A stretch of 64,000 nt of DNA from Owenia fusiformis (lineage: Eukaryota; Annelida; Polychaeta; Sabellida; Oweniidae). Both the position numbers and the translations under genes were made by a program. Shown piece by piece: positions 1 to 64,000 of the stretch. The stretch spans positions 29,506,828-29,570,827 of the forward strand of contig CAIIXF020000010.1 in the NCBI GenBank assembly GCA_903813345.2. The letters run 5' to 3'. The notes beneath the pieces were generated by a model. The model worked only from the letters and a program-made list of their open reading frames with translations, was not told where the DNA came from and searched no databases. Within the stretch, counting starts at the first letter, position 1. Every line of letters starts with the position of its first letter.

Positions 1-1462
1 TAACTTCTTTCATTGACTTCGACATTTGTCCTAATGTTACATGCATATTGATTTTTTACAATTAGGTAATTCCATTAGGTCAAATTATTTGTTGAAAGTG
101 ACATTTCATAACAAAACGTACATTTCAGAGATCATTTTTGACGATGAAGGTACACTTGTGAAATCAACAATAATTTCAAAATGGTTGTAGATTAGTTTGC
201 AATTTTTTGTATTTTGCCCCTTGATACATTACATTATAATATACCAAAGGATTGATACAAATAGAGAAACTTTATTTTTCAAAAAGTTTGAACCCCAAAT
301 TGCACCTTATATCTGGAATGGATGTGAAGAACCCGAATTTTTATTTCTTAGAACCTTTAGTTTTGATATTGCATTACTGATTTCTATTTTTTAAGCAAAT
401 CGCTTGGGGTTTTGAAGTTATGGAGGATTTCAACAAGGGGCGATTTTCAAGAGTTATTTTAAAATATTTTCAAAGGAAATATCTACACGGCATACACAAT
501 TACTTTATATATCATATATCATTTAGAACTTTAACTTTATCAAATGTTATTATCACATTTTTCTTTTTAATTTTTATAAATAGTCTAGAAGGTAGAAAAT
601 AAGACCAAATGTTGTACTTTTGTTTTTTAAAGAACTAAATGATATCTAATGATTATTAAAATTGTTTTATCCGTGGAAAGTGAGAAATTGTTCAAAAACA
701 TATAAATGTTAAAACACGCCGGTTACAACTTTTTTTTAAAATCTCAAACTCTCGTTATGTGTCTACGCATTTCTAAAAATTAGAGGTGCATCATATTTTC
801 CTAGTAGAAATGTGTGAAGTTATGTATAAATAGGGCATATAATAGTGAATTTCTAAATTGGATTTTTGATTGGAGTTTTACTCATAAAAAGGCCCCTGTT
901 TAACTCCGCCATAACTTACTAAAACTCCAGTGGATTTTGCTTAATTTCTAAAAACGAATCAAGGACAGTCTATATTACTATTTCAAAGCATTGAAAACAG
1001 GGGTTCTGCAACAGGACATAAAACCTCAACGAACCGTCTTTAGACATTTTTGGTTGACACTATTAGCTTTTCTCCCCATGCATCCGCTGTGTTGTTGAAT
1101 ATACATTTGCCTTGGGCTTAAAGGTGGCTGTGCTAGGTCTCACATTATACCGAGGCCAAAACTGATGTTCACGTTGGTGGAAGTCTAGGAGGCCTGAACT
1201 GCATATACATACACTTATTTATATATTATGCAATAAAGTACGTTTGCTATTCATATAATACGCTTACTGTTCAGAGTGTTTATATAGTATATTACCTACA
1301 AATACAGTACAGCTGATAGCTATATATCATCATTGCATATATATTTTGTTATTTTGCCCTTTATGCTCAATTTAGTCTCAAAAGAATCTAGAAAGTATAA
1401 ACTAAATCATTATCAAAATATAACTGACAATTAATAATGTCAATTTTTTTTCATTTATTAAA
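1..1462. other. Gene-free AT-rich DNA
   Basis: No ORF with a recognisable family, no splice-bounded exon and no clear repeat boundary seen. Short open frames here are AT-rich and look like chance. Confidence 0.5.
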
Positions 1463-1814
1463 ATGGCAGATGTTTCCACACCAACCAAATTGATGAAATG
1501 GAAGCATAGAAATCTGATACAGTGCATGGTTCAAAATGGCAAGACTTTGCAAGAGACTTATGAACTGGTTCAGGGAGCATTTGGAAATGATGCCAAAACG
1601 TTTCTAGAAATTGCCTAGATGCTGCAAGACGCGCTTCCTTTTGCTCCACTGTGAGGAACTTTGGAACCCACTTTGCTGCAACATACCACTTTTTCAAGAT
1701 CTTTGTGACAATTGTATGGCAGGACCCCTTAGATATATCCAGTAAATCACTTATTTCCTCTAATGAAATATGTCTGTCCTTTGAAATTGAAGAAAAATAG
1801 CCACCCAAAGACAC
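1463..1814. mobile_element. Rearranged mariner/GVQW3-type transposase remnant (two convergent halves)
   Basis: The + strand from 1463 to 1618 encodes a 51-residue frame starting ATG whose middle (LIQCMVQNGKTLQETYELVQ) resembles the HTH_48 head of mariner-family transposases and GVQW3-like proteins. The - strand from 1814 down to about 1605 encodes a different part of the same kind of protein: a second helix-turn-helix (SLEEISDLLDISKGSCHTIV) followed by a KWVPKFLTVEQKEAR segment. In an intact transposase these follow one another on one strand. Here they face each other and meet near 1600-1612, so the copy has suffered an internal inversion or a template switch, and the catalytic DDE/D part is absent. 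Family assignment is from motif memory; no alignment was run. Confidence 0.6.
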
Positions 1815-3014
1815 TTACACCTGCTAATTGCCACTTTACAAAGAGTTTATTCAAGCAAGAAAACTATTTGGAAAAACGTAATTTCGGGTTGAACATGGTA
1901 CCCACCACTCTGGTTACCATAGCAACCATATCTCAAGAACCAATCAGAATTGAGGTCCCAAATTTTAACATATAATGTATAAATATATAACACATATGTG
2001 TACCAAGTTTCATTGTAAAAGTCCTATTTTCCTTGAAGTAATGGCATCAACTGCAAAACTTTTTGACCCACCTAAGTAAATATCAGGGATAAAGACACTC
2101 CGGGAGAGTATGGCATATCACAAGGTAAAAATATATAATAGGCACTCACATTACAAGATTACTCTACTATACTTTACACGTAGAAATGCATAAGATATTC
2201 TGCTTGTCAAATTGGATTGTTAAGTATATACTTTTGAAAGTTCCTTATTAATACAGTCATCAGATTAACCATTCATATGGTACAGACACATAAAAACATA
2301 TATAGTAATTATTAGAGATAAGCCAAATGGGTTGCTTATGATCACCAAATGCAAGGTATAGTAGAGTGAAAATGTCAACAACTTTTTGAAATTACAAAAA
2401 TGTAACATGTGCTATATAATGCAAATTTTCGATACCAAGCACTGAACCATACATTGTCACTGAGATAATATTCCATGGATAAGTAAACACATGTCACTGC
2501 TTAGGATTAAAAATGCCTACATTTCGTAGGCATAATGATGTTTAAATCATTTGACAATAGTTGTTTATATCATATTTAAAACGATTATACTGAATCATCA
2601 AATAAGTACGATTTTTAGAGTAAGAGCGTGTATATAATAGCAAGTTTATAAAGAAAAATCACTCGATAAGTTTAACTTTAATACAAAACCACAACCTTAA
2701 AAAAGTTGTTGACCTACCAATCCCTTACTCGTCAATACCCTAACATGGGGGGGGGGTAAATAGTTTTCTAGCTTTAAGTTAGAAACAAACTCGGTGACCC
2801 CTATTCTTATGCTATAATATGAAACAAAATGATGTTAGGAAGAGTTTAATAAACGAAATACACGTTTATGTTAAGTAATTTTTGGGCCTAAGTAGCTTCA
2901 ACCACCTAAAGGAATTTATACGTTTACATACAATTGCTTCGATGTATAGGGGAGCATGTAGGCTCACATCGTACTTCGCATTTCGTGTATGCCATAAATA
3001 ATTAATTGTAGTTA
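1815..3014. other. Intergenic DNA with a mariner-like tail
   Basis: 1840-2080 continues the mariner-like debris (text like CCAAGTTTCATTG and a TTTTTGACCCACCTAAGTA end). A 10-base G run lies near 2748. No gene seen. Confidence 0.4.
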
Positions 3015-3179
3015 TCCCACCGAACGAAGTTCGAGGGGGATATAGAAAAGCCGTCCGTCCGTCTGTTCGTCCGTCCGTTCGTGTGTCCGGGCAATAACTT
3101 AAATCCCGGTCAACGGATTTCATTCAAATTGTATAGGTTTATGCATTATGGGTGTAGGACATTTGCTCGAGAAGGAATT

Positions 3180-6100
3180 TTCAATATGGCCGCTTAATTC
3201 AAAATGGCGGCCATTTTTCGGGAAAAATATAATCTTTAATAACTCATATACTGATGGATGGATTTGGTTCAAATTTTATATTCTGTTGCCTGGGTACAAA
3301 TGAGCCTTGCTAAAAAAGGCATTTTCAAGATGGCCACCAAATTTCAAAATGGTGGCCATTTTTTGTAAAAAACATTATCTTTGAAAACTCAAATACCATT
3401 GAATGGATTTGGTTCAAATTTTACATGCTGATGCCTAGGGAATGGGAGCTCTGCTTGAGAAAGGATTTTCAAGATGGCAGCTCAATTTCAAAATGGCGGC
3501 CATGTTTCGTAAAAAAACATTATCTTTGATAACTCAAATACCATTGAATGGATTTGGTTCAAATTTTACATGATGATACATAGGGACATAGGAGCTCTGC
3601 TCGAGAAGGGATTTTCAAGGTGGTAGCTAAATTTCAAAATGGCCGCCATTTTTCATAAAAGAACGTAACCTTTGATAAGGTATGAGGTTCCATATCCATC
3701 CGCCAAAAGGTATGACCCCTATATAGTCCATTAAAAAACTTGTGGTTTTGTTCTAAATAACGCCATAGTTGGCTTCTAGGGTACCTAGTATGCCACTATT
3801 TGGTATCAAAATAAAGAGGAGGAGTTCAACTTTCATTTGAATTACGAAAATAGCGATGTAGGTCAAAAATAGTTCCGACTAGAGCATGTTTATTACGCGT
3901 TTGCCCATCATATCAGAATTGAGGAAGTGGTAGCAAACGCGAGTCACAATAAATGGACGCTGATATCTCAAAAAGTAACCTGACTCCCTATAATTTGATG
4001 TAGATCAATCGAACCCCTATATGAACAGGTACATTTTGATATATAACACTATGGGGGGTAAGCGTTTTATAGTTGGTCACGAACGCCATATGTGCAAAGT
4101 ATTGTTATGAATTTTCGAATTTGGTGTTGAATTACGGTACTCATACCTTAATATGAGGCCTAAAATTGTCTGCTAGTTGGCCAGAGAGCAATATTCTAGT
4201 AGATTTTGAGAACAGAATCGATTTTTTCGTTCTGCGTAGGGCAAACAATGATTTGAAATCACTTTCAACCATTCTGTGAGTATAAGAATGGTCATAAGAG
4301 GCCCGTGGAGGGTCTGGAATGAAAGAAAGCCCTCTGAAATTCCGTCAAAATTGCAGGTTATTTCTTCATTTTTTGCTAAAATTACATGATTTTCAGGGCC
4401 CATATCTCAGTGAAATTGCTACAATGTAGCGATTTTTCATTTTTACAGGCTAGATACACGTGTCAGGTCGACAGAAACAGTAAGCATGTGTGATTTTCAA
4501 ATTGCTACATTGTAGCAATATTTATTTCAAAATATAGGTGTGAGGGAAACTGCAATTTAGTTAGATTTGGGCGAAAATGGCCAAATTTCAGTCAAAATCC
4601 TCGGGACACAGGCCCTTTGTCTTAGATTTAGTCAATGATGCAACTCTTAGTAGAAGGTGTGCCATATAGGGAATGAAAGCTGTTTGTCAGACGTATCATT
4701 TTCTTCAATAAACTCAGAGATAGTCAGGTTAGATGTGTGACGTCACAGTGGCAAAGTTAGACCAGCATATTTAGACGTATTTGGGGTAGGGCAAATTAAC
4801 CCTTTCTAGCCTAAATGGATAAATTTTTCACATATTCAGCCAGTTCCGACGTTTTTAAGCATTTTTGAACTAGAAATGATATTTTCTGCCAAAAAAAGTT
4901 GCAGAGACAAAAATCAGTGTGATGTCATAACACATTAAGGCATGAGGTTCCATATCCATCCGCCAAAAGGTATGACCCCTATATAGTCCATTTAAAAACT
5001 TGTGGTTTTGTTCTAAATAACGCCATAGTTGGCTTCTAGGGTACCTAGTATGCCACTATTTGGTATCAAAATAAAGAGGAGGAGTTCAACTTTCATTTGA
5101 ATTACGAAAATAGCGATGTAGGTCAAAAATAGTTCCGACGTGAGCATGTTTATTACGCGTTTGCCCATCATATCAGAATTGAGGAAGTGGTAGCAAACGC
5201 GAGTCACAATAAATGGACGCTGATATCTCAAAAAGTAACCTGACTCCCTATAATTTGATGTAGATCAATCGAACCCCTATATGAACAGGTACATTTTGAT
5301 ATATAACACTATGGGGGGTAAGCGTTTTATAGTTGGTCACGAACGCCATATGTGCAAAGTATTGTTATGAATTTTCGAATTTGGTGTTGGATTACGGTAC
5401 TCATACCTTAATATGAGGCCTAAAATTGTCTGCTAGTTGGCCAGAGAGCAATATTCTAGTAGATTTTGAGAACAGAATCGATTTTTTCGTTCTGCGTAGG
5501 GCAAACAATGATTTGAAATCACTTTCAACCATTCTGTGAGTATAAGAATGGTCATAAGAGGCCCGTGGAGGGTCTGGAATGAAAGAAAGCCCTCTGAAAT
5601 TCCGTCAAAATTGCAGGTTATTTCTTCATTTTTTGCTAAAGTTACATGATTTTCAGGGCCCATATCTCAGTGAAATTGCTACAATGTAGCGATTTTTCAT
5701 TTTTACAGGCTAGATACACGTGTCAGGTCGACAGAAACAGTAAGCATGTGTGATTTTCAAATTGCTACATTGTAGCAATATTTATTTCAAAATATAGGTG
5801 TGAGGGAAACTGCAATTTAGTTAGATTTGGGCGAAAATGGCCAAATTTCAGTCAAAATCCTCGGGACACAGGCCCTTTGTCTTAGATTTAGTCAATGATG
5901 CAACTCTTAGTAAAAGGTGTGCCATATAGGGAATGAAAGCTGTTTGTCAGACGTATCATTTTCTTCAATAAACTCAGAGATAGTCAGGATAGATTTGTGA
6001 CGTCACAGTGGCAAAGTTAGACCAGCATATTTAGACGTATTTGGGGTAGGGCAAATTAACCCTTTCTAGCCTAAATGGATAAATGTTTCACATATTCAGC

Positions 6101-7260
6101 CAGTTCCGACGTTTTTAAGCATTTTTGAACTAGAAATGATATTTTCTGCCAAAAAAAGTTGCAGAGACAAAAATCAGTGTGATGTCATAACACATTAAGG
6201 TATGAGGTTCCATATCCATCCGCCAAAAGGTATGACCCCTATATAGTCCATTTAAAAACTTGTGGTTTTGTTCTAAATAACGCCATAGTTGGCTTCTAGG
6301 GTACCTAGTATGCCACTATTTGGTATCAAAATAAAGAGGAGGAGTTCAACTTTCATTTGAATTACGAAAATAGCGATGTAGGTCAAAAATAGTTCCGACG
6401 TGAGCATGTTTATTACGCGTTTGCCCATCATATCAGAATTGAGGAAGTGGTAGCAAACGCGAGTCACAATAAATGGACGCTGATATCTCAAAAAGTAACC
6501 TGACTCCCTATAATTTGATGTAGATCAATCGAACCCCTATATGAACAGGTACATTTTGATATATAACACTATGGGGGGTAAGCGTTTTATAGTTGGTCAC
6601 GAACGCCATATGTGCAAAGTATTGTTATGAATTTTCGAATTTGGTGTTGGATTACGGTACTCATACCATAACTCAAATACCAGTTAACAGATTTGGTTCA
6701 AATTTTATATGCTGATGCCTAGAGACAAAGAGGTTCTGCTCAATAAGACATTTTCAAGATGATCACTGAATTTCAAAATGGCTGCCATTTTTCGTAAAAA
6801 AAACGTAATCAATGATAACTCAAATACCAGTGGATGGACTTGGTTCCAATTTTATATACTGATGTTTAGGGGAAAAGGAGATCTGCTTCAGAAGAAATTT
6901 CAAAGGCGTTAGCTGAATTTCAAAATGGCTGTCATTTTTCATAAAATTGGACGGATTTGCTTCAAATTTTATATACTGATGCCTAGAGATAAAGGAGCTC
7001 TGCTTGAGAAGAAATTTTTAAGGCGGCTGCTATTTATCGAAATTTCCGCCAATTTTCATTAAACATTCTTGATAACTCAAGTACCAGTTGACGGATTTGG
7101 GTAAAATTGTATTTGCTGATGCCTTGGGAAATAGGAGCTCTGCTAAAGAAGAAATCTTAAGATGACAACTTAATTTCAAAATGGCAATCATGTTTCATAA
7201 AAACATAATCTTTGATAATTCAAATAGCAGTAGATGAATTTGGCTCAAAATTTTTTATCA
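3180..7260. repeat. About 144-bp tandem satellite units inside the Helitron-like element, split by a nested insertion
   Basis: Units carrying TTTCAAAATGG, GATAACTCAAATACC and GGATTTGGTTCAAATTTTA recur near 3198, 3341, 3485 and 3630, and again, more diverged, from about 6670 to 7260. The array is interrupted between 3679 and 6667 by the unit described separately. Confidence 0.75.
3679..6667. mobile_element. 2,989-bp A-B-A-B-A unit inserted with a 4-bp (ATAA) target duplication
   Basis: A copies of 469 bp lie at 3679-4147, 4939-5407 and 6199-6667. B copies of 791 bp lie at 4148-4938 and 5408-6198; the period is exactly 1,260 bp and copies differ by only a few bases. A begins GGTATGAG and ends CTCATACC (inverted 8-mers). 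The outer flanks are ATAA at 3675-3678 and ATAA at 6668-6671, while intact satellite units read TTGATAACTC there, so this is a precise insertion. The layout suggests terminal direct repeats (LTR-like) or a composite of two A elements, later expanded by unequal crossover. No PBS, PPT or coding capacity seen; short open frames inside are repeat artefacts. Confidence 0.8.
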
Positions 7261-7839
7261 AAACATGATTTGTTCGGTGGGATTTGCTACTCCGTGGAGT
7301 TGCTGTTTTTCTAGTTGTCATATGTAAAACATGCATAAAATAGGATGTGATGTTTATAACCTTACGTATAGAATATGTAAAGAGTATTTCAAAGAGGTTA
7401 ACTTTTATGTCTGTTTGTCACGCGGGTCTAACTATGCACGTTGAAAACTCGTTAATTTGATTTTAAGACCTACCAGATGTTTAGTAAGGATCAAGGATTG
7501 TGAGTTTCATACTGCACCATTTTCTTCAAACTTGTTCCAAAATCGGCATTTTGGCACCCAAATGGTTAAAAACACGAAAATGCATTTCTGGTGTTACATG
7601 TTTCTGCTATACATAGGCCCAGCTCATTTAAATGGCGTTTGGGTCCCCATTTGTGAAAACATTCGAAGTTACAAAATTGTAAGATGCCCATAGTTTTCAG
7701 GTATGTTAAGAATTTCATTGTAGTCTTCGAGTAAGTTAACGATAAAGAAGTCATTAACATGACAAAATGTCAACACCTAGTTTTGCATGATATTTATGAG
7801 TTCAATCTGAAGTCAAATTTGAACTTCCGAGAACGTGTT

Positions 7840-8321
7840 CAGGATGGTTCAAATGTGAACCCTTGCAACAAACTTTATCTCGGGCATAACTTGCATTTAT
7901 GGATATAGATATGCGGGGACGAGCAGTAAACAATTTTAACATATGCATTGCAGCAGTCATTAAGAAATATGGAGCATGGATTGAGCACATCATCAATGAG
8001 CAGGCATGTCTGTTGATGTCATGTAACTTCTGCAGGACATAGCGGGAAGTAGCAGCATTACAGTAGTGATGTGAACAGCAGGGAAACATATGAACATGAA
8101 ATGTTTTTCAAAAATGTATGAAAAACACACAGCTGCTCCGCAGAATGCGCGTACATGTTGCTATGGCAACTATACATTGAATATATTTGTGTAAAGTAAT
8201 AAATGTAATATAGTAAAATGAAGCTAACATCTTGATCTTTAATTTGTGTGAATTTCATATTGTTTCCATATCACATAAAAATTTTAGAGCATAATTATCA
8301 TTACTTCTGGGACACCCTGTA
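7840..8321 (+). mobile_element. Degenerate mariner-type element, right part
   Basis: A + frame near 7910-8000 reads a CIAAVIKKYGAWIEHII-like segment, resembling the C-terminus of mariner/IS630-type transposases (normally a CI...GGHFEHL pattern). The segment ends at 8309-8321 with GGGACACCCTGTA, the common terminal of such elements. Too decayed to encode a protein. Confidence 0.4.
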
Positions 8322-9079
8322 CATTACGGAGCTTTGATCAAGCAAATAACAGTTTACCACCAGAAGTTGAATAAATAAGATCTTTACTCACGGTATTGTT
8401 CATCGAATGGTACATAATATTTCACCATAACATATGATATGTAAGAGAAACGTCGCGAGAGAAACAATACTGACGGTCATAGTGGAATCTTCATTAGCCG
8501 CCATTTTATTTCGCTCCGGAGCGTTTCCGCGAAAATGAAACGCTCCGTCGTGCATGTAGGAGCGTTTGGGTTATACACCGTGGAGTCGTTGGAAGACGAT
8601 ACCCATCATATCTATGTCAATTAGCCAACCTAGTGCAGCTTTCTGCAATGCCTTCATATAAGATATTAATTACTTGTAAGAAATGCAACTCATCGTGTAA
8701 TTGTATAATATTTCATTTTCTGCATTGCAATAATTTTTTGTCTGATAGAGATGCATTTTTGAGCGACTGATTGATATCTTACCGGTTCATGATAGTGTTA
8801 CGCTTTTCAACCTAAATGATGATATTTTCTTATAGACAGTTCTGGGTAGCAGAATAGATTTTGATGTAGCCAATGACGCCAATTATGAAATGTTCGTTAT
8901 CGAATGTGCAAATACATTTTACAATATAAAAATGTTTTTCAAATAGGCACGCTTGAATTGTAATGATAAAATGTATTTAGAGTCATTTAACTTGTAAATA
9001 TGTAAATATTGATAACCCCTTTACTCTTCTGTAATATTTGTTTGTAATGTGATATGAATGTATCAATTGTTTTTGCTCT

Positions 9080-9130
9080 GCAATAAAACGGAGGCAATAA
9101 AGAAACATAAACATAAGAAACATAAACGTA
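9080..9130 (+). repeat. Retroposon-like 3' tail
   Basis: Two AATAAA hexamers 16 bases apart are followed by repeated AAACATAA units, as at the end of a non-LTR retroposon or a retrocopy. No body could be recognised upstream (8330-9080). Confidence 0.3.
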
Positions 9131-9160
9131 ATCCTATTTAATATGAGGTGATACTAGATA

Positions 9161-10035
9161 CACTCCCCTCCATAAGTTTGGCAACCTTTTTTCCCCATTG
9201 AACTACGTGTTAAAGCCTCTTTACGTTTGAATTTTTATTTACTTTAACCTGCGATGAAATAACTTATAATATTGATGGAAACGTAACTTGACTTTATTTC
9301 CAATACCTCCAAATTTACTCAATTTTTTTCCTCAATTACAATAGGTCGAAAATTGATGATAAATTTGATGAATTTTTGAAAATCGTCATTCCCATGTAAT
9401 CCTATGGAAATGGAGGGTTCGGGGCAAATCAGAAATCAGGATGTCTTTTCAGTAAAAGATTCAGCAAAAAATATTTTTATATAGAAAATTGAATTGTCTA
9501 ACTTTTATGAACACTAAGTGTTTAGTTTATTTGATGAATATTAAAGTTACAGCGCTTCAAAGTCATTTTTGAAAATAATTTTTCGCCTCCTGTGTTATTT
9601 CAATGGGAGAGGTTTTTTGAAAAAAAATTGACTTTAAAGCCTTATAACTTTGTTGAACCTGAAGAAACATATCAATTTTTTGTTAAATAAAGTTAGCAAA
9701 TTCAATTGCCTGCCTAACTCGTATTTTTTGCAAGGACTCGGATGGATGGATATTCTTTCATATGACTTGCGGCAAACCTACCATTTCCCATTGGTTAACA
9801 TGGGAATGACGATTTTCAAAAATTCATCAAATTTATCATCAATTTTCGACCTATTGTAATTGAGGAAAAAAAATTGAGAAAATTTGGAGGTATTGGAATT
9901 AAAGTCAAATTACGTTTCCATCAATAGTAGAACTATTTTCATCGCAGGTTAAGTAAATAAAAATTCAAAGGTAAAGAGGCTTTAACACGTAGCTCAATGG
10001 GGGAAAAAAGGTTGCCAAACTTATGGAGGGGAGTG
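9161..10035. mobile_element. 875-bp palindromic Tc1/mariner-like MITE with TA target
   Basis: Starts CACTCCCCTCCATAAGTTTG and ends with its reverse complement; TA flanks both sides (9159-9160, 10036-10037). The arms match for about 300 bp with small differences. No coding capacity; open frames inside are arm artefacts. Confidence 0.8.
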
Positions 10036-10058
10036 TATATCAACTGATATATAAAGGA

Positions 10059-10192
10059 TATCCTATGATTTATGAGTGATATGATTTTTATCCACGAATG
10101 GATATGATATCTGCACGAGCGAGCGTAGCGAGAGAGTGCAGATATCAATATCCATGAGTGGATTAAAATCATGACGAGTAAATCATAGGATG
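10059..10192. repeat. Palindromic hairpin element
   Basis: ATCCTATGATTTATGAGTGA on the left pairs with sequence ending at 10192; the centre contains ATATCTGCAC / GTGCAGATAT arms around a GAGCGAGCGTAGCGAGA loop. It abuts a second inverted pair (ATTCCATAGTTA near 10201 and its complement near 10470). Confidence 0.6.
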
Positions 10193-10876
10193 TTATTTTT
10201 ATTCCATAGTTAAAGTCATCATCAGAATCGTCGAAAAATAAGTGATTTAATTCGAATTTTCCAAACGATCCGGCGATGTTGACACTTAACCTTGTTTTGA
10301 GTATGAAGTAGCAAAAATCCATAATTCATAGCATACGGGGCTGTATGTTATGGCTAAAACACCGTATGCTATTGGTTAATGAAAATTTGTCAGAAATATC
10401 ATATTTTACCACTGATTACAAAAATACCGTTTTTATTTTGACATGTTATCCTATGAATATCATACTAACTATGGAATAATAGAATATATTTTGGTATAAT
10501 TTAGTATCAGACTTTATATTATTTTCTTTCCGCATCAGATGTTTTAATTTTGAATGATATTTTCTGTGATACTGTATTGAACAACAGATTAAACATTTAT
10601 ATAAGATGTTATCATAGATATTAATCATGGGATTTTACATAGTGTAGTTTATTAGTAAAAGAACGAGTTCATGTCTCGGTCAGCTGAAACATTTAAAGAC
10701 ACGATCGAAGGTATTCGAATCAGAACGGCGATCATCAATTGATTCATTCGTTTGAATAATTGCGCATAGCTGGTGAGGCTAACCATATCGCTTTTCTGTG
10801 CTAATCTTTAGTATAAGACATTTTACAATTTATACAACTGGGCTTGCATTTTATATATCATAATTCCATAGAGAGG

Positions 10877-13800
10877 ATGGAAAACGCTAATGCTAAATTG
10901 TCCGTTTTATATGATCCGACTTTAAGTCAATATGAAGTTGCGAATGGCTATGGAAAATGGAGCGAAGACAGGAAATACGACGAGGTAATGTATAATATCT
11001 TTTTTTGCACAGATACACAATAGAGATAGTTACTTTGTGTAAGCCTCTTTTCCTTTAGGCTTTTTCAAGATATTCATATTATCAAAATTAGGAAAATAGG
11101 GTGCTGTCATCCTTCAAATCTCAACAAAATATTTAGCGAGTATATAGCTCGTGAATTCCAGTTTCAAAATATGATTACAACTTAAAATTAGTTCTGTCAT
11201 TGCTGGGATATTCACAAATCAATTCCCTTTTCTAATGAAATTTACTTTTCTGGTTTCTTTGAGAAACCTTCCTCCAAATGATGCTTACATTATTTAACCC
11301 CAATGTCTACAACCTTTCTTATAACACTAAGTCGCAAGGGGGGGGGGGTTATTTGGACACCCCCTCCCCAACGCGTTTTTTATAACTTGTCTGATTCAAT
11401 ATTGTTGGTATTGTTGTAAACCTTATTCAATAAACTCTTTGGAAAAGATGTTCAGGATTTTACATTTTGCAGATGTGTTAAAGCCATTTCCACAGGTGAT
11501 ATTTTCAATTTTATAAGATAACTTATAACCTTTACACAGGTTGCATTTTACAAATCCAAAAACACCTGTTAAATTGAACACTTAATAAAGAATGCAACCT
11601 GTGTACAGTAAATTTACATTGGAAGTTTAAAGTATCTGCTGGCTTTAAAGTCGAAATGTAGAGTTTAAAATGTGTTGTTGATTTTTTATTTATTTACTAT
11701 TTGTCATGAAAATGATTTTTTGAAAAAAAATTTGAAATAAAAGTTGTCAGTCTTTCATTACTCAAATTCCCAAATTCCCACCATTTTTTAAATTAAAGTT
11801 GAAATTTTTAATCAGCAAATACACTGCAAAAATATTATCTTTTAACACCAATTATAAAGATTGAACAAAGGAAACACTATTTTCAATTGATAATAAAAAT
11901 GTAATATCTGATTTGGCACTATATAATGTTTTAGCATATGGAAAATGTTTTGCAACCTAAGTTATCTCATCGTTACATCACTGATGCCTTGGTCACATTT
12001 GCTCCGATTTCCACTGCGCCTCCCGGCCGATTGAGTATTTTGTTCAAAATTAAATACAATATTGAACAAAGCACTCAATCGGCCGGACGCCGGTCGATGG
12101 ATCGGAGCAAATGTGACCCAGGCATTATGTGGCAACATTTTTCAATGTCAATCTTTTCTAAATATGTGAGCCTAAAATGTAAACCAATGTTTATTGTCTA
12201 ACCAGGTTAAAGGATGAATATATCATGTTTTAAATATTATTGTACTATCGGTTTTTATGAGAACTAAAATCTTGAAATGCATTTTCCCTGAACCACTTTC
12301 ATGCATGGGTGGGTTCATTGCTCGCTAGATTATCAACCAATTTAAATAAATTCACGATATCTTGAACAAAATTTTTTTCAAAAATTAATCAAAAGTTTCA
12401 CATTTCACACTTTGATAACATTTGGTAAGACAACAATGTTGGCCAAAGTGGTTTTAAACTTTATTTGAGGCTTTTAACTGATTAATACAATTTTACACCC
12501 ATTGGACCATTGGAGAGACTGTACGGTGACTGGTTGAACAGAGTTGTATCAATCATACATGTAACTTCATGTCCCGTGAAAAATAATCAATTCTGATTGT
12601 ACCAAAAGTTGGAATTTGAGTATTATGCAAATGATAGTGATGTCACAGTGGTCTAAAATGCATAGCCAAAATGGGTAAAAATGTTCATATTGTTTACTAA
12701 AGGATTTAAGCCCTGAACTCAGTGCATTGTTTGCCGAATCATACCATGGAGGTTTTTGTTTCAAAACCTTTGCATGACCGCGCAGCGGGATTGCAAAGTT
12801 TAGGAAACAACGCCTGAGTGGTATGAAGCAGTTACAATGAATTGAGTCTCGGGCTTAAATTATTTTCACACATTGCAATTTTTCTTTAAAATCTCACTAA
12901 AAGGAACGAAATCACTAAAAAAACACATTTTCAATAAAATTCTTTGCAAGGGTCAAGTTGGCAAGTCATCAAATCCAATCACCATCACCATGAAAACTGT
13001 TTAACGAGTGACCTTGTATGTGTTATTTAAGGAATAAAGAATCTTTTATCATTCTATAAACAGGGTGGTCAAAAAATGAAAACCCTGCATTTTCCTAATT
13101 TCTTTGTAATTTTAAGGATTTATCCCTGATATTTTACACATTTGTACATCATTTAATTTCTCACCACCCTACCAAATTTCATGACCATCAGATTGATAGT
13201 CATAATTTTACAGCAGTTTGACCATCATCGCGCTGTAGGCAAACCTGCACAGTTGTCAATGGGCCGAATGCATTTCTCGGCAAGTATAGCCTGAATGATA
13301 CGGATGATCTCACTTTTGAGGTTTGTGATCGTCCTGAGGTCATTCTCATACACTTTTTCCTTGCCATATCCCTACAGGTAGGGACATTTTGGACGGCGAG
13401 TGCAGGTAGCCCGACAGTGCAATAGTGGCCACTAGGGCATGTTCTGTAAAGTGCTGTAACATTTTGACTATCAATCTGATGGTCATGCAATAAATTAAGC
13501 TGGTAGAAAATTGAATGATATACAAATGTGCAAAATATCAGGGAGTTATTTCTTAAAATGACAAATATATGAGGAAAATGGTGTAAGGGTTTCCATTTTT
13601 TGACCACCCATGACCCATGACCCACCAAACATGACTCTGGTCAATGATGAAGTAGATCAGTTCGTCATTCACATCTACACGATTGTTGTCCTTAAAGAAA
13701 TGAAATTCTATATGTTTTTGGACAAGTTTATTAAAATTAATTTGATGCAAAAATATGATGAAAACTTAGTTGGAAAATCATTGCATTTACTAAAATGAAC

Positions 13801-16800
13801 ACACGGATGATATGCTGTCGCCCATTTTTAAAGAATAGTACTGCTCAATCTGTGCATTTATCAAAAATTGAATCCACAGCAAAATCATTTTCATGCATAT
13901 ATCAATAAATTAACACACTGAAATGCTTTAAGCTGATTGGCTGAGGCATGTTTGAATGAAATTTCACACACTGTTCATTATGTGAATACTCTGTTCGGAT
14001 TGGCTGGAATCGGACACACCTTGCCTAGCTATGTGTGAATACAGCTTCATTCATATACTTGTATCAGGTAATGTTTACTGCTATAATGAGATCACGTGAT
14101 ATTTACGATTATAATGAGTTCAATTGCAGTTCGAAATGGAGGTACAAATCATAATCAAGGAAGTGCAAAATAAGATCGCTAGATAAAATAAAGGATAGTC
14201 TTTATTGAAGACTTTAAATCTCCCCCCAAAACTTAAATGGCAGTATCTGGCTTCTGACAAACGGCGAATTATTGAAAACAAACGGCGATTTTGGACACTC
14301 GCCCCCTGCTATTGAAAGCCCAGAAAGGTCAAGTCGAGGTCAACGTGACCTCAGGGGTGTACATTTTTGACATTTTGTGAGAAATTGTCAATTTTCATTC
14401 ACAAAAAATGTTGATGCTAAAAATGCTTCGTTGCCTTAAAGGATATTATATTATCTTTCAAATAAATTTAAAATCATGGTAAAAGCAATTCTAGAACTGA
14501 AGTTATACACTTTCAAAGATAGCAGGTATCGTGAAATCCCATTGAGATCAATGTAATGTGAAATTGAATAGTCAGTAATTCAAGTTCAACTTGTTTTTGT
14601 CTTCAGCAATCATATATCAAGATATACAACACATGCCAATCAATGATTTAGTATATGGCGATTAACTGTTTTTTACCTTCATAAATTCACAACAATAGTG
14701 GCTCAATTTTTAGAAGCATATTGGAAAAATAATTCAATATGCCAAATTATTATCCATCAAACAGAGTAATAATCATATTTTTGAATTTTCTAAAGTATTA
14801 GAAACAAGGTAACAATCACTTTTTTTAATTTCAATTATATTGACATCAAGTTCAAACTATCATAACTTTACACCCCCCCCCCCAATCACCTTGGTTATTT
14901 CGCCGAAAAGTGTCTTATTTCTGTTGCTCCAGCTAAAAAAAATTAAGAGAGATTATTTGCAAAAAGTTGTTTTTCGAGAGGGGGGCGAATCTTTTGTCAA
15001 AGGTACACTGGCCTTCATCTTCGTTCACTCGGCTCCCGTCGATTCGATCACTGCAGACCGAGCGTGCGAAGATGCTGGCCTTGGAAGCCAGGCATTTAAA
15101 ATTAAAATGAAAAAAGTGGAATGTATGTAAAATGGGAATTGTGAGGGAAGGCATAAGCAAATTTTGGGTAAAAAATAAAAAAGCGTTAGCTCCTTTCACG
15201 TCCAAAAATGTAAAAATTCTTGATTTGACCTTGGCTAATTAAGGAGGGGCTAATTGATAAAAAATAAAGGCATTTCCCCGTCGCCCATGTCCATTTCAAG
15301 GTTGATGGTATATGCTAATTAGCACACATTGCTGTGTGCGGGGTGCGGAGAAATCAGGTTAGGAACTAGATTGCCGAAATTGAACAAGTTTCAGACTCCA
15401 GATTAAGACGTTTTATCATATATAATCCCAGGCTTTGTTGAAAGGACCGAAAAGATCCTCGACATGATATATATATATATATCAGAACATGTGGAAATAA
15501 CTAAAAAGAGATAACTCTAAAAATACCGAAATTGACCTAGTTTTTTACCTTGATCTTTGACACTCAAATTTTGATTAAACTGACTTTCTTACGTCCTCTT
15601 ATATTGATTAAACTTATTTTTAGTCAAAATAATTATTTAAAAAAAATTAAAAGGTCATAGAAGGTCAGCCAGAAGTCGGATCAAAATTCTGACTTCATAT
15701 TCGGAATCCTTGGCAATTTTTGGCAAATTAAAAACATTTAATAGATTTGGAGAACTTTTTTCGGTGACCTACTTTCGAGACACCATACCTCAAAATTCTT
15801 AAGAGTCAAAAAAACTGATGGCACACACTTAAAAACATTTTGAATCAATAATTAAAGCATGTTTCTGTTTGGCGATCGCAATCATTTCATCCAAGTCAAA
15901 CATTTCCGAACTACTGAACTTAAAGTGTGCGCCAAAGTTTAAAACTGCGCAGGCGCACCGCTCTCGCTAACCTATATAAAGAGATTACCGAGTACAGGCT
16001 TCAGAGGTAAGCCAGGAAGGTGAACAATCTTCGTTCCGTGTTGATTCCCCGTATAATCGTAACCAAGTAAGTTTCACCATTGAAATTAAAAATTACTATT
16101 AGATATACTTTGTAGATGTTATTTATGAAGCTATTGAGTGTATGCATCAATCAAATGGCTCATTTTGAACATATCAAAAGTATTTGTGTTTTGTTTCCCA
16201 GGGAATTGTATTCCCATATAGTACACACATAAATAGTGTACATTATGTAGTAGTACTTGAATAGCCTGGTTTACATAAATTGAAGGGCATGCTGATTACA
16301 TGCACACGAGTACATGAATGAAGGCCTGATATTGATATAGCTTGCATACCTAAATAAAAAATAAACTCTTCTAATCCCCTAATGTAAACACGGCGGTATA
16401 CGTAGCCCGATTTATCGGGGACTTTAAGTAAAAACATTCAATTAAGATCCAAACATTAACAGGCTTAGTGTAACGACCCTTGATAGCCAGTTGCTACTAC
16501 AGTGCAGCAAGGGTTCTAAAACGTTTTAGCTCAGTCGGTAGAGCATCAGACTTCTGAGGGTCAAAGGGTTCTAGGTTCGATTCCCACACAGGGCATTGAA
16601 TTTAGCATACTTTCTTTCAATTTCTTTATCTGGCTTGTTACACTATGCTTGTTTGTTAGTTATTACCCGGGGGCGCCCTCGGGTCATTACATTAGTATGC
16701 TATCAAACAAATATTTCCAGTTGCCAAACCAATAGAGTGGCCTCGGGTTTACGTTAAGGTTAATCAAACTAAAACTAAAACGCTTAAAAACTAAACCTAA

Positions 16801-19800
16801 AGGCCCGGTCACACCGCCTAAACGTTGCTGGAGCGTTCCTTGAACGTTGAAAAAAATCATCAACGCCCGTAAACGTTCACCACCGTTTAACAAAAGTTGG
16901 CATCCGTTAAAGCAACGCTGTAAACGCTCGGCCAACGCGGATGTTTCTCGAGTGGCCATCCTAACGCTCCAAAAGTTTTGAGCTGCTCAAAATATTGCGA
17001 GCGTTGAAAAAGGGACAATTTTACGCCCTGGCAAAGTTTATCACCGCTCCACCAACGCCCAGTTAAGGTTTGGCACCGCTAGACGCAAGTTCGTGGACGC
17101 TTGAATCCGCTAGACCAACGCAGAAATCTTAAACGCTGGACCACCGCTGCTTCGCCAGCGTTGCCCGGGCGGCGATTAAACGTTGCACAAACGTCGGTGG
17201 AGCGGTTGTTAGCGTTTTATCAGCGTACATGGGGTTGTTGGAACGGTGTCGGACGTTGTCGCAGCGTTCCATGGTGGCGATGAACTTTTCTTTGGCGTTG
17301 GTATAGAGGTGTCGGAGCGGGACCAGAATTTGGCTATAAATACGTGGAGAAATGCACCACTGTGTAGAACACTGTGGAGACACTTGTGCATTTTACATTT
17401 GATATATATTCATGTCTTGCATTTCAATTTTTACATTGTAAATTCCTAAATTAAGCGCTCAAAGTTTGTGATTTTGGATTTTAAAAAGGTGAATTATGCG
17501 ATTTTGGTTTTTCATTAAATGTTAATACAAATAGACTTTTAATAGAATTTTCTGCGCAGCTTGTAAAATTTTGCACTCGTCTTGGTATTATACAAAAAGT
17601 TGATGCGCGCACAGCAATGCAAAAATTTGTCATGCGTCATGATTATTACTTTGCTGTAAATGTTATTTGACATTGTTAAAGCAATTTGAACGTAAATCGG
17701 TTCCAACTAATCGAAATGCAACGATTAAATTGTGATATGTTTGTTTGAAATGATATGAGAGATTATTAAAGAAAATTGTAATGTTATTCATTCTTAATGT
17801 CATATTACATTAATAGAAGCACTTTAGATTTAAAACATTTCTTCTTTAATCCTTGAAGGACTTTTGTTAAAGTTACAAATTCCAATAAAGATCTTTACTC
17901 TTAAACACTTCCCACTTGAAATAATTTCCCAGTTGTCAAACGCGATATGCTGCTAAACCAACGCTGCTGCTATTTATACCCCCGCCGAGGCAACGCTCTC
18001 ATGCGCAGAACGCCGCTATACCAACGCTCGCATTACCGCTAAACAAACGCTAGCTACCGCTCGCAACCGCTTAACCAACGCTAAAGCAACGCCGGCTTCA
18101 GCGGTGCACCGCTAAGCTAACGCCCGTGTTTTTGTTTTTTTCCCCATTTTGTGCGCGTTGACGAGCGTTGATGAATTTTTTCAACGTTCAAGGAACGCTC
18201 CAGCAACGTCCGGGCGGTGTGACCGGGCCTTAAGGCCCGGTCACACCGCCTAAACGTTGCTGGAGCGTTCCTTGAACGTTGAAAAAAATCATCAACGCTC
18301 GTAAACGTTCACCACCGTTTAACAAAAGTTGGCATCCGTTAAAGCAACGCTGTAAACGCTCGGCCAACGCGGATGTTTCTCGAGTGGCCATCCTAACGCT
18401 CCAAAAGTTTTGAGCTGCTCAAAATATTGCGAGCGTTGAAAAAGGGACAATTTTACGCCCTGGCAAAGTTTATCACCGCTCCACCAACGCCAAGTCAAAG
18501 TTTGGCACCGCTAGACGCAAGTTCGTGGACGCTTGAATCCGCTAGACCAACGCAGAAATCTTAAACGCTGGACCACCGCTGCTTCGCCAGCGTTGCCCGG
18601 GCGGCGATTAAACGTTGCACAAACGTCGGTGGAGCGGTTGTTAGCGTTTTATCAGCGTACATGGGATTGTTGGAACGGTGTCGGACGTTGTCGCAGCGTT
18701 CCATGGCGGCGATGAACTTTGCTTTGGCGTTGGTATAGAGGTGTCGGAGGGGGACCAGAATTTGGCTATAAATACGTGGAGAAATGCACCACTGTGTAGA
18801 ACACTGTGGAGACACTTGTGCATTTCACATTTGATATATATTCATGTCTGGCATTTCAATTTTTTACATTGTAAATTCCTAAATTAAGCGCTCAAAGTTT
18901 GTGATTTTGGATTTTAAAAACTTAAGGTGAATTATGCGATTTTTGTTTTTCATTAAATGTTAATACAAATAGACTTTTACTGAGACCTTTATTCAAATAT
19001 AGTATATACCTAGTGTGTTCACGTCAAGCAATTCAATAAATTATCTGTGAATTTTCTGCGCAGCTTGTAAAATGTTGCACTCGTCATGGTATTTTACAAA
19101 AAGTTGATGCGCGCACAGCAATGCAAAAATTTGTCATGCGTCATGATTATTACTTTGCTGTAAATGTTATTTGACATTGTTAAAGCAATTTGAACGTAAA
19201 TCGGTTCCAAGTAATGGAAATGCAACGATTAAATTGTGATATGTTTGTTTAAAATGATATTAGAGATTATTAAAGAAAATTGTAATGTTATTCATTCTTA
19301 ATGTCATATTACATTAATAGAAGCACTTTAGATTTAAAACATTTCTTCTTTAATCCTTGAAGGACTTTTGTTAAAGTTACAAATTCCAATAAAGGTCTTT
19401 ACTCTTAAACACTTCCCACTTGAAATAATTTCCCAGTAGTCAAACGCGATATGCTGCTAAACCAACGCTGCTGCTATTTATACCCCCGCCGAGGCAACGC
19501 TCCCATGCGCAGAACGCCGCTATACCAACGTTCGCATTACCGCTAAACAAACGCTAGCTACCGCTCGCAACCGCTTAACCAACGCTAAAGCAACGCCGGC
19601 TTCAGCGGTGCACCGCTAAGCCAACGCCCGTGTTTTTGTTTTTTCCCCCATTTTGTGCGCGTTGACGAGCGTTGATGAATTTTTTCAACGTTCAAGGAAC
19701 GCTCCAGCAACGTCCGGGCGGTGTGACCGGGCCTTTAAAGAAGGAAATTGAATGGTACTTATAACCACTTCAGGAATTGCATTCTGGTCTCTACAATGGT

Positions 19801-21912
19801 CCACGTTATGCAGCCGAAGCTGTTAACATGTACATTCCTAACAAAGAAGCCAGGATACTTGATGTTGCTGCTGGAACTGGAAGAGTAGCCGAAGAGGTAA
19901 ATTACAAATTACTATCTCAATGACAGTACAGAAAACCTTTAAACGTACTCCAACCATAAACAATAAACTCTTAATTAAACAACATATCGATAGACCATCT
20001 ACACGAGAATAATGTTATATTCACGTGCACTGACCTTTAAATTTTGTCATTTTAGCTCCAGAAATTAGGCTACAAGAACTTAGATGCCTTGGATCCATCA
20101 ACTGGGATGCTAACGATAGCTAGGGAGAAGCAGCTGTATAGAAATCATATTCCCACTTTCATCTTAGAAACAGGGACCCCAATTCTTCATGGTACGTTTG
20201 CAACAATCATGACCGTCTGTAGAGGTTAGATCAGCTTACATTTCTTCGTAATTTATCGGACAAGTTTGAAAGCACCATTTCTTAAGGGCGTTTAAGGGTT
20301 GCTAGAGTGAATGAATCAACCCTCGCTAACTGTTTTGCATTGCATTACTAGTCACGTAATTTTTTCTACCGGTCATGCGTCATAACGTGATCAGTCGCCT
20401 TGAACAAGGGAGCAGTCCTTGATGATGACTTAAGCCTAAGATTCTTAAGTTTTCAAGATCAAATGACCTTCAGAAGACCCCCCTCCCCCAGGGCGAGGAG
20501 ATTCCTCCAGGGTAGTGGAGAAGAGCTTCTGGAGCTAAAAGTCCCCTTAAGTAGCAGAAGAGAGTTTGTTACTATTCACTTAAACTTCTTAGAGCCTTCC
20601 AAAGCGTTGGAAGAGACGTTTTGAAGCCTCTCGAAGAAGTGGAGAAGCATCTCGTAGTATTGAAGACGTTTCCAAGAGTATTTGAGAATTCCTCCTGGAG
20701 GAGTGGAAGTCTCCCAAAGTAGTTGATAATTCCTCCCAGAGAATGGGAAGTCTCCCAGAGTATTGGATTATTCCTCCCAGAGAAGTGGAAGTCTCCCAGA
20801 GTATTCGATAATTCCTCCCAGAGAAGTGGAGAAGTCTCCCAGAGTATTGGAAAATTCCTCCCAGAGAAGTGGAAGTCTCCCAGAGTATTGGAGTATTCCT
20901 CAAAGAGAAGTGGAGAAGTCTCCCAGAGTATTTGATAATTCCTCCGAGAGAAGTGGAAGTCTCCCAGAGTATTGGATTATTCCTCCAAGAGTAGTGGAAG
21001 TCTCCCGGAGTATTGGATAATTCCTCCCAGAGAAGTGGAAGTCTCCCAGAGTATTGGATGATTCCTCCCAGAGAAGTGGAGAGGTCTCCAAGAGTATTCG
21101 ATAATTCCTCCCAGAAATGTGGAGAAGTCTCCCAGAATACTGAATAATTCCTCCCAGAGAAGTGGAAGTCTCCCAGAGTATTGGATAATTCCTCCCAGAG
21201 AAGTGGAAGTGTTAATTTAACTTACTAATCCTGGGTTTCGGTACCATGTTAAAGTATGGGTGTAACCTGACATGTTAGTGTTTAAAAGTTTAAAACCGGC
21301 CTTTATTTTGGAATTTTAGATGAGTATGATGGCTTAGTGACGTCAGGAGGGATGGGAGAAGGGCATATTCCTCCGGAGGCAATGCACGAAATGGCAAGGG
21401 TGGTAAAACCAGGTAAAATAGTTCTTTGTAATATCCATGCACTCTTTTGAAATACCCTTAGTATAATGATTTTAAAAATGTCCAATGCGTTAACTACCAA
21501 TGACATAATCATATAGGTCCTATATTTGGCATGTTTTAGACATAAATTGTATTGTCACGATGATCAAGACATGATATTATTTAAAGGCAATTGACATGAT
21601 ATGATGGTTAAAGGGACTTGATCACGGCCATAATTTGCTTATTTATCTCAACAATGAAATAGACAATAAATATAAGACCATTCCCATAATATAAATACAT
21701 GCAAAGCTCTTATTTTTATTTAAGGTGGAATAATATGTATTGCCATGAGAGAAGAATTCCTCGTGAGTGTAGAGAGATATAAGAACAATGCACTGGAGCT
21801 TGAAATGCTTAACATGGCGAAGCGTAAAATATGGATTCAAATAGGAAGAAATGTGGTGCCGAAATATGTATTCGACAAAACCGGAGTCGTGTTTGCTTTC
21901 AAAGTTCTTTGA
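10877..21912 (+). CDS. METTL27: METTL27 (WBSCR27)-like SAM-dependent methyltransferase, five exons
   Basis: Exons: 10877-10984, 19774-19896, 20056-20191, 21320-21412, 21725-21912. All junctions are GT/AG and keep frame (phases 0,0,1,1), giving 215 residues from the ATG at 10877. Residues 42-50 read LYNGPRYAA, 64-72 carry the SAM-binding motif I (ILDVAAGTG), 86-92 the acidic-loop motif (LDALDPS), 132-139 GGMGEGHI, and 149-155 RVVKPGG, the order expected for the class I fold of METTL27/Williams-Beuren region 27 proteins. Human METTL27 is somewhat longer (about 245). The substrate of this family is not established; a soluble enzyme is expected, as no signal peptide or membrane segment is present. 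Intron 1 (8.8 kb) is bloated by repeats. Invertebrates often have several paralogues, so orthology to the human gene is inferred, not shown. Confidence 0.9.
11984..12125. mobile_element. 142-bp foldback MITE, copy 1
   Basis: Ends ATGCCTTGGTCACATTTGCT and its near-complement AGCAAATGTGACCCAGGCAT. The inner arms carry CGGCCGATTGAGT / ACTCAATCGGCCG. A second copy of identical length lies at 49506-49647 in the opposite orientation. In METTL27-like intron 1. Confidence 0.8.
13061..13612. mobile_element. Mariner-type element with about 150-bp inverted arms and a transposase remnant
   Basis: CAGGGTGGTCAAAAAATG at 13061 is mirrored near 13594-13610, and the arms (including GACCATCAGATTGATAGTC) match inwards. 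Between them the - strand (about 13380-13250) reads KEKVYENDLRTITNLKSEII, matching the C-terminal part of mariner transposases after the catalytic D. The upstream part is frameshifted and stopped, so this is a dead copy. Confidence 0.6.
15946..16072 (+). promoter_or_regulatory. Possible internal promoter and noncoding first exon in METTL27-like intron 1
   Basis: TGCGCAGGCGCA (15946-15957) fits the NRF1 consensus; TATATAAAG (15973-15981) fits a TATA box at the right spacing. About 30 bases on, candidate exon ends are CAGAG|GTAAGC (donor GT at 16007) and CCAA|GTAAGT (donor GT at 16067). A transcript could splice to the exon at 19774 and start at Met55, before the SAM motif. No transcript evidence is available. 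Confidence 0.4.
16521..16595 (+). tRNA. tRNA-like sequence (pseudo-tRNA or SINE head)
   Basis: A-box TAGCTCAGTCGG (16527-16538) and B-box GGTTCGATTCC (16574-16584) are near perfect. The anticodon arm is shortened (CAGACTTCTG leaves a two-base loop), and the 5' end does not pair with the 3' CAGGGCA. It therefore cannot fold as a functional tRNA. A decayed tRNA gene or the Pol III promoter of a tRNA-derived SINE are both possible. Confidence 0.45.
16800..18231. mobile_element. Foldback transposon, copy 1 (1,432 bp), rich in GCGTT/AACGC motifs
   Basis: Begins AAGGCCCGGTCACACCGCC and ends GGCGGTGTGACCGGGCCTT. The long terminal arms include GAGCGTTCCTTGAACGTT and its complement. Each end carries hundreds of bases in which AACGC or GCGTT recurs every 10-20 bases; the middle is AT-rich unique DNA. 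TA lies at 16798-16799. Frames in the arms are not genes. Confidence 0.8.
18232..19735. mobile_element. Foldback transposon, copy 2 (1,504 bp), directly abutting copy 1
   Basis: Same orientation and ends as copy 1, joined with no spacer (GGGCCTT|AAGGCCC), and followed by TA at 19736-19737. It differs from copy 1 by scattered substitutions and by an extra segment of about 70 bp near 18980-19050, so the two are not a very recent duplicate or copy 1 has lost this piece. Confidence 0.8.
20650..21215. repeat. Minisatellite, about 13 units of 40-45 bp
   Basis: Units of the type ATTCCTCCCAGAGAAGTGG + AAGTCTCCCAGAGTATTGG recur from about 20690 to 21210 with length alternation (GTGGAAGTC versus GTGGAGAAGTC). 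It lies in METTL27-like intron 3 (20192-21319). Open frames on both strands here come from the repeat, not from a gene. Confidence 0.85.
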
Positions 21913-22006
21913 AACGATTGAATTATCATAAGAATGCTCTTTTTTCAATTAGATAAAATGTCATTATCTTCTTGCTCAATGAAAATCATATATTTCTTTG
22001 GATTGA

Positions 22007-22012
22007 AATAAA
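22007..22012 (+). promoter_or_regulatory. Polyadenylation signal AATAAA of the METTL27-like gene
   Basis: First AATAAA after the stop codon, 95 bases downstream. Confidence 0.6.
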
Positions 22013-22131
22013 CATGGAGGCAATAAGCTAGAATGATTCTACACATAGTTCTTTAAACATTGAATGGTTATAATACATAGGTAAAATCAAATCAAATTTC
22101 TTGTTCAGCGTCAGACAAACCTGTTTACATT

Positions 22132-22195
22132 TAACTAGAAAAACAGCAACTCCTTATCTGTCAAATCCCAATTTATATTGGGAGAAATCCCGATT
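22132..22195 (-). repeat. Decayed 3'-end fragment of the Helitron-like family
   Basis: AACTAGAAAAACAGCAACTC matches the reverse complement of the 3' terminus of the 3015-7314 element, followed by a diverged CAAATCCCA. Only the end is present. Confidence 0.5.
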
Positions 22196-22269
22196 AAAAT
22201 CCCGAAATAAACAATAATACCATTTATCGTAAAATGAAGCCCTCTGATTGGTCAGTTCTTATGCTGTAC

Positions 22270-22520
22270 CAATCTGTATTGCTATACTGAGGTTGTCCCC
22301 GTTGATCATCTCCGTCGCAATACAGAAAATATTGGTACGGAGGGGACAATCTCAGTAGCAATACAGAGGATCACACGATAAAAACGTTATTGAATGATTT
22401 GAAGTGCGATACAGATTCTGTCTCGATATTCTGTATTGGCACTCAACTTCGTCTCGTTCCAATACAAAATTTCTGGAACAGAATATATCCTGTATTGCAC
22501 TTCAAACCATTCAATGACTT
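22270..22520. repeat. Two adjacent hairpin elements
   Basis: Arms TGTATTGCTATACTGAGGTT / CTCAGTAGCAATACAG (about 22275-22370), then GTTATTGAATGATTTGAAGT and its complement (22388-22520). The second shares the TTATTGAATGATT terminus with the hairpin at 41537-41672, so these belong to one MITE family. Confidence 0.6.
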
Positions 22521-23554
22521 AAAAAGTAATTGACTAACTACCTGAAGATTATGCAATAAGTGTATCTTTATTTACGTAATTAAAAAACAACCGCGTGCGT
22601 GTTTTCGTAGGTACATCTTGAATAGGGCATATTTTACAACGAAACCCATGAACTAAAGAGGTGTGTAATAAAAGGTTTAATAAGATGGCCGAAAGAAAGA
22701 TGACAACAAGGTATATTTCGAGTAAAATGTCCAAATGATAAATAGATATATGATATACTACATAAAAACATCTGATTTCACAGCGATCTTTGTGTTACAC
22801 ATCCACTGACGATCTCACACAAACACAGAGCGAAGTCATGTTGCGAACCATTTTAAAACAGGTATTATCAAAATAAAAAAACTATATGAACAATGTTCAA
22901 CAGCAAGCAAGTCCATTAAATGCAGTTACAGTAAAATACCATTGCGGATAATGTTGTTCTAAACGGTGACAATGAACACAATCAAGAACAGAAACTCAAT
23001 CGTAGAAACAAAGCATAGAAACATGCTATCCTACATGAACATTCAGCAACGTTGTTAAACAATAAAAAATGTGTACTTCAAAAGCTTGATTGATCTAATT
23101 ATTAAAGAAAATATGAACATTTGCATCAAGCTATCGCAATCACTGCGACGTCGCAGACACTGCGACCACCGTGCGACGTCGCAGTGACTGCGACTGCGAC
23201 CTATTCATTAACAAATCGCAGTCTACGATGTCCCTGCGACCAGTCGCAGTGATTACCACGTGCACGTGCTTGTACACGTGTTTGTTATCCTTTCGAGATC
23301 CTCTTGTATCATTTCGTAAAGGTTTATAATGGTTAACTAGGCATGCAATATCGCAAAATAAGGTCCAGAGGCCTCATTATCCGGTCAGCGCTAAATTAGC
23401 GTTGCGATTTGCGTTGCGCTTGCGAATCAACATTATTCGCAAGCGCAAATCATGGTTTGCGTCGTATTACGCGCTTCACGCAAACGCAGACGCAACGCAG
23501 ACGCAACAGTATGCTAATCGCAAATAAATTGGAAACGCGGGAAATTTAAACTTA

Positions 23555-23931
23555 GGATTTTGCCCCATTGATGTATACTGGGCTTTAACATTGCGTGGGA
23601 CCTCGTGGGACCTATTGGGATTTTGCTCCATGAGGTCCGTGGGGCTTCATTGGACTCTGATTTTGCCCCATCTTGCCTCATCGAGTCCCATGAGGTCACA
23701 TGAGGTACCGCGTGGGACCAGGTGGGATTCGATGGGGCAAAATTCGACATATTCCAATGGGCCAAGGTGGGATTTGATGGGACTCCGTAGGGCTTGATTG
23801 GGCATGATGGGGACTCAATGGGGCAAAGTCATCAAGTTCCCATGGAACACCGTCGTTATTCGATGGGAAAGTTGGAACTCAATGGGGCAAGTGGGATTTT
23901 TGCCCCATTGGTGTATACTTGACTTAATATA
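23555..23931. repeat. ATGGGGC/GGGAC-rich repeat flanked by short direct repeats
   Basis: TTTTGCCCCATTG(A/G)TGTATAC occurs at both ends (23563 and 23900 regions). Between them, variants of TGGGAC, GATGGGGCAAA and CCATGAGGTC recur on both strands at irregular spacing. Open frames are compositional. Confidence 0.5.
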
Positions 23932-24099
23932 TTAGCCCGGTCAGAAACACGCTGAAACACGCCCAAGTATGGTATAATTAGTTTTATCCATTTAAATCTC
24001 AAGGATGTAAAAATATTTATCCCATACTTGGACGTGTTATAGGTACATAAAGCTGGTTTGTAAAAACTTTTATTCCATACTTAGTAGGTATATAACATG

Positions 24100-24215
24100 C
24101 GGGAATATAACTGATATGTGACGTGAGCGGGAGGTAAATACAATATATCAACCCTCGGTCCCTACGGTCCCTCGGGTTGATATATTGTATTTCCCTCAGA
24201 TATACCCTGTATCAA
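24100..24215. repeat. Hairpin MITE
   Basis: AATACAATATATCAACCCTC and its complement flank a short CGGTCCCTACGGTCCC loop. Confidence 0.6.
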
Positions 24216-26077
24216 AAACCTCCCATTAAATAACCTCTATATATTTTCATCAGCGGTCAGATATAGCTATGGATATAGTCCTGAGTAAGGACATAAGCGG
24301 TTACCGTTAGTGATTTGGTTTTGTGAATAAAAAGTCATGTTCTCCTTCCCTACACCTTTGGAGCGCCATCTAGCGTTTGGGAAGTGAATCGGGACTAAAT
24401 ATTTATAGGGTAGGTCCTAATTTATCTGAAAACATGTCAGAGTTCAGTGGGAAATCTCATTTTAAGCTGGCGGCGGAGTGATTTTGACCTTGGTGATTTT
24501 ACCAGAATTCTCTGAGAAATCTGACGATAGAGGGGGTTAGTGTCTTCAAGTTTATTTATTTCAAAAAGTCGGTGGACAACCCATGGTAAGATTGTTATTG
24601 CAGGCTAGGCGAGTCTCTCCCGAACACTGTGGTATGCTGCACTAGGCTTGGATACTAATCGTTAATAAGATACAGGGTAAAATGTTATAATGGCCACCTA
24701 TGGGAAACTCTACTGTGATCTTCAACCTATTAGAAGGCGCTTTTTTGGGGCATTTTGAAGGTTTTATCCCTTTTTGAGGTTTTTTGGTTCATTGAGAAGC
24801 CTAATAGCGCATATCATATTAAAGGGCTGTATCTTAGCTGAACAATGCTACCAAAATCGTGACATTTTGAAGCAATTTTTGTGTTTTGGGGGCGAGGCCA
24901 CTGTGCCAAGTACCCCGAATTCCATTCTCCCGTGCCATTCAATTGTTTTCGGGGCAGTTTTGAATGAACCTTTGTTTCTTCCTACCAATATGACGTCATA
25001 AGATGCAATTGAACGCCTTGGCATGGATATCACTTGAAAGATAGTAGAAATCGCTTTCCAATGATACCCCATATGGCCATGTTCACCTCAGTTGGGTGTA
25101 CTCAATCTGTGATGCATCTGTAAGGTGTACCCCTACCCCAAAGAAATTTCAAGAAATCTCAAAATCAAATTTCCTGAATTTTGCTAAAAGGACCCGTGTC
25201 TATAAGGATTGACTTTTCCTCCGTGCTTTTTCTCAAATATAGGATTGTTATATACCATTGTGATCGGGATAATGCCTACAATGCTAATATAACCATGTTG
25301 GAAGAAAACAAACTAATTCAGTTTACTATACGTCCCGCTCTGAGCGGGCAGATATAGTATATCTGCCCGCTGACGTCATAATCGCCGTTCGCATATTGGT
25401 TCATTTTTGTAACATGCGCATAATTACTGTAAACGTTAATGGAGAAAAGGCAGACAATCGCGATCTGTTTGAAGGAAGGAAATGAGCGTATCCCTGTTAA
25501 ACAAGGATTTCAGAAATAAATGTGGATGAATATCTGAAAATCAGGCTATTCTAAATGAATTCTTACGGTTGGTTGGACATTTTCTGAACTCCGGCCAATT
25601 GAACAGCGTGAACAAAATGACCAAGATTGGTATGGGATAAACAGATCATCCTATAGTTCAATATCCTGAACCTCATATAGGATAATCTCTATTTATCCCA
25701 TGATACTACTAATTCCCGATAAATAACCGGGAATATTTTTGATATTGAGAAAAAATCGTATTGAAAATTTTTGCCAAACAAAGCTTCCTCTTTCAATCAG
25801 TTGGGTCGATATAGCATTCTAAAATGATGTTCTTATGTGAAAAACGAATTCCAGTTTTATCATCATCGCTCTGACACAGACAAAAATGCTTACGTATTGC
25901 TGAATGTTTTGATGTTGATGTGGTTATGTTACACATGTACAATAATTTTTTTATATTTAAAAATATCATAAAGCTAAGTCATATTTTCTTGATTAAATAT
26001 ACCATTTTTTCATAGAAAAATCTAACTAATGATTTTATGAAGACAGTTATGAATATCATGGAATAAAAAGCTAATTT

Positions 26078-26225
26078 ACTGGTCGGGATTAAATATGGGT
26101 TTATTCCTCATGACAATTTGATATTTCACATATTGTGAGGGACAATTTGGTATTTCCCTCTGACCCTCCGGGCTCTCGGTAAATATCATATTGTCCATCA
26201 TAATAAAACCCATATTGAATCCCTC
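26078..26225. repeat. Hairpin MITE next to the transposase fragment
   Basis: AATATGGGTTTATTCCTCAT...GACAATTTGATATTT on the left is mirrored on the right, with CCTCTGACCCTCCGGGCTCTC at the centre. It probably truncated the HARBI1-like frame. Confidence 0.55.
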
Positions 26226-26339
26226 CCACTCCAGTCCATAACCTATATATATCTTGCGAAAATCTAGATCTGTCACTTGAAGGCAGCCCATCTTGAAAAC
26301 AAGACACGGTGTCTTTGTAATTAGTCCGACTGATATAGC

Positions 26340-26672
26340 CTACCTAGAGAAAACCGCCGATACCTCAGCAACAATGTTCGAAACAGTAGGTTGGGATACC
26401 CCGAATATATCTCCATTTATCATTTGCATACAACCTGTAGCATAAAATCGTAATGAAATGAATACTTTTAGCTGACATGGAATTGCCTGAGGATTCCTTG
26501 TTCTTGACGCTAGATCCCCATCTAATATATTAATCAACTCAAGAATGAGTGGCCTCGGCATGCGATATCTGTTTAATATCTCATCGTCAGTCATCTCTAA
26601 CGGCTGACTCCTGTCTCTGAATAAGCGTAAACCTCTTCTATTGTGAACACCCTGGAATAATATGCGCCACAT
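26340..26672 (-). pseudogene. HARBI1-like PIF/Harbinger transposase, N-terminal fragment
   Basis: 110 residues. LFRDRSQPLEMTDDEILNRY, the leucine-rich stretch LILELINILDGDLASRTR, LKVFISLRFYATG, and GDIFGVSQPTVSNIVAEVS follow the order seen at the N-terminus of HARBI1 transposases. The family is about 350 residues long with a DDE nuclease after this part, which is missing. The frame stops in ...VFSR, and the DNA there reads CTCTAG|GTAGGC, so a spliced donor cannot be excluded. A hairpin MITE lies just beyond. Most likely a dead transposon fragment. Confidence 0.7.
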
Positions 26673-28249
26673 TTTCCAGCTTGATCGAACCCTAATATTT
26701 TAATTTTAGCAGACGATATTTGCGAAATGGAATTGCGATATTTATTATAGATTTCACAAAACCAAGGTAGCATAATCGTGCACTTTCAGACTTGATTTTG
26801 ATAAGTTTTGGTTATTTGTGTCTCTAATGTTTTGCAACCTATTTTTAGTTGGATGTCTCAAAGGGCACTTCCTAGATTTCTACAACGATAATGTTAATTT
26901 AAATAGGAAAACTATCAAGATTCTTGATGATATATGTTTGCGATTTATATTGCGGTAGGGTCAGGGATGCCGCAAATAAAGTGGAGTTTGCGACATAAAA
27001 ATCAACTGATTTACGTGGACGCAACTGTGCGATGACTGCATAATACCAATTTGCGTGCGGTTAGCAGTGTATTTGCGATGCGAAATGAAAATAGCGATGC
27101 GTCTACCGTGTTATAAGAAAACTGCGATTTGCGCTAAAGACGCAAAACGGCAATGAATTTGCGCTAGAGTGCCTTTGAGATGACCTCATAATATCGTTTT
27201 GCGTACGATTCGCTAAATATTTACGTTGCGGTTGCGATTTGCGGTGCGTCGACCGGATAATGAGGCCTCTGATCATCGTATATTTGAAGAGGATCTGTAC
27301 GATCTCTAAATACGCGTTCTCTACGCAGAGTGTTGCGGTTGAAATCAACCATCAGTTGCGCCATTTTGAACGAATAAACAGTGCTAATAGACGATTAAAC
27401 AGGTCATGCAAGATTGACAATATGATATTGATGGATACTGATTGGGTACAGCCACGTGGGTTCAAACCACGTGTAACGCACAATCACTGCGACCGGTCGC
27501 ACGGTGAAGTACTTAAAAATACAAGCCAAAAACTAGCTGTTTTTGATAGCATTACAAACATGTTAAACATAATGCATATGTTGTGCAATTTTAATATACC
27601 ATGGATCGAATATCGAACTGTACGTTCTAGAATTTCCATATAATTTCATAAAGAAATTCAATTAGTTTAAGACATTTTTCTTGAACTTAAATCACTGCGA
27701 CTGGGTACCACCGGTCGCTTAAATTTGGGCCATTTTAGGGGTATTTCACTGCGACGTCGCAGTAAATTCTACCGATCGCAGTCGCACGAGATTGATGAAT
27801 AGGACGTAATTGCTAAAAAGGGCCCTTGCGACATCCCAGGCTTGCGACGTGCTTGCGATAGCTTGATGAATGACCCCTCTGAGCGATATGTGATAATGGC
27901 GGGCTAATACTGGATTAACAACCCGGCAACGTTCCCCGGGAAATTAGACATCGTTAAGTGCGTATACTTTTCGTTCAGTGACAGTCCATTCTTTCTATTT
28001 CAGCCCTGAGCATAAACGGTGGTAATAATACGAATAATGTCATTTCTGAGGAAAATTAGTGAAATATACTAATTATGTATATATAAATCACTATGTTGCC
28101 CTTTCAAATGACGTTATACGGCCCTTGGTCCAATATTTCACTATATTGCCCTTTGAAATTACGTTATTGTACTATTAATGTAAACAAAGATAGTAAAAGG
28201 CACAAATGCAATTCGAAAACATATTTATCAAATTACCTAGTATGTAAAC

Positions 28250-28500
28250 ATAGATTTTCTCCCGATTTGTTTGTACCAATTTCGATTTTCTTTCCAATTT
28301 ATTTTTAGTAATCCCAATTTTCTTCCGATGTTTTGAATTATTGCAGATATAGTTTTTGGACCCCAATTTTTTCTACCGATTTTCCCCGTTTTTTTATAGA
28401 AATCCGGATCTTTTCCCGATTTTCAGGTAAGAAAAGATTTTTATCCCGATTTTTCGGACCAACTTCTCCCGATTTTTCAGCAAAGATATCCAGATTTTTA
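28250..28500. repeat. CCCGATTTTT-type pyrimidine-rich repeat
   Basis: CCCGATTTT/CCGATTTTC variants recur about every 25-30 bases on the + strand. No gene seen between 27870 and 29095. Confidence 0.5.
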
Positions 28501-29095
28501 TTTTGTTTTTGTCAGATGCATGAGAATAGGGAGATTTTGTGCTTGTGCAATATATTAGGATTATGGAATAAAGCAGGCGAATGAGTTCTCAATATTTATG
28601 GGATGATATTGGGAACAAGGGAAGAGACAAAAGAAGGTATCATGTACATGTACGTGACCCGTATAAACAGGAAGTTTCACATTTTTCGTGTATAGCGCAA
28701 CGTACAAAACCGATTGGTAATAAGTTGGTAATTAGTTTTATTTTTCAATTGGGTGTATTCCTCTGAAATTCTTTGAAAATCGATGAGCTGCAATTTGAGA
28801 AATTCTAATTCGAACTTTGTCAATTTAACATGCATCCCAATGGTACAAAAAGTAAGGAGAGTTCTACCGATGAAGTTAACTTGTTACTCGATATCGATTG
28901 TACAGCCACGAATCATATCTCTAAATATAGTTCAAACATGCCGCTACACAAACCTCAAAACTCTACGAACCGACCAGATACGGGCAATTATTAAAATTAA
29001 ATTATTATTTACATTAAACATGTCCCATAATTATTCGTTAAATCATTAATTTAGTACAATTCATTAATTTCATTTCTCTTTTGGAAACAATTGGT

Positions 29096-29111
29096 GGCCC
29101 TGAAAAGGGCC
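29096..29111 (-). terminator. Histone-mRNA-type 3' stem-loop
   Basis: On the - strand: GGCCCTTTTCAGGGCC, a 6-bp stem with a TTTC loop, matching the metazoan consensus GGYYCTTYTCAGRRCC at every position. The 3' flank ACCA is the usual one. About 13 bases on, purine-rich AAAAGAGAAATG (around 29070-29081) sits where the U7-binding histone downstream element belongs. The stem-loop begins 19 bases after the stop codon of the ORF at 29131-29433. Loop orientation fits only the - strand. In animals this signal is bound by SLBP and gives non-polyadenylated, S-phase mRNA. Confidence 0.8.
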
Positions 29112-29130
29112 GTGGTTGGTTTGTTGGTTT

Positions 29131-29433
29131 CTAATTCTTTGTTTTAGCTTGTTTCTTCTTCAGATTGTATCTTTCACGCCTTACACAAACGATACATTTT
29201 GTCATGATCCGTCCTCTACATGGTACATGGTACTGTATATAATGCTTGGTGCAATACCTGTGACCACATTTGCAGAGGAATAAATTGTTCTTGTTTAAAT
29301 GTACAGCACATATCACGCATCTACAGCCATATTTAGGTACGTCTGCCGTTGGTGGGGGTGGTGGCGGCATCTTCTCTCGGAGGCTGAGAATTTTCTTTTT
29401 ACTATAGCACATGCGGTAAACTTTACCAGACAT
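29131..29433 (-). CDS. Small intronless cysteine-rich protein, RING/AN1-like zinc finger
   Basis: 100 residues from ATG at 29433. Residues 23-28 are a proline run. Cys39-x2-Cys42, Cys54, Cys56-Gly-His58-x2-Cys61-x2-His64, Cys72 and Cys80-x2-Cys83 could bind two zinc ions. The CGHRYC core and the late KCIVCVRR resemble a RING finger with His in place of the sixth Cys. The spacing C-x2-C-x11-C-x-C-x4-C-x2-H also fits the start of an AN1 finger, with the last His one place off. The tail is basic (KKKQAKTK). The ORF is not a histone, yet it is followed at 19 bases by a histone-type 3' stem-loop, and it has no intron, as such genes usually do. No TATA or CCAAT box is evident upstream. Function unknown; a ubiquitin-ligase or RNA/protein-binding role would be a guess. 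Confidence 0.5.
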   Translation of the reverse strand: MSGKVYRMCYSKKKILSLREKMPPPPPPTADVPKYGCRCVICAVHLNKNNLFLCKCGHRYCTKHYIQYHVPCRGRIMTKCIVCVRRERYNLKKKQAKTKN

Positions 29434-30200
29434 AATTACTCACGAATGTCAATGAACGAGATAGATGACACTTTTTTTCTTCTGACGTTAGAAATATCCA
29501 CGCGTAGGCAAATCTTTTTCGTGTGATTCTACTGAGTAATCATACTTAGGCTACAAATATGGTAAAACAGACGCAAGTGATTGATAAATAATACTGCAGT
29601 GGACCACATCAGCCCCCCTTGTCCGGATTGACATAAAAACACATATGCTGTCATTAACTGGTAACAGTATTTATGAAAAATCTAGGTCAAGGTCAAAGGT
29701 CTAAATCTAATTTAAAGGAATTCTAGTCGATAAAAATAACAAAATATTGCTTCTGGCACAAGATTAAATGACTTTTACATATTCTTTACCCTACCTTTTT
29801 TGTATTTTAACAATCAACACGTACAAGTATGCATTACATATTTCAGCAGATATCAGATAAATCAATAATTATTTTTGATTGATAAAATCATCGATTATAA
29901 AACCGGAACTGCGTTCTGTGACGTCCGCGTGTGATTTTGCAGATTTTAAATGCTCCTAAATGATCTTTTAATTATGATTTCTATTAGTAATGTTTTAACT
30001 TCCCTGTTTCATAAAAAAGAACATTATCACCATTTGCTCGACCCGAAAATTCACTTCCGGTCTGTCCTAATATAGATGAGCTGAAAGTTGTCGTGAACAC
30101 CTTTCAATCCTCAGTCTAAATATCGCTGTTTGCCCTATGTTGAGGTCTCGTGTTATATGCATAAGATGATTGAATTGAATAAAACATCATTTGTTTTCAG

Positions 30201-32644
30201 GCAAAAAGGGGGAAACAGCCGATAATGTAGACGATATGCGATTTGTTCACAGGTAAATATTATGGTACAATTGACCCTTACAATTTTTTTTCAAGAGTAA
30301 TTCTTAGTTCATGAGAAATGTCCTTGCATAATCTATGTTATTTTTCACTTGCACTTATTTACTTTCATTTAAAACCATGAATATTCCAGTTGAACGGTAA
30401 TCTTATCTCATTTGTTTAGCTGAAAAGTGGATAGAGATGTTTTATCTATCAAAACATGAAATTACAGATAAGCAAGGGAAACTCGGATAGTGTGCAATGA
30501 TCGAGCACTATTTCATTTAAAAATATTTATGACAAACTATTACCATTTCAGAACAATGTACAAGTCGAGGCAGTAGAAAAAGTCCAAGAAATTATAACCA
30601 AGAGAGGTAATATTTTATTACATGTGAAGTATGGAGCTATATCCAATATCCATACATAGTTTAACTCTTGTATAAACATTTGAAATTTCTCTTTTAATTT
30701 CAATGTAGGAAAATAACACATTTGATGTCAATGACTTGATTGAACTTTAATTAGGATCATGCTAATTTTAAGGAAGACGTGAATTATACGAAATATATAT
30801 AGAAATATAAATATATATATACGGAAATATAGATTTATTAGTATATATGGTTCATTGTTTCCTTTATTCTTCAAAAATCTTCTTCATGGTTGATGTTCCT
30901 GTAAATAAGTAAGAGAAACCTAGATCAGTCAGTGATGTAAGGGGCCTCTGCTTGGCCCAATACCCCCTGAGGGGCCTGATCACCAACAATACAACTTGAT
31001 TTACAGAGTTGCAATTATGGTTTAATGGGGATGTCTATCCACCTTATGTAATGACAATATCATAATTTTAAATTTTAAAATATAATATATATTTGTCCAC
31101 TGCAATGACACTCGGTATAAACCCGCTGGAGAATAGTGTATTGAATGGACATAAACATTAATTTATTCAATTAGATACCTAGCAGCAGTGGTTACCATGG
31201 CAACATCTGCTAGGGGTTACCCTTTGCATTCGTTCGACTTTGCTTCTCAAAAGAGAGCTTCGTCTTCAGTAGTTTTCGGTAGTTTTTAACCAGACTGCGC
31301 GCAGGGTAGCTAGGGGTCCGTGGAGCAGCTAAATAATTACAAGAAACCAGGGAATATTGTACCATGTAATATTTAAAATTGACAATTACTTTTTAAATTG
31401 TGTTTTCACATTGGTTGTCCTGGGGCCAATAATGGTGTCATTTATTGTCTATTATATATTATATTTTACTATAATGTTATATGACGTGTCGCAAAAAGGT
31501 GGCGCATTTGTTTTTTAAGGGTATCGCGTGAATGTAACTTTGATTCCCCGGATTATAAGATAATATTCTAATTAAAGTTATATATCATTTTAAAGCTGTT
31601 CCGATGAAGTTTTTAGATCAAATATACTCCGTTCACAATTCTTGCGCGTTCTTTTTAAAAAAAGAGTTTTTTACCAAATCATCTGGCAAATATCCCCTGA
31701 CACGTTACATTTTGAATTATTTTTCGTCTTTAAACGCTCATAACTCAAAGAATATATGACTATTATACTTATTTTTTGTCTTGATAAAGGTAGATAGAAG
31801 TTTTATTTCAAAGGATGAATTTTAGTAAGCGTCCCATATTGTGACGTCATAGAGTTTGAAAAATAGAATCTGTTGACAGCGACCTTTTTTGCTCATTTTT
31901 TGTTACCTTCAACTTTTCAGGGGTGTACATTAAACCAAAAATACGAGATCAATTTTTAATAAATCATGCATGATTATTTTGCTCTTAAACTCTAGTTTAT
32001 TAATAAATAGTTGATTTTGTTCGCAAAAGTATGTGTTTTCTGTTGTATGTGGAAAAGTGGAGGACGAAAGGTTTTCAAAATTCATTAAAATAGGGCTAAT
32101 TTACGCCATTCGCCTATTTTCAAGCACAGCAACACGTATATTTATTTCACCTAAAATATCAATTGATTCGTGTTTTATGGTGCTCCTAGCCCATTAACAA
32201 TATATGTATGATATCAGAGTTATTCATCTAAAATGTTTTGAGATATAGAGATAAGAGCTCTTAGCTAAAACCGATGGATTTAAACTCGCTTGTAAAACGT
32301 TTTAACCAAAGACGTCCTGATCACAAGGGTCCTAAAACGTTTTAGTTAGGCGCTCTTACCCGGGAGCTCTTGAGAAAATTAACTTTACATTTGTGAAACG
32401 TTTTAACGCTATTAAAACGTTTTACTCAAGGTGTCTTAGGGCTCTAGTGTAAATTCAACTGTTGTAAATTGCCTCTGTAAAATCTTTGATCCTGTGTATC
32501 ATACATTTGGACTTGCTAGTATATTATATGTGTGTGGCCTATCACATTTATTGTAGTATTTTGTTTTGCAGATATTAAAACATTGTGAAAATCACACTGC
32601 GCAAGTGTCACAACAACTACCAACTAAGGCATCGACTTAATAAA
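30201..32644 (+). ncRNA. Candidate three-exon transcript without a convincing ORF
   Basis: Exon-like blocks with good splice signals: 30201-30252 (TTTGTTTTCAG| ... CACAG|GTAAAT), 30552-30606 (CATTTCAG| ... AGAG|GTAATA), and 32572 onward (TTTTGTTTTGCAG|), ending near AATAAA at 32639. Joined, the last two blocks are open in one frame for about 24 residues and then stop, but the first block closes that frame and offers no ATG. A noncoding transcript, a dead gene or chance are all possible. Confidence 0.25.
31191..31204. promoter_or_regulatory. RFX X-box motif
   Basis: GTTACCATGGCAAC is a perfect X-box (GTHNYY-AT-RRNAAC). It lies 3.1 kb upstream of the FAM184-like start codon. Binding is inferred from the motif only. 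Confidence 0.4.
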
Positions 32645-32928
32645 TATATTTTTCTTATAGTAATTAATCTAACATATTCGTACTCAACTTAATGGTAATA
32701 AGATTCGATAAACAACGCCTAACATTGAAAAGAATAACGATTTTGTTGTGCACACAAAAGGTACACAGAGGTGCTTTATGACCGGAATTAACGATAAACC
32801 AATAAAGTGGTATTGGTTAAGGAGAAAGCAAAATAATAAGGTATAAGTCTACATAGCCTGAAATAATCCTTTTATAGAACAGTAGTCCACGAATACTTGG
32901 CACTTGGACTACATAGCAACAATCAATA

Positions 32929-32946
32929 TGGCCGTCTCGTGGAAAG
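32929..32946 (+). CDS. Candidate upstream exon of the FAM184-like gene (MAVSWK)
   Basis: ATGGCCGTCTCGTGGAAAG ends at a good donor (AAAG|GTAATG). Spliced to the strong acceptor at 34203 it gives a short upstream ORF that stops at once. Spliced to the weaker CAG at 34334-34336 it runs in frame into the main ORF as MAVSWKGLANMATDG. Both are inferences from frame and splice signals. Confidence 0.35.
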
Positions 32947-34202
32947 GTAATGATATTTTTTATATTTAATATTTCAAAACGAGTTGGATTGGTGCGTTCA
33001 CCAGTCGGAAGTATACGAATTGTAGGTTTAAAAATATGTTGTATGTTCTATTTTGTTAATGATATAAGTTATAAGAATTACAAATTCGGTGTATTATTAA
33101 ACATGTACCCATTATACAGGTGTGAATTTCATATAATGATTAACATTCCAACTGTGTGTATTGTAATATACGAATTCGGCTACGTATCTATATACAAGGG
33201 GTGGGGTTGACTTATAAAACCTTAGGTTTTATTTAACGAGGGTATCCACTCGAATCAGGCAACGTAAGTACCTCTCAATCGTTATAATATGGCATTACGT
33301 TGACATTATATGGGAAATTGTTTTTAAATTTTGAAATATTCACCATTCATACGAATCTACGTGTATTTCAAAGTACACAGTTGCCTTTAGCTTAAGTTCA
33401 ATGAATATCATACACGATATTTCATTGATCAATTAAACATAGACGAGTCCAGAAGCGAAATTCTGGCAGAAACAAGTTGGCATATATGCAAATGCAATCT
33501 CGATATTGGTACTAGGGGATAAACTTTATTTACAGGCTCATATCGACTTAGAATTATTGTGACATTACTTTATTACAGCTAACACGCGAAGCATTATATA
33601 CAATTGAATGTTTTATCTTAGAACAGAAATGTATACGTGAATCGATATAGCAAAGGCATTGGGAAGATGACATGTAAGCAGACACTATATAGCCTAGCAC
33701 CAGAACTTACAACAGACACTGTCACCATTAGAAAATTGTTAACTATAGATTTAAATCGAAAACGAATATAGTGATAAACATGGCCACCATAAAAGATGTC
33801 AGATTGAGAAATATATATCAAGTTTTCAAAAAATCACAGACTAGTAACAGACTAGACACTGCCACCATGTAATAATAAAATTGCGACTAAAACCTTGTCT
33901 GAATACTGTAATGTTTAAATATATCGCACGCTAGAAGACTAGTAGACATGGATACCATAATTGGTGAATGTTCTCAATATAATTGTATGTGTTTTGTACA
34001 ATAAACTAGCGCATTGTAAACATTAAATCTGTTAGTACGGCAATTTGAAAGGCTTGACAAATATTTAACACGACCTTCAAATATTAACGTAAAAGAAGAA
34101 TATAACCTCCACATTTTATCGCATTGACAAATGTATGCACACTTAACTGTGATAACAATATGAGTAAACGTACTAATCTTGTATTTTTATTTTTGTTTTC
34201 AG

Positions 34203-34347
34203 GTTGATCATGCCACCAGCTGGGATCTCGGATATAGGACTCAATTGCATAAGAACAAAACATGAATGTCTTAAAGAAATATCATTGAGCGAATAAGACT
34301 TTTGACTGGCGTCACACACCTGAGATTTTGATACAGGCTTGGCAAAT
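34203..34347 (+). promoter_or_regulatory. 5' leader of the FAM184-like mRNA with an upstream ORF
   Basis: The leader exon begins after a strong acceptor (TTTTTGTTTTCAG|) at 34203. ATG at 34210 opens a 28-residue ORF ending TAA at 34296, 51 bases before the main ATG at 34348. Such an uORF normally lowers translation of the main frame. Confidence 0.5.
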
Positions 34348-37300
34348 ATGGCTACCGATGGGAGTACACATAGTTTCGACTTCCGTATGTCAAAGAAGGT
34401 TGCTGAACTGACTCAAGTCGTTCATATGCTCTTTACTCGGAATCACGAGAGGGAGGTCGAACTTGAAGCATACAAAGATGCTTATGAATACGAGATTGAA
34501 GTCATATTAAAAGATGCTCGCTCAAAAATAAAGCAACTTGAAGAGGAACTTGCAAAAGCGACTGTTACTTTTGGAACGAATTCTTCACAGGTCGCGGATA
34601 AATACGAAGCCAAGTTAAAGAAAAAAGAACAGGAATGGCAAATCAAATTACAAACTTCAGAGGCGGCTCTAAAAGAGGAGCAAAATGAATGCCAAAAAGT
34701 ACGAGATATGTTAATCATGGCTCAAAATGATATTGAACAATTAAAGGGAAACCAATCTCAACAAAACAAAGATCTGGCCGAAGAACTGGAACGTAAGACA
34801 AAATACATATACGAACAAAAACATATCATACATCAGCTTGAACAGCAGGTTAAATACAAAGAGCAACATCGAAATGACGTGCTAGCTCAGCTTAAACAAG
34901 CAAATGCCAAATTAACCTCCGAACTGGATGACACTAAAAAAGCAATAGATGAATCTCAGAGAACTAAAGAAGATCTGATAGGAAAAAATAAACAACAAGA
35001 GTTAGAAATAAAAACTTTAAAGAAAGCATTAATAACCCACAGCAATACCCCTGGTCAGAAAGTTGTAAGAACTGAAAAAGCAATGCTAAAGGTAAACTGT
35101 GTGGTATATTCTTTTAGTTTTTGCTAGAACTACATTACCAGGATTACTTGCTTTATATAACCGCTTTAGTGCTTAATAGATTCGCACCATTCTATCCAAA
35201 CAGATTATTTAGCACGCTTTGTCCACCCTCTTATTTGATGGAACAAAAATATAGTGACTTTAACGTTGAAACTACATAAATGCATGAGTTGTTTACAGTT
35301 ACATAGAGTAATAGGCATGTCTGAAAACTCATTTAATGAATTTGCTTCATTACCTTAATTTCTTTAAAATTACTGATTTTCTATTGTTCTGCTTCCTTAT
35401 GCATGACAGATGCTTGAAACCTTAAACCTGACAAACTCCCATCTCTGCGCATCTGTACTTTCCACAACTTATTTGACTTATTCTTGGCCCTAAGTTTTGG
35501 CCTGCTTCAACCAACCTTGGCCATCATCGACTTCCTTGACGCCAGACGGTTACTGTAATAAAGATATCGTTGTCAGGTTTAGGGTTGTATCAATAATCAA
35601 AGCTTTGCACGAGTTTGATTCTATTTTTTCATTGTCTTTTAGCCTCAAAGAGAAGCACTGTCACAGACTAATGTAGCTGCACTTAAAAGGAAAAATGATT
35701 TAGAAATTGAACGACTTAAAGAGGTGAACTAAAAGAAGCTTGCGAAATATTAACATTGCAAACGAATGTTTATTATTTTCTCATCTTTCTCTGCACGAGT
35801 GATGCTTGTGGTCTCCGCTTACATATACACAAATGCATTGTTTTTCATAATGCACATGGCACATAAAGCCTGATATACAGGGCGTATCAAAAAAAACGCA
35901 ACAAGTAGTTATCTCGTAAATTCACAAAACTAGTGATGACTACATCAACTTCATTCAATGTACCATAAAGCCACGTCTCTCCTCTTTGCAATGATATGTC
36001 ATTCATTCACATATGGTAATGGTTGGGTGAGAAATCCTTCCATTTGCATAGTGGGTCGGCTCTGCACCAAGTTTTAGATATTGCAAAAATCAGTGCAAGG
36101 GCTAAGTGCTAATGGAAGTTCCTCTCACTTCAATTGTTGTGACTTTTACTTTTGGAGCTATCTCAGGAGCATCTGTGCTCACAATTCCTCCACCAGATAT
36201 TGCAAAACCTCAAGAAAGAATTGCCCATGGGCTGCTTTTCTCTGCTTTAACCCATAGATGACTCGCTCAGGGCTGAACCATGCATGACCGTGACAGATGA
36301 GCGCATCTTTATGTGCAAGGAAGTGGTGGCTATTTGGAGGGGTATAGGATGTATTCTTGCTTGAGTATTAGTATGAAAACTTTATTGTCTATGCCACACC
36401 TGTCACACCTTCTTCCAATAGCCCATATGCCCCTTTTCCTGACTTTTGCAATGTTTAAAACTTGGGTCCGAGCTGAATTTTGCCCCACTTTGCAAAATTA
36501 ATAATCATTCGGCCAGCCATGACTCCCTGTGAATGAATGATATTCCATTGCAAAGAGGAGAAATTTGGCTTTTTGGTACATTGAATGAAAAGGATGCAGT
36601 CAGCATTGGTTTGATGTTTTCTTCGAATATTGCAACGGGCTCCATACACTGACTTTTGGGATGTTTATAACTTGGTCCCAGGGTAATTTTGGCCCACTTT
36701 GCAAATGTAATGACCCAATATCAACGAATGATATACCATTGTAAAGAGGAGACACATGGCTTTATGGTACATTGAATGAAATCAATGTTGTTATCACTGG
36801 TTTTGTGCTTTTCCGAGATAACAATCTGTTGCGTTTTTTTATACGCACTGTATATTGTCTATTTAGTGGCGTAAACTAACTTAAATAGCAATTTAAGAAA
36901 ATGGGCACTTGTGTGACAAAATGATGTTTAATTTAGGACATTGATATGATAATCTCTTTTCCTACCAAATTCAGTTGTGACAGGTATATTTAACTTCCTG
37001 TACGCACACTTAAAATGCAACATTCAAACTATATTTCAGGATTATAACGAGGAGATTGAGCGTCTTCGGAAGGAGATTCAGCGATATCGCATGGAACTTT
37101 ATAACCGAGAGGGGAATTTTAACAGAACATTTGCCAATACAAAACCTGTTTTAGTGGACCAAAGAGCGGGAAAAGTTGCCCATCAAAGTCCAGTTGGTGG
37201 GCCAGTAATAGGACATTTACCTCGGTCAAATACAGTTATTGAATCGGGACGCCGGTCTTCTATAGACAATGGCATAACACGATCTCATACTGTACTAGAG

Positions 37301-37749
37301 CGCATGGAACGAGAGAGATCTTTTTTGGCGTTTGCAGAAATGGCTGACGAACTTGAGGTAGGTTAAGATCACATTAAAATATGATTTACATGCAAGATTG
37401 TAGAAGTGGTCTTGGCTGTTATGAAACGTTCTCATGACATCATAACAGGTATAGCATGTAAGCATGCACAAGTACAACATGGGAAGGCCAACGAGTAATT
37501 GAAGACACGATTTGACAAAAGATTAAGAACATGGTCAGTTATATGGAATACAAACCCCAAATATTGCAATATATAATTCACTCACATACAAACGATGTCT
37601 TAACCATGTACCAACTTTTCCAGGCATCTAAAAGCGCACCAGCCGGGCTTCACAGACTACCCACTCTAGGAATGGACCACAAGAGTAGGCTTGGTAGACT
37701 CTCAAAACCAAAGCCAATTGCAAGAGAAATGCTAAGCAGTAAACAATGA
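34348..37749 (+). CDS. FAM184-family coiled-coil protein, four coding exons
   Basis: Exons 34348-35091, 35643-35723, 37040-37357, 37624-37749; all introns are phase 0 with GT/AG ends, giving 422 residues. Residues 14-60 (MSKKVAELTQVVHML, then LEAYKDAYEYEIEVILKDAR) match the N-terminal signature of FAM184A/B. Residues 60-300 are an almost continuous, charged coiled coil (EEELAKA, KKKEQEWQIKLQ, EELERKTKYI). From about 300 there is a NREGNFNRTFANTKP segment, then a Ser/Arg-rich, poorly ordered tail resembling the end of FAM184 proteins. Vertebrate FAM184A/B are about 1,000 residues or more, so this is a short form: N- and C-terminal ends with most of the central rod missing. Molecular role of the family is poorly known. 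The second frame upstream begins TTG, so I chose the first ATG in the exon. Confidence 0.85.
35878..36850. mobile_element. 973-bp palindromic Tc1/mariner-like element in FAM184-like intron 2
   Basis: Starts CAGGGCGTATCAAAAAAAAC and ends TTTTTTTATACGCACTG; TA flanks both sides (35876-35877, 36851-36852). The arms share AATGTACCATAAAGCCA / TGGCTTTATGGTACATT. A third, direct copy of part of the right arm lies at 36530-36680. No transposase frame survives. Confidence 0.8.
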
Positions 37750-38003
37750 GAGAAAGTCATAGATGAACGAGTTTTGAAAATGTGGATGAGACTATTTGGC
37801 AGAAAAGTTGTTACAACGATGAAATTGTAATGGCCGCTAAATATACACAGGCTGGCTATAACATTCGGTTCTTCCCTTTGCCCATTGGAGTGAAGAGTAA
37901 GAATTTTCGTCAGTATTGTCCGATGGACAGTTGCTCAATTTAAAGCATTTACATATTAAATGTTTCGTGATATGTCATTGATTATCTAAACTTAATTTTA
38001 TGA

Positions 38004-38009
38004 AATAAA
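38004..38009 (+). promoter_or_regulatory. Polyadenylation signal AATAAA of the FAM184-like gene
   Basis: 255 bases after the stop codon at 37749. Confidence 0.6.
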
Positions 38010-38318
38010 CGATATTCTAAAGTAAATTTTTTGAGTCGGTTGGTATTAGATTGATGCACTAGTTTTGCTAAATGACCCAGTTCTGATAGTTCAACTCATA
38101 GTTGCTACTCATGAAAAAAGTATACAAACTTTTCTAATAGTTAATAATTGTGAAATAAGCCAGCAAAACCAAAACTCCGATCATCTAATGCAATAGTCGC
38201 AAATAACAAAAATAGGGCAGGGTTCAATTGTAAGCAAAGTTGTGTACTCTCACTTACACGACCCTACATGATTGAAAAGTCCCTTGTTCAGTCTCTCTGA
38301 ACGTTTAATTCATTTTCA

Positions 38319-38466
38319 CACTGGCGGATCTGGGGGGGGGGGGTGGTCATTACTGGGCCCACTTTTGGGTTTCAGGGGCCCAATTTTTTTTCCTCGCAAG
38401 CGCGGAACTTTTTTCTCTGACCTGAAAATCCCCCCCCCCCTTTGTTGGTACCAAGATCCGCCCCTG
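38319..38466. mobile_element. 148-bp hAT-like MITE
   Basis: CACTGGCGGATCTGG at the left and CCAAGATCCGCCCCTG at the right are imperfect inverted repeats of the common CAGGGGCGGATC type; TTTTCA directly flanks both ends (38313-38318 and 38467-38472). It contains poly-G and poly-C runs. Confidence 0.6.
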
Positions 38467-38789
38467 TTTTCAGATCACATTTGTCTTTCATGCATGTATT
38501 TCGTATGGATGGTTTAATTGATAACATGAATTAAGGCATGTTGAGAATCATAATAATATATAAATAATGAAAACAATATTTACAAAAACATCTTTCTTAA
38601 AGAAACCTCAAGATTTTTGACGAATTTCAAGTATACCTTTAGATAACTTCTACTATTTCAAAAATTAGGGAAGGTCTGTATAGGATATTATTTCGATGCA
38701 CGGACGGAAATTATTTTCAGTCTAGGGTTTCTGAAACGTTGAATCTTGTAACAAAGAAATCTCAGATATATGTAGTGTAGGAACAGTTA

Positions 38790-39400
38790 ACATTACAGCA
38801 TGCAAAATCGCATGCATGCAAAGTCCATGCGACTTTTCGATGCAGTACCCATGCAACACCCACATGCAGCAAAATTAAAACTCATTTTTTAAAAACCATG
38901 CAAAGTCCATTCACCATCCACTCAAAGCCATGAAAAACACGTTAATAAACATGCAAAGTCCATGCAGTCTGCAAGAAATATTCGATGCAATGTCCATGCA
39001 AAATTGCATGCATCTGCATTGGTTTATATGAAAACCATGCAATACAAATGCAATTTTGAATGGTCTTGCATGGTCCATGGAACTTCCATTCAAATCCATG
39101 CAAAGTTCATGCAACATCCATTCAAATTCATGCAAAGTCCATTCACCATCCACCCAAAGCCATGAAAAACACGTTAATAAACATGCAAAGTCCATGCAGG
39201 CTGCAAGAAATATTCCACGCATGCCCATGCAAAATTGCATGCATAAGCATGGCTTTCTATGAAAACCATGCAATCCCCATTCAATTTTGCATGGTCTTGC
39301 ATGGTCAATTCACCATCTATTCAAAATCATGCAAAGTCCATGCAACATCCATTCAAATCCATGCAAAGTCCATGCAATATCCATTCAAATCTTTACTCCA
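38790..39400. repeat. CATGCAAAGTCCATGC satellite, about 230-bp higher-order unit
   Basis: CATGCAAAGTCCATGCA-type words recur more than 15 times. A longer unit starting TTCACCATCCAC...AAAGCCATGAAAAACACG repeats at 38909 and 39139, and in part at 39308. Open frames on both strands come from the repeat. Confidence 0.8.
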
Positions 39401-39998
39401 TGCTCATTCGGTTGTTCTGATTTTCTCGATATATCAGCAATATTATACCCCCAAGTGGGTCTCATGATATATCTAAGGTATGTAAGGTATAAGCAATTTT
39501 AACGGGACATCACTGAATTTCCGGGAGAGAAACCTATAGCACAATGTACCTTTAAATCTGATAATGCTCGGCAATAAATGCGCATTCAGGTGAGCCACAG
39601 CTTTCTTGCAAAACATGACTGAATGTGGGACATCAGGTGTTCGTGATATCGGGCGGGTTTTCAATCCTACCGTATAACCCTATAAAGACAATCCTTCAAA
39701 AACTAATTGAAGGTTTGGGAATTCTCTGTGCTCAAATAGTCTTGCTTGTTCTTATAATTTTAAATACGAAAAAAATATTCTATATAAGGAAAAGAGTTTT
39801 ATTTAACATTGTTAAAAATGTAACTTATGTAAAATGTGTCTTATAAGCCCAGGTAGGGCTGGCTATCTTAGATAGGTGACACTTAAATGAATGAATGAAT
39901 AAATAAATAAATAAATACGAAATATTACTGATCATTATGTACATTCTTCAGAACGTAAAATAGAAAAGTAGTCATAACTTTTTAAACTTCGCTTATTA

Positions 39999-40290
39999 GA
40001 ACCGATTTCACTTGTCGGTTTATGGGTATTTCAGTTGTACACGAACTGAGCAGGTCATCAGTGGTGTTCGTAATGACTTTATTCACTAGGACCACGTGTT
40101 ACCAAGGAATTATCATCATGGTGGATCATCCACCAGCTTGCCATTAGATCCCCGCAGATGATCCATTCCGATCGAGGTAACACGTGGCCTTGGAATGAAT
40201 GTCTTTAACTAGTTATCACAAACGGCACTAATCTGCTCAGTTCGTGCACAACTATAGCACCCAAAGCCGACAACGGAAATTGGTTACAAT
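39999..40290. mobile_element. Foldback MITE of about 290 bp
   Basis: Arms AACCGATTTCACTTGTCGG, TTGTACACGAACTGAGCAG and GGACCACGTGTTACC are mirrored at 40180-40285 around a short centre. No coding. Confidence 0.65.
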
Positions 40291-43002
40291 ACTTATCATG
40301 GTTCCATTTCCAGTTCCATTTTATCGGAGATACAAAGTGTGGTCATCTTAATGCGTATCAATGCAAAAACAGAAAAATCATTTAAAATAAATAGTTTTTA
40401 TTTTTGGGTACTGCAAATTTACAAATACATGATGTGTTCACAAATGGAGGCTATTACTATGCTTTTTACATACGTTAACACATTGTCATATATTATGAGA
40501 ACCATATGGTTATCAGACTTTGGATGACAAACGTGAGTTTCGTTCAGTGCAAAGGATTATCTTCCACCCGGGTTCCCGGATACTTCTGTACTTACAGATT
40601 AACGTTAATTTGCCCTTCAGTCAACTAATACATGAGTAAAACCACAACACTGTGTGGCATAATATTAGCTAGTTGAATTACAATAAGAGCATTCCCATCA
40701 TTTTCATAGTTCTATCGCTGTATTACATTTTTTATTTTCATCGTACATAATGTGTTAAATACACAATACTTTGACTTTTCACTTTGTATATAAGGGACTT
40801 AACACTAAACGTACAACACATAGCAATATACAGTACAATGGCTAATGAAATAATGAAAAAACTAAATAATATATTACAAAATAGTTCGCTCATATCCCAC
40901 ACGTGCGAAGTGTTATACACACTGTTTCCTTGTAAATATATAATAATGTTGATAGACAACTATAAAATAACTCAATTACATACTTTTAATTTCAAATTAC
41001 ATCAAAATCAACACATTTTCAAATGATAGTATACACAATTTATAACACATACACAATAAGTTTATTTTTATGTTCAAAAGTACAATGCAACCAATCTACA
41101 TGGCAGGCATTATTTGCCTATATTGTTCGCACTGTAATATCAACATATTTTCTCAACTGCATCAACGTCTCAACCTGGCTCTAATAAATGTTTGTACGAA
41201 AGAATTCAAAAACATCACAAACAACGAACAAACTACAGTATGAATGCGACCGTAAAAATACAAGGTATGCACGATGTAAAAAACCTTTTCATTCACTATA
41301 TACAATTTTTCATTAAATCGATTTATACACTTGTATTTTACTACCACACACTTAAGACTTTAGTGTATATACAAAATACAAACAATAGCTTGTAAATATA
41401 AATTTAAAATAATGTATACCATGCGCACACATGTTATACAAACACGTGCTTGATAAATCAGTAACACACACGTTTCACAAGTTAATATTTTCAAATAAAA
41501 TGTATGAAGTATATAAGGCAAAACTGGATATTATAAGTTATTCAATGATTCGAGTGAAATACAGAAAATATTCTTCCCGAGAAGGTTGTATTTCACGATG
41601 CGCTAGCAGAGTGAAATACAGACGTTCAAGGGAAGAATATTTTCTGAATTTCACAAGAAATCATTGAATAACGTTTTTATTCCATGATTACCCATATAAA
41701 ACTCGCCTAAATCAAGTCCGTTGGCTTGGGGCCGGAGAAACAGATCAACCTTCTCACCTCAGAGATATTTTACATCGATATTCCTTCAAAATCTTTATGT
41801 CCTTGTTGTTTGCTTTTTTTCCTCTTAAAATTATTGATTGTGGTGATCACAGTATACGTTTCTGATATTTGAATCAGATATTTATAGCAAAATTCAAAGA
41901 TAAGCATGCGTTGGTGTAAGGTAATCGCCATTGATTTTTTTCAGTAACAGTCATATCCTGGATGGAAATCTGGGGCGTTGGGATACTGGACCGTATCCCA
42001 ACGCTGACGTCATTGACACAGGAAAGTGCGTGTAAATACAGAATATATTTAAGTCACGTGGACCAATCAGATTGCAGGGAATTTCACCATCATGGAATAA
42101 AGCCGTGTATAAGGCAAAATGTAATAACGTTTGCCGTATATCAAGCACATCTGGATATATGTGGCTGTACATTAGACACACTGGACATTTTACCATATTT
42201 CATAGCTGTAAATTTCTTGCCATATTGCAGGCAGAATTTGAGATATTTATCGTATATTAGCAAATATGTTTCCAGGTTTACTCTTTCACCTGTCTATTTA
42301 TATTAAAGTAGTCTTATATACAATTACAAATATGGAAAATTGATTGTGAAAACGTACAGTGTAACTATGTGTACAGTATACCGCTATAAAACTAGCGATT
42401 TTATAACTATAAAACTACCGATGTAAAATGGAAATGTTTTTTATTTATACTGTCACCTATCTAAAAAACTAACACTCTACAAATGCTATGTATAATATAA
42501 TATTGAGAGTTAATAGAGGGGTTAAGTTATACGTTTTTAAGATAACCTGTACGTGAGCGTGTAATATTTCACCCCTCGGGGATAATTTTGTCCCGCTCTC
42601 GTTTCACTTTTCCAGGGACCTGATTACAATTAATTACCGTATTAATACCTTTATACTCAATCAGCCAAGTAAATAATATAGAATGGATAACTAATTAGAG
42701 GACCATAATTCTACACGTTCGCGTATAAGTTAAAAAAACGTGTACCTTAATCTCCCTATTTAGACATTTAATATTCATGTAAATGTACTACAAAATAATA
42801 TTTGTAGACCAAACTATACACTGCATTACATCGTGATTAAATGTGCAAAATGGGTGATTGTCGACAGATTATCTCTTTGTACAATAATTTTTGTTCTGTT
42901 TTTGCGATCCCATTATGATCATCATTATCGCCATAATGATCATACTAGAATCGCAATTCGTTTAGCACATGATCAGCACACATTTCAATGGAGCAACAAT
43001 AT
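40291..43002. repeat. Gene-free region with a hairpin MITE at 41537-41672
   Basis: GTTATTCAATGATT (41537) is mirrored at 41672, with inner GAAATACAGAAAATATTCTTCCC arms; same family as 22388-22520. A second hairpin (GTTGGGATACTGGACCGTATCCCAAC) lies near 41977. Nothing else recognised. Confidence 0.5.
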
Positions 43003-43005
43003 GCA

Positions 43006-43228
43006 GTGGTGGATCTTGAAGCGAACAAGGGTGGGGCCCAAATTTTGAGTCAGTAAAAAATGATCCGTTGTTGGGCCCCTAAAACCAAAAGTTTGGCCAA
43101 CATTTTGTAAATATAAGGTCCATTTTTGAAAATTTAGCCTAAAATAACCAAATCATGCCTAAAAAGCCCATTTTTATGCCCTACAAAATTTCTGGGCCCA
43201 AAAATTGGGGCCCTCTGGATCCGCTACT
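43006..43228. mobile_element. hAT-like MITE of the GGATC-end type
   Basis: CAGTGGTGGATCTTG at the left and GGATCCGCTACTG at the right are imperfect inverted repeats. GGGCCC words and A-rich filler lie between. No clear target duplication. Confidence 0.4.
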
Positions 43229-43689
43229 GCTATGTTCTATTTCTCTCAATCATTCTACCAAGTTGTGTGCATGTTTACATTAGATATCTATCATTTAGGC
43301 ACGTGAATTACGTGCGCTTAATCTAAATATACCAATGGTATGTAAAATAAATCGACAGCACATATTTCAGGGTGAATTTGACGTGTTGATGTATTAACAT
43401 TCCCTTTCACCCTCCTGCATTGTCCACCCTTCTTAAACTCGTCCACAATGCTTCAAGGCTATAAACCATAACCTTTCTGTATTTCATGAATATCAGGCTA
43501 GGTTAGTTCATGGTCCTTTGTATATTTTATCTATCAGTCTTATTTCTGATTGATATTCTCATTTGATATTGTCCTTCTCAAATGAGTTCCCACGGGCTAT
43601 CAATTGAGTTTTGTAGGTCTCTATTCTGTGTATATGCTCGTCAACCTGCTTATTTCTGCATTTACCAACATTTCGATTTCCCATTGACT

Positions 43690-43695
43690 TTTAAT
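43690..43695 (-). promoter_or_regulatory. Possible polyadenylation signal ATTAAA of the SLC16 gene
   Basis: ATTAAA on the - strand, 114 bases beyond the stop codon at 43809; no AATAAA is closer. Confidence 0.3.
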
Positions 43696-43808
43696 TGACA
43701 AAATTGATCAATGTTCTTGCTCCCCGATGCCCTTATTCCCACTGACAGTGGCATTATAGTGTTTAACAAACCAGGACTGGTACTCTAACTCGTCCCTTCC
43801 TGAGATAT

Positions 43809-46800
43809 CTACACAATGTTGTCTTTAGTTGGTAACATTTCAACATCTTCATCATCAGATTCTGGGCTTGGTACTACCTCATCCATTTTAGGAGGTGCTG
43901 GCGGTTTGAGACAAGGGAGGTGTAAGGTCAAGTGCATTATCCCAGACAGGAGCAACATACCTCCACCTAGCAGGAACGATACTGTGTAGCCCCCAGTTGA
44001 ATCATAGATTGAACCTAGAATTAAATTAATTAAGAATTAGGTTTTGAGATTTGACTAAAACACAATGAACAATCTATTGTACAATCTACAGTAGACGTCA
44101 AAGCAAAATCACGGTTCGAGTAATAAAGTGTTAAAGTAACATACGGTTACTATTAGGGGTCACACGGTTTGAGATTTCACGGTTCGGTTCGGTTATTGTA
44201 TTTCACAGTTCGGTTCGGTTCTGATTGCGGTTCTCACGGGCCTCGTGAAATGAGCAAAAATATATGAAATTGATCCGAAAATCAGAAAACATACTAAGTG
44301 TGTCACAGTGTTTTATTGTATTCAGTATTGTAAGTATCCAGTTTCACACAATGTTTGTTTGTTTGTTCAGTATTTTTTCTCTCCCTCCCTCCCAAAATAT
44401 CTGTGTGTTCACCGTGTTGATCTTCTTGTTTGATGTTCAAGTTTTTTCAACACATAAAATAACTTGTCAACTGTTGGCAAAATTAGCACAGTACTTCACT
44501 AAACTGAATAAATGTTTTCTTTAGAAATATAACTTAAGTTCATCACTTTGTCAGGACTCAACATGGATCAAAGGCGAACGTAATACACAGAACGTGACTC
44601 GTTCGCAAATTCAATGCATTCGGCGTTCGGCTTTTTACAGTATTCTGTTCTATCAACCAATAGGATTGCGCGAAATGTTTAGCGTAGGTCACTTCCGGGT
44701 CAATATGCCGGTGAAATTTATCAACATTTTCCTTTTGTTTTTGTTATCTGCCGTCTATATCAGAAGATCGTCGTAAATATCAGGTATGGTTCGCATTATT
44801 GCATGATGATTAACGATTCCAGACGATGTTTAGTTAATTGGTATTACACGAAAGCTTGAAATGGAGTTTAATTCCGAGTTTACATTTTTATTTTTCTGAA
44901 GTGAAACTGAAAATGTCACGGTTCTTCAAGAACCGCGGTTTTCAAGATTGTGTGCGAGCTAACCGTCGTGGAGGTATGAACCGCGGTAACCGCAAGCCAC
45001 GGTTAACCGTGTGACCCCTAGTTACTATCGATATAATCTTGAACATAATTGTATAAGTCATAGCTCATATTAATTACAAGTAAAATAATGGGTTCCTACT
45101 GGCCAGGTTTCTTCCATTGGGGAAATATAAATATCAAGACCAACAGTGAAACGAAGACGTAAAATTCTTAAATGAACTAGCAATGACCATTGATGTTTTA
45201 GATCACTTAGTAGGTACCACTCGACATAACACTAGACACTAACTTCTTACTCAAAAGAGCCTTGTTTTATGAATGATAATTTAAATATACTTACCAGCTA
45301 TTGGAGGGCCCACAATTGATGAGATTCCTCTGAATAGGGTCAACATGCCAAATGCATTAGTCAACTTCTCCAAGCCTAATATGTTGCACAGGACGATTGA
45401 AGTCAGTGAGATAAACGTCGCTGGAAAAGAAACAGCACAAATCATGAACACAAATTTAGGATAAATGGGAATTTTTACGAGAAAGAAATAGACAACATTT
45501 TTCGATCTCAACCCGTAGATTGTGGTTTAATCCTGGACGTTGAGCAATTTCCCATCCGAGCAAGCAAAAAATAGACTAGCCCAGATTGATTATTTTGATA
45601 ATACAAATTACTTACCCACACATAACCCAAATACACCAGCAAATATCATAAGTGGTACATAAGTCGTACAGAACGGCGCTAACATCGTGGCTATACCGCT
45701 TATCAACAGCGCTATGTTGTGCAGAAGTAGTGGATCTACCTTCGGGAAGTCAGCAACCCAGCCCATAAATACTCTGCCAAGAGTATTAGCGATTCCTGTA
45801 ATTAGAGGTGTAAGGCATAAAGTATCTCAGGAAGAGAAGAAATTAGAATAAAAGTATAACAAAAAAACAAAGGATCTGAAACTTATGTTAACATCTTATA
45901 GCATAGACTGTTTTAACTCAATATAGCGCTGTGTTGTATTTATGAAGTTACAATTATGAAAAATAGCTTAGATATACTTTACAATAGTATACTTTGTATT
46001 CATCTTTGATAGCATGACCATACCATGTGTGTAACTATTATCTAATATATCACTGGCACCCCGGAATAGCCTGACTACGGTAAAGTCAGATACCGTTGTC
46101 ACAAATGGCGGACATAACCGTCGCTTCAATTAGATTTTCATGAACTGTATGTTTAATAGAGCACCTAGACTAAATTCCTTTGGAACAGCAATCAATCAAC
46201 GTGTCTTAATACTCATTGTACAGTTAATAATGTTCTACCATCGAAATAAAGTCTTTAATTTAACCGATCAAAATGAGATACGGGACAACGGACACTGTAA
46301 TTACCATATGCCGTTGTCTTTCTAAATTACTGAAATTCAGATTCCGTTGTCATTGACGATATCGAAGACACTATATTGTGGCGATTCACGACCCAATTTG
46401 ATCGAAAATGGGATTTCATATTGTACATTATCACAAGAGCTTAATGCATGCACAGAATTAGCGACGATAAAATCCCATTAAATGAGGACCAAGTGATTAA
46501 ACGGTTGAAGCGACGGTTATGTCCGCCATTTGTGACAACGGTATCTGACTTTACCGTAGTCAGGCTATCCCGGTGTGACTGGTTTATGTCAATAAATCAA
46601 TCAATCCATGTTATTTAATAAAGTAATGCACATCAATACTCATCGGTTTATATTAATAAATTGAGGAGAACGACCTATCCAACTTACCTATGACGGAAAT
46701 AAGCCAAGCAGCTTCTGTCGTGGAGACATTATTCTCAATAGCGAAGTCACTGATATAGACGAAGGGAATGTAGAACCCGATGAAGAGAAGGACATTTCCT

Positions 46801-49800
46801 AGACAGATGATCAAGAACTTAGGATCCTTGAGGATGCTTATATCAAGCATCATCTGCAGGGTGTCCTTTGCGGATTTGGGCACGCATGACCAACATTTAG
46901 ATTCCTTCTCCGGGGCAACGGAATCAGGAATCGTAGTGATACTGGTGACGTAGCTTTTTACATTGGGTTGAGATCGGAACTGGGGAATATTTAACACACT
47001 TCCACTGAGGAAGATGTCCTTTCTATACAAAGGCTTGGCATAGTCTTGTTTTTGTATTTGCTCGACACGTGTTTTAGGTTTTCTGGGTTTGTTTGGTTTT
47101 ACCAAAAGTTGGCCTGCACTTGCACAATAGGTGTGTTCAGTTTTGAGATGATTTAGATGTCCATTTTTCTTAGCTGACCCGTTGATCAACATTGGGGCAG
47201 TTTCACTTGTTACACCATTTCCGTTTGGAACATGACCATTCTTTGGTACTGTTCCGTTTGTGTCATTTTCTTTTGTAGGTATTTCAACTGGTCCCTCGAT
47301 ATAAGTTGTATCATCCAGAACGTCATCCGGAATTTTGTCAAGCCCATCCTTCACCGAATCGTTTCCTTGTTTTCCATCAACAGCCACTCCCGATGGGATA
47401 TAACTGTCCGTTGATGGTGACATTTCCATGTCAGAATCCCCCACGGTGATTCTTGGTGGCGCGCTGTTAATCGTTATACTAGGAGTCATAATTGGCGGAC
47501 TTTTAGAAGTGCCCAATTTTGAATCGCCTTTACTGTTCTGTCTACTGTATTGGATGCTATTCTGTCGACTGTTAATAGGAGTTCCATCTTTGCCTAAGCT
47601 ATTTACGCCACGTAAGGAATGAAAGTAAAGACTTGGCATGGAGCTCATTTCAGATTCAGATTCCTCGTCTCGTATTATTTTTTCTCTCGTAAGCTTTGCT
47701 TCTCGAACCTTCTCCATGATAGCTGTTTGATACTTGATAGAGTTTATGTTGGCACTGCATTCCGATTCGCTTCGATTTCTCTTCATAATCTTCGAGTTTT
47801 CAATCAGCCTGTCGATAATGTTTTTCTCCCGTGGTCGATGAATTTTCTTCGCTGGTTCAAGGGGCCTAAATAGCATACCTAATACGCATGCGTTGAGTGT
47901 GATTCCGGAAATGATCATCATTGCGTTTTTCCAGTCAAGAGTGTCCAAAAGGTATCGTCCGAACGGGGCAAATAGAAAGGTCCCAATTCCAGATCCGCAT
48001 ACGGCAAGTCCAGTTGCCAGTGCCCTCTTTTTCTCAAAGTAGTAACTAACAGCAACGCAAGATGGAAGATAAATGAACCCGAATCCAACACCTAAAATTC
48101 ATAAGGTAGTGTTAGATATTAGATATAACATATTACTAACATTTGTGTGCCAATATCGTATATATGAAAGGTTTGTCAACTATATACAGAGGTGAAATGA
48201 TGGTAGGTGTTAGAGATTTATTTTAATGCCCATCCTTGGATTTAAAAATAAAGGTAATCCTGTTATTGATAACTAACAATACTAACATTTGAATAATCAA
48301 AACAAAAGTATCATTTTTGCAATCCACCAAATACTAACTGGATCTTTAACCAAACGTAACGTTTAAAGCACACTATTGACCTTTTTAAATATAATGATGA
48401 ACTTTCCTTTACAAAAAAAAATATGTATAAAACTGTGTTTATGGTTTTTACTTCGACAATACCGTTTTTCAACCTTGTACAATTTGAACTTTTGAATTAA
48501 TTACACCAATTAATAAATGATTATAAAAAATAATTTTTACCATTATTGTAAAGATACGATAAAAATAAAATTTAAATCAACAGTGTGACGTTTTAACATC
48601 GTTAAGACAATTTTCTCTCTCTCGTCAATATATAAATCACACAGGCTCTGCCAAACCAGAGCATCCTCACAAATTGGTGTACAGATTAACTTTAATTGTA
48701 TGTACTTTTCATCTCAACAGGTAATAATAGATGGCAGGTATGATCCCCATATAATATTGATTATAATTTATAATGCAGCAGCACTACTCAATACATTATA
48801 ATGAAAGGGTGTATGAATATTGGTCGAAATTACATCATAGTGCCTGCGTGATATATAAATGCATATGTTTATCAATTATTGGTCATATAATTATCACATA
48901 CATTGAACACATACATTTACTAAATCAGTAATGAAAATGTATTAACCATCTGCCAGATAAAAGGCATAAACTGTATATTACTTTTACATGTTAATACACA
49001 GCTGAAGAAAATTAATTTGTTGAAAAGACCAGGAAGTATATTTTACAATAAGGAGGTTTAGGTACGCGCCTTTAAAAGAACTTGTTCGTGATCATAAAAT
49101 CTTATGAAAGTACTGCCCCCTCCTCTCAATACCCAGAGGATCACGATTCTCCACGTTCATATACAAGTTCGCTCAAAAGAGTGTGGCTTGAGCCCCCTTA
49201 TTAAGGCAATATTTGCCTGTATATAAATTACCTCCAAGGACGCCATACGTGAAGATGAACAGGTTAATGTCGTCGCAGAAGGAACATAGAAAGAACCCTA
49301 GAGATGCCAGCAAACCCCCAAATACAGTCACTGGTCTGCATCCAAATCTATTGGCCAGGGCACTCACTATTGGACCTGAAATTAATGTGTATATTTTACA
49401 ATGGCGCACAACACTTTCTGACAGATCTGTTTAATAATATTGGCCAGGGCACTTACTATTGGACCTGAATTTAATGTATATATTTTACAATGGCGCACAA
49501 CACTAATGCCTGGGTCACATTTGCTGCGATTCATCGGCCGGCGCCCGGCCGATTGAGTATTTTGTTGAAAATTGAATACGTTTCTGAAGAAAATACTCAA
49601 TCGGCCGGGCGCCGTAGTGAAAATCGGAGCAAATGTGACCAAGGCATAAGGTCCGACACATCTGTTTAATATGGCTTTAAGGGAGGGATGCTTACATAAT
49701 TGACCCTAAACAAGGCTTGATACGGATGTTCTTTGTGAAACCTTAAGTATTTTCAAAGGTCTCTAGATAGGAAAAAATGAATCATAATGAAGTCTAGCAG

Positions 49801-50398
49801 ACTACATTGCAGCTCATCAATCATAAAATTAAAAAGCATAGATCTATAGTTGTATATTGAGGACCCAATGTTCAGGTTTGAGCTCATTTATACTTTGGAA
49901 ATACAAAATGTGAACGGAGGGTGGATATTAATCCTGATTTTTGATTTTTTTGGGGGGGGGTTCAGCTCAAATACAATCATACTTAATGCTGAACATCTAT
50001 GGCTATTAATGTTGATGGCTAGCAAACTGATCGATATGCTGGTACACCAAGATACATGTAATTCTAAAAAGAGGACTTGGTTGGAGGATGATAATAGTTA
50101 CGATATTCAAATGGTTACCTGCGCAGAGGTACATCCCGCAAAGCAGAGACCCGGCCATAGCAGTCTTCCCTTTGCTGGCACCAAAGTATACGACGAACTC
50201 CATGTAGAATACGCCAAATGTAAAGGCAATCCCATCCACTATACAGTTATTTAACATGGATGCTACAACGATCACCCATCCCCACCCTCCATCCGGCGGG
50301 GTAGGGATATAGTTACTGATGCTATCGTTTGATGTCGTAGACTCGCCTGAAGCGTGGCGTATGCGTTTCTTCTCGAATTCTGTAGGCCCAGTCGTCAT
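43809..50398 (-). CDS. SLC16-family monocarboxylate transporter, six exons
   Basis: Exons in transcript order: 50398-50119, 49375-49232, 48091-46688, 45795-45616, 45420-45295, 44014-43809. All five introns are phase 1 with GT/AG ends; the product is 779 residues. The N-terminus carries PDGGWGW, the family signature just before membrane span 1; YYFEKKRALATGLA in exon 3 is the second signature. GMYLCAG joins to GPIVSALANRFGCRPVT across intron 1, and RGISSIVGPPIAG closes the C-terminal half. Twelve spans are expected in the plasma membrane, moving monocarboxylates or related small solutes, often with protons. The loop between spans 6 and 7 is about 350 residues (roughly 217-565), Ser/Asn-rich, far longer than usual. 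The tail is acidic (ESDDEDVEM). Closest subtype (MCT9/12/14-like) cannot be decided here. The ATG at 50398 precedes the signature by about 35 residues, normal for the family. Confidence 0.92.
44154..45020. mobile_element. 867-bp non-autonomous hAT element with perfect target duplication
   Basis: TIRs TAGGGGTCACACGGTT / AACCGTGTGACCCCTA are 16 bp and exact. The 8-bp target duplication GTTACTAT lies at 44146-44153 and 45021-45028. Subterminal GGTTCGGTTCGGTT and AACCGCGGTT repeats are the expected transposase sites. It sits in SLC16 intron 5 and has no transposase frame. Confidence 0.9.
46051..46582. mobile_element. About 530-bp foldback MITE in SLC16 intron 3
   Basis: AGCCTGACTACGGTAAAGTC...ACCGTTGTCACAAATGGCGG...ACATAACCGTCGCTTCAA (46068-46132) is mirrored at 46506-46567; the arms exceed 60 bp with almost no mismatch. 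The outermost bases are less clear (CACTGGCACC versus GGTGTGACTGG). Confidence 0.8.
49349..49505. repeat. 89-bp tandem duplication covering the SLC16 exon 2 acceptor
   Basis: 49349-49437 and 49438-49505 (continued beyond a MITE) share TATTGGCCAGGGCACT, GGACCTGAA and TATTTTACAATGGCGCACAA. On the - strand the first copy holds the true acceptor (TTTCAG|GTCC at 49375) and 27 coding bases; the second, upstream in the transcript, carries a decoy acceptor at 49464. Confidence 0.85.
49506..49647. mobile_element. 142-bp foldback MITE, copy 2, inside the duplicated segment
   Basis: Same family and length as 11984-12125, opposite orientation. It interrupts the second copy of the 89-bp duplication after CACAACACT, so it arrived after the duplication or in an already duplicated allele. 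Confidence 0.85.
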
Positions 50399-53300
50399 TT
50401 TGGCGTCTGGGTATTGTATGCTGTCACAATGAGATCAATGTGTGAAAATATATGTATATCTGTGTATTCACAATTTTATTATTTGTTGATTCCTAATTGT
50501 TTTATTTGTTTGACCTGTCTGCAAGCTTTCGTTTTCTATGTATAGGAGTCCTTTTACACATCTTACAAAAAAGTTCTTTTAAAGTATATCATTATCGCCT
50601 CTCCTGGAAATAGATGGAAAATGAAATAAGTGACGCGTTCAAATGTATCTCAGCGTTAGTTGGAATAACGCAAAGATCTCCTTTTTACATGTACTTTTTA
50701 GAAGTGTCAGTGACATATATATGATTATATTGCGACACCATGCAATATTCAAACTGATTAAAAATATTCTTTAAGATAACCTTTATTTGTGTTCATATCA
50801 GTACCGTTGTAAGTTTATCTTCTGAAATAGATTTCCTCTAAAAGGAAGCTAAAATCAAAATACAAAGAATACATGAAATGCTTACATTCCTCAATGCCAT
50901 AACAATAAGCATTTGCAAAATGAGAAAGTTGTTGTCCAAACCTTTAATAATTTTTTAAACGTAAATCCATATCCTTGGATAATTACTTGATTATTTGTTT
51001 GTAACTCTTCAAGAAACGTCTCATATATATTCTTCTAGACATACAATGGAAATAATGAAATCAGAAACGACTTGGCATCGATTCTTTTGAATAAATCGAG
51101 CGTCAGTCTCAAGCTGGCATCCAGATGTCTTCCTCTTTGCCCTGGTTTTACAAGGTCAATGCATAGTTAAGACCTTATTTGACCGCTGCCAGCATGCTCG
51201 TCATGTTCGAGGATTAAATAAAGAAATATTATACTGTTTGCCTTATGAACAATACCATTTCACACCTATATAACCATCACAGAAGATAACAAAGCAATAT
51301 AATATGATATATTGCATTTTTAATAAAGACGAGATGCCCAAACTTATCTTTGAAAGTAAGAGAATTCAATCTCATGATCCCAATAAATATGATAACGTTT
51401 AATAAACTCATATCCCAATATATCATTAATACAAAGAAATCTTAATAAAATTATAAAGTATATTACCGCGTGGTCTCCAAGTTTATGAACTATCACAGGC
51501 TCTTGATCGAACTAAAAATCCATGCTACTTTGTTTCAATTTCTGACAAGTCATTCTCTTGAAATGGGCCCATCCCACTTCAGAGGACGTGACAATACCAA
51601 TGTTACCGAATTTAGCATCCTGTCTATTAATATGAGAAGTGTGATCGAACAATAAAGCCTTCAATAATCAAGGTTACTATCACCAAAGGTTCAGTTCGGT
51701 TAAGGGTCATTGATTTGGTCCAAGGTACACGTCTTATCAAGAGATTCCAAAGCAGTTTCAACTTCACATAATCTCATACACTCCAAAACATGTGTTTGAA
51801 TTTCGTGAACCCCTATTATGTCCATTCGTTTTGACAAAAACTTTTTTACAAACGTAACGATTGGCAATTGATTTGAATTGACGATAAATAACAAAAATTT
51901 TCAAGCTGATTTATAGGTACGTCACCCTCAATACCAGGGAATGGCTTTGACTAATTACCCGTCCCAAATAGTGGGATGCGTACCGTTCGCTCCCTCAGTT
52001 ACATTGCGGTCCTAATGCCACCCCTTTTCTTTGAACTTATGCATATTTCTCGCATCCATACAAAATGTTTACCTGTTTGCCCAATCAGCTGATTCATTAA
52101 GAAAGGAATTACACTAGAGTGAAAGTAAGTTTGAAGGTCACTATTACTATCAGGGGTGTGATGTAACGAGTGCCCTGGATAATCTCAACCGGCATGGAGA
52201 CACATGTGTAAGAGTTTACTCTTCAGAAGTGTTATTATCATTGATAGAGCAATAATTAGAGATATGACACAAGTTAATTGGAGAAATTCAAGCACAATCG
52301 AGTGCGAACTTTAAGTATTGTGCTACTTGCTATATAGGTAATCCAATTTCATCTAATCAGGTCAGTAAGTGTATTACACGTACTACAACTTATCTGTTAT
52401 ATCTCATCTATGACGAAATAGCTAAATATAATGATTGAATCTTGATCAAGATCGATGAATGCAGTGTGAAGTCCGCCTAAACTATCATAAATAATTATCA
52501 GTGGTTTATGAACATTAGCATTAACAAATTTTGACGATTAAAATGAATACTGTTAGAATTGTTCATAAAGTTAGAATTGTCCATTGATGTAAGTATTTCT
52601 AAATATACATATCCGTACTATGTACATATCATGTTAAATACGCTATCTACACAGTGAATAAATAAATCGACTAATATAGTTCGTTACCTGTTAATAATCA
52701 CTGGGTTATCAAATCACACTGTAAAGGTCAAGGTGGCCCACCAAGACACAAGAATGTCGTTAATGTGTAATTAAACGAAAACTTCAAAGTGATAACTTGA
52801 CTTACTTTAAACGTTATGTATGACGAGTCTTTAAAAATCCTATGCAATGAAGTGATCCCCTTTTATTACAATTAGCTAACTTACTTTTTCAACTGCGGAT
52901 TAACAAAGCCCTGTGCAAATCAAGACTCGTTATAAATAATCCCAAGGTGCAAGAACCAGCGTCCAATGCTCCTCTTCAATCCTTCCTTGATCACATGTCT
53001 TTAAATGTGGGTAAATAAATCTAGCATGTCACTTGTACGTAAAAATCCACATACGTCAGTAACAGTAGCAGATCCCTAGAACCTAAGAGTCACCTTACGT
53101 GACCTCAAGAGTCACTCAATACGGTTGATGAAGAGAACAGCTGATCACGACTGACAATATAAACGCATGTACCATATTAAAAGAGAAAAGATATTGAATG
53201 GATAGCAAAAAATAAAATCGTAAAGGTTCCAAAGGAAAGAAAATGTTTCCCCATCCATCAGACGACTAAGTGATCATTTGCAATAATTCTAAACTCATAA

Positions 53301-56300
53301 TATTGAATAAGCTAAGCATGTTGAGGATGTTTAACGGGATATTCTCGTGTTAACACTGGCATTTAGCATGTTAATAGTACCCCCTTTTCATGCTACCAAG
53401 TACAATAGGGGACTCCTGTGTCAACACTTCCATTGTAGCATGTTTATTAGTACATGTATCCCGTTTTTTTCAGTGCTACCAAATTAATAAATCAATTGAT
53501 GTCAAATAGGGCATTCTTAAATTACCATTACCACTGCCCTAATCTCAAATTCAAACTCCATTTATTGTAAGTACCTCTGTTGAATTGCATTATTTCTTGA
53601 TATAAAGTCAATCAGGGATACATTCAAATGTCGATTGCCTACGAGATAAGTTAAATGCCAGCAGTTGTCGGTGCCATATACGAGACTCTGAGTTATAGTT
53701 CTTCACCTTATTATACGTTGGCTTTCGGTAATACAATATACCATTGTTGTAATTTATAGCTTTCAGATTAAGTGCCAGGTTTACGAAGCTCTGTGGATAG
53801 ATGAAGAAAAATTGCAAAATGTATAACAAAAGCTTCACTTTTCACAGAATATCAAAAATCATAAAATTAGTACTCATGCACTGGCTATATTAAACAGGTA
53901 CAACATACAGTATCTGATATTGTAAGCTGTCGTTTTGGCAAAATCCCAGAGAGTCAGCTGTTTTGCGAAATAAAACACGCTGGGTAGATTTAGAATTAAA
54001 ATAGAATTGTGTTGATTTATTGTCAAGCATTCGGTGCCTAGATGAATTTGCTCTGTAAGTGTTTGCCATGTATAATTCCAAGCGATCGTTGAAAACAAAA
54101 CAAAGTTAGCGCATTTAGAAAATATATTGAACCTTATGCAAATTACACAATTTTTATGTTGGTTTATTTGCCAATTTGAGCACATGACCTTATAAAGCAA
54201 ACAAAGTTGACATTAGTATTTTGAAAGAGTTGAGCTAAAACGTATCGACCTCTTAATCGGTTTATGCGTACCAAACAATAACATCATATGATTATTCTTG
54301 GTAAATTTATGTAAGAAAAATGATCAAAATATTTACATTATTACACAAAGCTGGTATTATACAACAAAATATCCTGTATTATAAAATAACGTTAACCTCG
54401 CTAACACCATGGCTAAGGACAAGAGGAAAACAAAATCAATGCGGGTACTGTGATAATATATAGTATAGTTTCTAAATAGCTAAATAAAGCTTAATAAAGC
54501 TGACATAATAGATGTCACCTTTGTTCATCTTGGGCCAACCTTCCATTGAGTTCCATGCTAAAAGCTTGCAATAGTCACTTAATTTCATGATTTATCAAAG
54601 AGTGTTAGTTAAATCTGTCTGAAATTTGAATGGCATACTATTAAATGACCCTGTCAATGAACATATTGTGATTAAACATGAAAATGTTGGTTGTCATACG
54701 ATTAAACCATGGTTTTAAAGAATTTTAGCATAACATCAATGGAGATTTGGCCCAAGTTTTTTTTAATGTCATGGAGAATGATTTAAATGACATTAAATGA
54801 GTAAATCAAAGCTATTACTGTAGGAAACATATCACTGAATTCAAATATGCTATTAAAAAGAAAGAAAAGTAAGTCATTAGAGGTAAAATGTGCAAATCTC
54901 TTAAAATCTCACGAAAAAACGAGAATTAGCGAGATTTCAAAATCATTTAGAAACTCCTCTATTGAACATAGTATATATAGGGGTAGTGAACCAGAGGAAC
55001 GAATTCCTCTACGTGATAAACTGAATGAATATGCTGACTCGATGTTCATGATACGGCATAGGTCTCTTTTCACCTAAGACAATATCATGTGTATCAATTA
55101 AAATTGTACGATACCATACCATAATAAAATTTCATATTTATTTAATTGACTTTAAAATATCTTTTCACATGTTTCCAGAGGTTCTCTAATGGTTACTGAT
55201 CAACTTTTGTCCATTGGCCTCACATACTGCACGTGTAGTGACGCTCTTTTTGGATCTGCCCATTCACTGCTACATTCTCGGATTGGTTAATATATCTTAC
55301 TGTTGGCTACCATAAAACATCAGTATCATATTAAAGACTCATCGAGTTTATTGAGCCAGATTTATAGGTTTCAAAGTATGTGAATCTACGGCTTGATTTA
55401 TTTTATGTCTTGTACAAGTGTATTGTTGCCCTTATTAGCTGTACGTGTAATTGGCTTGAAATCTGACAATTCTCTTGAATACTTACCTTGTCGCATCTTC
55501 CTATAGCTTCCTATAGAGTGAAATGGTCTGAAGTACGAACATATCTAGATATACTCATACACCGACAGTTTGGATATTTGTTGACATTTGAGACGCAATC
55601 CAATAATTACCTCGCTGACCAGGATATAGGATGAGGTGAGGATGTAACCATAGGTACAGGAGGTTAATAGGTTCGTTTGTCACCGGGTAAAGTACACAAA
55701 GAAAGATGATTCACATCTTGCATGCATGTTGTCAACTTGTCAACTACAGCCCCCGGTGACATATGACGATCATAGTTTCAAGGGTTTGGCGAATGCCTGC
55801 AAGGATTACTAACTCCCTTGCGCCTCTAGCTGAGCGTTGCCAATTTGTAACCTTTGCATTCGTTCAAAATGAGAGGTAGTTCTAGACTTTGCAAGCAGGG
55901 ATTGCCGTTTACATAGTTACATTATTATCTTATTGTGCCAAGCGAAAATGTCCTTAGAAACAAGTCCAGGGAATTACACCAATCTCTTTCTTGAAGCAGA
56001 TACCATGGGGATATTGATTACCAGATTGTAGAAGGATATTTTAGTTGATTCAATGACTTTATTCAAAGATGAAGGCCTGTTTTACTAGGCTATTGGAGCT
56101 TAGAGTTTAGACGCTCTATCGTGGTACGATGAAGCAATGCACATGGTGACAATGCGCACTGCCTTCATCTTCAACTTCCAAGGTGTTACAATACAAGTTG
56201 GACCAACTGAAATCTTGTGAATCAAAATGCACTGCCATTATCAGATTATGTTTTGATTTATCCTCAACGATGATATGCCACAAGTGCCTTGTTAGCAAGT

Positions 56301-56599
56301 GCTCTACTTCTTTACAGTACTGACAGTATTGGTATCTAACCAAAATATCCAGGGTTTCCGAATCGGTTATCAATAAGGTGGAGTCGTGTCACGTTGACCT
56401 TTTCGACCATCTGTTAAATGCGATAAATTGATGAATCATGCATATAAAATAATGTGGACCACAAAATCCAGGACATCGATCAGCTGATAGGCCTTAATAA
56501 CAGATAAGATGTCACAAGAATAACAAGTGTCACTTCTCGGATAGAAGAACCTCTAGATCACTTTGGGACATACGTGATTTGATCAAGGGAAAGATCAAT
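50399..56599. other. Gene-free region upstream of the SLC16 gene
   Basis: No exon with family similarity found. CATTGTGACAG| at about 50427 (- strand) could be the acceptor of the SLC16 5'-leader exon. Open frames such as 54847-55077 and 56116-56373 show no recognisable domain. Confidence 0.4.
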
Positions 56600-56700
56600 A
56601 CCCGGTGATTTCAGCGGGAAGTGGCGTTTCGTTCATTGGATGAGCTGCGCGCGCACGCATAAATGTGATTATCCAATATAATTAGGGGAGGGCTATTTGA
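56600..56700 (-). promoter_or_regulatory. Promoter-like segment
   Basis: Within 100 bases: TTCCCGC (E2F-like), two CCAAT/ATTGG boxes, and an unusually GC-rich GCGTGCGCGCGCAG core in otherwise AT-rich DNA. It could serve a far-upstream SLC16 leader exon or an unknown gene. Confidence 0.2.
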
Positions 56701-57620
56701 AGTAGTTTTTGGTCTCAGGCGCGACCCAGGGCTGTTGTCTTAAGGACATTTCGTTGAAAATGAGCCATTCGGCTGATAATTGGTAAGAGTTTGCGATCTT
56801 ATAATGTATAACTGTTACTCAGACACATATTTTGACACGATTCTGTTGGAAATAAGCTTTGAACCGAGAGATATTCACGATTGATATGCACATTTTTGAT
56901 TGTGCCATTGCTTTTCTATTGCACAACCCATGTATTGATAGAAGAAACATTAATAATACAGATTGGTTTACCTTCAATACATGGCAGACACTACATATCG
57001 GTATATTAATACCAGTTTGTGCCTTAAATAGTTTTATATTTCCATCCACGGCCTGGAGCCTGGGTGTGTTTGTCTCTTATGTGTATGCTTGTGCATGGAC
57101 TTCTAATCACTAGCAGAATTTAACATGATGCAAACTCGACATTATAACTCATGCTGTAACATTTTGACTTCGCTGGAAAACAATAGGAATTATTTTTCTT
57201 GCCAATCAATCATGAATCACAATCAAAATTTCAGAATGATCAATCAGGCAATGATCCAAATCAAGTTATAACATTATATGATATTCAGCAAGAAGTCCGG
57301 TAGAAATACAGAATATTTAAACATCAAAGCTGAAAGTTAAAAGCTAATCTGTCAATTTTCTGTCTGCAAAAGAGCGTCCCAAGAGCGTTTACATTTGACA
57401 CAATAACAGACTGAGGCCTTGAAATCTAGGATTCCCCAGGAAAATATGACGTCATACTAATTAGCATAAGGATTTCCCTATTGGGGTGGGTCGAGCCTTG
57501 TTCGAAAACACAATCCATAAATACATGCTAATTTCTAAGGAGATAGGAAGTGTATAACGTGTTTATCGATTTTGTTTAAAGATTTAATCAATTATCAAAT
57601 TGTTTAAGTGGATAAAGTGG

Positions 57621-58282
57621 TCACACTTGCTTCAATTCATAGCGAAATCGACGAACCGATAAATTCCCGGGTATTGTAACGCCCTTGATTTGATTGATTC
57701 GACAGCTGGAGTGATATCCAGGACCTGGGATGAGTGTGTTCGGGTGTTCCCTTTCTATTACTCTGAACAAGCACACGATGGGGATGGTTTTGTAGGTGTC
57801 ATATCCATGTATTAAAGGACGTGTACACTGTGAATAAACCAGTAAGTTGATGACTGGGATGGTGCGCATAAATCCTCTCGGACCTGTAAAACTAGTGAAA
57901 CACGTCATCATTGTTGGTGTTTCTTTGAGGCCAGGTGGTACCACAATAAAGTGATTATCTCAACTTCATTGGGTTTCAACAGTATTGAACCGATTATGTC
58001 AAAATTACTTCTGTCAGGGCGATAGTTAAGCGTTGAGGGAGTCAGGTCAATGTCCTGAATAAACTGACGTATGCTATTATTGTTATAAAAAGCTTTAGCA
58101 CAATTTGCATCAACATAAACAGCACTCACATTCCTATCAGCTGATTCAATATTATCGATCCATATGTTTGAACTTGGAACAGAAATAGTTTCCATTAAAT
58201 GATTAATATTCCCTCTTAAGAAACACCAGATTTCACGAAATAGAATGAAAATAATGAATTTGACAATGGATGATGACCACAA
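57621..58282 (-). pseudogene. Unrecognised ORF pair separated by a frameshift
   Basis: The first frame (58282-57908; ATG at 58195) and the second (57944-57621) overlap by 37 bases. The second lies in the -1 frame, as if one base had been lost near 57940-57965. The first part has a hydrophobic stretch (IVKFIIFILF) before the first ATG; the second contains PPGLKETPTMMTCFTSFTGP and ends ...RRFRYELKQV. The composition looks protein-like rather than random, but I recognise no family. Possibly an exon with an error, or a dead gene or transposon ORF. Confidence 0.25.
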
Positions 58283-61200
58283 GCTTGAATGTACATACTT
58301 TTTTAAAAGAAGTTAAATGAAGTTAGGTGCAAATTCATAAGTTAAAGATCCCGCAAAGCCAAAGTGAAACTTTTCACACGGGTTCAACATGTTTTCACTG
58401 TTTAATTTTAAGGATAAACAAACTTGGTTCGATCGATTTGAGGATGTTTGGAGAACAAAGAAGTACCGACTGACCGTGTCAGATAAGCCCACGTGACAAA
58501 ACCGTGAGTTTCGATGCCTCGATGTGCAATTACAAAGTGTTTTTATTTTCGTGCAGTTGACGTCATAGCCCGGGTACGCTGAAACGATGGGGTGATTTTC
58601 TCAGAATTTGTTTAATTCTTAATAACAATCAAAATACATAAACAAGTAATTGTTTTTACAGTGTCATCTACTAGTAAATTTATCATTAAGTGACTCGGGA
58701 AACCCACAATGTTTTTTAAGTTGATCGCAATAAATCATGAACTCAGCTGACACCGTAAGGACACTGTAACCTTACCAAAAAGTGTTAATCATTCCATTCT
58801 GTTCCGGGTGTTTGAAAATTCAATTAATAAAAATCCCTTGAAAATAATAATGTTGGAATTCGAAATCGACATACGAAGTGTAGGTTGATTCTCTTCATTC
58901 AGTCATTTTGTTTTTAAACTTTGCTGTTACCCCGAGAGATAGCACCAACACCATATCTTTATATCAAACATAGCCAACTTATTACTTTTCCAAAGGGTGA
59001 CCCACTGAGTTCACCAATCAAGGATAAGTAATATATTTTGGCAGTTCTTGCGTAGGCAAATGCACTCTTTGTCGAAATGTTTATTCAACATGCTAAATTT
59101 AATATCAATCAACTAAACAAAGTGAATTAAAATATAAGTAGATTTTCTACCTTATTTTTGTGAAAAAATGTTTGGATCAATTGACTTCAATGATTGATGT
59201 GTTTAATTTTAAATCCGGCTTTAAATGTCAATGTTTATCAATAAAACCTTTAAAAATAGTAAAGCTTTCGAGGTCATGTTTATTGAACGCACAAATGATT
59301 TTGCAAAAGCAAACTTAACACTGGTTCAATTAAATAATCCACGAGGTAGCTTTGTACTTAACCTCATGTTGGCACAGTTAAGTTCAAATCCAGGGATGGG
59401 GACGTGCCGCTAAGTTGTTGGTCCCATCTTAAAGAAAAAAAAACTAGATTTGGGTCCCATTTTGATGAAAAAATCCCTAGAACTGGGTCTACATTATGAA
59501 AAATCCTAAAACTGAGTACTGTTTTTGAAAAAACTAGATGTGGGTAGATATTTTGAGTCTCAGTGGCACCCCTCTGTACAAAAATTTGACCAGTACATCC
59601 CCCCGGGTACTGTTAATGCAATTAAACAATGGTAACTTTAGGCAAACATTAAAAAAGCATATCACAAAATACCAGTAATGGGTTAGGTCTGATATCACTA
59701 TAATAGAGTGTGCATCGTTGCATACATTTACATCTACAAAATTGAACTGCGTCAAATCTTTAAAGTTAAGGTTTACATTCAAGCAAATAGCAAAGTCCTT
59801 GTTAGCATGTATTTTGAATGTTAATACATGTTATGCGTTGCATAATATTGAATAAAATGAGAACGTTTACCTTGTATTTTGCAACGATTACAAACAGCTG
59901 ATCTGTGGCCTTATAAATCCCAATGACATTATAAACAGCTGATCTGCCATTACCTTCCGAAAAATGTTCACCAAATTCTAATTATATTACAAAATCAAAC
60001 GCTTTTGTAAAGTCTATATCGTCTAGATATGTTCACGTTTTAAATCACCATCCTTTCTAATCGATTGTAATAAATGATGTGACCAGGAAAAATAGAATAG
60101 AAACCCACATGCTGGTGTTTATGTTTTGATGTGAGTCAATGCGTACGTCATCTTTAGGAACCCTTGAAAGCCAATCAAAATGGGACTTCCGTCAATAAAA
60201 GCAAATTTTGAATCTATTGAAACTAGTAGTAGTAGTAATTTGATAATCCTTAAACAGGATTGTGACGAATTGTACCCGCATACGATTAATGATATGGATA
60301 AAAATATGGATCATTTGTAAATATAGTCTTGAGATCAAGGGGTCTTTCAGCGTGATGTATGTTTATGTTCCCAGGAAGTACTGCTCGACCTGCATTTAGA
60401 GATCATCTGTTGTTTATCTGCCATAGTTGGCCTTGAAAACAACCAAGCAAACAGTATTTATGGCATCTAAAGCATGAGGAAACATAACCCTATATCATCA
60501 CTAGTGTTGGTAAAACCCATTATATACACAAGTCGAATTTTAAGAGTGCAAAATAATTCAAGCCATTGACCTGCTGGCCATTGGAAGTGTGTCTTTTTTC
60601 GAGACCAATTTACAATGTATAACAGTTGCAGAATACAGTGCACAACAAAATGTAATGTTATTTCTTTTGTTCCACGAATGCATGCAATAGTAATAATTAA
60701 CCCCGACATTCTTGCACAATTGCTCCGAACTGCATGTTTATATTTTGATAAATAACATGTATTTGACGTCTGTCAATTGTAGAACCACACGGGGTAAACC
60801 CATATTGAATCGAGGGGGTAAACAATATTTCAGGAACATTCCATGATGCGTGATACCATACCTATTTATCCGGGACCCTCTCTTATCTTTGAAGTTGGCA
60901 ATTCCAAAGTTGTGTTTAGGACAGTTTGGTACTCAGTTGAGTTTGAAATTGACAATAATGGTTGATCCTTGGGTTTGATCATGCTGACACCTCGTGACAA
61001 CGTGCACATCGATTCGAGGTCCTATCCAGGGACGAGCTATTCATTGTTCAAAAGAGTTTGTGCAAAGGAAATTCACCAACATATATATGTAACAATGCGT
61101 CATAGTCGTAAACAAAGAATAATAGTATTAACACAATGGGGATCATTCGCCTAAACACTTTAACAACGATATTCAATGCGAAAAGTTACCTTGAATGGCC

Positions 61201-64000
61201 ATTTTGGTACCATGTGCCATTATAAAGTGAACTAACTCCAATAACGCAGTAGAACATATCTCAAGATTAACAAAAGTTTGTGTTTTTCTCGAATGATAAT
61301 TTGAGAACATCTGTCGATGCCTGGAATGGAGTTCCAAATAGGAAAGGGCCTTGTCCTTGAAGCTCATTTTATCGCCTTGTCAGTTTCCCCATTTTGTTCC
61401 TCACGCCGACAAATGATAACAATGTGAGTTCCAACAAACAATCTCAGTCTAATACACCGACAGCTAGAGTGATCCGTTTTGGAATTTATTGGAAGACAGT
61501 CTAATCTTGTTATGTTATCCCATATGTTCTGCGTCTGCACTTCTGGTCTATAAGTTAGAGGTCCACAGTTCGTAGCTTGTTTTATTGATCATAACGATAT
61601 ATAACAATTCTAAAACAGTATGACCAAAGTTACCACCTTCGGATTTCATTGAATAGTACGGTAAAAAGATTTGGGAAAATAACATCAAATTATTATACTA
61701 AATCTAGTACATCCGCGATGAAAAACTTGTTTAACTTGTACGGAAGAACCGGTATATCAGAAAACCCCTCTCATCTGAACACCTCTCAATGTGAAGTTTT
61801 TTCTGTCCAATTTGAATTTGCCAGATATTAGCATATTGGTGTTCAGATGATACAGGTTTCACTGTAGTTAGAAAAATTCGGAATGCCCACTACGCAATAG
61901 GGTCAAAGGCTGTGTCACGTTTATTATTCATCATACTAACATATTTGCTAAGAAATGTCTGTATCGAATGAGGCGGAGGGCATATTCGTTAGGCTACCTG
62001 TTTGATTTTCCTATTGAAAACCTTGGAAATCCAAGTACTAGTGAAGACGATAGTTTGACCCCGGGGGTTTGACTCAATACCATTATTCAATCTGATACAC
62101 TTGCAATTGTTATTGTTCTACTGTTCGTTATGCATCTGGACTGCACTCCATGTCCCAAAAGCTCCCAAGGGCATCCTTTTACCAGGGTATTTTTCACTTC
62201 GCTTGAAATTGAATTGGGAAGCTTCTTTGAGCAACTCTGATCGATTGTCGTTGATTACACAGCCAGAGCATCTGCAACTCTGTAAATCCTCATATCAAGT
62301 TTAGAGAAGCAGAGATTCAAATTATTTGATTACATAAATACATCGCTGCATACATCAGTTAATTAACTGCCCTCATTTACGGAAAGAGGTCAAATATGTG
62401 ATTGCAAGATGAATATAATGAATATTATGGCATTCTTATATAAGCCAAAATTAACCATACTACTGGGAAATCTGTTACCACATTGTATATTCATTGCAAT
62501 TATATTTGGCGTTGAATGAACTGACTTCCTTGTTGAGATATAGTAATATACGTGGAAATAAGACGACTCTTGAGGACACCATTTATTTTTGGCTCCTGTT
62601 ATGAGCTTAATTGGCAATTATTTAATCTACCTTTTCAATCTCCAGCTTTGGCTAAACAATGATAATGCACATTGGGCAACATTTTGAAAACGAAATTAAC
62701 CCATGTTAAAGGATATGAGCTACATGCACAATTATGCAAAAAGAACCATAAATACAAGGAATCAACTTATTCATATGTCTATTCTTAAATGAGACCTCAG
62801 AATGAGTCATTCCCAAAGCCGCTTCTCTAGAAAGTAGTCGCGTCTAATATTCTATACGGCAATAGTTTAAAAAGCATTGCTGTCCAGACAGTTCACAAGG
62901 CATTTTAACTCAATTGATTTATTGTTATTAAGGCTGGCCCAGTGAAATAAATCCAGAATATATTTTCACGAAACCTTAAGAATTCACAAGGTTCATGCCT
63001 ATAGCCAGCCTTTTTCAAGGAGGTTCCGTTTTTGAAAAATTCCAGGAGATTCAAATTTGACAAAGGCCCAAAGTCATACGAAAAGTGCGCATAATTGTGA
63101 AAAATTGCATGCTCTTGAAAAGAAAATGTCCGCCCTTCCCCAATTAACCCCCTGTCCACGGGCCTGAGCTTTCAATACTGTATATCCCTATGGAAAATGT
63201 ATATATCTAGATTAGTTAGACCCTTGAGTCAGCCAATATGCCGATGAGGGAATAGTTAATACTATATATGTGTAGCTACTATATAGCTAGCTAAAACATA
63301 CTACTATTAACAGTATCAAATCAGTTTTGGATATAGGATTTATCATTCGGGAAATAATCCACTCCCACTGTCGCTATATTGCATAACAATGATTGTGAAA
63401 CACATGAAATAAAAAGTAGGCGAGGTAATAAAATCAAAGTAGATACATTAAATCAATGTCACGTTCATCAGATAACATTCTTCAAAAGAATACTTGACAA
63501 TACTTGAAACTTGAAAAATTCAATATAACCTCGACGTTTGCATGCAAAGCTACATGCAGTTAATAATATAAGTCAAAAATATGACCTCATGAGCATAACT
63601 GTTCGTAACGAATCTCGTTAACAGATGGTTATTTCAACATACATGGGAATTGAAGAGGGACACGGTCAAAGTGACCCTACCTTCATCAGTATGCAATATT
63701 GGAGAAGGCTAGCACTATATCCACGATGAGTAATAGCGTTAATAGTACCCCGTGTATCAGTGTATAGTACTAGATTTAGAACCTAGTTTCTAGTTCGTAA
63801 GTCGGGTATCAAGACACGTGTATATCCCCCTTCAACCACCCAAGCAATTCACTTGGATAAAAGGAGAATTGAGCGGGTGTGCAAGGGCTTGATACGATAC
63901 TTGACACAGGGCACATATTTTATATCAAGTCCTCCTGTATGTCAAGACCTAATGGTTTCCAGCGGGGATGTAACAGTGAACCTCATATCTCAATTTATTT
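58283..64000. other. Gene-free region to the window end
   Basis: No supported exon or RNA gene seen. A possible short element lies at about 59392-59575 (GGGATGGGGACGTGCCGCT versus AGTGGCACCCCTCTG as weak inverted ends). Confidence 0.4.

Follow-up and report, generated by a model that had tools for sequence, protein, structure and literature searches.

A complete histone-type mRNA 3' end signal stands 19 nt behind the stop codon of a same-strand reading frame that does not encode a histone, confirming the central claim of an earlier note made on this DNA. In the 64-kb stretch analyzed here (the window), positions 29071-29116 on the minus strand matched the Rfam family RF00032 (Histone3) over model positions 1-46 of 46, scoring 37.3 bits where the gathering level is 34, with an E-value of 2.7e-7 for a search of 64 kb. 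No other Rfam match in the 64 kb reached gathering level, and by score the signal belongs fully to the family. The reading frame in front of it is a 100-codon ORF (29131..29433, minus strand), intronless as read from the DNA, with a basic product of 100 aa that carries a RING/AN1-like cross-brace zinc-finger pattern. The signal itself is of a known kind (RF00032); the protein encoded in front of it is not a histone.

Histone-type signal behind the ORF

The ORF stops at TAG and is followed by a 19-nt spacer, AAACCAACAAACCAACCAC (29112..29130, minus strand), which leads into the histone-type stem-loop GGCCCTTTTCAGGGCC (29096..29111, minus strand). The structure has a 6-bp stem and a 4-nt loop, and was evaluated with RF00032, by folding and against shuffled sequence. 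ACCA follows the stem directly (29092..29095, minus strand), and cleavage would be expected just behind it, a position taken from what is known of histone mRNAs. A candidate histone downstream element for U7, AAAAGAG (29076..29082, minus strand), starts 13 nt after the stem and lies inside the RF00032 match. Purine-rich downstream elements usually stand about 10-20 nt after the stem in replication-dependent histone 3' ends, as the AAAAGAG does here, and the chance expectation of this heptamer is ~0.006 in 40 nt. It is complementary to CUCUUUU, the core of the vertebrate U7 snRNA, and would be a candidate for pairing with the U7 of the host.

The distances also resemble those of histone genes, in which the stem-loop follows the stop codon of an intronless ORF by no more than about 100 nt. 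The probability that a randomly placed stem would fall in a given 90-nt stretch behind this stop is about 7e-4. The parts had all been described in the earlier note (a consensus stem-loop in one orientation, the ACCA flank, a purine-rich U7-like site about 13 bases on, and a stem 19 bases past the stop of a same-strand intronless ORF of 100 residues), and we recovered each of them.

Chance and orientation controls

The histone core pattern had no match on the plus strand of the window and one on the minus strand, and a looser stem-loop pattern hit that site on either strand. The hairpin folded as expected, with 3 of 200 shuffles folding as well, and its complement folded too (11/200 shuffles as well). 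Since the hairpin folds on either strand, its orientation rests on the sequence of the loop and the flank. Core plus ACC (19 bases) occurred once in the real window, on the minus strand only. In 300 dinucleotide-shuffled windows, searched on both strands, the 16-base core was recovered ten times and a stricter core twice, while core plus ACC was never recovered. The E-value of the RF00032 match, scaled to one family in 1 Gb, is about 1e-6.

As control loci, we collected exact matches to a 20-base core plus ACCA from the viral collection, which gave 9 + 12 = 21 contigs, none of which reached the RF00032 gathering level. A bacterial genome locus (L010) with one 22-base match, lying across coding ORFs, did not match RF00032 either. 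Of the 22 loci chosen for an exact match to the core (21 viral contigs and L010), none passed RF00032, and the window locus did, so the match in the window holds more than the bare core. A chance origin of the signal is unlikely, given the absence of core plus ACC from the 300 shuffled windows and the failure of all 21 viral contigs to pass RF00032.

The encoded protein

An in-frame TGA lies three codons before the ATG, so the ORF is a complete reading frame unless it is spliced from upstream. The predicted product has a pI of 9.99, with 24 K/R, 3 D/E, 10 Cys and 4 His. It is not a histone, in agreement with the earlier note: no Pfam histone family was among the matches of the ORF, and tblastn with five histones gave nothing at the locus. 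The ORF starts with MSGK, which recalls the MSGRGK at the beginning of H2A and H4 and may be a weak hint.

RING fingers follow the pattern C-x2-C-x(9-39)-C-x(1-3)-H-x(2-3)-C-x2-C-x(4-48)-C-x2-C. The ORF satisfies every spacing through Cys39, Cys42, Cys56, His58, Cys61, His64, Cys80 and Cys83, reading C-x2-C-x13-C-x-H-x2-C-x2-H-x15-C-x2-C, but its sixth ligand is His where RING fingers have Cys; further Cys and His stand at C37, C54, H69 and C72. We widened the RING pattern to accept His at ligand 6, a change chosen after the ORF had been seen. Among 201 real stop-to-stop segments with 60 aa or more, one had the widened pattern, and among 24,073 segments taken from shuffled windows (150 in all) none did. 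When the residues of the ORF itself were shuffled 200,000 times, the pattern arose in 27 cases. AN1 fingers follow C-x2-C-x(9-12)-C-x(1-2)-C-x4-C-x2-H-x5-H-x-C, and this strict pattern failed on the ORF. A relaxed version (x4-5, x1-2), loosened to fit, matched the ORF and none of 200,000 residue shuffles. Like the AN1 domains of PDB 1wff and 1wfh (PF01428), the ORF has F-x-C-K-C-G-x-x-Y-C-x-x-H with a CxxC ahead of it; it differs from them in having one residue fewer between the two His and one more ahead of the last Cys.

Family searches gave sub-threshold matches. The whole ORF matched the Pfam family IBR with E 0.81, and the best matches of its fragments were IBR (0.055), zf-RING_5 (0.09), zf-RING_2 (0.12) and zf-AN1 (0.25). 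All Pfam scores were below the curated cut-offs, in spite of the likeness to RING finger proteins (zf-RING_5, zf-RING_2, zf-C3HC4). A PDB search with the whole ORF returned five weak matches: a collagen chain and an AN1 domain (both E 0.045), another AN1 domain (E 0.083), and two matches to a mitoribosome assembly factor (E 0.2 and 0.38). With an ORF fragment the only matches were the same two AN1 domains (E 0.23 and 1.9). One weak NCBIfam match (E 0.015), to a family of bacteria, scored 15.6 bits where the cut-off is 45 and was set aside. AlphaFold2 with the single sequence gave a pLDDT of 49.8 and no confident fold. Codon usage lent no support for coding: the ORF ranked 47th of 107 ATG ORFs of at least 50 aa, with a negative full score (-0.117 bits per codon) and a synonymous score near zero (training set of 861 codons).

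The ORF probably encodes a real protein, because its Cys/His spacing is of the RING type and absent from the 24,073 shuffled segments. The product appears to be RING/AN1-like, and the RING pattern with His at ligand 6 seems to fit at least as well as AN1. Of the reading given in the earlier note, a full-length histone-type signal just behind a same-strand, non-histone ORF with a zinc-finger pattern was supported. From its ligand pattern the product would be zinc-binding, and its basic character would suit a nuclear or chromatin role. Neither viral_contigs, with 27 stretches that fit the pattern, nor genome_contigs, with 106, gave a confirmed relative of the ORF, which says little because these collections contain no animal genomes.

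Surroundings of the gene

The only match of five poly(A) hexamers in the 496 nt after the stem was an AATAAA (28737..28742, minus strand), a possible distant poly(A) signal that starts at the 354th base; the first 353 nt beyond the stem contained none of the five. Upstream, a short motif list found one match each to CATAAA, TATTTA, GATATT and ACGTCA in the 401 nt before the ORF, and no TATAWA box or YCATTCR cap motif there.

The earlier note had offered, as one reading, an ORF that captured the tail of a lost histone gene. A tblastn of five histones against the whole 64 kb gave no match with E below 1 (best E 1.3), a result that speaks neither for nor against such a capture: a short or decayed histone piece would escape this search, and a small duplication would leave no trace for it. 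A second copy of the ORF was not found in the window, the next tblastn match having E 0.58. The ORF sits between a transposase-like ORF fragment (26340-26672, minus strand; weak HTH_Tnp_4 match, E 0.018), which we take to resemble the Harbinger/HARBI1 type, and a coiled-coil frame that begins at 34339. Seven inverted pairs occur in the 26-33 kb region, two of which, both weak, enclose the ORF: 28753-28776 / 31745-31768 (24 nt at 71%) and 26710-26729 / 31680-31699 (20 nt at 80%). We rejected them as terminal repeats and judged both to be chance pairs, short, imperfect and of the kind expected in 7 kb.

Proposed origin of the mRNA 3' end

The ORF, the signal, their order, their strand and their spacing are observed directly in the DNA. 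In histone mRNA, SLBP binds the stem-loop, U7 snRNP binds the downstream element, and CPSF73 cleaves after ACCA. The mRNA of the zinc-finger gene may be expected to end in the histone style, since the DNA-encoded parts are present, ordered and plausibly spaced behind the ORF. We somewhat favor the explanation that a non-histone gene for a small basic RING/AN1-like protein acquired a complete replication-dependent-histone 3' signal and that its mRNA is processed by SLBP and U7. SLBP would bind the stem-loop of the pre-mRNA, U7 snRNP would pair with AAAAGAG, and CPSF73 would cut just after ACCA, leaving an mRNA without a poly(A) tail and limiting expression of the gene to S phase. Transcription of the gene, its use of SLBP and U7 and its S-phase timing are what we infer from this arrangement. 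The signal would most simply have been obtained by duplication of the 3' end of a histone gene. The lack of poly(A) hexamers in the first 353 nt after the stem and of a histone relic by tblastn also speaks for this explanation; the codon usage, the upstream stretch of 401 nt with neither TATAWA box nor YCATTCR motif, and the low-confidence AlphaFold2 model speak against it.

The same signal would be present if the gene were dual-ended, with the stem-loop used in dividing cells and the AATAAA at 28737-28742 giving the main mRNA elsewhere, like H2AX-like variants. A hexamer is available at the 354th base beyond the stem, and the bdelloid H2Abd and H2Abd1 genes have a stem-loop together with a putative poly(A) signal according to excerpts of PMC2642717; we nevertheless regard this as rather unlikely, the AATAAA being distant and of a kind common by chance in DNA of about 36% GC. 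The signal could instead be an unused relic, either a histone 3' end copied behind an unrelated ORF or the remnant of a histone gene that was lost and replaced. Histone genes are generally multicopy, hence the signal is available for duplication, and a single copy with no relative in viral_contigs or genome_contigs (both without animal genomes) offers nothing to show selection. However, the stem and loop, both flanks and the downstream element have all stayed intact at the usual spacing, and tblastn found no other histone sequence in the window, a search that would miss a short or decayed piece; an idle tail is unlikely on this evidence.

It is quite improbable that the ORF belongs to a mobile element, or to an inserted virus, bearing a histone-type end. 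The transposase-like fragment about 2.5 kb away and the two inverted pairs that enclose the ORF would be in keeping with it, but the pairs are chance-like, the ORF has no second copy in the window, and it has no relatives in viral_contigs. A hairpin that arose behind the ORF by chance is very improbable: the bare 16-base core appears about 0.03 times per shuffled window and a bacterial genome has the 22-base match of L010, whereas core plus ACC is absent from all 300 shuffles and the window locus passes RF00032 where 0/22 exact-core loci do. The acquisition of a working histone-type end by the zinc-finger gene stays our preferred reading. We advance tentatively that an animal may truly express a non-histone gene in S phase through an mRNA that is processed by SLBP and U7 and lacks a poly(A) tail, perhaps since its basic zinc-binding protein is needed with new chromatin.

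Comparison with known histone-type ends

The signal resembles the 3' end of replication-dependent histone mRNA (RF00032; SLBP/U7 snRNP/CPSF73) in its stem, loop, ACCA and purine-rich downstream element. The gene shares with replication-dependent histone genes a stem close behind the stop, a small basic protein and an ORF intronless as read; it differs in that the protein is non-histone and that tblastn revealed no histone gene anywhere in the 64 kb. A possible second, polyadenylated end downstream is a likeness to the bdelloid H2Abd/H2Abd1 and H2AX-type genes, which, unlike the ORF described here, encode histones; the stem of bdelloid histones lies 40-80 bp from the stop, and that of the 100-aa ORF is nearer at 19 nt (excerpts of PMC2642717). 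In a bivalve, all studied histone mRNAs had the stem-loop and four had purine-rich elements nearby (excerpt of PMC6210712), and in a cnidarian the stem-loop and downstream element were treated as hallmarks of replication-dependent histones (excerpt of PMC5011920). SLBP is reported to bind a viral frameshift RNA (excerpt of PMC12166091), a case that does not concern the 3' end of an mRNA.

Excerpts of PMC6303110 and PMC2642717 describe histone mRNAs as the only metazoan coding mRNAs with a stem-loop end, and this statement lowers the prior for non-histone use. Among the matches listed, excerpts of open-licence papers, we noticed no non-histone metazoan mRNA with a histone-type end. The present case is a single sequence from one genome. 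A single well-founded exception would mean that a gene of another kind can capture the SLBP/U7 pathway, and it would identify a protein whose synthesis an animal couples to DNA replication via the histone route. The search for more cases is made simple: RF00032 matches within 100 nt of non-histone stop codons.

Other features of the window

The window is probably animal DNA, to judge from its spliced-looking genes, its transposase and the histone-type signal. GC content ranged from 31 to 43% across it in 2-kb steps, and a tRNA search by ARAGORN under the bacterial code was negative. The coiled-coil reading frame (34339-35127, plus strand) had weak matches to Baculo_PEP_C (E 0.00021) and FAM184 (E 0.0065), and another plus-strand frame, at 36977-37366, had no clear match. 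Three frames on the minus strand (46653-47948, 49173-49409 and 50006-50398) resemble exons of an MFS gene of the monocarboxylate-transporter type, with weak MFS_1 matches in the first two and none in the third. A pair of almost identical ORFs of 76 aa lies at 4173-4403 and 5433-5663 (minus strand), 1,260 bases apart and the first without a Pfam match, and represents a duplication or repeat. Two nearly identical 84-aa ORFs lie 1,432 bases apart at 17129-17383 and 18561-18815 (minus strand), the second without a Pfam match. The tandem arrays at 3164-3678 and 6668-7063 are built of units (145, 147 and 117 bases) that look alike, and an array of about 13 copies of a 41-base unit spans 20664-21210, with ORFs of 104 and 85 aa running across it on opposite strands.
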